In this document: piece by piece, positions 1 to 64,000 of the stretch
Layout of the letters: every line of letters begins with the position of its first letter
How positions within the stretch are numbered: position 1 is the first letter of the stretch
Assembly (NCBI GenBank): GCA_001630475.1
Contig: KV419427.1
Location: 125,629 to 189,628 of the forward strand
Length of the DNA: 64,000 bases
Direction of reading: 5' to 3'
Source of the DNA: Sistotremastrum niveocremeum HHB9708
Lineage: Eukaryota > Basidiomycota > Agaricomycetes > Sistotremastrales > Sistotremastraceae
Notes under the pieces: generated by a model
Seen by the model: the letters and a program-made list of their open reading frames with translations, nothing else
The model's database searches: none
What the model was told of the DNA's origin: nothing
Program-made: the position numbers and the translations under genes

Positions 1-129
1 TCCGTCACATGTCCCACAGGTGCTGAACCCTCCCATGAGGTCATCACTCAGTCACAGATATCACTGGGGACTGCATGTACAGGCTGATATAGCACCACAG
101 TACCATGATATCATGATATACTGGAGGGT

Positions 130-372
130 ATATGTGGATTAGAGAAGGTTATGAGAAAAAATTGCAATAAAAACTGATAAAAACTGATATCAAACTGATT
201 TAAATCGCACAAGTGATAAAAATCGATTTAAATCGATGCGATATTTTGATTTTGAAAACAAAATATCGATATCGCGATATTGATATGATATTTCCAAGAT
301 ATTGGGATTTGCGATATCAATCACGATATCAGTATTCCAAAATTTGGGGAAAATATCATATCATATCATATT
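130..372. repeat. AT-rich GATATC/ATCGAT-rich low-complexity DNA
   Basis: The stretch is strongly AT-rich and full of short overlapping motifs (GATATC, ATCGAT, TGATAT, and a run of ATATC units near 355-372). It abuts the 3' end of the left NLR gene, and WD40 homology stops abruptly where it begins (about 381-390). I looked for clean terminal inverted repeats and found none, so it could be a decayed non-autonomous transposon or simple-sequence expansion. Bases 1-129 show no coding potential that I recognise. Confidence 0.5.
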
Positions 373-3300
373 TCACATCACTACATATGATCCAGACACA
401 ACATGATTGCCATCAGGAGAATATGCCACACAGCAGATTGACTCTTCCTGACCTTCAAATTTCTGCTCTGTTTTACCTGTGGCAACATTCCAGATCCTGA
501 CTGTAGCATCCCTATATCCTGACACCACGTGGGTACCATCAGGAGAATATGCCACAGCAGTAGCCCATACAGTAGGGCCCTCCATTTGCTGTTCCTCTGC
601 ACCTGTAGCAGCATTCCAGATCCTGACTGTGCTGTCTTTTGATCCAGACACCACATGCATGCCATCAGGAGAATATGCCACAGAATCCACATCCATAGTG
701 TGGTTTATTGATGTATGCTTGTCAGCACCTGGTACTGGAACAGCATTCCAGATCCTGACTGTGTGGTCATCTGATCCAGACACCAGATGGGTGGCATCAG
801 GGGAATATACCACATATCTCACACCAGCAACATGCCCCTCCATCTTCTGCTCCTCTCTGCCTGTAGCAGAATCCCAAACCCTGACTATGTAGTCCATAGA
901 TCCAGACACCACATGTGTGCCATCAGGGGAATATGCCACAGATCTCACACGCTCATTTATAGCTGATATGGGGCATTTGATTGTGCACTCTTCTGCACCT
1001 GCAACAGTGTTCCAGATCCTGATTGTGTTGTCATGTGACCCAGACACAACATGCATGCCATCAGGGGAATATGCCACAGATTTTACACATGCAATATGGC
1101 CCTCTAAAATGAGGTTTTCTGCACCTGTGACAGTACTCCAGATCCTGACAGTGTTGTCTTCAGATCCAGAAACAATATGCGTGCCTGCAGGGGAAAATGC
1201 CACAGAATACACAAATGAATTGTGGCCCTCCATGATGTGCTTTTCTGCACCTGTGGCAGCATTCCAGCTCCTGACTGTGTAGTCAGAAGATCCAGATGCT
1301 AAATTCATACCATCAGGAGAATATATCACACAATTGACATCTGATGTGTGGCCTTCCATCCTTTGCACCTCTTCACCTGTGACAGCATTCCAGATCCTGA
1401 TCATCATGTCATCAGATCCAGATGCAATATGCGTGCCATCAGGAGCAAATGCCACAGAGTTCACCCAATCAGTGTGGCCATCCAGTTGCTGTTCCTCTGC
1501 ACCAGTGACAGCATTCCAGATCCTGACTGTCTTGTCCTGAGATCCAGATACCACATGACTGCCATCAGGGGAAAATGCCACAGAATTCACAAATGCTGTG
1601 TGACCCTGCATAATCTTCTCACAGGCATCCCACATATCCCGGCAGCCTTTGGTTACTTTTGGAAATTGATGCTGCATAGGGGTGAAGTATGTGGCCCTAA
1701 TGGGTGAGGCTGTAGGGAGCCATAAAAGTGTGGATCTGTACAGTTCCTCTGGGTGATCACTGATGACTTGAAAGCTCTCAACAATAAACCGGCGAGCATC
1801 AATAATCCTCAACAATAGTTCTGGGTTGGAACTCTGACAGATAATGTTAGGTCAGTAGTGGGCTCAACACCAAAGGAGAATCTCACAGATATAGCTCTCT
1901 CAACAGAAATAAGAGAAGCAACTGCAACCTGGAGCTGATCAAGATGCAAGAGATACTCAACCCAATGTAAGATGTGCACATTCAGAAAATGATGCAATTG
2001 GCTCCAAGGCTTATCAGAAGTTGTGTTTGTTTGACAAGATGCCACATGTGAAGCCCAGTAGAGGCAGGCATATTGAAGTCTTTCATCTCTTTCTGGGCTT
2101 TCTGAATGGAAAAGATTGAGGGGAATATGTCCAGGAGAATTCTTCCAGGCATTCATGATTAGGTTGAGACACTGGGATGCCAGACGCAAGTGGGAGGTGG
2201 GAGGATCAAGGAAAAAGCTCTCAGAACGCTCCAGAGTTGTTATGAAGTCAGGGAAGGAGCCGTGTAATGGGAAAATTTTGCCATTCCTGTCCCTATCTGA
2301 GATGTAGATGACTGATCGGATTGATTGCAGCTGATCCCATGCATCTGTTTCACTGACATTAAGCAAGCCAGCTATGCTGCCAATTGTGAGGGGCACAAGG
2401 ACAGTAACAACAGCACGCAGGATGTCTACCATCACAGCCTGCTCATCCTCTTCCAGACCATCATAACAGTCTTGGAGTATTTGTGCATACAGGGCATCAA
2501 GAGGAGCCATACTCAATTTACTGGGCGCCTGCAAATCTGTGTCAACCAGCTGACGGAGGCGACGGCGAGACAGATAGGGTTTGGGGTCCTTCACATATTT
2601 GACCACAGTAGCTGCATAGATGAAAAGATTTCTCGCCCGCTGAGCGATTACATCAATGTCTTTCCTTGACACAATGCTTTCTTCGCGTGCGCTTTGAGTA
2701 GCCCAAGAATCCCAAAGCAATTCATTGTCGAGATAGAGAGTGATATCTCCAAGGATAATCTTCTCTTCAACATCGTGAAGGAAATAGAGATGATGAAGTT
2801 GGTCTCGAGGATAGCCAAACAATTCTGTTTCAGGACGACTGGTGATGAAAAGTTTGAACGGAAGAGATGATGCGTGTCGAAAGATGGTAGCCAATAGATT
2901 GTAAACGCGTAGAGGGTCCGAACATTCATCGAGAGCATCGATGATGATGATGGGTGCAGTAGGCAGAGATGTGACAATGGATTGCAATGGGCCATGCATA
3001 AGGGTCATGAATTGCCTTTGCAGGTCAGTAGTGTCGGCCAGGTCGGGATCAGATTCCAGAGCATCAACGATGGGCATCAAAAGACGTAGGCGCTTATTAT
3101 TGGCGAGGGCGTAGACAATGGTGGGAACGATACGATTGACGTGCCTGCATTCATCAATCGCGCGGGAGCAGAAGAAACTGCCGGCTAGCATATTCTGCTC
3201 CTTCAGGCGCTGACAAAAGGTGTACGCAATGGTCGTCTTCCCGGTGCCAGCCATGCCGTTGAGCCAATATATCTTTGGCCGTGACGGAGTGATGTCGCCA

Positions 3301-4753
3301 CTCCAAGACATAAGTTCCTCGAGGATGGCTTTACGCGTGTGTGGTGTACATTCTCGACGTGATACACTTTCATTGGCCTGTGCAACATCAAATCGAGCTA
3401 GTCTGGCCGGGCGCAACTTCTTTGCCATGCCTTCCAACATGTCATTCTTGATGGTTATTAGCGTAATTCAGAAGAATCGATGTCGACGAGCTCACGTCAA
3501 GTTTCACTTTGGCCGTCTGTAAGAGCTCGGCGACTGTCTGGTACGTCTGGTCGACTGTGATTGCCAGGCCCATTACAGTACTGAGCGAGGTACCAAGCTA
3601 CGATGACAGTTAGACACTGGTATGATCACTGACCGACAACGCACATGATAGGCTTCGCAAGCATCGGTGACAGCTCGAAGAGATCTCAGAATAATGACCG
3701 CCTCTGTCGATCCCTCCTTGATGTATCTGGAAGGGCGGGAAGAGAACTTCTGCTCGAGTATCCCAGTCTGGTTCTTGAAAGTACTGATGATTATGTTTGA
3801 GTGTGAGCTTTAGCTGGAAAGATCGTTGACTCACGATGCCAAATGGTCGAATCGACCGTTCAGGGTTGAAGAAAGGGACGAGTGTTGATAAGGCACAGTG
3901 ATAAGCTCGAGGGCCTCTAGTTTGGTCAAGATCTTGTCCAACTCATCTCTGTTGCTCGCAGGTAGCTGCGATGCAATTAACCAAAGCGGAACAATCGGGT
4001 GATTGAATGACATACCTCGAAACCCTCCACCCAATCCGTAAAGTTAGATAGCGCTGATTTGAGGTTGTCATTCCATCCTGTGCTCTCTTTGGCTATCGCC
4101 GAAAGCATTTGGACACCCGGCCAAACAATGCATGGGTTTGGTACAGCATTGAACTGAGAGCGAGTGGAAGCTTCGCGGATCGCGACGCTGGACTGCGTAC
4201 GTCGGTCCCGAGCCGTGATTGAGGCAGGCCGCGGATTGTCCAGCATTGTGGAAGGCAATGGCGGTGGAGATGAGCTAGCTGCTTCCAACGGGGATGATGA
4301 GGGCGACGCAACGATGACCGGGTCAGAGATTTCCAATTGTAGATTGGGAGACGACAAGTTTGGCTCGTCTGGAGGGGGTGACGGACTCAGTGACGTCGCT
4401 GGCGAGGCGACATGAGCTTGAGCCATGGGTCCCTGCGAGCTCAGTGGCTGTGCGGACGACGTCGACGCATGACCGGGCGAGAGTGAATGCGTTGGGGCTG
4501 GTATGAACGAGGAAGCATTATATGAGGAGGATGGATGTTCTGAGCTAGGGTTAGGATCTACGGAGGGTTCAAGAGTGGGTGCGATAGGACTGGGTGCGAT
4601 TGGATGAGAATTGGACGGCTGAGCTGTCGATGCCGCAGAGTCTGGCGGGACTGGTGAGGAACGGCGGTGCCGAACTTTGGAGGTAAGTGATTTCAAAGAT
4701 TGGCCGAATGCGCGTTTGGTGAAAGATTTGTTGGAATTAGAGGATTTTGACAT
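373..4753 (-). CDS. NLR: MLKL-like N-terminal helices, NACHT, WD40 repeats
   Basis: This is a predicted STAND/NLR receptor of about 1,390 residues. The first exon (4753-4016) encodes a Ser/Pro-rich leader of about 200 residues, then helices around AIAKESTGW and LPASNRDELDKILTKLEALE. The helices continue through two short exons (ending EAYH and KLD) and look like the four-helix adaptor of MLKL-like proteins. The NACHT exon has Walker A GMAGTGKTT and Walker B IIIIDALDEC, followed by FITSRPE. A short intron at about 1810-1860 (GTGAGA...CAG) leads to about ten WD40 repeats of the SPDGTHVVSGS...VRIWNAATGAE type. The tenth is cut short and the protein ends SGSYVVM, without the roughly 75-residue tail of its partner at 50919-55696. 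Exon phases match that partner throughout, so the model is firm; the C-terminal truncation may make it non-functional or give it a different ligand range. Likely role, by family: ligand-triggered oligomerisation and cell death or non-self recognition. Confidence 0.85.
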
Positions 4754-4830
4754 CGGATAGGAGAGTTAAGTTGGTGGGAAGAAAGTGTGAGACGCATGGA
4801 CGAGTGCTAGTACTACTGAGCGTTCATGGG

Positions 4831-4848
4831 CATATAATCATAGACGCC
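4831..4848 (-). promoter_or_regulatory. Promoter block shared by both NLR genes
   Basis: Read on the minus strand this is GGCGTCTATGATTATATG, about 80 nt upstream of the NLR ATG. The same 18-mer lies about 90 nt upstream of the other NLR (50812-50829). It contains a TATA-like TGATTATATG. Nearby blocks are also shared: an ACTCGTCCA-type motif, and a TTTCTTCCCACCAACTT motif just before the ATG. This conservation suggests a core promoter. No transcript data are available. Confidence 0.55.
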
Positions 4849-5839
4849 GTCGCCCGTCTTTCGCATCCATCATTCGAATGGCAATAAAATCAGCAACTGG
4901 AAGGACGATATCCATATCATACCATATATGACCAGCTAAACAAGAGCCGCAATAGCCGCAATGCTATGACCTTATATCTCGTATGTATGAAACACTAGAA
5001 ATAGTCGCATAAATTGTCAGTCTTTCGATGGCAACACTAATTTGGCTCACAGACGATCAAATACGGGATGCGGATTTTCGTCATCCAGCATTGCAAGGTC
5101 TTCACGCTCTAGCATCCAAGCCTTGATGAATATGAGGACAAGCACCACGAACGAATCTGGGAGGCAGGCTGTCGGAGATCGGTCGTACACTCCTACTAGG
5201 TCCAGCAGTGCAGGTAGTAATCAGTTCTCGACTCTTCCGGATGTCTATGGCGCATCTTGTTCTCGTCGTTGATACATTTGAAGTTGCGTCAACGAGCTCT
5301 CTGTCGTAACAGATGTCCGTCTCCTGTCTGCATTTTTCTCAATTTTATCCTCAGAGCATGACCAGATTTCCAGGGCTTGTCTAACTCGGATTCCAGACTT
5401 GTTGAGTCTAATAATCCCGTCTGCTCGATCTTAGTGACAAATTATGCTCACGCATGACAGGTTGACGCTGTGGCTTTTCACAATCTTCATTACTGTGTTA
5501 CGGATGCGCGATCTGCTTTAGTATTTCGGATGCCTCTGTACCTCGAGAGGCTCCAGGAGCGCTGAACGCCGCTCATATCATACACGCGATGATTTATCCA
5601 AGTGAGCCACAAGTGCCTATCGACCATCGACATCTGCTCAATTTCTGTGGACGCGAAGGTCGTTGCTCGGACCCTCATCGTTTACGGTGCCTCTGTTGCG
5701 GGGAGAGGGGTTGTTTAAATGCATCTCGAAGACTCGAAGTCGAGTGCTTCTATGCGAGGACTGCGTAGTCAAGGACTGCATGGTGAGTGAATCCGATTGA
5801 ACTACTTTGATGCTCCACAGGAAGTTCAGGATGCTTGAC
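4849..5839. other. Intergenic, no gene recognised
   Basis: This is the upstream flank of the left NLR. Short open frames occur on both strands but none shows a recognisable domain, conserved splice pattern or paralogue elsewhere in the window. Confidence 0.5.
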
Positions 5840-7641
5840 TGATTTTGAAAACTACGATTGGCACCTTCCTGAGGCAAGGCTACCCCTGAAGTTCGCAACG
5901 CTACGAAATGAGATGCGCGTAACTTCTTTGATATCTCATTGTGATCGACTCACTGTGCGATGTTCGCGAGTTTCTTTTGCTCCTAGGTATATCCGTGGCT
6001 CCGTTGTCGACTAGGATGAATTACCGCCAGCTCATGCTTTCGAAAATCCTTGGCCTCGGTCGACCTCCGCATTGAGACACAGTCACGATTGGCAGGAGTC
6101 TCGGAGGCTGTATAACTGACTCTCGGGTAGAAGTACCATCTCCCGAAGGAACACACTGATTCCATACAGTCCTCATCGGCCGTGATCCCCTTCGACTTCG
6201 ACTTTCAGTTTACGAGAGAGTGTGCTCAATGCAACCTCTTACTTGGTAATTACTGACAACACGCCTCTCGGATTGGAACGCTGGTCTCGTACAAACTCGG
6301 CTACATCTCCAAAGCAGTCTATTTTCAAGCCCTTGGGAAGATCTGGTATATTCATGAAAGATATTTTACCCGGCATTGCAGCATTTCTTATTTGCGAAGT
6401 GCTTCGCGTAGCGTCTAGAACTCTATCTCTCTGCAACACTTCACCAAGACCTCGGTGGCTCGCTATCTCCCACTCCATGCTTCTCGAAGTCGGACCACGA
6501 CTGTGAATAAGCGCTGAAATCTCATGACCTACCCTCACTCAAGCGGATCCCAATAGTCAATACGACTCTTGTGATCCTCTTATCTTAGGCGATTAGTTCA
6601 AAGAACTCAAGCCCTCGTTAATCAAAGCGTATGTGGTGTTGCACCTCGGCCCACTGGGACACCGCCCCCGATGACGGCGCTGTTCACAACAACCGACGCT
6701 ATTGAGCTCGACAGATCTTCTCTATTCGGGGTTGATTTCTCGAATAAGTAGATTTCACTCGGCCGCTTTCATTATATCGTTAAATCTTTATCCGCTTACC
6801 GGTAATTTTCACTCGTGCTCATAGACAGTCTTGACCTTTCCTCTTTTGAATGAATGGTTTTATATCATGTCCTACGCCATTCTTGCACGTCAGATGTTAT
6901 ATCGAATCAGTGAGCAAGCTCGACACCAACTTTGAAAGACTCGAAGGAGGCGGTTCGGCAATTGCCGTTGAGAGCTCTCCGGAGCCATGGCTTCGCTGGC
7001 CTGCGACACCGTCCTCTCTCTGAAGCATCCAGACCAACTTGATTGCATAACCTCTATCATTTTGTCTGCAAGTATCTGGAGCCTCTTCGGAATATGGAAT
7101 AACACGCGAACCTCGAGCTACTGAGCTCAAGTCATCCGGTCGAAAAAACGCGACGAACGTTTCGGTGGCATCCGTCAGCTTTTCAAGCACGAATAACATC
7201 ATGTATGCTACCGTCATCATCCACCATTATACATAACTAACCTCTCTTAATAGCTCAGATTACCTATGTGGCTGCAGACGTACGCGTTCGAGCTCCAGAT
7301 CGCAAACCGTCGACCGGAGCCTTGAGACGACCACGGGGTAGAATCTTTTCATAAGCAATAGACGACAGGCAGGACCGTCTTGCTCATCGAGGTACGTTCA
7401 GCCTCTCAACAACGAAAATATTCCATTGGCTCAAAACACCCCTTCTCGTTCCTCAGCGCTCAGGCTTCAGACGCCGACAACAATACGCATACAATGCACA
7501 GCCAGACCCTCATGAACCCAGTTCTCTCACCACCACCACCACCATCACGCTCCTGCCACCTCGCACTTTCACCTCCCCCCTCATCGCACCCTCTTATCGA
7601 CGGCTCTCCAGACGTCGTCCAGTTACGATAGCACGACTGCG

Positions 7642-10600
7642 ATGGCTGATCAGTCGTCGGCTGATAGTCATGCCCAACCTTTGCAGCATCCAGTGACTGC
7701 CATACCGACCGTGTCGATGGGCACGTTGGAAACAAAATTCGATAAGCTGCTGTCGTTGATGGAGATACAGACTATGGCCATTAGGGAACAAACTCCGGCG
7801 ATCAAGGCGATGGAACAAGAGCTGAAGGACCATGGGGAGAAGTTGGAAACCCTGCGAAAGGACGCCGTGAAAAGTCAGTCTTGATGACAGACATGTAATT
7901 TCTGTTCTGATTGTCAACCCTAGATGATCAACCATTAGAGCAACGAGACCTGAAGGACCGGCAAACGTGGGGTGCCGTGAACAAGGAGGCTATTGCCATG
8001 ACGAAGGAAGCAGTTGGTGAATGGACCACGCTGATGAATGTTTCCTTGGTCTTTGTGAGTGATTACCCCACCTTCATTCACGAATATATCGATTGACTTC
8101 AATAGAATGCCATTTTCCTTGCGATTGTGACTGCGTTCATTGTTCCGGTTCTCCAGGTCCTCCAACAAGTCCCAGCATCAGATAGCTCCGCCGATGACCC
8201 AGGAGCATCATCGGGCCTGTTTGACCCTCATCGACAAGAAGTGATACAACAATGGATTGCATTATTTCAAGTATCCGCTTTTGCGCTAAGCGTGAGTAAA
8301 TAATCCACGACATCACTATCCGCTAAGCTAAGACCGGATGCAGATTTTCAACTCTGCATTGTGTGTACTTGGTACACAATGGGCAGCACGACTGATTGCT
8401 CGTATCAAGGCCGAAGACAGCCACGAGTCAACCATTCAGTTCGAGCGCCGAAAAGCTATAGGGAAGAAGTGGCTTCTCCGACTCTCCGGATTACTTTTCT
8501 CAACGCTACTGCTGTCTATCCTCCTCTTCATGGTTGCATTCCTCCTGCAGGCATGGGTCGTTGCGTACGCGCAGCCCACACCACGACCGGTGCTCATCGC
8601 TGCCGCTGCCATCGTGACAGCCATGGTATTCACGATTTTGATAATTGTGATCGTGACAACATACCATGCTGTGCGAAGGGACAATTCGCCCTTCGAGACC
8701 CCGCTGAGTAATGTGATACGTTTACTCTTTACAAGCGAAGGGAATCATGAAGGCAGCACTCAAAGTACGGAGGATATGCTTGAAGTCACAAAAGACGACG
8801 GAAAGGATATGGTCTATCAAAGAGGATATGAGTATTACGAATTCAAGCCGGAAACGCTGAAAGTTTATGCGTCGGTAGTCATCAACTCACCGTATGCGTC
8901 AGTAGTCATCAACTCATCTGAAGCAGAGATCTTGGATAAGGTCGTGCCTTCATTCAGATTTGGCCCTTGGCTTGAAGCGGGAGATCCCTTGTTCCCGCTC
9001 TTTCGGGCAGTATATGAGCGATTCATGGTCCCAGACACGTCGATCCGTGTCAGGGAGACGATCGACGAAGAGTTCAGATCTTTTTGGAAATTACTCACCG
9101 ATGGGGAACGGAAGGAAAATACGAGGATCGGGCAATGGTATAAGTACCAGTGCTCCTCGTTGTGCTCTCGATCGGCCGAAGGGCATGCCAAATTTTTCAG
9201 GTTCTTCGTTGAAATCACTTCAGCGCAAGAAGACAACGGGGATCTGCGAGAGATCGCACAGTTTCCATATAAGGAAGCTATTGGTCGTATTCTCGCTTCG
9301 TATGACCGAGAGGCGGAAGTACTAGTGGGGGATCGAGAAGAGATATTTGATTTGGCTATCAGCAGATGCATCGATCTCCTCCAGGCTGGAAAGGAAGATG
9401 ACGTCAGAGAAATCGTTTCGGCTCCTCATTCTTCCATCATCAAGTCATTCATGCGATCTGCTAGGGCTTTTCGCGTTCCAAACGAGGATGTTCTTCGCTC
9501 GTTCATCTTACAAGGACGGGAACAGACTGTTCTCACCGATATATCGGCCTTCTTATCAGATCCTCTCCTTGCCTCTCACTCCGAGAACTACGACATCCTC
9601 GTCACCCTTGTGAAGCATCTTCCTCCTGACTTCAGTCTCACTACATCCCTCGACCTTTCGCACGTCCTTGTCACGGCTTGTCGAAGAGGGCTCCCCTGGA
9701 ATAGCTGGGAAGAATTTATAGATGTGGCCCTGTTCTTACTGGAACGTGGCGCTTTTGATATGCTAACGGATGTCAGCTCAGCATACATCTTCCTGAAGCA
9801 GTCTCTTGAGCATCTTGACGTTTCGTCTGCCTCTTACAAACGCGCTAGCTCTTTTCTGGACCAACACGCGGAGCGCTTTTCTGGTGCGAGATTAGCATAT
9901 ATACACCTGTCTTCTATTAACACTTCTGCTAGGCTGCCTCAAACTCTCTGATGACGCTCACGCAACCCTTGTTGCTGATCTGTCTGTCTTCGCGCGAGAG
10001 CTAGATTCCTCTGATCATGTTGCCAGGGTCAGGAAATTTATGATCGCGCTCAATCGTTATCATGCACTCCTTCTTGGTGACCACCGACCACCGCTCAGCC
10101 AGGCCGACTCTCTGTCGATTCTCAAGTCTATTATCCGCAACCCCTTTGCAAATTGGAATGATCTCGAGCCTTTCGTGTCTCGAGTCCAGTGGAACAATGC
10201 TGCCATTTGGAAAGTAATTTCTCGCGCTGAAAACCTTGTGGCTTACGTAGATGGCGATCTACTTCCTTTACGATTCCTCGGATATCTCAAAGAGAGAGAT
10301 TTCGTCCTCCCATCTGACTCTGACTTGTCACCCCTACTGGCGTGTATCCCTTGGAGTGAACCTTGTAAGCCATATACTTGGCAGGTATACATTGATACTT
10401 TGATGCATTACATTGCTCAAGGAGACGCTTTTTGTCGTCTCACCGATCGTGGCTCTGCACGCGAATTCTTCACCTTCTGTGCCAAAGCACCCGACGATTA
10501 TCTCTATGATTATCGAATTTTCACATCCGATGAGACTCGCAGGCAAGCCAAAAACTACCTAAAACGAATGGACTCTGTTAATGGTGTGTGATCTATATCT

Positions 10601-10889
10601 CAATATGACTTCTGCCCTGTACTGACTCGTGAACTTAGATGAACACGCAACAAGCTCTCGCGTCATGAAGTACTGGTATATGACACGAGCGACTGTCACG
10701 AAGTGGCTCGGCCGCTCGCCTAGCTTTGATAGCAGCAATGGCTCTATTACTGCCTCACTGGGTTCTCATAGTACGATCGAAATGGAGGACATAGCGCCAA
10801 TCGAAGAAGACGCCACCAGCACCTCCAACTCGGTTACAGGCGCGGTTCACGAAGCGCCTACTGCGGATACTCACGGCACTCCTGCTTGA
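7642..10889 (+). CDS. DUF6535 membrane protein, copy A
   Basis: Six exons: 7642-7873, 7924-8054, 8106-8291, 8344-9883, 9933-10583 and 10639-10889, all with GT-AG borders and matching phases, give about 1,000 residues. The N terminus is a charged helix/coiled coil (FDKLLSLMEIQ...HGEKLETLRK). Then follow the DUF6535-type block WTTLMNVSLVF with a membrane segment, a second segment over ALSIFNSALCVLGTQW, and two long hydrophobic helices around 8500-8580 and 8600-8670, with RRKAIGKKW between segments 2 and 3. The SPFETPLSN motif closes the domain. The remainder (about 700 residues) is helical and cytosolic in character, without a recognised enzyme motif. An in-frame Met is preceded by a stop, so 7642 is the best start. 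A 9-residue tandem duplication is unique to this copy. The protein is probably an integral membrane protein of unknown function; its position between NLR genes hints at immunity or recognition, which is inference. Confidence 0.8.
8866..8919 (+). repeat. 27-bp coding tandem duplication
   Basis: Two adjacent 27-bp units encode YASVVINSP and YASVVINSS. Copies B and C have only one unit (FASVVINAP and YASVVINSP), so this is a recent in-frame duplication private to copy A. Confidence 0.85.
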
Positions 10890-11137
10890 GGTGTTCGTGC
10901 TTCGAGGAGAATCGCACCCCCAGCATGTACTCATTCGTTGGCGAGTGGATCTTGATCTCTTGCCTACGTATGGAGAGGTTGCGCCGATTTCACATCGCCA
11001 ATCTCACCCCGACAGTGGCACTGAGATCCTGCTTCTCATGTATACGACTTTGTCTATTTCTCTTCACTCCCTTTTTTATTTATTTCTTCTCAATACCCTA
11101 CAAATTCTCGGACTTCCTTGGCCTCGACCAATCAAGG
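10890..11137. other. Convergent 3' intergenic spacer, conserved in the inverted copy
   Basis: A 248-bp spacer lies between the stop codons of DUF6535 copy A and the phosphatase gene. The equivalent spacer on the right (39659-39897) is 239 bp and clearly homologous, including GGATCTTGATCTCTTGC-like and TTTCTTCTCAATACCCTAC-like blocks. It must carry both polyadenylation regions, so the two transcripts may overlap at their 3' ends. Confidence 0.6.
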
Positions 11138-13061
11138 CTATGATTGACATCGCTCGTAAAGATCGGGAGGGACATTTAACTGAAGCCGTTCCAGCATGCC
11201 ATTTAAGGGCACCCATTCCAATCCACGTACTGGACTTCCTTCATGTAGGACTCTGACGAAAAGTTCATCTCCTCCCCCCATCTCCACGCCATCCTCAGAT
11301 GGCAGACCAGCGTAAGAGGACGACCCGGACATCGACCACACTTCAAATACGATCTCGCTCCCAAGCGCTGGCCATCTCAACCGCCCATTATGCTCTTGCT
11401 TCCCTATGCCGAGACCAGATGCGAGGCGGATCATAGAGCCATCGTGGCCTATGTATATTCGCATCTTGGGCGATTTCGACGGATGTGAGTCGTGATAGTG
11501 AGCCCAATCTCGAGCTTCATCGTGGGGCAATATGAGGGCGCGGAGATTCGTTGCGAGTTCGAGGAACATAACACCTAAGATAAGGTGTCATAGTCAGTCA
11601 CGAATACAGCCTTACACCGGAGCGAAAAGGAATAGTGTACCGAATGTGAGCTGAGTATACATCTTCGCATTGGGAGCTTCGTTCCATATCCAACTATCAA
11701 CGCCCCAGTTCGTTAGCCTCCATTTGCAGATGAATAGTAAAATATTGAATGAAACGCACTTATATTCCCAGTCGCCTAGTGCGAATACGCGTCGAGCGTC
11801 TTCCTCCGATACACACTGCTTGGTATCCAGATTGCAAGGCAACGGGCGGGAATGACACATTCGTGAAGCGAAAGTGTCGAAGAAATGATCATCTGCCCGT
11901 GCCACCATCAATATCGCTCGTTGGAGGAGAAATCGATGAAGTGGGACTCACACCATTCTTCCCAAGCACTCAATCCTTTCGTCCCGAGCATCCCACCGAG
12001 TCGATCCATTAGATCTTGGTTCTCAGCGAGATGAGTTTTCCATTCGGGTGTTGATTGCGATGCAGCTCGGAGAGCTGATGCGGCGGGACAGGAGTAGGAG
12101 GGGACGAGGGAGTCTATCTACGCATTAATCAGCAAGGGTGCCAAGGAAGGGGATAGGTCAATTCAGGGGAGCTCAAAGCGGAAAGAAAAGTTGGTAAGAG
12201 GGAGAAGGAGGATCGTACGTTGGAGGGTTGGACATATACAGGCCACAGGACGTCTTTCGTCGAAGTATCCATCCCATAGAGGAGGGCACCGGCTACTTGA
12301 TACGTTCTGTCTTCGTTTGATGTTCTGATATGAATGTTCTCCGGTGTCACTCCACTCCCTTCTCCTGCGAGAAAATCGTGGTATACAGAAATCAAATCCT
12401 ACATATCATTATCAGGCTTTTATCGAACGACAAGAAAGGATGAGCATACTTTGCCATGTTGAACTGCATCATCCAATCCTTCCTTCGTCAACTGTCCTGC
12501 CGAACAACTCCCATTCCATAATCTGCTTCTGAAGGGATGCCACGAGGGAATGAAAGCGTCATGATACACTCGGGCTGATGAAGATGGATTGCCATGATTT
12601 TCTTGTATGAAAGAGGAACAGTCCCATCCCTCCACGGGATTGAGGGCGTTTTCGTTTGGGTAGAGGTTATCCGGGGTTCTCTGTTCTTGCTTTGAGTAAA
12701 TCTGATTTGATTGAGTCGTAGAGCGTACCTTGTGATGACGCATCATTAGAGTAACATGGATCAAAGTCGCGTTTGTAGAGGGTGGGCGGGAATAATGAGC
12801 CTCGTTGACGTGTGGGGCATTACAATAGTTGTATGTGTCCCAAGGCAGGTACGACGGCGTATGGGAGGTGTTGTATATCCCGCGAAATTCTGATGAATGT
12901 ACATCTTGCGACGGCGAGAAGACGTGGTTGACTTGGGTGGTCGATAGGACATTGAAGAAGTGGTATACACGGAGGAGCAAGTTGAGGCAGGATTCGACTT
13001 TCAAGGACAAGGGTAAAAGTGAGTTCAGCAAGTTCATTGCGACTTCTGGCAGGACTCTCAT
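11138..13061 (-). CDS. Histidine acid phosphatase family protein (branch 2)
   Basis: An intron-rich gene of the histidine phosphatase superfamily, branch 2, resembling the acid-phosphatase-like/2-phosphoxylose phosphatase group. The N terminus has a hydrophobic stretch (CLNLLLRVYHFFNVL) that could be a signal anchor. The catalytic motif, split by an intron at about 12681-12730, reads MMRHHK then RTPDN, that is RHHxRxP rather than the textbook RHGxRxP. The second catalytic element is IGHDGSMIRLA (about 11425-11460). Other family-like stretches are WYDHFFDTFASRMCHSRPLPC-like residues after an intron near 11880-11940 and FALGDWEYK. The gene is complete and ends PPDLYERCQS. It is convergent with DUF6535 copy A. 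It would be expected to act in the secretory pathway or at a membrane on a phosphate ester; the substrate is unknown. Confidence 0.75.
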
Positions 13062-13689
13062 CTCTACCAGCGAGGATGTGTGTGAGCTGTAGATTTCTCA
13101 CACATAGGAAGCTTAGACATTGATGCAGCTTTAGCAGAATCGCGGGACGCGACCTCAGGCTGGCGAGGAAAACATGGTTATATTCGCAGCCGGCTTATGT
13201 CATCGCTTATGTCATCTCAGGCTTGTCTGCTTTCTTTTGCGTTGGACCGCTGATTCCTCCCAAACTCAACACAGCTTAAGTTGCTAAGCAGTTGGTCGAG
13301 TGAAATTGTGAGAACACTTGCGATACATAACACTACTGGTATCGTGTTTCGTACCCTGCACCATTCCACTCCGCCTAGATAATTGACCGACTCCTCTTGC
13401 GACTCCTTTCAGTCAGCACATTATTGCAAGTATCATCGAGATCGCCACGAAAGCCACTTGTCACTTGTCATCAGTCCATCTCTATCATATTCCTAACTTG
13501 TGCTCCTGCCTCCCACTACTGGACTTCAGCCCAGCTCTGGTTCCCCTTAGCCTTATAATTGGTCATCTTATCCTCCATCCAATCGACGGCCCGCTCATCC
13601 ACACCTCCCGGTTCAAACTGGCATTCCTTCAACCGCACTCTCAAGTTCTTGATTGTATAGAGTATCGAAAGATCTGACTACTCCCGGAG
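13062..13689. other. Intergenic, no gene recognised
   Basis: The 5' flank of the phosphatase gene up to the start of tandem unit 2. No domain-bearing open frame and no clear RNA gene were seen. Confidence 0.45.
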
Positions 13690-16600
13690 ACCGCGATTGG
13701 CGCTATGAGCACCTCAGAGTCGCTCCTGCCAGGCTGGGCTACACCTGAATCTTGCAACGCAGTAAGCTCGTCACAGTGACCTTGAGACTCATCACAATCT
13801 CATCATATCAAAGACTTGATGGTTGGATTTCCGAGTCGTTCAGTCTTAGAGACCAGCACTCCAATCCATGCTTCACGTTTAAGAGCTACGGCGATTCTGG
13901 TCCGGCCTCAAGAGGTCGTCATAACACGAGACGACTCAGTGTGGCATTTTTGACCGGTATGAATGACTGCTGAACATCTTCTGTAGAGATGAGAATTTGT
14001 CATGGATCACAACGCGATGTGGAGCTCTACCGAACAATCTGGCATTCCTCGCAAACCGACGTTACCGCCTTGAGATCTTTCTGTGATCAGGTCGCTGTCC
14101 GATGTTCTCGGGCTTCTCATCCATACAGCCATATCCCTAGTTCCGTTGACGACGGGACGTGTAGACAGCCCATGCTGTCAATATTTCTTCAGTTTATCAA
14201 TCTTAACATCTTAACACAGAAGGCGCGGGAGAATCCCTTTGACGATGTGTACCTGGGTCTCGGTCTAAACATATGATTCCGATCTCGAAGGAACACACAA
14301 ACTTCCACGCAACCTTCATCGCCTTCGATTTTCAGTTTGCGAAAGAGAGTTTTCAATTCAACCTCTTGAGTAGTGACAATACGCGCCTCGGAATGAAACC
14401 CTGGTCTCGTACATACTCGGCTTCATCTCCAAACTGGTCTACTATATTCAAGCCACAAGAATAAGATCAAATAACTCCAAGACAGTCGTTACACTCAGCA
14501 TTGCAGCAATTCTTGATTGCGAAGTGTCTCACGTAGCGTCTGGAACCCCATCTCTGCAATACTTCACCGGGACGTCGGCGGCTCGCTATCTCCTATTCTA
14601 TGCTGCTCGAAGTCGGACAACGACTGTGGATAACCGCTAGAGATCTTACGATCTACTCTCACTCAAGCCGGTCCTAATTTCCAATACGACTCTTGCAATC
14701 CGGAGATCTTAGGCGACTAATTCAAAGAACTCGAGCCTTCGTCAAGCAGACCGTATGTGGTTTTACACCTCAGCCCATCGGGATACAGTTCCCGATGACG
14801 CCTCTACTCACAACAAGCGACGCGATTGAGCTTGACAGATCTTTATTATTCGGTGCTGACTTCTCCCAGGAGTAGATTTCACTCGGCCGCTTTCATTACT
14901 ATATCGTTACATCTTTATCCGCTTTATATTCACTCGTGCTCATAGACACTCTTGAGTTTTCCTCTTTTGAATAAATGTTTTTAGATAATATCCTATGCCA
15001 TTTTTGCATGTCAAATGTTACATCGAATCCGTGAGGAAGATCGACACCAACTTTGAAAGACTCGAAGGAGGCGGTTCGGCAATCGCCGGCGAGAGCTCTC
15101 TCGAGCCATGACGTTCACTGGTCTGCGACGCCGTCCTCTCTCTGAAGCATCCAGACCAACTTGATTGCATTACCTCTAGTATGTTGGATGCGACTCTGTA
15201 GCCTCTTCGGAATATGGAACAACACGCGAACCTTGACATACTGAGCTCCAGTCATCCGGTCGAAAAAGAGCGACGCAGGTTAGGGTGGCATCCATCAGCT
15301 TTTCAAGCACGGATCACATCATGTATGCTGCCTTTGACATTCATGTTTCGACATAACTAACCTCTTGGGATAGCTCAGATTATCTATCTGGCGCCAGACG
15401 TAAGCGTTCGAGCTCTAGATGGCAAATCGTGAATGGAACCTGAGACGACAATGTGGTAAAGCCATCTCATCAGCGATAGACGACGGATAGGATCTTCTTG
15501 CTCATTGAGGTACGTTCAGTCTTCTATAATCAACGAAAATATCTCATTGGCTCACAACACGCCCTTCTCGTTCCTCAGCGCTCAAGGTTGAGACGCCGAA
15601 ACCATGCGCATACATTGCACAGCCCATCCCAGTTCTCTCACCACCACCTCGTTCCTGCCACCTCGCACTTCCGCCTCGACCCCTCATCATCCCCTCTCGT
15701 CGACCGTTCTCTAGACGTCATCCAGCTACAATAGCACACGACCGCGATGGCTTATCAGTCGTCGGCTGATAGTCATGCCCAACCTTTGCAGCCTCCAGGG
15801 ACTACTATACCGACCGTATCGATGGGTGCTTTGGAGACAAAATTCGATAAGCTGCTGGCGTTGATGGAAACCCAGATTGTGGCCACCAGGGAACAAACGT
15901 CTACGATCGAGAAGGAATTGAAGGATCATGGGGAGAAGTTGGAAATTCTGCGAAAGGACGCTGTGAAAAGTCAGTCATGATTGGGTGTTAGCACGATCTG
16001 CTTTAATTGTCAACTCTAGACGATCAACCGTTTGAACCACGAGAGCTCGAAGATCAGCAAACATGGGGTGCCATGAATAAAGAGGCTGTCGCAATGACGA
16101 AGGAAGCGGTTGGCGAATGGACCACGTTGATGAATGTTTCCTTGGTCTTTGTGAGTGATTTCCTCATCTTCATTCACGAATATATAGATTGACTTCAATA
16201 GAATGCCATTTTCCTTGCCATTGTGACTGCGTTCATTGTTCCGGTTCTCCAGGCCCTCCAACAAGTCCCAGCATCAGATACCTCCGCTGACGACCAAGGA
16301 GTATCATCGGGTCTGTTTGACCCTCATCGACAAGAAGTGATACAACAATGGATTGCATTATTCCAAGTATCCGCTTTTGCGCTAAGCGTGAGTAAATAAT
16401 CCACGACATTACTATCCGCTAAGCTAAGACCGGTTGCAGATTTTCAACTCTGCATTGTGTGTACTTGGTACACAATGGGGAGCACGACTGATTGCTCGTA
16501 TCAAGGCAGAAGACAACCACGAGTCAACCATCCAGTTCGAGCGCCGAAAAGCTATAGGGAAGAAGTGGCTTCTCCGACTCTCCGGATTACTTTTCTCAAC

Positions 16601-18963
16601 GCTACTTCTGTCTATCATCCTCTTCATGGTTGCATTCCTGCTGCAGGCATGGGTCGTCGCATACGCACATCCCCAACCACGACCAGTGCTCATCGTTGCC
16701 GCTGCCATCGTGACGGCCATGGTGTTCACGATTTTGATAATCGTGACCGTGACAACTTATCATGCAGTACGAAGGGACAACTCGCCATTTGAGACCCCGT
16801 TGAGTAATGTGATCCGTTTACTGTTAAGCAGTGGAGGGGAACATGGAGGCAGTTCTCAAAGAACCGAGGATATCCTTGAAGTCACATCAGACGACGAAAA
16901 GGATGTTTCCTATTGGACAGGTTCCGATTACGGGTTCACGGTAGAAACACTGAAGGTGTTTGCATCTGTGGTAATCAACGCGCCTGAAGCAGAGGTCTTG
17001 GAGAAGGTGGTGCCTTCATTCAGATTTGGGCCTTGGATTGAAACAGGGGATCACTTGTTCCCACTCTTCAAGGCAGTATTTGACCGATTCATGGCCACAG
17101 ACACGTCGATCCGTGTCAGGGAGACACTTGGTAACGAGTTGACATCTTCTTGGGACTTACTCGCCGATGAGGAGCCCATGAATTTCAAGGATACGAGAAT
17201 CGGGCGATGGTATTCACGCCGATGCCACGAATTGTGCGATCAATCGGCCGAAGCTCACGCGAAATATTTCGGGCTCTTTACTGAAGTCGCCTCAGTGCGG
17301 GAAGGCAACACGGATCTGCGAGAGATCGCACAGCTTCCATATAAGGAATGCATGGGTCGCGTTCTGGCTTCATATGACCGAGAGGGGAAAGTGGGATATC
17401 GAGAAGACATCTTTGGCTCCGCTATCGGCGGATGCATTTCTCTCCTCCAAGCTGGAAAGGAAAACGACGTCAGAGAAATCATTTCGGACTGCCATTCATC
17501 CATCATTAAATCATTCATGCGATCTGCTAGGGAGTGGCGCATAGTAGACGAGGACGTTCTTCGTTCGTTCATCCTACAGGGATGTGCACCGGCTATTCTC
17601 ACCGACATATCGGAGTTCTTATCTGATCCTTTTCTCGTCGCTCACTCACCAAACTACGACATAGTCGCCGTCCTTGTTCCACTGCTTCCTCCTGACTTTA
17701 CCCTTACTTCGCACCTCGACCTTTCGTATGTGCTTGCCGCAGTGTGTCGAATGGGGCAGCTTCTTTGGAGTAACTGGGAGGATTTCACGGATGCGACGTT
17801 GTTTTTACTCGACCATGGCGCTTTTGATATGCTATCTGATATCAGCTCCGCGTACACTTTCCTCAAACAATCTCTCAAAAGTGTTGACATTTCTTCTCCC
17901 TCTCACCAACGCGTTAGGTCGTTTCTGGACCGACATGCGGAGCGCTTCACTGGTGCGAGCTTACAATATGGATACATTTCTTTTTAACGCTTCTGCTAGG
18001 CTGCCTCGAACTCTCTGATGACGCTCACGCAACCCTTGTTGCTGATCTGTCTATCTTTGCGCGAGAGCTAGATTCTTCTGATCCTAATTTCAGGATAAAG
18101 AAATTCATGATTGCGCTCAACCGTTATTATGCAATCCTTCTTGGCGACAATTCCCGACCGCTCAGTCAGGATGACTCTCTGTTGATTCTCAAGTCTATTA
18201 TCCGCAACCCCTTTGCAAAGTGGAGGGATCTCGAGCGCTTCGTATCTCGCTTTGAGTGGACCAATGCCGCCATTTGGAGAGCAATTTCTCGCGCTGAGAA
18301 CCTTGTGGATGTGGGCTACGTAGATGACGATCTACTTCCTTTACGACTGCTCGGATATCTCAAAGAAAGAGATTTTGTCCTCCCATCCGACTCTGACTTG
18401 TCACAGTTACTGGCCTGCATCACCCGTTGTGAACCTCGTGAGTCATTCACTTGGGAGGTACACAGTGATACTTTGATGCATTACATCGCTCAAGGAGACG
18501 CTTTCCGTCGTCTCACCGATCGTGACTCTGCACGCAAGTTCTTCACCCTCTGTACCAAAGAACCCGATGATTATATCACCGATTACCGACACTTCACAAC
18601 GGATGAAACTCGCAGGCAAGCCAAAGAATACTTGAAGCAGATGGACTCCGTTAATGGTGTGCAACCTATATCTCAATTTGAGTTCTCCTTTGTGTTGACT
18701 GAAGAAATCTAGACCGGACCGCAAGCTTTCGAGTCATGAAGTACTGGCATATGACACGAGCGACAATCACGAAGTTGCTCGGCCACAAACCCAGCGTTGA
18801 TCAAATGTCTGACTCTGTAGGGGCCTCACCCGTTCCTCATAGGGCGATTGAGATGGAAAATATATCGCCAACCGGAGAAAACCCCGTCCAACAAGATACA
18901 GGTGTCGACCCCGACCCGCCTTCTGCAGCTCCGACTGTGGACGCTCATCATACTCCTGCTTGA
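13690..18963. repeat. Tandem duplication, unit 2 (DUF6535 copy B plus 5' flank)
   Basis: Direct copy of 5840-10889. The non-genic 5' flank (13690-15746) aligns with 5840-7641 in long, only moderately diverged blocks. The phosphatase gene that follows copy A is not present after copy B, so the duplicated unit ended near the DUF6535 stop codon. Confidence 0.75.
15747..18963 (+). CDS. DUF6535 membrane protein, copy B
   Basis: Intact paralogue of copy A with the same six-exon structure and the same intron positions. The coiled-coil N terminus is MAYQSSADSHAQ..., followed by WTTLMNVSLVF, two long transmembrane helices (16580-16760), SPFETPLSN at about 16785, then about 700 helical residues. The E4/E5 intron (GTGCGAGCTTAC...GCTAG) and the E5/E6 intron (GTGTGCAACC...ATCTAG) preserve phase. 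The C-terminal tail of about 80 residues starts at RVMKYWHMTRATITK and is rich in Pro, Thr and Asp, ending DAHHTPA. No damage was found. Like copy A, it is a probable multi-pass membrane protein of unknown function. Confidence 0.8.
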
Positions 18964-19436
18964 TGGGGGTCGATTGGAACACGCAAAGAAGAACATGCAG
19001 TTAAATCGAGGTATCCCGATATCCACATACTGGTATCAAAGCTTGCGGCTCTGCTGTGAAAGCGAGGACCATCTTTTGATAGGACGTGTGAGCTCGGCAT
19101 ATGTATCTGATCTTATGCCTGTGAGCGTTTGTATCCTATTGATTGCCATGGTCAATTCGTCCGTCCGGGTCTTGAGCTTTTTTCTTGTTACTGTTTTCTT
19201 CGCGTCTTTCTATTTATTGGTCGACATCTATCTTTCGAAGTCTCAATTTCCATGTATTCCACTCATCGCTAGTTCGTCGCTTGTCATAATGAATGTAAGA
19301 GTCAAAATCATGACGTAATCAACCTAACGTCTTCCCGGACGAAATTTGTGTCATTGAGAGGAGTGCAGTCGAGCGCTTTTCAGAACATGTAACGGCTCTG
19401 TCTGATCTCCCATCTTCAAACACTCATCCAGCATCC
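18964..19436. other. Intergenic, no gene recognised
   Basis: About 470 bp between DUF6535 copy B and the NAD(P)-binding gene. It should contain the 3' end of the former and the promoter of the latter; no further element stands out. Confidence 0.45.
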
Positions 19437-20290
19437 ATGTCATCTCAGATTCCCAAAAAAGTCGTCATCGTAGGCGGTCATGGACACGTCGCTCTTCGTC
19501 TAGCTCGTCTCCTCACACCCACCCACGTCGTTCACTCCATCCATCGTTCACCTGAACACACGGATGAGATAGCTGCCACACGAGCCGTCCCTTACGTTCT
19601 ATCACTCGAAGACTCTCCTGTTGAGGCTTTTAGCGTTGCTTTTGAAGATAGCGATGTTGTTGTCTTCAGTGCGGGAGCAGGTGGAAAAGGCGGCGCTGAA
19701 AGGACCAAAAAGGTCGATTATGAAGGAGCGCTGAAGGTCTTTGAGGCTATTGAAGGTGTCAAAGGGAAGAAACCGCGGTTGATCCTGGTTTCTGCGGTGG
19801 ACAGTAGAAATCCAGACATCGTGCCTGATCACTATGTGAGCGTCATGCTGTCATTTTCATATTGATCGCGTAAAACTGACCTGTGGGATAGAATGAAGAA
19901 GATAAAGCGCGATCTGCAAAATATCGAGAGTCGATTCCAGCATATGTGAAGTGGAAGTATGAAGCGGATAAAAATCTTGTGGCACGGACGTCCTTCGAAT
20001 GGACTATTCTCCGTCCTGGAGGTCTCACTCACGAACCTGGAGTTGGAAAAGCTGATATTGGAAAGACCCATATCACCGAATCAATCTCCGTACGTTGCAA
20101 CTATCGATCTATAGCACCAGCTTATCCTAAGATTTTGACACAGAGAGACGATGTCGCAGCCACGCTAGCTCTATTGGTGGATAGACCCGATGCAGCTGGC
20201 CTTGCGCTTGATCTTGTCGGTGGAGAGACCCCTATCGCGGAAGCCTTGGATGCAGCGATCAAAGATCGCGTCACTGCATGGATTGGGTGA
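19437..20290 (+). CDS. NmrA-like/atypical SDR NAD(P)-binding protein
   Basis: Three exons encode about 245 residues. Exon 1 opens with KVVIVGGHGHVALRLARLL, the GGHGxVA nucleotide-binding loop seen in atypical short-chain dehydrogenases of the NmrA/SDR_a5 kind. DVVVFSAGAG, LILVSAVDSR and the WTILRPGGLT motif follow in the expected order. Introns lie at about 19835-19891 (GTGAGC...GATAG) and 20089-20141 (GTACGT...CACAG). The C terminus (RDDVAATLALLVD...GGETPIAEAL) is also typical. It is expected to be cytosolic and to act as a redox sensor or reductase. It lies head-to-tail with DUF6535 copy B and upstream of the AA9 gene, with no sign of shared control. Confidence 0.85.
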
Positions 20291-22170
20291 ACCTCGATGG
20301 CTCAGAAAGAAGAAATCCATAACTAATGGCCAAAATGTACTGCTATCTCGTTTGCGAAATTGGTCAGTTATCTTGATCGGCCTTAACCCATGATTTGATG
20401 ATTCGATGAAACTGGTACCGACGAGTCTGGACCAGACTGGTTACTTCGTCCTGTGCCTTCAGATTGCAAGAATGTTCAGCGCTTACGTTCCCGTCAATCG
20501 CTCCCAGTATTGTCTGCGATACTCTCATGTCTACTCATTTCACTGGATCTCCATTCCAAGCATTGCATTGGACGCCCTCCAAAAATAATACCAAGCGCCG
20601 CGGTACAGGCCCCCTATACAGTGGTTGCCAAGAAACATCCCACCTTGAATGGCCAAGTTTATCCGACCGTGCTTCTCAATGCTCTCCTGGCTCATGCAGT
20701 GCGTCATACTCTCGATCCGTCCTCAGCGAAGTATTCCCGATCAATCGGTTCGCCGAATACAGTGCAGCTTGGTCCGAATATTCAGGGCCGTTCTCGCGTT
20801 ATATGCTCTTTCGCAAGCTATTGAGTTGCCCCGGCCCGTGAACTCAATCAGCTAAGGCCTCAGGAATCATCTGTGAATCAAACTGACGGAAAATCCCTGA
20901 CGAAGGGACTAAGATTTTGAGACATACCCCTCGCCCTGGCAAAAAATGAGTGTACAATAACAAACATCGGACATTTCCACATCTTTGTACAATGCCATAG
21001 GCTTCACGACCGCACTGCCTCAGACTCTGGTGCACCAACAACAATTGAACTGAACTTACTCACCATATTTGCTGAGATATATCGTCAAGCAGTCTATATT
21101 ATGGTTTCCCGAACGATTCAAGGAGCCGCATCGCACTCTGAAGGGTTCTTCTATGGTTCAGACCTGGCCATAAGTGATTATAGACATATTATACGTATCA
21201 TATAATGTCACTAAATCATGCGTTCCGCCCTTTCGAATCGTATTGTACTTCGTGATTACCTAGTTGGTCGGGATTTGCCGTCGCACCTCTTTCGTCTGTC
21301 CTGCACTGGCACCTAAACAGCCGCCGGAGCAGCTTCGTGCGTCATTAGACCTCTATCGAGCTCTCATCTACCACCGGACAGGTGATTGAAGGCTCTACTA
21401 TAGGGCCAAAAATTGAACCTGAAACACTACTAGCTAGCCTAACCGTATACTATTTGACTGGAACACAGACCGCCCGGGCCCTGTATATGTTGGACTTGGG
21501 GCCGACTTCGAGATATTGGCTATATAATGGACTTCCCGGCTCTTGATACAACATGAAAGATCAACAATGCCACCAATCACGCTACTTTCCCATCCTTCGC
21601 CTTCGGTGTAGTGGCCAGTTGTCCTCGACCACTGCTTTCTCCGAAAGTCCACACATGGATTCTCGTTCCCCCGTCACCAACTCCTAATGCTCATCCTGTC
21701 ATTCGACATCAGCGGCGGTCAGTATACCCCTTTACGAAATATAGCCGCACCTGACGTTCTATTGACAGATTATTTGAGATTATTCGGCGTGGCTTGAACC
21801 TTCCTTGTTCATTTTGTTTCCGACTTGAGCTTCGATGTGGCCTGATGACATTCCTGGCAATACATACCCCAGTACCGTCCAAATTCTTCCAAATGACGTA
21901 CTTCCGCATGTTTTGGCGTTTTACAATTAGCTTTCCCATATCAACCGGTAACTGGCCGCTCCACTGCTTCGCGAAGCGTAAATTTGATTCAACGATGTAT
22001 ACTGCTCTCCTCAAGTGAACAGTATGGCTCCGAGTTTGCTACAGGAAGCCATCTTGTCCAGTCTTAAAAAGCCTGTTGTGGATAGACTCCGTTCTGTGGA
22101 CCATCTTGTGTATTCCCGACTCCACCAGCAGCGCGCCCCCTGCACTCAATCTCGAAACCTCAGCTCCATC
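20291..22170. other. Intergenic, no gene recognised
   Basis: About 1.9 kb with many short overlapping frames and none that splices into a recognisable domain. A TATA-like CTATATAATGG occurs at about 21520 but lies 650 bp from the AA9 start. I see no transposon termini. Confidence 0.5.
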
Positions 22171-23510
22171 ATGCATTTCTCCTCTTTTGCATTTGTATTT
22201 GCCATATTCGGCGTCTGTCATGCTCATACTCTCGTCTGGGGTGACTGGATCAATAAAGTGTTTCAGTAAGGCCTTCTTGTGACGTCCTCGTTCTACGCTG
22301 ATTTACACATAGGGGAGACGGTCGCTCTATCGTAAGTATTGGCTTGCTACTTCATATGAACCACTAAGAGATTCCGAAAGTATGTTAGAAGTCCCCCTGA
22401 CAATAGCGTAAGTGTATGACCTCCGCATATTGTCCCGATCGCTCAAGAATTACTGCAGCCTGTGGTGAACATCAGCTCTGATGCTATGGTAAATTCTCAT
22501 CTTCCTGCGTCAAAGTCATGAGATTCCGGCTCAAGAGCACTCGAAAGGCTTGCAACGTTAACAACACCGCTGTGCCTGACACATTATCTGTAAACGCTGG
22601 AGACCTCTTTACCTTCGAATGGTATCACAATACACGAGATGACGACATCCTAGCCTCTTCACATCACGGTATGTTCCCTGCCAATGGCATTTCTACGATC
22701 TAACCGTGAGTCGTAGGTCCCATTCAAGTTTATATTGCGCCCACGGCTTCCAACGGGTGAGTTTCGTCAAAGCAGGGACACATACATCTCATTCATTGTC
22801 TGTAGGAGTGGTGATGTGTGGGTCAAACTTTGGAGTCAAGCGTATGTCAATGGGTCATGGGCTACTGATGACATGATTGCTGCTCATGGCCAACATTCAA
22901 TATACATTCCCAACATTGAAGGTATGTGTCATGATTTTTAAATACATTCCGCCGTTTACATATTCCTCGTTGTAGCCGGAGCATATCTTCTTCGAGCCGA
23001 GATCAATGCTCTTCATCAAGCTGAATACTTGAACGACCAAAATTCATTCGAAGGAGCGCAATTTTATATCTCATGCAGTCAAGTCCAAGTCGTTTCTGAT
23101 GGGGGAGTTCCTTTGCCTGCTGGAGTGCCGTTCCCCGGGTAATTTATACAGAACACTCGTCTTTCATCGTCATACTCACCTGTTCGTCGTAGAGCGTATG
23201 TTGATTCGACACCTGGGTACGATGATGTCGTGTTCAAATGACACAGTCAATGCTAATCAGTGTCTCATCACAGTATCTTGTTCAACATCTATAATACTTC
23301 CGGAAGTACGTGTTCACCTGTTTTATGCTACTTATTCGGGATTGACATGTGTTCCAGCCTTATATGTCGCGCCTGGTGTGAGTATTCCATAATGGAATAC
23401 CCGATTACTTAGGACATTACTGACACCCTCTATAGCCTGACGTATGGAGCGGAGCTGCGGGCGGCTTCATTGGCCAGATAGGCAATGCTACTAACGTTAC
23501 CACGTCTTAA
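22171..23510 (+). CDS. AA9 lytic polysaccharide monooxygenase (formerly GH61)
   Basis: Secreted copper enzyme that oxidatively cleaves cellulose or related glucans. The gene is broken by about nine short introns. A signal peptide of 18 residues ([18 protein letters not shown]) ends exactly before His19, which becomes the N-terminal histidine of the copper brace ([10 protein letters not shown]). Further family marks are [41 protein letters not shown], the second brace histidine in [40 protein letters not shown] and the axial tyrosine in GAQFYISC. The end is [15 protein letters not shown]. No carbohydrate-binding module follows. The length (about 240 residues) fits a single-domain AA9. It converges on the flavin monooxygenase gene with only about 120 bp between stops. 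Substrate preference and regioselectivity cannot be read here. Confidence 0.9.
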
Positions 23511-23633
23511 GCGACCCGAAGTCGGTTTGAAGATATTATAACGCATGTTTATCATACGACGTCCAACAGCAAACGAAGCCAGTTATTTTCACACCATCCG
23601 CGACTGAGATAGCGTGAAGCTACAAGAAAGTGC

Positions 23634-25839
23634 TCAAAGACTCTGATGAGTCGTGTCACGCTTTGAGCCACGCTCGTTCTTCAAAGTCTTCAACTCTTCG
23701 ACCGAAACGGTCGAGAACGCCCAAGTCAGCCAGTTACCGCCGCTTCTGACTGACGGCAGGCTCATATCCTCCAGAAGCTGATCTACGTACTGTGGCCATC
23801 TATGGAGGATATTAAGTAATAGATCCCACTCAGCACAAGACTAACGAACCCGAAGAAAACAATGTTGGCGCTATAGCTGTCGCTCGTCCAAAGCAACATG
23901 TTTGGGTAACGTTGTTGAACAAATGCAGCAACTCTGGCCGTTTCTGCCATAGCAGCCTCCACGGAAGATGGCAGTTTCAGAAACGGATCTCGAAGAAAGT
24001 ATGATGAAATCCAATGAGCAGCCGCTTCAAAAGTATATCCGTTATTAGATGAAAACTGTGTTCCGTGTGTGAGGATCAAGCCGTCCCAAAGAATAAACGT
24101 GCCGTTTAGCACGGAAACTTACAACAGCTCCATTGATGGCGAGATCATGCCGGAGGATAGACTTGGCGGGAACAAGACCCCGGTAGATCGAAAGCGCCCA
24201 TTGTTCGTTCTTGGGACGTGCTGCCGGAGGATTCTTTAGAGTTTCGTAATCCCATTTTTCAAAGGAATCTGGGATTGTCCGATTCAAGCCGATATCATCC
24301 GCGGTCTGTTCTGACGGCACAGGGAAGCCAAAATCATCCGTCAATTACGATCGCATCATAGTGTCAGGAAACATACTGTCGAAGAGACGCTCCCATGAGC
24401 TGCCATAGCCAGTGCCAAGGATGACCGCATCGGCGGGTATCGTTTCACCACTCTTCAATAAAACAGATCGTCCGTCATGTCCATAGCCAATAACCCGGGT
24501 AGGAGCGATCAACTCAATCTTGCCTTCTGTACATAGAGTAAAGAAGGAGTCGGTGGCATAGCTTTCGTCATTAACGCGGATAGACCAGAATACTGAGTGA
24601 GTTCTTCGAAGGGGAGAATCTCGAGGAATCTTGAGGAGATTGAACTAAGGTCTCAGGTCAGCAGGGGGAGCCGGAGAAGCTCGCAAAATACTCACTGAAT
24701 TGCTCTGTAAAGACTCCCAATAACTTTGCACTATCATACTCCCTATCCGCGTCTTATGTAGAAAGCGCCTTGCATACGTGTCATTGATTATTCACAGATT
24801 TTTGCTATTTTGTACACTTACTCGAGTCGACTTCGAAGATCTATTGTGGGCGACATGATCGACATGAGGCTACAAGTGGTCAGTTGAACACAACAGGCAG
24901 GCCGAACTTGGACAGAAGAACGTACCGGCTTCGACGTAAGAAAGCAGGCAACCAATCTGGGGCAGAAATAAAAGAATCCGCTGTTTCGAATACGACCTTG
25001 GTGCGAATCCCCTTCTTGCATAGAAATGCGGCGATACTAGATGGGATCAGTCATGCGCTATGAAGGATAGGGCATAACAGTACTCTTGTGTTGATTTGCC
25101 TCCTCCAACCAGAACAACGGTGGGCGAACTGCCGCCATCAGTGCTCTGTAAAGATGGGACTATATTCTCGACGTTGACCCAGAATTTGGACGAATGAATG
25201 ACTGGGATTTGGAGCGAAGACGGCGGTTGAAGTTCTGTTGGAATATTTGGTTCACTGCATCCCTGTCCACTCCTTCAGCAAACTTTGAAGTTAGGACATA
25301 CGGCAGTATAGGTGCTTACGCCGGTACATAGAACGATTTTGTCAAACTTCAGCTCCTCTGTCGAACCGTCTTTCAGGTTTCGAACAGTCATTATCCAACC
25401 CTCTCCGACCTCTGATTCGATGATAGTTTCCAAGGCATTTGGTCTTCTCACGTTGATGACTTCCGTTCTGAACCGAATGTGTCCCTTGAGATATTGACCG
25501 GCAAACGATTCCATGTAATCCGTCAGCTGGCTTCCTTTCAATCGGCTGGCTCCTACACCAGGCATGGGCAAGCTAGAGAAATGATATTCTCCGTGTACGC
25601 TGAGGTAATGTCAGAAATCGACCAGTGCACACTGTACAAAGCGAGTGAAAAACTGACTTGTTGAGACGAAGGGCTGGGTAAACTCTTTCACCAGCCCATG
25701 TTCCACCAGGAGTGGAGTCTCGTGTAATGAGAGTGAGATTATCAAACCCATCGTTTAAGAGTGTTTTGCCAGTGATGAGAGCGGAGGCCCCTGCGCCAAC
25801 GATAGCGACCGCGACTGTTGAAGGTTGGATGCGGGACAT
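23634..25839 (-). CDS. Flavin-containing monooxygenase-like protein 1
   Basis: Multi-exon FAD/NAD(P)H enzyme of the fungal FMO-like group. Exon 1 carries the FAD loop AIVGAGASALITGKTL and GGTWAGERVYP. Exon 2 has SQLTDYMESFA, LKFDKIVLCTG and VIHSSKFW. The second nucleotide loop is VVLVGGGKSTQE. Then come APDWLPAFLRR, AVILGTGYGSSWE and a C-terminal part with HWISSYFLRDPFLKLP and LPSVRSGGNWLTWAF. The third glycine of the FAD fingerprint is alanine (GAGASA), whereas the neighbouring paralogue keeps GAGASG. It lies head-to-tail with that paralogue (26228-28433), 390 bp apart, clearly a tandem duplication. The likely reaction is NADPH-dependent oxygenation of an N, S or carbonyl substrate, which is unknown. 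Confidence 0.85.
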
Positions 25840-26227
25840 GTTCGCAGTCAAAACGAAAGTGGGTCGGTTTCCACGAGTCCAGGGACACTAGGGACATGTT
25901 GATCGGTAGAGGCGGTAATTAAGGCGTCCAGAATTCTTTTCGCCGCCTGGAAGTCGAGCGCTAGGCCCATATAGGATTTTAGCAACGCTGCGACCTGCTT
26001 GCACCAGTTCGGACGCTGACTAATGACATGAGGCGGATTACTGAGCGATATATTTTTCTCGACCATACAGAAAGGTATCGTTATTATACATCGAACTTTA
26101 CAGGCTTATGAATATATAGATTAGGAGAGCGTAGGTAGAAGTCAAACAGGGGTCTTCGACGCTCACGTCCATACCACCACCACCACAATACTAGCACTCG
26201 AATCGGTGCCTTCGAATTCGAGGCACA

Positions 26228-28433
26228 TCAAATGCGTGTCTGCTTCAGAAACAGAGCACGGTTCCCATCGCGTTCTTCTTTAAGTGTCCTCAGTTCCATG
26301 ATGGAGACAGGACAAAAAGCCCATGTCAGAAAATTTCCTCCGCTTCTCATCGACGGCAGGCTCATGTCTTCCAATAATTGATCGGCGTGTTGTGGCCATC
26401 TAGCATGGATGAGTATTTGACAGATCGAATGGCTCGAAGATGAAGCATACCCAAAGAAGACATTGTTAGCACTATAGCTGTCATTCACCCAAAGGAGAAT
26501 GTCCGGCCATCGCTGCCGGACGAACGCAGCCACTCTAGATGCTTCCGCGAGCGCAGCTTCCACAGAAGATGGAAGCTTAAGGAATGGGTCACGGAGGAAG
26601 TACGAGGAAATCCAGTGTGCCGATGTCTCAAAAGTATAGCCATTGCCCACCGAGAACTAGGACGGCGATATGGTCAATATATGGGACCGGAAGACGCGAC
26701 CCTTCAGATAATGGCAGTAATTATTGGACGCACCACAGCGCCATTGACGGCTATATCGTGTCTCAGGATGGACTTTGCAGGTACGAGACCTCTGTATACT
26801 GACAGAGACCATTGCTCGTTATCCGGATGAGCAGCAGGGGGATCCTTCAGTGTTTCGTAGTCCCATTTCTCGAAAGAAGTTGGAGCCGTGCGGGTCAGCC
26901 CGATTTGACTCGCGGTCTCCTCTGAAATGGGATGTCCGTGTCCGTCAGAGTTCAGGGGCATGGACGTCAGAAAGATAGCCTACCGTCAAACAACGGTTTC
27001 CAAGAACTGGTATATCCGGTTCCGAGTATGACCATGTCGGCGGCTATGGTCTCGCCGTTCTTTAATTTGACAGACTTCCCATCGTCACCATAGCCTATCA
27101 CGCGTGTAGGCGAGATTAACTCAATCTTGCCCTCATTTGTGAATGTGAAGAACGATTCGGGTACGTTGCTTTCGTCGTTGAGACGAATAGTCCATTGCGC
27201 GGGATGGGCGTTCCGCAGTGGAGAGTCTTTAGGAATTTTGAGCAGATCGTACTATGGGGCGATATGAGTTAGCAGGAACGACAGACGTAGCGATGGATTT
27301 TCAACTGACGGAGCTTTCCTGCATATTCTTCCAATGAGCACGCACAATTTTGGCTCCCAACTTTGTTGTATGCAAAAACCGCCTAAAGGGAAGTGAGACT
27401 TTGTGGTGCAGGGCCCAAAAATGAAAACTTGCTCTAGTCGAGTCCGCAGATCCATACTCGGAGACATGATTGACAGCATACTGGGCGATTTTGCAAGTTT
27501 TAGGTGAGTTGTCGCGGACAGTGATCAAGCTCACCGGCAATGGCGGAGGAATGCAGGCATTGCATCGGGAGCACAGACGAAACAATCGGCCTTCTCAAAA
27601 ACGACCTTCGTACGGATGCCTTTCTTACATAGGAACGTCGCAATACTATGCGATAGTCAGCGTATGAAGGCTAAAACAAGTGACAACTATACTCTTGCGT
27701 CGACTTTCCGCCGCCCACCAGCACCACTGTGGAAGGGTTGAGGGTATCTGTGGTCTTCAGAGATGACAGTGTTGGTTCGAGGTTGGTCCAGAATTTGGAT
27801 GAGTGCATGACGGGAATTGTCACTGAGGACGGCGGCTCCAGTTCAGCGGGGATATATAGCTGGCTGCAACCCTTATAGTTACATTCATAAGTTAGCCATC
27901 ATACGGGAAAATCATTACTCACTCCTGTGCAAAGGACGATCTTATCGAACTTGAGCTGCTCCGTGCTGTCGTCCTTCAAGTTTCGGATTGTGACTATCCA
28001 TCCCTCCTCATCGCGGGCTTCAACAATTGGGCCATCAGTCTTGGGCCTTCGAATGTTCAACACCTCTGTCTTGTATCGGAAATGTCCCTTCAGGAATGCA
28101 TCGGCAAAAGATTCCATGTAATCTTTGAGTTGACTTCCTTTGAGCCGAGTAGTTCCCTGGCCAGGCATAGGTAAGCTAGAAAAGTGATACTCTCCATGGA
28201 CGCTGCGTAAAAATCAGTACGTTCCAAAACTCAATGGCAATTGAGATTTACTTGTTCAAGCGTAGCTCTGGATATATCCTTTCGGCGGCCCACGTTCCTC
28301 CCGGGCTTGCATCGCGAGTGATAAGTGTCAGATTCGTGAACCCGTCGTCGAGAAGAGTTTTCCCGGTGATAAGGCCAGATGCACCTGCTCCAATGATAGC
28401 AACAGCAATCTCTGGGGGCGACGTTGGAGACAT
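26228..28433 (-). CDS. Flavin-containing monooxygenase-like protein 2
   Basis: Paralogue of the 23634-25839 gene with the same exon order. It starts MSPTSPPEIAVAIIGAGASG, an intact GxGxxG loop, and continues with GGTWAAERIYPELRLNK. Further marks are SQLKDYMESFADAFLKGH, KFDKIVLCTG, HSSKFW and a second Rossmann loop near 27720. The C terminus has HWISSYFLRDPFLKLP and DQLLEDMSLPSMRSGG and ends FLKQTRI. All splice sites checked are GT-AG. The gene reads minus and is followed 390 bp downstream by its twin. The intact FAD loop makes this the more probable active copy. Confidence 0.85.
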
Positions 28434-28737
28434 GACTGTCGTGTGAGCCTGGTAAGATCGCCAAGGCTATATATACTCGTATAAGTTCACGGGCCAAGGC
28501 ACCCGCGGACAGCTTCTTGGCGACTGATTTCTTTAAAAAGGCGGCGTCCCTATATGTCACCTGAACACGAGGCTAGTGTCGAGAACAACTTCAAGGTTTT
28601 ACCTTTAGTTTTGCCGGTGGCTCAGCGCTCAGCGATCGAAGTAATCTGCTGGGCGCTATCAAAATGCCGAATTGCGCCGAAGACTACCTGTACAGAGCGA
28701 ACGCTCAACACTTATTTGGAAGAGAGCCGCTAATTAG

Positions 28738-28809
28738 GCCGTCGTGGCCAAATGGTAAGGCGCACGCTTCCTAAGCGTGAGATTGCGGGTTCGAGCCCCG
28801 TCGTCGGTA
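28738..28809 (+). tRNA. tRNA-Arg (anticodon CCT)
   Basis: A 72-nt cloverleaf without intron. The D stem is GCC/GGC. The anticodon stem CACGC/GCGTG encloses the loop TTCCTAA (anticodon CCT, reading AGG). The variable loop is AGATT. The T arm is GCGGG-TTCGAGC-CCCGT. The acceptor GCCGTCG/CGTCGGT pairs except for one T-T mismatch at 5:68 and a G-T at 1:72; the discriminator is A. A-box-like TGGCCAAATGG and B-box GGGTTCGAGCC are present. The next 30 bp hold several T runs but no long clean T-tract. Confidence 0.88.
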
Positions 28810-29036
28810 TTGGCTTCTTTTTGTACCTTTGTTTTAACTTTGTGCGCTTCTATTCGGTGTCTCCCCGTTCTCCAGCCGCTTTGCATCCGATTTCGCCTTT
28901 GGTGGCTCTCGACACATTAAGGGGTTTTATGACTAAGTAATCAACGATCTTTTTGGCGGCGCGATAATGGTCTGAACACCCTCGGCAAACGTGTCGTTAC
29001 TCCTATCGTTTTATCCGTTTTTTCCCCGAGGTCTTC

Positions 29037-29999
29037 ATGGCTGCTCCAGAGTATCCTTCTGCTCCTGGTTCATGGAAGAACTTGGGCTCAGCTTATTGGT
29101 TCCTCTTTCCGCCGACAAGGCCTGATACGCCTCTGTTGGACGGAGCCTATCATCCTCTGGAAGGCGCCTTTTCAGCCACGAAGACAGGGCAGTTCAAAGG
29201 TGGTCTTGGGAGCGTGCAAGTAGTCCGGTATACTGATACACCCGTCGGTGAGCTCCAGAAAATTCCGCCCCACTCGTAGATATGAACGTATGACAACGTG
29301 CCAGGTCCCTACGACGAATTGATATACATTCCTGGAGAATTTGACAATCCCGTCAATGGAATGTCTGGGCTGCGCATCACCAGGATTTATGTGTCAACAG
29401 AAGCGTCAATCTACAACGGTCAGTCTTATTTGACTGGAGTGGTGGCTGTCGCTGTCGCTGACGATGACGATGGTCTTTCTGCAGGTCGCAGGAATTGGAA
29501 TGTGCCGAAGCATCTGGCTCGCTTCGAGTTCACTTCGTCTCCAACTGGAACTCTTGATATCAGAGTTTTTTCGCCATCAGTGTCGACCAGTGCTCCATTT
29601 TTCTCAGCCACGGTCCAGCCCGTCAGATTCGTGCCCAGTTTCCCTCTCAGCACTTCGTACATGCCCTCAACACCGTTGATCCAACCGCCACTTCCTGAAG
29701 CTTCAGCTTTCCCCTCATCTCTCCTTGAGGAAGGAGAAGAAGCTGCGGCGTTGATAGGGACGGACAACTGGTGGTCGATTGACCCTGTGATCAAAGGCAA
29801 AGTCCGCCTTATCTGGGTCCAACCGAATCTCGCGCCCAGGGCCGGAGGTGGCAAATCAGTAAAAGTATTAGGTGATGGAGAAGGGTTCCCCAGTGTGCAG
29901 CCCTGGACCATAGGTTTGGAATGGCTTGATGGTATGGATTTACTTTTTCCTGAGGGCGAAAAAGTGACTGCAGGCAAGGCGGAGAAAAAGAAAGCATGA
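29037..29999 (+). CDS. Acetoacetate decarboxylase-fold protein
   Basis: Three exons give about 270 residues. Exon 1 (29037-29249) starts MAAPEYPSAPGSW. An intron to about 29304 joins PVG to PYDELIYIPGEF, a motif I associate with fungal ADC-like proteins. A 66-nt intron (29419-29484, GTCAGT...TGCAG) contains no stop and is in frame, so retention would insert 22 residues without breaking the protein. After it, RRNWNVPKHLARFEF is the second family mark. The C-terminal half includes VRLIWVQPNLAPR and WTIGLEWLDG. The catalytic lysine of bacterial ADC cannot be assigned by eye; K in VPKHLARF is the obvious candidate to test. The gene is 230 bp downstream of the tRNA and convergent with the small membrane protein. 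Confidence 0.75.
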
Positions 30000-30309
30000 C
30001 AGGTATCTGTAACCTCATTGCGTGTCCAGTTCTCGTATTTGTACATATGCATCATTCAGTGACCAGCAGCGCTTGCGGTGCCAGATAAGGCGTATAAGGC
30101 GTAGATTTTTGGCATTCCTCTATAGGCGACGTAAAGGTGGTATGACGAAAAGCAGAAATGATGTTGTATACATGGGCAGAGAGAACAATGAGATAGCAAC
30201 GAAAAGCGACAAATAATATACAGCAGCGAACATACTCCTGCAGTCAGACATGAATATTGTAATTGATGCATAGCGATAGCACGTACCAGCGAAATATCCA
30301 GACTCAGAC

Positions 30310-30970
30310 TCAGCTCATCCCCCTTGGACTTGGACTGGGCCCATCATTTTTATGTAGAACTCTAATATCCCCTCCGGTTGAGTCAGCGAATGCCTCTAAA
30401 GCCTCGAGCGACGCCGTCGAGGTGTTGCTTGCATCGGCGCCTGCCACAGCGGGCAAAGGTTCGTCTCTGGGGAGTTCGTGTTCATTCTCGTCATAGTCAT
30501 CCAAGAATGTCTCGGCGGGTGGGCCTTGATCTCCCTCGTCCAGTCTGATCGCACCGCTTCTCTTGGGCCACGAGACGTCCTTCAGCCTACAAGTTACCAG
30601 GAGAAAGTCGTGTCAAGCTTTTCGCATGCAAAACAGAAGGTTGAGGCGTACTTGTGCTGAACAACATATTTGAGACTAGACGCTCGTCTCCATAGAATGA
30701 ATAACAACGACGCTGTTGCAACACTGAACAGGATGAGCCAAGGTGCGAGTGTGCTTAGGGACACGGATGGTTCTGGTTTCGGACTTGGTTTAGGTTCTGA
30801 ATTCGTGACCTCAAGCCCCCACCGACGTCCACAGTATAACAGCGTATGCATACCTCCCACTGGAACGAGCATGCTTTGCCAGCAGCGGTGTACCTTCGAG
30901 CTCACTGACTCGGAGGGTGAGCGGAAGCGGAGTTACCGGCGGACGGCGCGGCTTCGTGTTCGGCAGTCAT
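30310..30970 (-). CDS. Small single-pass membrane protein, unknown
   Basis: I do not recognise this gene. A clear coding stretch reads PKPEPSVSLSTLAPW followed by a hydrophobic helix (LILFSVATASLLFILW), then positively charged RRASSLKYVVQHK. A 65-nt intron at about 30588-30653 (GTACGC...TTGTAG) leads to LKDVSWPKRSGAIRLDEGD and an acidic, Ser/Pro-rich tail ending SPSPRGMS. Upstream, GTATGC...CCAAG (about 30800-30850) looks like another intron joining a short N-terminal exon (SELEGTPLLAKHARS). The true start is uncertain; ATG at 30970 or 30872 are candidates. The positive-inside pattern suggests a cytosolic tail. Confidence 0.5.
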
Positions 30971-31239
30971 GAATTTGCATGAGTTCTTATTTTACCCTCT
31001 GAGAGACTTATCCTACAGGTGATTAGAAGGGATGGCCACAGTTTTTCTGTCCTTCACAAATTGGATCAGTAGAATATTTCAACTTTCCCAACCTTTTTCT
31101 ATATATAGACGGTGTTCCCGGCCATATAAGGTTAGGTTCGCGTTACATGTACAAGGCATTATGCATTATGAGTGTAAATTGTAACTGCGACTTCAATGTC
31201 AAGGCGAACAACAGGTAAGAGTGATTTGTTTTAGGGGTT

Positions 31240-31780
31240 ATCTGAAGGAATTGCGCGCAGGAATCTGAGCAGGAGCCAGATCTTGCGTCCCAGGAAACTG
31301 GGATATTAGCACGCCGCTTGCCACGACGCGAGTCTTCCAATTGCTAACAGTCAGAGGATCAGCCAAGTATTCCGGGGCGCCTTCCCTTGAAGGATTGAAT
31401 ACGAGGCCCCTTCGAGAGTTGCCGGGAATTGGCAGATGGTCAGAATTTAGCGTCAGTTAACCAATTGAGAGCTCAGAGCATACGGCATGACGATTTGATG
31501 GAGCCAAAGTAAATCAGATGTCCAACTGTATATGTTAGAATTGTCTTGGCCGAGGCGAACCCAAGTTTGTTCGACAGAATTGGAGAAGCCGATTGAGTAC
31601 AAAAGTGCAACACAGACGCCAGCGTGATGCACAGTGCAGACTTCAGAAAGGACAAAATTTCATGAATTTTCACTCGAGAGGATGGGAAGCTCAGCGGGGA
31701 GTAGATAAGCTCTGGAGAGTGTGTCGGTCAAAGGGAAGGAGCTACTTGAGTGATGTGAGCTCTGGAGCTACCAGCAGACG
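31240..31780 (-). other. Unresolved coding-like stretch
   Basis: On the minus strand a frame reads RRGLVFNPSREGAPEYLADP and continues TVSNWKTRVVASGVLISQFP to a stop near 31247. The amino-acid balance is protein-like, and upstream on the same strand LGQDNSNIYSW is preceded by a further open stretch. Splice signals are ambiguous and no family came to mind. It could be the 3' end of an intron-rich gene whose body lies at 31.5-32.7 kb, or a decayed gene. Confidence 0.3.
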
Positions 31781-34184
31781 TTGATGGTATACATGGACAG
31801 GGGCCCGAACTCCCGTGTAACCGGAGGCTAAACGCCATCCCGAGTTCAATGGAAACGCATCATCGAAACTGCGGCTGAAATGGTTGCCGGTGGAAGAACT
31901 GGCATCAATACATATATCAGTATTGTGCAAATTTGACCTGACATTCCTTTGCGACCCTTCACTCGGTCTTGAACAGCCGTGTCTTTGTCCCAGATAAGAG
32001 CGTGTGAGTCTCGATATGATTTGTCTCAAGTGTGGTTTAAAATATCTGAAAATCTTCGTCAGGTTTATTGAGCCAATTGAACCCTGGCGATCTCAGCATT
32101 CTAGACAGTACGATGAAAGACACTTCCAAAGAAATTGAGTAACAGATTTCCAAGATTCGCACCATTTGCGAACATTAAGTGAAATAATCGCATCAGCGGA
32201 GCTCTGCGGTACGTCGGATAAGAGGCTTGGACAGCTATCAAGTTTCTTCCATGGACATCAAAACCGGATGTCAAGAGATACCAAGGCCTTTTTCGCAGAT
32301 ATACGGACCGGACGAGAAGATGTAGATCATAGCGGTCGCGATGATTGGCGATGCATACGGCCAGGAAAGAAATGGGTGCTATGTGGTATGAGCCCAATCA
32401 CTTGTACGACGCCCATAGTTCAAGTCTTTCGAAGTTGTGACCGAGAGCAGCACGAGATGACTGATGTATCATGCGGCCGCCAGTTCGGTGGGCCTATAGT
32501 AGAGTCTAAGGGGGAGAAGGGAAGGGTCGTCGAATCTGTCATGACCGGATTGGTCTCTGGACAATCTGTACGGAATGAGTATGATATCGATGCCCATCGA
32601 TTGCAGAGGAAATGGCAAGATGACACAAACGGATCGGGTAGAACTCTTTCAAGTTAATTAAACTGCTGTCTGGTCATGGTAGAAATGTTCGTGGAATCCG
32701 CCGGATGTTTCTTGCACCGACCGTTGATCATCAATTTAAGCTGCGCCCGTGTCTGCACACCATACTAGTCTGGGCACCTCCATCTTCATCTGGTCTCCTC
32801 CGTGCCAACGGTAGCAGCGAAACAAGACTCTCAAGACCTTGCACGACCAGGAAGTCCGTTCCGTTGCCAGCCAAATGCGCATTGCGGAGCTTCTTTCATC
32901 CCGCAAGGATAATGAGGAAAGGGACACAGGGATGGTCAAGGGCCGTGATCAACAGTGGACGTCTTCATACGTCAAAACGAAGGCACACGTAGGATGAGTC
33001 CTGGAATATATGTCGGTAAGCTCGATCTCTTTAAAAGGGGGGCCTGGATGCGAATCTGTCCACTCGAAATCGCGGGGCCGTACTGGGCCATAACGGTCGC
33101 CCTTACACCCAATCATGCGCGCTTGTCCATGTCCTCCTATTTGCTGTCGTGACGATGGGGGATATTGAGTTCAAAATAGCGATCCTCGGAGCTGAGTCGT
33201 CGAACCTCTCGGCTTGCAATTCTCCTCTCCTCAGGCCACAGCTTCCGTCGTCGAGGAAGACTGTGCCGTTCGGAAAGTGATACGATTTAGCTGCCTTGCT
33301 ATTTCATCCTGTAATGATGCCACATTCTGATATGCGATCTTCGTAACAGTCTTCAGAAACGAAACCTTACTTGGCATCGCTCTAAGGACCCCAAAGAGCT
33401 ATTACGCATGTAATGGAAAACCGAATCTACGGTCCAAAGCTTTCTGATTATGCGCTGGTTTACGGGTGTGGTGTCACTGCAAGACGTCACCGACTGGTCG
33501 TCATACTCTGTGCTGGGTGGAGCATTGGCGGTAATGGCGCCTCGGAGGATGTCTTGGTAGCATCTCCAGCCTATATTTCAGCTGCTTTTGACAAATGCAG
33601 GAACTTAAACACAGTGAGGTTGTACGAACCTTCAACGCACGATGCACGCCGAGTCACATGGGCCACTGCATGTCACTCGTGAGGGCCCATCTCGAAGACT
33701 CGAACGAGACCCGCACAGTCCGGTTCCGGTCGCACGGACAGCAACATAATTAGCTGCCACCATCAAGAAAAAGCGGATCCCATATTGAAGAGGATAGTCG
33801 CCGGGCAGACTTGTCTGAAAGTCGGCTTATGGTATGGACGGCTTGTGATATACTGTGTCCACCTAATGTTCATGAGGTACTCATGCTGAGGACGCCCGAG
33901 GTTTTCTGAGTTAGCAAAACCTCACAACGCTCAGGAGGAGTGCACGGGTGGAATACTTGCGCGTCCGGTCCAGGAATCTGCCGAACAATCCATTCACGCT
34001 TCAAGTTCATGGCCCGAGCCCCTTAGCATGTATACCCTCTCCTCTCCTCTGGCTTGAGCCTACACAACCCTTTAAGCTATCAAACGCTCATCGTGGGCTT
34101 ATTTCGAGGCCTTTAGACGTTGTACATATGTGGCCCTATTGAACACTCTTTACGGTTTCACGCTCCGCTTCTACAAAACCACCC
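31781..34184. other. Intergenic or unrecognised, about 2.4 kb
   Basis: Open frames up to 163 codons exist on both strands but have no recognisable motif, paralogue or consistent intron pattern. No TIR, LTR or poly-A tail was seen. Confidence 0.4.
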
Positions 34185-35095
34185 ATGCACGCTGTAGGCT
34201 CCTTGTCAGGCAATTCAGGAGATGGACCCGAAAAGAATCGACGAGGAGATCCTGAAAAGCCAACACCAACAGGCCCCCGCATCCGGACCACAAAAGGTCT
34301 GCTCCCTATCTCGACGGATGTCGTCAACGCAGAACTCTGACACGGATAGGTAGCTTGTGATCGATGTCGAGCCTCAAGAATCAAGTGTGAACCCAGTCGT
34401 CAGGAGAATGCATGTCGAGCATGTCTGAGTCATGAAGTTGGTGGGTCGTCCCCGTTTTATTGTCTTGTCGCTTGTAAACCCCTGTCTCTTCAGAATGTGT
34501 TTTCACTTGTAAGGACATTCCTCACGGTCAAGAAAATCTTAAGGATGCATCAACTTAGCCCCCACACGCAAACGTGGACCACCTAAAGGGTGCGTTCTCT
34601 TATGTCTTTCGGACCGCTTTTCTGAATCCTGATACAAAACTGATGTTTATACTCGTCGTCCAGCCATCTAAGAATGCTTGAGAACCAACTTTACGAAGCG
34701 GAGGCCGTCATAGGAATCCTGCAATCGCTGCCCGATGAGAGCTTTCGTTCCGCCTTCCGAGAGATGGCAGGAGACCCAATTGCTGGCAGAGTCCTACAGC
34801 GAATTGCCCAAGCGCCGTACGGAAGATTTGGCCCGGATCAAGATCAAGAGTATTATGAAACTAGGGAGTCCGACAACGAAACAACAGGTGTGCTCTCTTG
34901 TCATTTTCATGTTACCGGTACCCCATTTAAGCCTGAAGCGGGCCATTCTCAGGTAGTGGGCATTCGAGAGCCGCCCAACAGGCTGGCCCAAGTGTAGAGT
35001 GGCAAGATCAGATGATCGCAAGGATCGCACATGCCAGACCCGAAATCGATGACGATATCGAATCAGAAGATGAAGAAGACGAGCAATCAAACTGA
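34185..35095 (+). CDS. Short Zn2Cys6 (Gal4-type) DNA-binding protein
   Basis: Assembled from six exons: 34185-34296, 34354-34440, 34494-34508, 34559-34589, 34664-34887 and 34953-35095. The spliced protein has about 200 residues. After GPRIRTTK comes the binuclear zinc cluster CDRCRASRIKC, then EPSRQENACRACLSHEVEC. All six cysteines have the standard spacing (2, 6, 8, 2, 6). RKRGPPKGHLRMLENQL follows, the linker plus coiled-coil dimerisation start usual in basidiomycete Gal4-type factors. Then LYEAEAVIGILQSL, a helical stretch, and an acidic end (EIDDDIESEDEEDEQSN). Exon 3 is only 15 nt, and the phases connect only if it is included. The large middle homology domain of most such regulators is absent. 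It is probably a nuclear regulator; targets are unknown, but FMO and ADC-like genes lie nearby. Confidence 0.75.
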
Positions 35096-36001
35096 TAACT
35101 CAGGATATCGCCGCCACCCTTTGTACATCTTTCTTGTGCTACGATCCAACTTCGACTCTCGCCCATATTTCTATGATGCCGAAGGCCTGAAGTTTCTCAT
35201 ATGGCTGATGATCCGTTTCCGATAACTGAAAACTTGGAATTTAGGTCTTATAGTGACACATTGAAATATTTCCCGACTTTGAATGTCTTGCCGAAAAAAT
35301 GCATAAAACCGCACCGTGCGTGTCAGAGTATATAGCAGTTTTGGGATCATGTCTGTTTCTGATAACTACAGCATACTTGATTTGGGTCTCCGATGTGGCT
35401 TCTTAGGTATCTCTATATATACAAATGTGACGATACTAAAAGCAACGATTATGTTTTTCTTGATGTGAAAACCGTGGCTCACTTCTGTAGATCGACGCTC
35501 GCGTGCTTTGGCTCCGGAGCTCGAGCCGTTCAACCGGGCTTCTCGGAGACATTCAAGAGACATCAGCCGATTCTCTCAAACAATCAAGCTCGATGGAGCA
35601 TTTGCAACAGAACGAACGAACGAATGCTAGACTTCTAAACGTCGACCTAAGATCTGAGAGTGATCGCAAAAGGTATGTTATCACTACGTATCCGGAGAAG
35701 AGAGCTAGAGCTGATTAATACAGTATCTGGAATACAGTATCCGAGGCTCTGAAGCAGGTTCGATTTGAGTCATTCGCGCACAGAACATACATGTACTGTA
35801 TGATTGAGGATCCTCATTATTTCGTCAATCCCACTCAATCGAGCCACGTCTTTCGTCTATAACATATCCGTGAGGCTTCATCCGTTGCAGATATCGAGCT
35901 GTAGAGCCCTCAGTAGCTAAAGGTACCGTAAAGAGAGTGACTCGAAGAGGAAGTACCAGGGTAATCAAGATAAAATACTGAGAATCGCCTCGTATAACTA
36001 C
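35096..36001. other. Intergenic, no gene recognised
   Basis: About 900 bp. A frame around 35500-35690 followed by a GTATGT donor-like site looks faintly coding (ADSLKQSSSMEHLQQNE), but no domain or partner exon could be assigned. Confidence 0.35.
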
Positions 36002-37920
36002 TCAGCCATCCGATTCCTCCCCTTCGTCATCCTGATCTCTGATAGTCATCATATCATTTAAGCTATTTTCCCCGTCAGCCATCTCCCGATATCACCAGGT
36101 CCAAAGAACGAAAGAAGGAAGCGCCAAAAAGAGGTAAAATAGGAGAGGGACTTACCAATGCACGAAAGGCCTCAAGATAGTGACGATCTTGCATATGTCG
36201 TCTTTGAAGGTCGGCGCGAGGACTTCGCTATCTGTGAACCTGCCAAGCCACACAATGAGCACAACTCTCCAACAGTAGTCGAAGTGTCACAAGTCCCGTT
36301 CACTCGAGCCCGTGGACCCAATTCCCGGCCCCAGTAATCCAAGGTCAAGGGACTTGTTCCTCGATCGAGGGGCATGTATGAACAAAAAGTACTCGAAGAC
36401 ATCATACCTGCAGCTAACAGCCAGACTCCGCAACTTCAACAAATCAATATCCTTATGATCCTTGGTAACACCTTCAATCTTCGGGGCGTTCTTCAGCTCG
36501 TCTTCGGCGCCGAATATACTCTGTCGTTCGCCCTTGGGGTGTTTGGTTGGAGGACCGAAGTATTGGATGAATGAGGGATCGGAAATTGTTGAGCGGAGCC
36601 GTTCACGTAATGTTCGACTGTGCAGGATGTTATGTCTGATGCAAGTTAGCGATGGGTCGGACGAAGGAGGCTTTGTAATTACCTTATACAGGATAATTCG
36701 TTTTTGGCGGGACACCATGTTCCAGCAGCCAACAACGATCCACCAGGTTTAACTTCAGATGATCTATGATCAATATAACGAAACAGGGAGCTGAAACGTG
36801 CTTACTGGCACTGAAGGGAGCAACGCCCGTGTCACGACCCATCCGATTCCCAAGAAACAAAGCTTACAGGTGATCTGCGCGTGAGATAAGAATGAGCGTC
36901 AACCACATTAGAAGTAGTGCGCGGAGGGAGGACGTACAACCGGCGAAAATACCCTTCCTTCCACTCCTCGAAAAACTCGCTGAGAAGCCCGTCTTATAAG
37001 GCGTCTTATCATTGCTAAACCTCACCTATCCCAATCTCCGTCAGCTTCGAACCCGTCACATAAGGGAAAGAAAGGGAAGGCTGACATCTCGGTAGATCCG
37101 ATGAATGACATCCTTAGGAGGCAGAGCTGGAAGTTGAGGATCGGCTGCAATGAGAGAATCTGTGAATTCCGTGATGAAGTCTTTGAATTCTTGTTCGGCT
37201 TGACGGTAGACTGGTTCTGTGTAGGCGAAAACACGAAGTCAGGAAATATTAATGAGAGGTGGTGAGGGCGGAGTACCGTGCAGTTTGAACCTACATATCC
37301 AGTGAATCCGAGTTCGTCGTTGGTAGTGAGTACGCACCATTCACGGTCATTACACTTTGGATCCTTCAAATTTTCCAAAAACCCAAGCGTATTCTTGGAG
37401 ATCTGACCGGGTGGAACTAGAATTCAGCGCAAAATCAAACCCTGCTTGTTGACGACTCACGACACGAAGAGAACGCACCTTTACCAGTCGTAGGAGCCTG
37501 TACGACTCGGCCTACAATCATCACATTCTCGTCATCGTCATCGTCTTCTTGGTCTTCCACCTTTCGCTTCTTCTTCGGCGTGGATTTAGGAGTTCCACGA
37601 CCCCTACCCGCGACCACTCGCTTCCTCTTCTTGCCCTCTCTAAAATTTTCGTCCTCATCCAGATTATCACTGTCAATCTCCTCCACACTCTCGTCCTGCC
37701 CTTCATTTCCACCCTCATTGTCCACCTCTTCTTCAAGACTTGCTTCATACGTTTTATCGTCTTCGTCGTCTTCATCTGACCGCGGGCTCGTTTTCCGTTT
37801 CGTGACTTTTTTCGGAGTTGATTTCTTAGGAGTTGAATTTTTGTTCTTGTCGGGTGTACTGGCTACGCTGGATTTGACCAAGGTACGCGTCGAAGAACGA
37901 GTAGGTGTCGAGACTGGCAT
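36002..37920 (-). CDS. DUF2461 (TIGR02453) family protein with basic/acidic N-terminal tail
   Basis: Multi-exon gene on the minus strand. Exon 1 (37920 to about 37479) encodes a low-complexity leader: repeated STPKKSTPKK, then a long Asp/Glu-rich stretch, then KKRKR and TPKKKRKVEDQ, which resemble nuclear localisation signals. The DUF2461 part starts at KNTLGFLENLKDPKCNDREW, continues through a 14-nt micro-exon encoding FKLH, then PVYRQAEQEFKDFITEF, PPKDVIHRIYRD, FGPPTKHPKGERQSIFG and KDHKDIDLLKLRSLAVSCRF, and ends NDMMTIRDQDDEGEESDG. This matches the family's fungal members in order. The function of DUF2461 is not established; the leader suggests nuclear or chromatin placement (inference). 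Confidence 0.8.
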
Positions 37921-38088
37921 TTTACTTTCGATCAGCGAAAAAGAGCGTGACGTCACCGCGTCACCGGTGGTCACCGTGACGACGGAATTCTGTCGGCGTT
38001 CGGAACCATACCGCCGGCACTCCCAGTTGCAGAAACCATTGGCCAAGTCATTTGGCAGCAACACCAGCAACAGGCAGTCAACGCTCAT

Positions 38089-38439
38089 CGAACCCGAATA
38101 TCGGGTTCGGAAATGCTAGCATTGGATCGTAGGAATGAGCTCATACACGTATCTTCCTTGGGTCTCGTGGCATCCCTCAAACTTGTCTGGACCCAAGGAT
38201 GAAGACTTGTCCTGTATTTCGCGGTCTACACGGCGGGTGAATGGTCGCAATTCGACTCGCGAAGCTTCCCGAAGTTGAGATCCTAATTTCACTCATTTGT
38301 CGTTCATGTTCGATCTTCATCGAACTTCATCATTTGCTCAAACTTTCTTCGCGAAAGCATCCGCTGGGCCGTAATTTTCAATTGAAACTGACCATAATAC
38401 TTCTTTAGATATTGCTATACTATAATAGCCAGAGTATAT
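38089..38439. other. Intergenic, no gene recognised
   Basis: The promoter side of the DUF2461 gene and the edge of the inverted-duplication arm. Nothing homologous to the missing N-terminal half of the phosphatase gene is present. Confidence 0.5.
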
Positions 38440-39658
38440 CAATGGCCCTTCCGGGACCTGCAGGTTGCCAGTGTGGTTCGTGTGTTTCCGAGAGGCCCGA
38501 TTCGTCGAGCCTGCCAAGCGCGCTTCCAGTTGCTGTGGCCTGTGTGTGTTCAACCTTCGAACGTACGTTACTCTTCTCTTCCCTTCCCACTCCTCCTCTC
38601 CCTCCTCCAAGCTCTCCTAATATGACCTGTCCGCGGTCTTGATGATGCCCTCGCTGATCAATGCGCAGATAGACTCCCTCGTCCCCTCCTACTCCTGTCC
38701 TGCCGCATCGCAATCGACACCTGAATGGAAGACTGATCTCGTCGACAATCAAGATTTGATGGATCGACTCGGTGGGATGCTTGGGACGACAGGAGTGAGT
38801 GCGTGGGAAGAATGGTGTGAGTCAATGAAGATTGATTCGCTCAGACCAAAAATATTGATGGTGGCACGGGCAGATGATCATTTCTTTGACTCTTTCGTTT
38901 GCCGAACGTGTCATTCCCACCCTCTTCCGTGCAATCCGAACACCCAACAATGTGTCTCGGAGGAAGACGCTCGACGCGTGTTCGCACTGGGCGATTGGGA
39001 ATCTAAGTGCGTTTTATCCTTTTCTCGTACTATTCATCTGCAAATGGATGCTGATGGGGTGGGCTATCGACAGTTGGATATGGAACTAAGCTCCAAACGC
39101 AACGATGTATACTCAGCTAACCTTCGGTACGCGAGCCCTATTCGCTTCGACTATGATAGTGACTGACGATGAGACCCTATCTCAGGAGTAATGTTCCTTG
39201 AACTTGCAACGAATCTCCGTGCCTTGCTATCGCCCCACGATGAAGCCCGAGATTGGGCTCAAGATAGATATTCGCCACCGTTGAGCCCATCGCCCAAGAT
39301 GCGGATATACATAGGCCACGACGGCTCCTTGATCCGCCTCGCATCTGGTCTAGGCATAGGCAGACAGGATCGTAATGGGAGATTGAGATGGCCAACGCTC
39401 GGCAGCGAGATCATACTCGAAGTATGGTCAACGTCCGGGTCTCCTTCGTCCGTTGAGCTTACACCACTTGCTTTGGGCAAAAATGAAGACGACAACGTAG
39501 GCGGCGAACTGTACGTGAGAGTGTTACATGATGGCAGTCCAGTGCGTGGAATGGGATGGATGCCCTTCGATGAGATGCTGGAGTTGCTTGAATCGAATGT
39601 CCCTCCCGATCTTTACGAAAGATGTCAATCCGAAGCATCATTGTTCGAGGCCAAGTAA
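38440..39658 (+). pseudogene. Histidine phosphatase fragment, 5'-truncated
   Basis: Homologous to the C-terminal half of the gene at 11138-13061. Recognisable parts are IDSLVPSYSCPAAS, ENQDLMDRLGGMLG-like residues, the DHFFDSF...CHSHPLPC exon after a GTGAGT...GGGCAG intron, FALGDWES, and the C-terminal exon from VMFLELATNLRALL through IGHDGSLIRLASGLG to PPDLYERCQSEASLFEAK. The N-terminal half with the catalytic RHHxRxP motif is missing, because the duplication arm ends inside the gene. An ATG at 38642 could start a roughly 280-residue protein without a nucleophile histidine. Splice sites and frame in the retained half look intact, so it may still be transcribed. Pseudogene is the more likely reading. 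Confidence 0.65.
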
Positions 39659-39897
39659 GTTTGAGAATTTGTAGGGTGTTGAGAAGAAATGAATAAAACA
39701 TAAGGCGCAGAGATATAGACAAAATCGTGTACATGAGAAGCAGGGTCATAATGCCATCAACTCCATTAGGAGTGACATTGGCCGACGAAGAATCGGCGCA
39801 CGCTTTCGAGCTTAAGCAAGAGATCAAGATTCCTCCGCCATCAAAATAAGAAAATGCTAGGATATACAATACTCCTTAGACTCGATGCACTAAGAGG

Positions 39898-42800
39898 TCA
39901 TGCAGGCGTGCCATGAGCGTCCGCAGTATGAAGGTCGGGGTCGGCGCCTGCAACTGAGTTGGTGGAGTCTTCTTCGATTGGCGACATATTCTCCATCTCA
40001 ATCGCCCTGTGAGGTACGGGTGAGGCCGACTCAGAGTGAGGCGTTCGATCAACGCTGAGCTTGTGGCCGAGCCACTTCGTAATTGCCGCTCGTATCATAT
40101 GCCCGTACTTCATGACTCGAGAGTTTGTCGCGGTTTCATCTAGATTCACGAGTCAGTACAGGGAAGAAGTCACATTAAGATAGAGATCACACACCATTAA
40201 CGGAGTTCATTTGCTTAAGGTATTCCTTGGCTTGCCTGCGAGTCTCCTGAGATGTGTAATCTCGGTAACCGATGACATCATCGTCAGGTTCGTTGGCACA
40301 GAAGGTGAAGAATTTGCGTGCAGAGTCACGATTGGTGAGACGATGGAAAGCGTCTCCTTGAGCGATGCAATGCATCAGAGCATCACTGTGCTCCTTCCAA
40401 TAATACCAGCGAGGTTCGTGACGTGTGATGCAGTCCAATAAAGGTGACAAGTCAGAGTCCGATGGAAGGACAAAATCTCGTTCTTTGAGATATTGGAGGA
40501 ATCGGAGAGGAAGTAGATCGTTACCTACGTAGCCCAAGTTCGCAAGGTTCTCAGCGCGAGAAATGACTTTCCAAATGGCAGCATTGTGCCACTGGACTCG
40601 AGATACGAAAGGCTCGAGATCATTCCGATTTGCAAAGGGGTTGCGGACCATAGACTTGGGCATCAAAATGCAATCATCTTGACTGAGTGGTGGGGGACGA
40701 CCCCCAAGAACGAGTGCATGATAACGATTGAGCGCGATCATAAATTTCCTAACCCCGGCATTATGATCAGAGGAATCTAGCTCTCGCGCGAAGACAGACA
40801 GATCAGCAACAAGGGTTGCATGAGCGTCTACAGGGAGTTCAAGGCCGCCTGGCAGAAGCGTTAATAGAAGACATGTATACATATGGTAAACCCATACCAG
40901 AAAAGCGCTCAGTGTGTTGGTCCAGAAACGAGCTAGCGCAATTGTAAGAGGCAGAGGAAATGTCAAGATGCTCGAGAGACTGTTTCAGGAAAATGTATGC
41001 GGAGCTGACATCAGAAAGCATATCAAGAGCGCCATGTTCGAGTAGGAACAGGGCCGCATCGGTGAAGTCTTCCCAGGTACTCCGGGGGAGCCCGATTCGA
41101 CACACTGTGGCCAGGACATGCGAAAGGTCAAGGGGTGCAGTGAGACTGAAGTCAGGAGGAAGGTGCTTAACAAGAGCGACGAGGATGTCGTAGACACGGG
41201 AGTGAGAGACAAGGAGAGGATCAGATAAAAAACCCGAGATCTCGGTGAGAATAGCCCCTTCCCGTCCTTGTAGGATGAACGAGCGAAGAGCATCCTCATC
41301 TCGAACGCGCAAAACCCTGGCCGATCGCATGAATGACTTGATGATGGAAGAATGACGAGCCGAAACGATTTCTCTGACGTCATCTCCCTCTCGGCTTGGA
41401 GGAGAGAAACGCATCTGTGAACAGCGAAAAGAAAGATGTCTTCTCGATCCCCCACTTCCCGGTCTCGGTCATACGAAGCCAGAATACGACCGATAGATTC
41501 CTTATATGGAAGCTCTGCGATCTCTCGCAGATCCTCGTTGCCTTCTTGTACTGACGCGGCTCCGACCCAGGACCTGAAATATTTCGTATGCCCTTCTGCC
41601 GATTGATCACACAATTGTTGGCACTGGTTGGAATACCATTGCCCGATCCTCGTATTTTCATTCCGTTCCCCATCGGTGAGTAATTTCCAAGAAGATCTGA
41701 ACTCTTCGCTGATCGTCTCCCTGACACGGATCGACGTGTCTGTGGCCGTGAATCGGTCGAATACTGCCTTGAAGAGTGAGAACAAGTTATCGCCTGCTTC
41801 AAGCCAAGGCCCGAATCTGAATGAAGGCACCACCTTGTCCAAGACCTCTGCTTCGGGTGAGTTGATGACTACCGACGCATATACTTTCAGCGTTTCCGGC
41901 GTGAATTCGTAATACTCAGATCCTCTTTGATAGGCCATATCCTTTCCGTCGTCTTTTGTGACTTCAAGCATATCCTCCGTACTTTGAGTGCTGCCTTCGT
42001 GATTCCCTCCGCTTCTGAAGAGTAAACGTATCACATTACTCAGCGGAGTTTCAAATGGAGAATTATCCCTTCGCACTGCATGGTATGTCGTGACCGACAC
42101 GATTATTAGAATCGTGAACACCATGGCTGTCACGATCGCAGCCGCAGCAACCAGCACCGGTCGTGGTTTGGGCTGTGCGTATGCAACGACCCATGCCTGC
42201 AGGAGGAAGGCAACCATGAAGAGAAGGATAGACAGCAGGAGGGTTGAAAACAGCAATCCCGAGAGTCGAAGAAGCCACTTCTTCCCTATAGCCTTTCGAC
42301 GCTCAAACAGGATGGTTCACTCGTGGGGGTTTTCCGCCTTGATACGAGCAATCAATCGTGCTCCCCATTGTGTTCCGAGTACACACAATGCGGAGTTGAA
42401 AATCTGCATCCGGTCTTAGCTTAGCTGATAGTAATATCTTGGATTATTTACTCACGCTTAGCGCAAATGCGGATACTTGGAATAGTGCAATCCATTCTTG
42501 TATCACCTCTTGCCGGTGAGGATCAAACAATCCCGTGCCATCTGTCGCCGACGCTTGAAGGTCCTGGAGTACGGGAACGATGAATGCTGTCACGATTGCG
42601 AGGAAGATTGCGTTCTGGGAAAGTCTTTAAGCATGTCTGCACAAGGCGATGAAGGTATTACTCACGAACACCAAGGACACATTCATCAAGGTGGTCCATT
42701 CGCCAACCGCCTCCTTCGTCAATGCGACAACCTCCTTACTCATGGCGCCCCACGTTTGCTGGTCCCTCGGCTCTCGTTGCTCAAACGGTTGATCGTCTGA

Positions 42801-43086
42801 TAGTGACAATTGGAACACGTATTGCTTGATCGAGACAAGACTAACTTTTAACAGCGTCTTTCCGCAGAGTTTCCAATTTCTCCCCATGGTCCTTCAGCTC
42901 TTGTTCCATCGCCTTGATCGCCGGAAGTTGTTCCCTAATGGCCATAGTCTGTATCTTCATCAACTCCAGCAGTTGATCAAACTTGGTCTCCAGAGCGCCC
43001 ATTGACACAGTCGGTACGGGAGTCCCTGGAGGCGGCAGGGGTTGGGCATGGCTATCAGCCGACGCCTGCTCAGCCTGATCAGCCAT
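39898..43086 (-). pseudogene. DUF6535 membrane protein, copy C (broken)
   Basis: Third copy, closely related to A and B with the same six-exon layout. The start homologous to copy A is ATG at 43086 (MADQAEQAS); an in-frame ATG also exists at 43221. Transmembrane helices (42070-42260) and SPFETPLSN are conserved. Two lesions are visible in exon 4. A TGA stands where A and B have a serine codon, in the residues between the GTQWGARLIARIKAE part and RRKAIGKKW (about 42318). One base is missing near 41393, where A reads LLQAGKEDDVREI, and this shifts the frame. Beyond it the correct frame resumes as DDVREIVSARHSSIIKSF and runs to the end (DAHGTPA). A sequencing error could explain one lesion but hardly both. 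Confidence 0.7.
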
Positions 43087-43959
43087 CGCGCGTGCTATCC
43101 TAATGGGAGGACGTCCGGAGAACGGTCGATGAGAGGGTGTGACGAGGGGCGAGGTGGACGTGCGAGATGGCAGGAACGTGGTAGTGGGAGAACAGGGTTC
43201 AATTGGATTAGGCTGTGCCATATGCGCATAATTTTCGGCGTCGAAAGCCTGAGCGCTGAGCGCTGAACACCAAGAAGAGGGGTGTTGTGAGCCATTGAGA
43301 GGTTGTTGTGGTTCGGGGAACGATGAACGTCTCCCTCAGACTAAGACAATCCCTTCCATTTTTCACCGCCTATTAGATGGCTCTTGCACGGCTCTACCGC
43401 GTTGCCCACTCAAGGCTCCGGTCGACGATTTGTCGTCTAGAGCACAGACGTGCATGTATAGATATTCTAAACTATCTCGAGACGTTAGTTATGTCGACTC
43501 ATGGATGGAAAGGGTGGCATACATGATGCTGTCCGGATTGAAAAGCTAATGGCTGCCACCGTGACGTTCTTAGCTCTCTTTTGACAGAATGGCTTGCTTG
43601 TAGGAGGTTGTTTCGCCACGTGTTGTTAGATATGCTGATTACTCGCATCCACCAGGCTATAAGCAATGCGATTCAGTTGGGATGGTTCATTGGTTGCTTG
43701 AGAGGGAAAACGTGTTGAGTCGAAATGAGACGAGTGATGTTCAACGCTCTGGAGAGCTGAGAGCTCTGGACGGCGATGCCCGCGCCGCCTCCGAGTCTTC
43801 CAAGTTGGTATCGAGCTCATGTATTATATATTGCACCAAAAGAGAAAGCACTACGAGCAGCAGAATATATGATTTGATGTAAGAACGATGGTCGAAAGCT
43901 ACGGAAAGCAACGTGGCCTCTGAACAGAAGTGAATATAATCGCCCAAGTCAGGACAAGA
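43087..43959. other. 5' leader of copy C and spacer to the DUF6535-WW gene
   Basis: The first 240 bp match the 5' leader of copy A (shared CTCAGCGCTCAGGC and proline-codon-rich blocks). The remaining 630 bp up to the end of the DUF6535-WW gene show no recognisable gene. Confidence 0.5.
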
Positions 43960-46900
43960 TTATGGCATTCGCCTCTCGGACGATTCAGCTTCAGTTAGAC
44001 TGGCCGTGCCAGGTTCTGTCGTATCATTTGTTCTCAAATCATGCTCGGCAGGCTCATTGGAAGCGGCATTCCCAGTAGACTCAGGCGCATTGACGGAATG
44101 CGGTTCGGCCAACACAGGCTCAATTGATTGGTCCCCTGTGACCATGATGGAATCCATTTCAAGAGTTGTATGAGGACCGGGGTTAGCTTGACTGATCGTA
44201 GCAGGAGCTGGGATTGACGGCGGAGGTTCCCAGGTTGCCGTTCTGGTATTGTAATCAACGTAGTAGATTCTACCACTTCCATCAACGCGTCTTTCCCAGC
44301 CATGCGGAAGCGATGCACGAGGATCATCGCGTGACGCCATCGCTGCTTGTGTCGTCCAGTTTGATTGAGAGGGCATTTGATAGAACATCGGTCGAGTCCA
44401 AGTGGTCGTGCCCGTATTACGATCGAAGTAGTAGGTTCTCCCGGAAGAGTCAGCCCGCGCTTCCCAGCCGTACGGGAGGGCAGCGTTGGACTCCGCATTG
44501 AGATTCGCATGGAAGATTCGTTGGCGTGAGTTCCAAGGCGCAACTGGTCCGTTGGAGACATAGGGATAGCTTTGGCCTGTCACAGCAATTTGCCCTCCCG
44601 GTGATGGGTATTGATATTGGGGTGAGCCGGGAGCAGAAAGCGGTGACCCTGCATTTACGGAAGGAGAGAGGGGAGCTGATGGTGGTGTTGATTGAATTTG
44701 GACGAGTGGTCTGTTATCCGATTGACCACTGACTTCCGCGGGAGTTAACATTTGCATTGGGATATTAATGTGGCCTGCCGGAGAATTTTGAGCGGGAGTC
44801 TGAATATTCTGTGAAGGACCCGGCGATGTGATCCGAGGTTCATCCTGGACTTCGTTGGTATCCAATGCAGTCGGTTGAGCACCAGCGGCCACGGACGGTG
44901 CTGTCTGCACTCCAACATTCGTCTGGCTCACGAAGTTTGTTGGGATGGACGAATTCTCTGGGACGGACAAATTCTCTGGGATGGACGAATTCTCTGGGAC
45001 GGACAAATTCTCTGGGATGGACGAATTCTCCGGGACTCGTTCGGTAACGGGTTGTCTACTAAATGCTCTCCATATCTTGTTTAATTTGTTTAATTGACGA
45101 GCGAATCCGGAAGCAGGCAAGCCGTGGGACGGTTGAGCTAAACGACATACTCGTTAATCAAGAATCAAGATTGACTCCTCAGTACGTACGAGAGACATCT
45201 ACTTCGAGCCGCGTGAGGTAGGATTTAGCCCATTCACGTGTCTCCGACCCAGTCTCGTGCTGATAATCGCCCTGAGTTGCATCAGGTTCCTCTGCACAAA
45301 GATGGAGAAACTCGCAGATAGAGGCACGATGAGTCTGAACATTGACAGGACTCGTCCGGTCAATGTAATGCTTGAGTGTCTCGCTGTATCGTTTCCAAGT
45401 TTTCCTGCGAGGTCGGTCACAAGTGACGTAGACAAGCAGTTGAGAGAAATCAAGGTTAGGAGGGGCCACAAGGCATCGCTCTCGGAGGCGAGCAAGGAAT
45501 TCCAGAGGCAGCAGCTCGTTGCGGACATAAGGTGTGGTCCACAGGACCTTGACGCGAGAGAGGGTTTCCCATACGAGACTATCTGCCCACGGCGCGTGAG
45601 CATCTGTAAACTTAATGTCTGACCACTTCAATACAGGATTTTGCATTAAGGACCGCAGAATTGACTCCTGTTCATCTCGTCTGAATCGTATTGCAAAATT
45701 GCGCTGAAAGAGAAGTAGATTCCAATAATCCACCGCTGCCACAAATGCGATTATCGCCCCATTCAAGTTTTGAGGTTCTAAGTTCCCAGCAAAGATAGAG
45801 AGACCAGAGATCAGTCTATTTCGGTCATCGATAGACGGATTAGACATTGCTGAACGAGACGTCACAATCAGCACAGACAAGCATTGGTCAATGATCACAC
45901 GTACCAGAGAAGCGGGGGGCATATTGACTGAGATAAAACGCAGCACGGTCACGGAGATGCTGTTGCATCTGCGAATCGCTCCTGCACCGTACCAACACAG
46001 GATACGCAGGGCCGATATCTGATAATTGATGGAAAGCTCCTCTATCAAGGTAGAAAATCAGCGTCTCGCTGTAATGTCGCCAGGCATCGACATTCGTAAC
46101 TTTTTCGTCTCGAAGAAGCATGAAAAGGACGCGTGAAAGGTTGAAGTTGCTGGGAAGTACGAGTTCATTTGGAAGAAGGGGACTGAGCAATTCCAAGAAT
46201 TCGAAAATATGAATGCCTATTGAGTTGCTGGGCGGAAGCTCCGAGATCAAGTTTGATATTTCCTGCAAGACCATGCGTTCGCGCCCCCGGGCGATAAAAG
46301 GAAACAGATGCTCGGTCTCGGAAACTTCGAAAGGAGATCGGATCAGAGATTTGAGGATAGAAGGCCAGTTAATGGCAATGATCTTTGCGACATCATTTGA
46401 CCTGCCGCTGCGAATGAGGGCATCGCACTGCCGGAGAGCCGATTCAAACACATCGTGTCGATCGCCTCTTTCCTCGTCGGGAGCATATGACGCTAGGAGG
46501 CCACTCATGCACTCCTCGTAGGGAAGCTTTGAAACTTTCCCAAGATCGGAGTTATCAAATGCCACTGAAGTGAACGAGACAAAAGAAGGAAAATATTTGA
46601 CGTGCAATTCGCGTGACTGAGAACACAGTGTATCACACTGATTTCTGCACCAGCGAACAAGTGGAGCGTCTCCAGCGCGATCACTGTTGTGCGCAAATGC
46701 AACGAGTTGTTGGAAGACGGTCTCTTTCACCCGAAGAGATGTGTCAGAGGCCATGAATCGGGCATGGATCGCTTTGAAGGCTGACAGTATGCCGTCAGCG
46801 TCATCGGGCGAGCGCCACTCGAGGTACTCGAACGACGGCACGGCTTTCTCCAAGACCTCCGTGTCGGACGTCTTCAGAACCACGCCAGCATAGATTCTAA

Positions 46901-48060
46901 GCGTCTCCATGTAGGAAGACTCGTCAGATTTCAGCTCGACGAATTGTGCCATATCGGTAGTCTCTGTCGTTTTTCTCGTATCTCGACGGAGTAGGAGACG
47001 CAGGATGTTGCTCAGTGGGGTTTCGAAAGGCGAGTTCTTGTTTTGAACCGCATGATAAGTCGTGGCGACGACGATGACCATCGTAGCGAATACCAGTGTA
47101 GTGACCACTGCCGCTGCAGCGATGAGAACAGGTCGTGGTTCAGTCTCAGCATACGCGACGATCCATGCTTGGAGTAGAAATGCGACCATGAAGAGTAGGA
47201 TGGACAGGAGCAGCGATGAGAACAGCAAGCCCATAAGGCGAAAAAGCCACTTCTTGCCGGTGGCTTTCCTGCGCTCCTGTAGCCGTGTCATCTCATGATT
47301 GTCTCCCGCGTCGATTCGAGCGACTAAGCGGGCTCCCCATTGAGTTCCGAGAACACATAGCGCAGAGTTGAAGATCTATCGAACGGGTTAAAAGATGTCT
47401 TCTCATGCGATTTGATGATCACGTACGCTCACTGCAAATGCGGAGGTCTGAAAGAATGCAATCCATTGCTGTATGACAGCCTGACGATGTGGATCAAACA
47501 ACGCCGGTGAGTCACTATCGTCGGGACTAGAATTGGAAGCCGGTGTTTGAAGGTCTTGAAGCACCGGTACGATAAACGCGGTCACAATCGCGAGAAAGAT
47601 AGCGTTCTGTGAGATGCCATGAGAATGGTGAAGTTATCGGGATGGAGTCACTCACGAAGATCAAAGAAACACCCATAAGATCTTTCCATTCTCCAACAGC
47701 CTCTTTCGTCATTGACGCTGCTTCCTTGTTCAGCCCACCCCAGGTCTGTTGATCCTTCAGTTCCCGTAACTCGAACGGTTGGTCATCTGCCTTAGTTTAA
47801 GTCGAGGTCTATCATGGCAACCCTCACGACTCACTTTTCAAAGCGTCCTGTCTGAGCGTTTCCAGTTTCTCGCCGTGTTCCCTAAATGTCATCTCCGTCA
47901 ACTGAGTCTGCTTCTCCATGAGTGACAGCATTCTGTCGAATTTGGCCTCCAATGGACCCAAGGAAACCTGAAACATGCCCTGCGGAGGGTGTTGTGCTTG
48001 CCACGGAGGATATGGGGGATTGGGTTGACCGAGTGGACCTTCGGGACGTTGGTGGGCCAT
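43960..48060 (-). CDS. DUF6535 membrane protein fused to two WW domains (copy D)
   Basis: Divergent fourth DUF6535 gene, about 1,300 residues. Exon 1 starts MAHQRPEGPLGQPNPPYPPW and contains the coiled-coil FDRMLSLMEKQ...HGEKLETLRQ. Exons 2-4 give WKDLMGVSLIF, NAIFLAIVTAFIVPVL, GTQWGARLVARI, RRKATGKKWLFRL, two long transmembrane helices (47070-47230) and SPFETPLSN. A helical region follows across exons 4-5. The last exon (from about 45136) differs completely from copies A-C. It holds a basic stretch (RQLNKLNKIWRAFSRQP), a 12-residue repeat (VPENSSIPENLS), a Pro/Gln/Ser-rich linker, and two WW domains. WW1 begins LPYGWEARADSSGRTYYFDR and ends TTWTRP; WW2 begins LPHGWERRVDGSGRIYYVDY and ends TATWEPP. 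Both have the two signature tryptophans, the aromatic pair and the closing proline. WW domains bind proline-rich ligands, so this protein may recruit partners to a membrane (inference). Confidence 0.82.
44218..44312 (-). other. WW domain 2
   Basis: Encodes LPHGWERRVDGSGRIYYVDY followed by NTRTATWEPP. The first Trp, the YY pair and the second Trp plus Pro are all in place, and the GWE...G+xYYVDYNT..T.W..P pattern is canonical for a class I-like WW fold. Confidence 0.9.
44388..44482 (-). other. WW domain 1
   Basis: Encodes LPYGWEARADSSGRTYYFDR then NTGTTTWTRP. All WW signature residues are present. It is separated from WW2 by about 25 residues. Confidence 0.9.
44942..45031 (-). repeat. 36-bp coding minisatellite in DUF6535-WW
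   Basis: Tandem units of 36 bp (two half-units of 18 bp differing at a few bases) encode VPENSSIPENLS, about 2.5 times. The near-identity of units indicates recent slippage expansion. It lies in the linker before the WW domains. Confidence 0.85.
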
Positions 48061-48199
48061 TGGAGGTTGGGATCTGATGGCTCGGTGGGCGAAGGAGGTG
48101 GGGGAGATGATGAAGGGGAGGAGCAGGAGATACGAAGACTTTCGTTCAAAAGCGACCCTCGTCTTTGAAGCCTGGAAGGTGCGGAGGGAGCGAGGCAAT

Positions 48200-50811
48200 T
48201 TTAATCTCGTAGTTCGATGTCTCAGAACGGCGAACGCACCTTGAGCCTTTAGCCGGTCGACCTGTGGGAACCATCACCTATGGACTCCCACATTGGGTCA
48301 TAGTGATGCGCTTGTACATCCGGACAGGTTTTTAGACTCATGTACGAGGAGAGTCAGGAGACGACGCGAACTGCGTTGATGCGCGTGTCTGTTGTCACCC
48401 CTATCTAGGGCACAGGCCATCCTAGACTATCTTGCCTCCCATATACGACTGGGTAGTTGTGGGATTTCAGAGTTGAATTAAGATGACTTTTGGGCGGTGG
48501 ATTTGCCACCTTGGCACGCTGGTGACTCGTGTGGTGAGACCTGGCCTTAAGCCTAGGGAGTCGTAGGGACCGACAGAAAACATCGATCAAGGAGATCCAT
48601 GTATCCCTAAAGTTGTGGTTTGGACTTGGAGGCTGTTTTGTCGTTCCAGTTTCCAGTTTCATGCTCTAGCGGTACATCTTACTTATTGCATTCGAGCCTG
48701 AGGTTGCCTGAGGTGCTAGTTTAGCGAAGTTGAAGTTCCGGAAGCCGATTCCGATGCTTAGAATCGAATATTGCGCTCAAATTTACAGCAAGCAGGGAGA
48801 AACATTGATCTTCTCAATAATTTAGGGCCTCAAGCATGACGTTGTGATGACAAGTAGTATTGAAACATCAACAGGTTGCGTGTAAGTCCTTCCGGTCGAG
48901 AACGAAATCATAATCATTAAATTTGCCAAGTAAATTTGATGTACGAGATTGCTCTGAGCAGACGACAACGAGACTTTCGACTTGGACAATGATTTGCCTT
49001 GTTCGACATTGGAGCCCTGCATATGGGTATATCTCATAAGCCGGAGAGACGTACGCTGATATCGTGCGGCTGGCTGATCGGAGAAAGATCTTGGAATGGC
49101 ATTGTCAATGTGACGGTGGATATCATGCTGTAGACGGAAGAAAGTCGAGCTCTATTTTTTGCGTGCGGACGGCACACTCTCATCATCATGGCAAGAAAAT
49201 GAAGGTAACTCAACATACGCGTAAGGCGGCTTTCCAGTTCGCGCACATTCCTGATCATCTTCCCATTCCAAATAGAGTCAAATCTTTCCCTCTTCGCCCA
49301 TATGCCCGTGATCGGATGTTTGGTTCGCGTCGGTGGAGAGATATGGACTATTGGCAGTATTCTACGCGCGGCATGATCCATGCAAGAGATTTCATCCATG
49401 CAGCAGAGAATTTCAATTCCCGTTCGGGCTGATAGGAATTTGTCGAACCTAGCATGTCGTGATACGACGGTCCCTCCGCGAGACTCTTCCCGCTCACCAA
49501 AAGCAGGAAAAGAGCGTTTCAGGACGAATGAAGAAGGCCCTTAAAAGTAGATTTGCAAATACCTGATGCGGAGAGCTGGCTTCGAGACTGAAGAAACCGA
49601 TCACGAAGCAACCAAATTTTGCTCGTGATAACTTTCAAGACGGACATTATGACGATGCCATAGTTCTGCGAGCTTTAAGGGTTGCCAAGTCGCGTGACTA
49701 TCGTGTAGCAGCGACGCGGAAATGTTGACCATACCAATCGTAGTCTTTGGAAGCAGTCAGATCCTTCGGTACCTGGGGAACTGATCGAATAGGATTGACT
49801 CACCGCACACCCAACTATGCACCAGTGGTCTTTCTTCCAGAACCGCCTTCGAGTTCGAGGTGCACTAGTCCTCTGGCCCACAATTCACACCAAGCGCTCG
49901 CTGTCGGTGCAGCGAGACCGAAAGCAAAGAACGACATTATCGTGAACGAGGGCTTGAACGTTAGAGATGCCAATCATCACCACTGACAGGAATTCGATGC
50001 GTGATTTGGCTGAATTTTGAGGGGGCGAGGACTATTGAAGTGGCTTGAAGTGAGGAAATCGCGATTGAATGAGCTAGAACTGCTAAAGCTCAAGACCATC
50101 TGAAAGAGGAGGAAGAGGGATGAGAGTCTAAATTGTGATGGATTGATGAAATACCTAGCGGAATATACGCGGACGCACCAGGTCGGTACTGAGATTGAGT
50201 AGGCGGAGTGCGAGTAAATGAGGGAATCCAAAGCGGTTGAAGAGACAGTTGGACAAGCGCTAGGGTTCTGGGGACGGTCCGAAGACGATGAAATTCTGGA
50301 GAATCCAGAACGAATATTGGGCACGTTGAAAAAGAGAAGAAGTTTGAAACAAGTTGAGACGTAGCAACATATACAGCGAAAGCAGATGCATCCCAAAGCC
50401 TCCCGAACGCGAAGAGGGCGACTTGGAGTCGAGCGAGACTGGATGCCGACCGTGCCGATCTCCGATAGACAGCCTTGAGCTCTCAAATATTGACTCTTTC
50501 CTGACTAGACCTTCATCAAAGCTCGCAATTATTTGATAAAACGCAGAAGGCTTACAATGCCGGGCACCGAAACTTTATGCCCTGCAATGGATTATTTGTG
50601 AGCCAGATTATGACCTCTCATGAAATCCTGATGATTTATATGATCAGGGTCGCATAGTACCGCGGTACATGCCAATGAGAAACATCAGGCTATAGCATCG
50701 CGGCTCTTCTTACTCGGCCGTACCATTTGGTCCAACACGGATATTCTCTTTGTCTATTTTCTTGCCATGAAGATCGTGAATGAGGTTTTTACGACGAGAA
50801 AGACGAATGAG
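48200..50811. other. Intergenic, about 2.6 kb, no gene recognised
   Basis: Between the divergent 5' ends of the DUF6535-WW gene and the right NLR. Frames of 120-170 codons occur on both strands (for example near 49034-49432 and 49977-50486), overlapping each other and lacking recognisable motifs. No transposon ends were identified. Confidence 0.45.
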
Positions 50812-50829
50812 GGCGTCTATGATTATATG
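50812..50829 (+). promoter_or_regulatory. Promoter block shared by both NLR genes
   Basis: GGCGTCTATGATTATATG, identical to the block upstream of the left NLR, about 90 nt before the ATG at 50919. The TTTCTTCCCACCAACTT motif just before the start codon is also shared. It is likely a core promoter with a TATA-like element. Confidence 0.55.
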
Positions 50830-50918
50830 AAAGGGGGGAAGGCACCGCTCACCCTTGCACTCGTCCACACGTGTCGCATTTTCTTCCCACCAACTTCATT
50901 CTCCAATCTCTCTATCCA

Positions 50919-53900
50919 ATGTCCAAATCCTCCAAATCGAACAAATCTTCCTCCAAACGCGGATTCCGCCAATCTTTGAAATCATTTGCCTCTAGATTTC
51001 GAAGCCGCAGTCCCTCACCAGTCCCACCAGACTCTGCAGCATCGACGACTCAGCTATCCGAGTCTCTATCAATCGCGCCCAGGACAGGTCCTGGTGAATC
51101 ATCTCATGACTCCACCGTCAATTCTATGCCAAGTTCAGCTCATCCATCCTCTCCACATGCTTCCTCTTTCATCACATCTCCCGTACATCCACCCTCGCCA
51201 GCTGATGCGCCGGCGCCGACGTTGTTAGCACAGCCACCGCTTTCCGATACGCCCTCGTCTCAGACTGATACCGCCCTGCAAGCTCCTTCAGTGAATCCAT
51301 CCACGCTTGTGGTCGAGGAAGACTCATTGTCTCACAATACCCAAGAACACATTCTTGACTCAGCGATGACGGCGCCACCGCCATCATCATCTTCCGCGGC
51401 GGTAGAATCTATCATGCAGTCAGCTCTCCCTATGATACGAATCGATTCGCCTCCCTACGAAAACGCTCCTCCAGAACATCGCTCGGAGTCGAGCGCTGCG
51501 GCCTCGCTTGGTACACACGAGACTACTCGCTCCAGACTCGCATCCTTGTCATGTATAGTGTGGGAAGGTACCAAAACGTTCATGAAGATAGCGAACGAGA
51601 GCTCGGACTGGAATCCCTTCCTCAAATCGGCTCTCGGTGGGTTTGTAGCTTGTGTCGAAGCTCTTGAAGTACGTCGTTCGATCATCGTCTGATTGGACTT
51701 CGCTCTTATCGCGAATGATTTCTAGTTGCCCCAGAGCAATAGAGAAGAGCTAGACAATATACTCAAGAAGCTTCAACTCCTCGAGCAGACTATTACCCCA
51801 TATCGAGGATCATCGCTCTCCAAGGCCATCAGCGATGGACTCGACAATCTGAAAGGGTGGGTTTATTGGTCTCCCCGCTGTACATTAGTGATTCATACAT
51901 TTGTTCAGCACTTTCGAAGCTCAGACTAGGATGCTCGAAAAAATGAGGTCTCACGGTCTTCCGAGGCGCATCGCAGAAGGATCAAAGGACGCCGACGATA
52001 TATCAAGTTCTCTACGCGTCATCGACGATGCCTGCAATCTCTATCATGTACGCATGTCTTGAATTGAGACTCAATTAGGTCTTCGACTGACGTCACTCGC
52101 AGCTGGGTGCTGTTATTCGTACGGAGTTCAAGATCGACCAGACCCACCAGACGCTGGCCGAAGTCCTGAAGGTGATCAAAGCCAAACTTGATGTGCGCCC
52201 GTACATAGCATCCACATTCGAATCATTGCTAATGCCAAGCTACAGACCGACATGCTCAAGTCCCTGGCCGATAAGCTGCGCCCTGCAAGATTAGCACGCT
52301 TCGACGTCGCCCAGTCTGACGAGAGTGTATCGCGTCGGGAATGTACACCAAACACGCGTAAGGCCATCCTCGAAGAACTCATGTCCTGGAGTCGTGATAC
52401 AAATCCCTCGCGGCCGAAGATATACTGGCTCAATGGCATGGCGGGTACTGGGAAGACGACCATTGCTTACACCTTTTGTCAGCGCTTGAAAGAGCAGGAC
52501 ATGCTTGCCGGCAGCTTCTTCTGCTCTCGTGCCATCGACGAATGCAAGCAGGTCAACCGTATTGTCCCCACCATCGTCTACGCCATCGCGAACAACAAAC
52601 ATCTATCCCTCTTGATGCCCATTGTCGATGCCCTGGAATCCGACCCCGACCTAGCCGACATGGCTGACTTGCAAAAGCAATTCAAGGCACTCATGCTGAC
52701 CCCGTTACAATCCGTTACTCAATCTCAGCCTACGGTGCCTATCATTGTCGTTGACGCTCTCGATGAATGTTCCGACTCGCGGCGCGTACACACTCTATTG
52801 GCCACCATCTTCCACCACGCATCCATCCTTCCGTTCAAACTTTTTATCACCAGCCGCCCCGAAACAGAATTGGTCGGCTATCGTCGAGACCAACTACACC
52901 ATCTCTATTTCCTGCACGATGTTGGCCAAAAGATCATTCTCGACGATATCACTCTATATCTCGACACGGAATTGCGCCAGGACCCTCAGCTTAGGCCAAG
53001 CCTACATGCATCCAGCAAAGATATTGATATCCTTGCTCAACGAGCGAAGAATCTGTTCATATACGCAGCGACTGCAGTCAAATATGTTAAGGATCCGAAG
53101 GCTAACCTCCCTCGTCGCCGTCTTCGGCAGCTAGTCGACACAGGTGTGCACGTTCCTGGAAAATCAAGTACTGCTCCCCTGGATGCATTGTATACACAAA
53201 TACTCAAAGACCGTTATGATGGTCTTGACAATGATGAGCGCGGTGTGATGACAGCCATCCTACGTGCTGTTGTCTCTGTCCTTGTGCCGCTCACAGCTGA
53301 AAGCCTGGCATACTTGATCAACCAGGATGAAGACGAGGTATGGGATCAGCTGCAATCCCTTCGATCTGTGGTTTCCATCCCGGACAGTGGTCGAGATGCC
53401 AAGATCTCCCCATTGCATGCATCATTCCCTGACTTCATCACGTCTTCTGCGCGTTCTTGTGACCTTTTCCTTGACCCTCCAACATCACACCTTTGTCTAG
53501 CATCCCAATGTTTGAAGGTTATCAATAATTCATGGGAGAATTCTCTTGGCCATGTTTCCCTCAAATCCTCTCAATCAGAAAGCCTAGACATAGATGAGAG
53601 GCTCCAGTATGCTTGCCTCTATTGGGCATCTCACATTGCATCTTGTCACAAGGATCAGGATTTTCAGGATCTGTGGAGCCTCTTAGATGCCTTTTTGGAT
53701 AGACATGTCCTGCATTGGGTGGAGTGCCTTCAGCATCTTGATCAGCTCAAAGTTGCAGTGGATTCTTTGTATTCCATTGAAAGATTTCTATCTGTGAGAT
53801 TTTCATTTGCCATTGAATCAACCACTTACCAGTATCATTCAGAATTCCAACCCAGAGCTGTTGTCCAAGATTATAGATGCTCGCCGATTCATCGTTGAGA

Positions 53901-55696
53901 GCTTTCAAGTTATCGACAGTCATCCAGTGGAACTGTACAGATCTACACTCTTATGGTTACCAAAAACTTCACCCATGCGTACCACATACTTCACACCCAT
54001 ACAGCATCTATGTCCAAAAGTAATCAAGGGCTGCCGAAAGATGTGGGATGCCTGTGAAAAAGTTATGCAGGGCCACACCAACCATGTGAATTCTGTGGCA
54101 TATTCCCCTGATGGCACCCATGTGGTGTCTGGATCTGATGACAAGACAGTCAGGATCTGGGATGCTGCCACAGGGGCAGAGGTGCACAAAATGGAGGGCC
54201 ACACTTCAAGTGTGTATTCTGTGGCATTTTCTCCTAATGGCACCCATGTGGTGTCTGGATCTTATGACAAGACAGTCAGGATCTGGGATGCTGCCACAGG
54301 GGCAGAGGTGCANNNNNNNNNNNNNNNNNNNNNNNNNNNNNNNNNNNNNNNNNNNNNNNNNNNNNNNNNNNNNNNNNNNNNNNNNNNNNNNNNNNNNNNN
54401 NNNNNNNNNNNNNNNNNNNNNNNNNNNNNNNNNNNNNNNNNNNNNNNNNNNNNNNNNNNNNNNNNNNNNNNNNNNNNNNNNNNNNNNNNNNNNNNNNNNN
54501 NNNNNNNNNNNNNNNNNNNNNNNNNNNNNNNNNNNNNNNNNNNNNNNNNNNNNNNNNNNNNNNNNNNNNNNNNNNNNNNNNNNNNNNNNNNNNNNNNNNN
54601 NNNNNNNNNNNNNNNNNNNNNNNNNNNNNNNNNNNNNNNNNNNNNNNNNNNNNNNNNNNNNNNNNNNNNNNNNNNNNNNNNNNNNNNNNNNNNNNNNNNN
54701 NNNNNNNNNNNNNNNNNNNNNNNNNNNNNNNNNNNNNNNNNNNNNNNNNNNNNNNNNNNNNNNNNNNNNNNNNNNNNNNNNNNNNNNNNNNNNNNNNNNN
54801 NNNNNNNNNNNNNNNNNNNNNNNNNNNNNNNNNNNNNNNNNNNNNNNNNNNNNNNNNNNNNNNNNNNNNNNNNNNNNNNNNNNNNNNNNNNNNNNNNNNN
54901 NNNNNNNNNNNNNNNNNNNNNNNNNNNNNNNNNNNNNNNNNNNNNNNNNNNNNNNNNNNNNNNNNNNNNNNNNNNNNNNNNNNNNNNNNNNNNNNNNNNN
55001 NNNNNNNNNNNNNNNNNNNNNNNNNNNNNNNNNNNNNNNNNNNNNNNNNNNNNNNNNNNNNNNNNNNNNNNNNNNNNNNNNNNNNNNNNNNNNNNNNNNN
55101 NNNNNNNNNNNNNNNNNNNNNNNNNNNNNNNNNNNNNNNNNNNNNNNNNNNNNNNNNNNNNNNNNNNNNNNNNNNNNNNNNNNNNNNNNNNNNNNNNNNN
55201 NNNNNNNNNNNNNNNNNNNNNNNNNNNNNNNNNNNNNNNNNNNNNNNNNNNNNNNNNNNNNNNNNNNNNNNNNNNNNNNNNNNNNNNNNCCACAGGTGCA
55301 GAGGTGCACCAAATGAAGGGCCACACTTCAGATGTGAGATCTGTGGCATTTTCCCCTGATGGCACCCATGTGGTGTCTGGATCTGATGACAAAACAGTCA
55401 GACTCTGGGATGCTGCCACAGGCCAACAAAAACTGTGCTGTGACAATGGTTCATATGAGGCAACCATAAGTGCACTGCTTTTCAAAGTTTCTGATCAAAG
55501 GGAACTTGTCTCTCCACAGTACTCCATCAGTGATGACCTGAGATGGGTTGTTGCCAGAGATTCCGACCAGATGTCCCCATGGTGGATATCTCCTATCTAT
55601 CAGTCACCAGAAATAATGGCCATTTCTGACTCTTTTCTGTGTCTTAGATATGAGTATAAACATCTGATGTTTCTTCATATGAACCCTGTTTCTTGA
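50919..55696 (+). CDS. NLR: MLKL-like N-terminal helices, NACHT, WD40 repeats (gap inside)
   Basis: Paralogue of the left NLR with identical exon plan: 50919-51668, 51726-51856, 51909-52047, 52103-52192, 52246-53793 and 53843-55696. The first ATG is chosen because the MSKSSxSNKS start is shared. After a Ser/Pro-rich leader come the helices IANESSDWN...ALGGF, LPQSNREELDNILKKLQLLE, FEAQTRMLEKM and VIDDACNLYH, resembling the MLKL-like four-helix bundle. NACHT has GMAGTGKTT and IIVVDALDEC. The linker includes ERLQYACLYWASHIASC and IIDARRFIVESFQV. WD40 repeats are nearly identical to each other (SPDGTHVVSGSDDKTVRIWD). A gap of 977 N lies inside the array and is in frame. After it come one repeat and a unique tail of about 75 residues ending MFLHMNPVS, which the left NLR lacks. 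Expected role: cytosolic receptor triggering a membrane-active N-terminal domain. Confidence 0.85.
54313..55289. other. Assembly gap (977 N) within the WD40 repeats
   Basis: A run of 977 undetermined bases. The distance between equivalent codons (ACA of ...AATGAEV) on either side is 996 nt, about 7.9 times 126 nt, so roughly eight 42-residue repeats are missing. The gap coincides with near-identical repeats, the usual cause of assembly failure. Confidence 0.95.
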
Positions 55697-55859
55697 TTTG
55701 CTATTCCTAGATTATTGTTGCTGACATCAACTTGATATGGCATTACACTATATAAACAAATGCATGCCTCATGTCATCACTCTGGTCACGTGTGGACATC
55801 ACACTGCAAAAACTGAGAATTTAAGATGCTTAGAAGTTAGAATACAGACATTCTGCCAT

Positions 55860-56203
55860 TACTGTATTAAAAGGACCATTGCGGAGCGGGTGGGGACAAG
55901 GGACATCATAAAGCACACTGTGGTGATGCGGCCAGATTCTTGGGGACAAGGGACAATGTGTAAAAAATTAGCATAAAATATGATAAAATGTAGTATTTTA
56001 TCTCTATTTGGGTCATTTGGGGCTCAGATGGTTGTATATCTTGTTTCTGCACACTTAAGAACTTTTTTTTGGTATTTTTCGGAATATTTTCATTATTTAT
56101 TGGCCAAATATATGCTGGGGGACAAGGGACAAACCGTAAAATATAGCGGAGCCAACGACCTCAGGGACAACGGACCATCCGCTATGGTCCTTTTAGTACA
56201 GTA
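55860..56203. mobile_element. MITE with TA target duplication, mariner/pogo-like
   Basis: A 344-bp element flanked by TA. The left end reads TACTGTATTAAAAGGACCAT and the right end, reverse-complemented, TACTGTACTAAAAGGACCAT, continuing GCGGA in both, so a terminal inverted repeat of about 26 bp with few mismatches. The interior has no transposase. It contains three copies of GGGGACAAGGGAC or close variants. TA flanks and length suggest a non-autonomous Tc1/mariner-superfamily element. It lies about 160 bp downstream of the NLR stop codon. Confidence 0.65.
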
Positions 56204-59200
56204 TTCTTGACCAACATGACAAAGGGCAAGCTAATCTGAAGTCAAATGCAATCATAACAAAAAGCTCTCTCAGTACCTGCCATCTTGTGAGCATTCATTG
56301 ACCTCAAGTAAGTACCCACTTGCACAAATGGCTGACAGTGAACTGACCTTAATCAGAGCAATGACAAAATGTTGCACCAGATGATGAATGCTCACCGGGG
56401 TATCCTCTCTCGGTCCTTTGTACATACATTACCGTGTGAAGCCCATTTGTGCGGCATATCATGGTCCGAGAGTTGCTGCCGCACAGATCTTCCACGGAGC
56501 AGACTCGGACCCGACGCCATCGTATGTTTGTCTCTGCAGATGATCATGACTTGATGAAAGACATCTGTCGCGGGCTTGTAGACTTCAGTACACGCGGAGT
56601 ACGGAACCCAAGGCTTGAGATGGCACAGTGTGCACATCGTGCTTCGCTTTTTTGCAGATTACGGCCACAAAAAGCTGTAGTCTCGGGACAAGAACCCATT
56701 GTTCGTCCGCAAATTCGTTCCGAATGACTTTCTGTGCACACGTAGCCGTAGAAGCCAGAGAATAGCAGAACCAAAAGCGGGAGCAGATCCAGGTGGGGTA
56801 TACAGGACATGCGAACGTAGGCTGCACCAGTGCAGTAGAGGGAACACAAGACGAAGGAGGTCGACGACGGGAGCATGGTAGATCACAACCGGGAAGGCGA
56901 TTACACCACCTCCGAAGAAGAGTGAGCGGGACACAGTAGTCAGGCAGTTTCATTCGTCATAGCAGAAATCGCATGCATAGAACGAACGATTGAGATGGGT
57001 CGCTCGCAATGAACCTGAGGGATACAATAGAGGGAGCTCTTCAAGTTTACATCAAGAGATGGACCAACCCTGGACTCTCGTAGTTGTTGATCGCCAGCCG
57101 ATGGTCGTCAAGTATGAGGATTTAACGCGCGTTGAAGCACGACGTCAACGCAAATGGACTCGAGCAGCGGGGCCTATCGCGAAGAGTAGAAGCCTAGGAG
57201 GGTGGCGATGCCATCTAGGAAAGCGTTAAAAACCAAATCGAATTTTCCCACCTTAGACTGTTTCTTGTGCACCCTACGACAGTCGTTCAATGACGGTAGA
57301 TTGAGCCCGGGGACAAAATGTGATTGAGCCCGAGCAATTTCGAGGCACTGATGATAGAAAGAGCTGAAGCTTTGTCAGCCTGTTCCGCGTTCTTGACTAC
57401 CATGACAAGCCCAGGCTTTAACAATACCCATTCAGCAAGCCCGTGGTCTGCGAATCTCAGCTAGAGGGAACGTTAACATGCAAGGAACGACGAAGCATCG
57501 AAAAGAGCTTCAGAGCTGGAAACCGGTGTCCTGTCCAGTCTGTCAACTTGAAGCTTGTACATGTGCGTGTACGTGTTGTTCTGCCTCATCAATAACGCCC
57601 AATATTTTGCTAAGACGATGCTGTGTACAGAACGTCGCTCACAGAGCTCAAGGTTTCTTCCGCTTGAGGATTGCTCTCGATCTCCGCCCACTGGGAAGTG
57701 GACCATTGAATCTCAGGCTGAGCACTTCGAGATCGAAGCGATCCGACAAGCTAGCCTGGGATCGTGATTTTTCTTTGCAATGTCGGTCCCTCGTCTCGTT
57801 ATGAATTCCAATTGTTCTCAAGGATTGCACCAGGTCGCTTTCACTCCGCAACCTCATGCCCGTCTCATTGCCCCAAAAGCTCAGCTCAGACGTCACTACA
57901 TGTATTCGAGAGAGAGAATAAACAACAAGACTGTGACATTGTCCTCTCATCCGATAAAGCAAGATAAAGCGCATCGTCTTGGTGGCTGGTCCCCTGAGCT
58001 CACTCATGCTTCCGTCAACCATTCGCCAGCAGGTTCGAAAGGATACTTATCGAGAACGTATCCATATCACTCTTCGTGCACTGTATCGAGCTAGGTGTCG
58101 GGGAAGAGAAACTTTGGTTCGTCAACGACGATGAAGGTGAGTCGAAGAACTCCATGATTGCCATTCGTTCGTACTAAGGATTCATCAGCTGGTTCCTCGT
58201 TCTACGCTTCTGTGTGCACCCCGGTTCTTTGCGTAGTCTCCCGTTCAACTGCAACCACTGCATGACATCCAGATCCTCCCTCACTCTCGATATTTGTTGC
58301 GTGCTTGTGTGACGCTCGTACCTTCCAGCACAAGGACAAGGATAAGAGACAACATGAGCGCAATTGCAAATAAGTAAAACCGGATGAAGTCAGGCCTGCC
58401 TTTCGCCGAACGAATTGACGTGATTGCACTCGATTTCCTATTTGACGTATGCACAGACGAATGTGAGTCGAAGATGTCAGTTGCGGAAAAGGTGCGTTCA
58501 GCAGCTCGATCTTCTGATCTTTACTCACAATGCTCTCGGACTGCTAGGCTCGCTCGAAGATCATACATTCGCGTTATCGCTGTGGAATATGTCCAATCCC
58601 ATTACCTGCCTCAATCGACACAAGCTCAACGCCTAAAGCATTCCCGACTGCGATTCCTCTCCTCGTCTCCTATCGCCCTCTTGTCGCTGCATAGCTCGGC
58701 AAATCATGCCACCGCCGTGCCTGCTCAAGGACCACTGTATTTCGTCACCTGTTTTTGCGCCTTTCATCACTAATGATACGTGGCCCATCAATCCGAGTCA
58801 GCTGCCGCCTCTCGGACCGTGATATCCTAACGTCTCATCATAATGGAGCCGAGGTCCTCTACGAAGACATCGAGATAGTCTTGCCACATCGTTATCATCG
58901 AGCCTTGAGTACGAACGCTCGTGCCACGACTCCTGGCATGAGTACTATCCTCCTCCGAGCAACACTCAGTGATCGTAATTCTCGATGCTCGATCTTTGTA
59001 TCTACGTCCTGACGAGTGCCCGCTGGTTTTGACCGGTCCTCATTCAATCCACGCCGGTGATCAAGAATAGGACAGAAATCAATGAGATCGGACTTGATTA
59101 CCCGCCACCGCCACCATCCGACTCCCTTGCTTCTATCCGTATTCACTACTCCCCTCTCGCCCCCGATGCCTCCGCGTTTCATTTCATCCTACACCTACGA

Positions 59201-60647
59201 CTCCTCTCGCTCTTCCCGGCCAGAATTAACATATCCAGCTATGCGATCACAAATAATATTCTCATTTTAGCTGAAAGCCCCCTCATGATCAATGGCCACA
59301 GGACATATCCTATCAGCGAGCGCTCTCAACCCCCCGTGTCTCCTCCAGTCCAGTTGACCTCTTGCTGGATCAGATTTATTTCGGGACGTGTGCTTGGAAG
59401 AATCTCTTTGTGCCTTTTACGTCCAATGATTCCGACCAATAAAGAATGCGGCAGACGAAATTCAGATGTGTATTTCCAAATTTGAGTTCTCAAGAAGAGG
59501 ATGAGATCTTGATTTCAATTTTGTAAGTCCTGAGACCCTGGTATCCATCCGTTCCACACGTGTGCTAATATTTTCTGTTTTTCAGCTCGTACCTCAGTGT
59601 TGCATCTGCCAACTTGTTTTCTTGTATACTACGCCCTCCAATTCCAGTGGACGAGTCAAGTGATCGCTCTCAGGCTTCAAAGCCCAAACCGCCGCTTTCA
59701 CTTCCGCGCGATAATCTGGTCGTGCTCGCCGCTTCAACACACGACTTTGGACGTTGAGAAGGACGGAGTGGTCGAGATTATGATACAAGGGAGTCGATAT
59801 GCGATGTGATGTCATGGTTCTCGTTTGAGGATTTTCCCCCGTTGGTGAGTTTGACTTGATCGTGTTTGAATCCGGGAGTAGCTGCTGATTGTGGGAATCC
59901 TCAGAGTCGCCCTCATCTTCATCTAAACCTATACATATCGAACATGACATCAACGCTATGCGTTTCATCGACAAGGGTTCGAACAAAACATCAACAGACC
60001 ATGTACCATCGATCGGTGTCATTCGTCTTCTGAGCGTTCCTCTAGATCAATTTTCTCTTCGAAGTCATCGGATGATAGAATCCACGAACAAGACAAGGCT
60101 TCCTTGGTACGATCCGCTGTAGTGGAAGAAAACATCCCCGGGCCCCGAGAAAATTCGACCATCTATTGCATAATAGTACTGCTATTAGTATCCTTGAGAT
60201 GTTACAATCGTCTCTCCCACGAAGAAAAGGAAAGGAAAGGAAAGGAAAAGAACGAAAATGACCAAAGCCGGCATGGTGACGACGTCATCCCGCCAAGCCC
60301 CGTTGAAGCCGACGCCGAGCTGTGCCTGAAAGAAGGCAGCCAATCGGATCCAAAATCTCTCCTCTCCCATCCATGCATTCGCCCAGTGCAGCCGTTAGTC
60401 CGTATGTGAAGGTCGAGAATGAATTGTATGGAGCACGAGCACGAGCTTGAAACGGCTCCGGCGAAGATGAGATTTGATTCGCTCATTCGATTTCACGGTG
60501 CTCTTTGGCCTGCCGACTTTGATCACGAGCCGCAACGAGGCCAAGCACGACGGGAGGTCCGAGGCTCAGAGGAAGGCGATATAAGCCTGGGGCAATCTAT
60601 CAATCACCCCGTCTTCTCCAGACCTACGACTCACGACATAAATATCG
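56204..60647. other. About 4.4 kb, no gene recognised
   Basis: Many short frames on both strands, several proline- or serine-rich, and no domain or clear splice chain. A purine-rich GGAAA microsatellite lies at about 60226-60250. TIR-like termini other than the MITE were not found. Undetected small or species-specific genes are possible, for example around 59057-59485. Confidence 0.4.
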
Positions 60648-61982
60648 ATGTTCAACCGAGTGTTCCTGGTCTCTCTCCTTGCAGCCTCGTTCTCGTCACT
60701 CGCAGCAGGAGATAAGATCTACACAGACATCTCCGGAACCTCTTTCTCCCACCCTCTCATCAATGGCCAAGTCGCCACCGCATCACCGCCCGTTGTATGG
60801 AAACCGTTGAGCAACCGTGCTTTACTCGCCGCCCGTCTCCCACCTCGTTCTCCCAAGTTCGTCGAAAGTCTCGTGGCGAAGAGACGTCCATCGGCCGTCG
60901 GTACGTGCTACTTCGTTATCCCATGATGCATGAATGTTGACTGGGATGCGAGCAGAGTTGGCACCGAGAGGAACATCGTCACAGACACCTATCACGTATG
61001 TCCTCCTCCTTCGCTTGAATATTAAAAGTTAATGTAGATGCGATTAGTGGGACTGCCACTATAATCGTCAAAGATGAGAATGGAGCGACACTAGGATTTG
61101 TAGGCAAGGAACTCAGTAGGTTCCCGTACCCCTCCCTCTTTCACCCTTTGTGACTAACAAATTCCCAGCCGACTTCGATACCTTCCCCATCACCCAAGAC
61201 TCTACCCTCGCACTCACCGTCACCGTCGTCCCCTCCCCCGATCCCACCTCCGACTTCGTCGATCTCAAGATCCCAGGTCAACCGGCCGATACTAGTTTTG
61301 TGGGTCTCGCTCTTGGTGCTGCAGGCGCTGCTTTTGGGAAAGGAAACGCCGCGTACGTCCCTCTTCTCCTTTCACTCAATCGTCTTCGGAGGGTGCTGAC
61401 TATGCGACAGATACGGATTCATGGGCCCAATATCTGAATCTACGACGCCCGATAGCGACACGAATAATGTTGGCGGAGCTAGCGAATCTCAGATCTGGAC
61501 TTTGAATCCTAGTACACTGGTTTTGAGTGCTTTGTGGAGGGGTGAAAGTGGTGGTACGTCGTTTCCCTCCCTGTTTTCATTTCACTCCGCCGTTCTTCGC
61601 TCTTGCGTTTCTTTCTCGTTCGTAGCGTCCAATTTACCCCCTTCCGATCCTTGTCTCATACAAACATTCCGCACATCCCTTCAATTCCCTTCTGTCATCT
61701 CTGGCACAATCCACCGTTCTTCTGTCTCGTCCCGCTTTCTCCCTCATTCGTACCTTGGTCAACCCATTTTCCTCCCGTCTCTCCCTATCTTTATACTATC
61801 CATCCTCTCTTATCTCCGCCAAAATCACTCACTCACCATAACTATTCATAGATCCCATCCCCCTAACACTCTTCGCAGACGGCACATTCGGCGATCTAGA
61901 TTTTGCAGGCGATCTCACCGCATTCGTCAATAAATTCGGCGATTTCGTACAGAAGGTTACTTTTGTTCTTCGACCCAATTAG
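60648..61982 (+). CDS. Secreted protein of unknown function
   Basis: Multi-exon gene for about 270 residues. The N-terminal signal peptide is MFNRVFLVSLLAASFSSLAA. Exon 1 continues VWKPLSNRALLAARLPPRSP. Introns near 60901-60955 (GTACGT...GCAG), 60996-61048, 61118-61168, 61353-61410 and about 61553-61850 connect ATIIVKDENGATLGFVGKEL, DFDTFPITQDSTLALTVTV, GFMGPISES and ESQIWTLNPSTLVLSALW, then LTLFADGTFGDLDFAGDLTA and FVNKFGDFVQKVTFVLRPN. The middle, with IWTLNPSTLVLSALW, resembles a class of fungal extracellular proteins with beta-rich folds that I cannot name with certainty. No cysteine pattern or catalytic motif is visible. Confidence 0.65.
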
Positions 61983-62853
61983 GTTCTCTCCTTCGGTTCT
62001 TCGGTTCTTCGGTCGGGCAGTTGGTTCGTCGTGCGGAGGTATGGCTGGGGTGAGGTGAGGTGAAAGTGAGATACGGACTCTGACTCTGATTCTGTGGATT
62101 CTTGAGATTCTTCGGACTCTTTTTTCATTTTTTTTTTCCATATTCATTCTTCCGTTTCCGTTTCCGGTTTCTCAGAGTCACGATCAACTCCTTTGATGTC
62201 TCTTTGGCTTCATCTTCGACGTTGTTTTCCGTTTTCTTCTTTTCTTTCTTGAGCGCTGTGTACTTTTCACGAAAATTGGACGTTTAGTTAAGTAGCTACT
62301 GATTCTTTGGACGCTCCGACATATTACAGATCATGTACAACACACGCGAACATCACAGCATGCGAAATGTATAAAAAGAATATAAGATTTGTTGCGGATA
62401 TGACGCACTGAGCGCCACGGGGTCGGAAATCGGAATCCTTTTCACGTCTCCGCCATCCGTCGACGTCTCCTACTGAAAGCTATCGTACACGACGCGCTTT
62501 AATAAACAAGCAAAAAATTGACTGTCACCCGATTTCTTCAACCTCATAATGTCTGTCGATCCGGCGACCGTGAATTCGCGTGTGCTCTGGTCAGAAATCG
62601 AGTCTAGTGCTGCCAAAGAAATGTGAGCTCCGTCGAATATGCCCGCTCGGGCCGAATTCTCACATGCCTTGTGCCTTTACAGTCAATCACAGCTAGTGGG
62701 GCATAGACAGTCAAAGGCGAAAGTTGAGGATGTTGAGCAAGGTGTGCCACCGTAACTTTCTGCGTCTTTCGCGGGCCACTCTTACCTTCCTTTGTCTCAG
62801 CATTCGGGCGCATAGAGAGCCAACTCTCTGTCTTTCTGAAACAACAACGAAAC
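61983..62853. other. Intergenic, T-rich
   Basis: The 3' flank of the secreted-protein gene and the promoter of the F-box gene. T-rich stretches occur at about 62118-62255. Nothing else recognisable. Confidence 0.5.
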
Positions 62854-64000
62854 ATGTTCACTCCAATAGGTGGATTATCTGACGAGCTAATCCTCGAAAT
62901 CCTACACTACATCATTCATAAGGACGACAAAGATTTTCTTCACGGGCGGAACAAAAACACAGTACACCCCGCAGTCTCTCTGTACGTACGTCGCATCAGT
63001 TGAATTCGAGTGAACTGAGATCGATGTCAGATGCGCAAGGTGGAGAAGAATCGCCGTCAATGCTCCCTCGTTGTGGACCACGATCCGTCTCCCCTCGAAT
63101 TCAAAGTTGTTTCGCCTATTTCGCGATCGCAGCGAGGCACTCCCTTTGACGGTATACCTCTCCTCTCGTGAATTGGACCCGGATCAATCCGTCGAGGACG
63201 AACTTGGGGACCCTCTTCGTCAGCTCCTCCCGCGGATAGCTAGACTATATGTCCATTGGATTTACCCGGACTTGCAATCCTTCTTCTCGAAACACATAGG
63301 CGAAACAGAATTATCTTCCCTCGTCTCATTGGACGTCGAAGAGTACGGGATGCCGTTGACCCCTCAATACATGCTCCGTGCACCTAGACTCCGCCAATTC
63401 CGATTCATGGGGCCGTTAGACAACATAATCCTTGTACCCTTCCATTACCTCGTCGACTTCAAGATCCATTGCTTCCAACTAACGCCAGGCGAAATCTTGG
63501 ATATTCTGTCTTTGCTACCCCGAGTGAAGTTCTGCGCAATCGGAAACATCGACCCTTCTGAAATCCCCACAGAAGACATTACGGGTCGAGTAGTCGTGCT
63601 GAACAATCTCCAAACCCTATCAATTGGGGCTCTGACGATACCCGAAATGGCATCTCTCGTAAAATATCTCCAAATCCCGGCCTCAGCGACCATGTCGCTA
63701 AAAACAGAAAGAGAGGGGTCCGGTGACAATACCATCGAAGATTTTGTCGGCCCTCTACTGGAACAAACTCACGAGTTGTCCATCTCTCACAGAGGTTGGA
63801 TGGACGGAATCGTGTTCACGCTGAAGGGTAACAAGCGTGCCAAGACTGACATTACGCATTCATCAAGCGACGAGGACATCCCGAAGTTCCCGTCACTTGC
63901 GAACCTGGCTGTTTATCCAACTCCTCTCCATTCCTTAACTCTGCATTTGTCAACCCTTCCCGAGACGACATTGTTGATTGAGGCGCTGAGGTCCTGGAAA
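62854..64000 (+). CDS. F-box-like protein, partial (runs off the right edge)
   Basis: Starts MFTPIGGLSDELILEILHYI, an F-box first helix. An intron at about 62980-63030 (GTACGT...TGTCAG) joins it to CARWRRIAVNAPSLWTTI, the second half of the Agaricomycete F-box-like domain. Leucine-rich, weakly repetitive sequence follows (RLYVHWIYPDLQSFF, LRAPRLRQFRFMGPL, LNNLQTLSIGAL), as in the LRR-like parts of these proteins. It would act as a substrate receptor of an SCF ubiquitin ligase. The reading frame is open at base 64000, so the C terminus is outside the window. Confidence 0.8.

Follow-up and report, generated by a model that had tools for sequence, protein, structure and literature searches.

Several membrane-spanning stretches are a feature of DUF6535 proteins, and one of the yeast proteins that carry a WW-like domain, Aus1, is a membrane transporter. 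The DUF6535 family (PF20153, IPR045338) has no assigned function in the sources covered here; in a table of a study on Flammulina, one row records a DUF6535 gene as down at high CO2 and gives it no function (PMC12387923). The available text of a second study places WW-like domains at yeast membranes in Ssm4 and Alg9, which are associated with the endoplasmic reticulum, and in Aus1, which serves sterol uptake (PMC1557994), so that membrane proteins bearing a WW domain are not in themselves a novelty. The third group for comparison is that of the NEDD4-type ligases (NEDD4L, Itchy, WWP1 and Rsp5), which have several WW domains.

In the current study, we analyzed a window of 64,000 nucleotides, the whole stretch of DNA considered here, from contig KV419427.1 of Sistotremastrum niveocremeum HHB9708. 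It holds a DUF6535 gene, D, that ends in two WW domains, and three sister copies, A, B and C. D matches the DUF6535 model and shares its exon layout with A and B, but the sisters have a tail of 80 to 83 residues where D has its WW arm. Like Ssm4, Alg9 and Aus1, D would be a membrane-associated protein with a WW-type domain; however, as described in the available text, the yeast WW-like domains lack the second Trp, which both WW domains of D retain. Like the NEDD4-type ligases, D has several WW domains with both Trp residues and the Tyr of the proline groove, in an alignment that is ungapped across the domain, but it has no HECT match, and the His of the ligases is Arg or Tyr in D. The preliminary description of this locus knew of no described DUF6535-WW architecture, and the papers that we searched (by titles, for WW with Agaricomycetes or Basidiomycota) are consistent with this, as they yielded none. 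Nor did the literature searched yield a combination of WW with NACHT in Basidiomycota, and in the main text of a survey of fungal NLRs, in the form available, neither DUF6535 nor the phrase “WW domain” appears (PMC9815663). Collections of viral and prokaryotic contigs, which are uninformative about fungi, gave no confirmed relative.

Gene structure and domain matches

Gene D spans 48060-43960 on the minus strand as a single six-exon gene (1281 codons, 1281 residues), organized as follows.

48060-47835, minus strand: exon 1, start MAHQ; D-specific proline-rich N-terminus with 9 Pro in 30 residues, including NPPYPPW
47786-47656, minus strand: exon 2; DUF6535 begins at residue 91
47606-47427, minus strand: exon 3; TM1, an acidic loop and the beginning of TM2
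47375-45905, minus strand: exon 4; remainder of DUF6535, TM2 to TM4, and an all-helical body (weakly ARM/HEAT-like)
45849-45190, minus strand: exon 5; continuation of the body, with likeness to the last part of exon 4
45138-45189, minus strand: last intron, 52 nt, GTACGT...TTTAG, phase 1; joins the DUF6535 body to the WW exon
45137-43960, minus strand: exon 6, the WW arm; 392 residues including the split codon, plus the stop

All five introns (48, 49, 51, 55 and 52 nt) are GT-AG, and with splice sites chosen on the sequence itself and on agreement with the sister copies, their positions and phases (1, 0, 0, 1, 1) are identical in D, A and B at five of five, the last intron included. In Pfam scans, DUF6535 was matched at residues 91 to 250 (85.8 bits against a cut-off of 23.9; E 4.4e-24), covering positions 1 to 176 of the 177 in the model, and WW was matched in two stretches at 80 bits (cut-off 26.9) with a joint E of 1.2e-22. 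At a joint E of about 1e-22, the pair of WW matches is, by this statistic, not chance. With E up to 0.1, D has four Pfam matches, of which none is to HECT and none to NACHT or NB-ARC; exon 6 scanned alone gave WW and no other family up to E 0.01, and exon 5 scanned alone gave no Pfam match. The claim that 48060-43960 fuses DUF6535 to two WW domains is borne out by this gene structure and by Pfam, both of which can be read directly from the DNA.

One might suppose instead that the fusion is an artifact of the gene model, with a DUF6535 transcript that reads through into the last intron and ends there, and with the WW exon as a gene of its own. In D as in A, a transcript that retained this intron would meet a stop a few codons on, so that a short isoform would be easily made. 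We nevertheless regard an artifact as very unlikely, since A and B have this intron at the same position and phase, in front of a last exon of their own, and since the frame of D is open from the acceptor through to the WW domains.

The reading that we prefer, and hold with about half confidence, is that D, a specialized version of the DUF6535 family, acts as an adaptor anchored in the membrane and brings in a proline-rich partner. Its N-terminal segment would lead into a DUF6535 module with about four predicted membrane passes, followed by a body of some 580 residues, helical where modeled, and then by a flexible arm ending in the two WW domains. A basic helix would sit close to the membrane, and the WW domains in tandem would draw a proline-rich partner from the cytosol to the membrane, the presumed site of the sister copies as well, or gather it there. 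A DUF6535 member with a recognizable ligand-binding arm might provide a functional handle on the family, with a partner obtainable by ordinary pulldown, and the arm would also mark the membrane side that the body faces. In sum, we consider the gene model, with its unusual domain pairing, to be well supported, from one instance, and infer the mechanism from it.

Sister copies

The three sister copies are placed as follows.

7642..10889, plus strand: sister A, 996 residues with an 83-residue tail; DUF6535 and no WW by Pfam
15747..18963, plus strand: sister B, 986 residues with an 83-residue tail; exon layout as in D
39898..43086, minus strand: sister C, with a stop and a frameshift in exon 4; 80-residue tail exon intact

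The Pfam scan took in D and A. The start residues are similar throughout (MAHQ in D; MADQ, MAYQ and MADQ in A, B and C), and the first three intron phases of C are likewise 1, 0, 0. C is probably a pseudogene, as its exon 4 meets an in-frame stop early on and shifts frame near 41.4 kb. Thus, of the three sisters with 80-residue tails that had been described, all have short tails (83, 83 and 80 residues in A, B and C), but two of the three retain open frames and C is broken.

Long blocks of DNA are common to A, B and C: 4.7 kb at 81% between A and B and, in inverted orientation, 5.2 kb at 78% between A and C and 4.0 kb at 77% between B and C. The DNA of D, in contrast, aligns to each of them over a mere 0.8 to 0.9 kb or so at 67 to 68%. 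By this measure, A, B and C are recent duplicates, and their tails represent one recent state and the arm of D another. For this reason, the proposal that D replaces the sister tail can be kept as regards the difference between the tails but not as regards the direction of change, the comparison being one of a single divergent paralogue with a single recent sister clade. Local alignment of the first 60 residues of the D tail with the sister tails did no better than shuffles: out of 2000, 24% reached the best score against A, 57% that against B and 39% that against C. The region begins with a predicted basic helix in D and with a basic stretch in the sisters, where a helix is assumed.

Copy A has an in-frame near-duplication in its body at 8344-9883 on the plus strand (VINSPYASVVINSS), which is absent from the aligned B and D. 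Separately, the DNA between the stop of D and the start of copy C (43501-43817) resembles the upstream regions of B (15038-15344, 67%) and A (7128-7223, 75%), which suggests that the sister duplications carried upstream DNA along.

Membrane part and body

Over exons 1 to 5, D and A share 47% protein identity, which rises to 70% for the membrane part and falls to 34% for the body; the body of D is 34 to 35% identical to those of A and B. With pN at 0.19 and synonymous change saturated in comparisons with A and B, the membrane part of D is, by its pattern of substitution, constrained. Hydropathy gives D three peaks above 1.6, with TM2 at 1.55, and A and B four each; the membrane passes of D are predictions from hydropathy. 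Loop 1-2 is acidic (one K/R, five D/E) and loop 2-3 basic (nine K/R, four D/E), which under the positive-inside rule would place both ends of D in the cytosol, so that the loop charges favor a cytosolic side for the WW arm. The flank before TM1 (five K/R, seven D/E) is net acidic, and the predicted topology therefore depends mainly on these two loops; neither loop 3-4 (one K/R, two D/E) nor the segment after TM4 (seven K/R, six D/E) decides it.

The predicted model of exon 4, built from three sequences, is all helical (pLDDT 68.8). Of its 1147 Foldseek matches, a single one, a designed repeat protein, reached E ≤0.001 (4.6e-4). Among the 50 matches listed, 37 are armadillo, importin/karyopherin or beta-catenin proteins by name, and TMq is at most 0.29. 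Given these weak scores, any ARM/HEAT likeness of the body would be one of kind, with no firm fold match. Searched by sequence against the PDB up to E 1, exon 4 gave no match. In its last part, exon 4 of D resembles exon 5 of A (30.9% over 136 columns, E 1.1e-5); a weaker likeness is to exon 5 of D itself (37% over 54 columns, E 0.002). These likenesses suggest that the body of DUF6535 genes may consist of repeats, with a possible internal repeat at 45190-46361 (minus strand) in D.

The WW arm

Exon 6 carries the following features.

45058..45114, minus strand: predicted basic amphipathic helix, residues 898-916
44941..45036, minus strand: PEN-repeat linker, a 36-bp tandem repeat in 2.7 copies with 98% matches
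44389..44478, minus strand: WW1, residues 1110-1139, by Pfam and predicted fold
44221..44310, minus strand: WW2, residues 1166-1195, by Pfam and predicted fold

The basic stretch, the PEN-repeat linker and the two WW domains ascribed to this tail by the preliminary description were all recovered, by repeat analysis, Pfam and modeling; the tail is long, as claimed, although it measures 392 residues and not about 385. It is rich in Pro (12.8%) and Ser (12.0%). In the single-sequence AlphaFold model of exon 6, mean pLDDT is 47.1 and most of the arm lies in long low-confidence stretches, while two three-stranded elements stand at the Pfam positions of the WW domains, with pLDDT of 81 to 86 in their core blocks and 56 to 70 at their edges.

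One further possibility is that the arm is a captured exon under no selection. The WW exon is in single copy: a tblastn search of the window with the whole of exon 6 gave the self-match alone up to E 1, and a WW-only query gave two further weak matches (E 0.43 and 0.93). The body of D also evolves fast, as its identity to A and B indicates. Still, a neutral tail seems rather unlikely when 391 full codons have stayed open (in 1000 dinucleotide shuffles of exon 6, the longest open run in the three sense frames was 310, with a mean of 125), both WW cores are intact and the 36-bp repeat unit is a multiple of three. A synonymous-codon test of the exon-6 frame separated the frames poorly, even for the held-out copy B, and so lends that frame no support.

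Ligand specificity of the WW domains

Both WW domains have both Trp residues and the final Pro, and three strands are predicted in each. WW1 has three consecutive aromatics (YYF), a mark of polyproline-binding WW domains. The Tyr and Trp of the proline groove are retained in both, the groove residues having been read by eye from PDB alignments, with numbering after the available text of PMC10625650. When WW1 and WW2 are aligned to NEDD4L and Itchy, however, the strand-2 His that helps to bind the ligand, present at this position in 57% of human WW domains according to the same text, is Arg in WW1 and Tyr in WW2; a further text consulted on this His (PMC4301871) yielded nothing of use. The earlier label of canonical WW domains is therefore apt for the fold and the Trp pair but not for this His; judged by their residues, the domains are intact, yet not textbook PPxY binders. 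From the retained groove, the altered His and the aromatics of WW1, a proline-rich ligand for D seems likely, and a PPxY ligand uncertain.

For WW1 as for WW2, the best PDB rows belong to NEDD4L, Itchy and WWP1, in a ranking that sums several WW domains per chain. Such a likeness could point to a NEDD4/Rsp5-like role in trafficking, or to a decoy whose arm would vie with the ubiquitin ligase for binding to PY-motif adaptors or cargo, and fungal Rsp5 reportedly works through arrestin adaptors. With the usual His replaced in both domains and no HECT match in Pfam, we consider this role unlikely. Equally improbable, in our judgment, is a latch that would control assembly, with the two WW domains gripping the proline-rich N-terminus of D itself (NPPYPPW), either in the same subunit or in another. 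A self-ligand is made possible by the D-specific proline-rich start, whose first 30 residues hold 9 Pro in D as opposed to 3 in A and 4 in B; both ends of D are predicted on the same side of the membrane, and the YYF of WW1 would suit a polyproline ligand. Nonetheless, a motif scan of D found no PPxY, LPxY, PPLP, PPR/K or run of five Pro, and the arrangement is known from one gene.

Neighboring NLR-like genes and other features of the window

Pfam finds NACHT/NPHP3_N and WD40 frames towards both ends of the window. The preliminary description of a WW arm on a multipass DUF6535 protein beside NLR-like genes agrees with the gene structure, Pfam, the loop charges and the exon-6 model. The layout is a mirror one: NLR1 on the minus strand (376-4765), A and B on the plus strand (7642-18963), C and D on the minus strand (39898-48060) and NLR2 on the plus strand (50823-55693). 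NLR1 and NLR2 are 76% similar over 2.2 kb.

This mirror layout fits a bolder reading, in which D would serve a local immune module as its dock at the membrane: the WW domains would hold the Ser/Pro-rich tails of the NACHT-WD40 proteins, and DUF6535 proteins would be the membrane partners of these NLRs. The N-terminal tails of both NLR-like genes (3980-4765, minus strand; 50823-51689, plus strand) are indeed Ser/Pro-rich, with 16.5 and 14.0% Pro over 200 residues, and have no Pfam match up to E 0.1. We think the dock highly improbable. As a WW ligand, the tails are weak candidates at best: PPxY is absent from both, and the two together hold one PPLP, in NLR1 (NLR2 has none), when 8% of shuffles of the NLR1 tail hold PPLP or PPxY.

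A letterless stretch at about 54300-55300 lies inside the WD40 part of NLR2, and the window has 977 N. Elsewhere, 23716-28406 holds a diverged tandem pair of about 66% DNA identity, with a flavin monooxygenase family match in one of three scanned pieces, and an open frame at 36290-36748 on the minus strand matches DUF2461 (E 2.4e-7).
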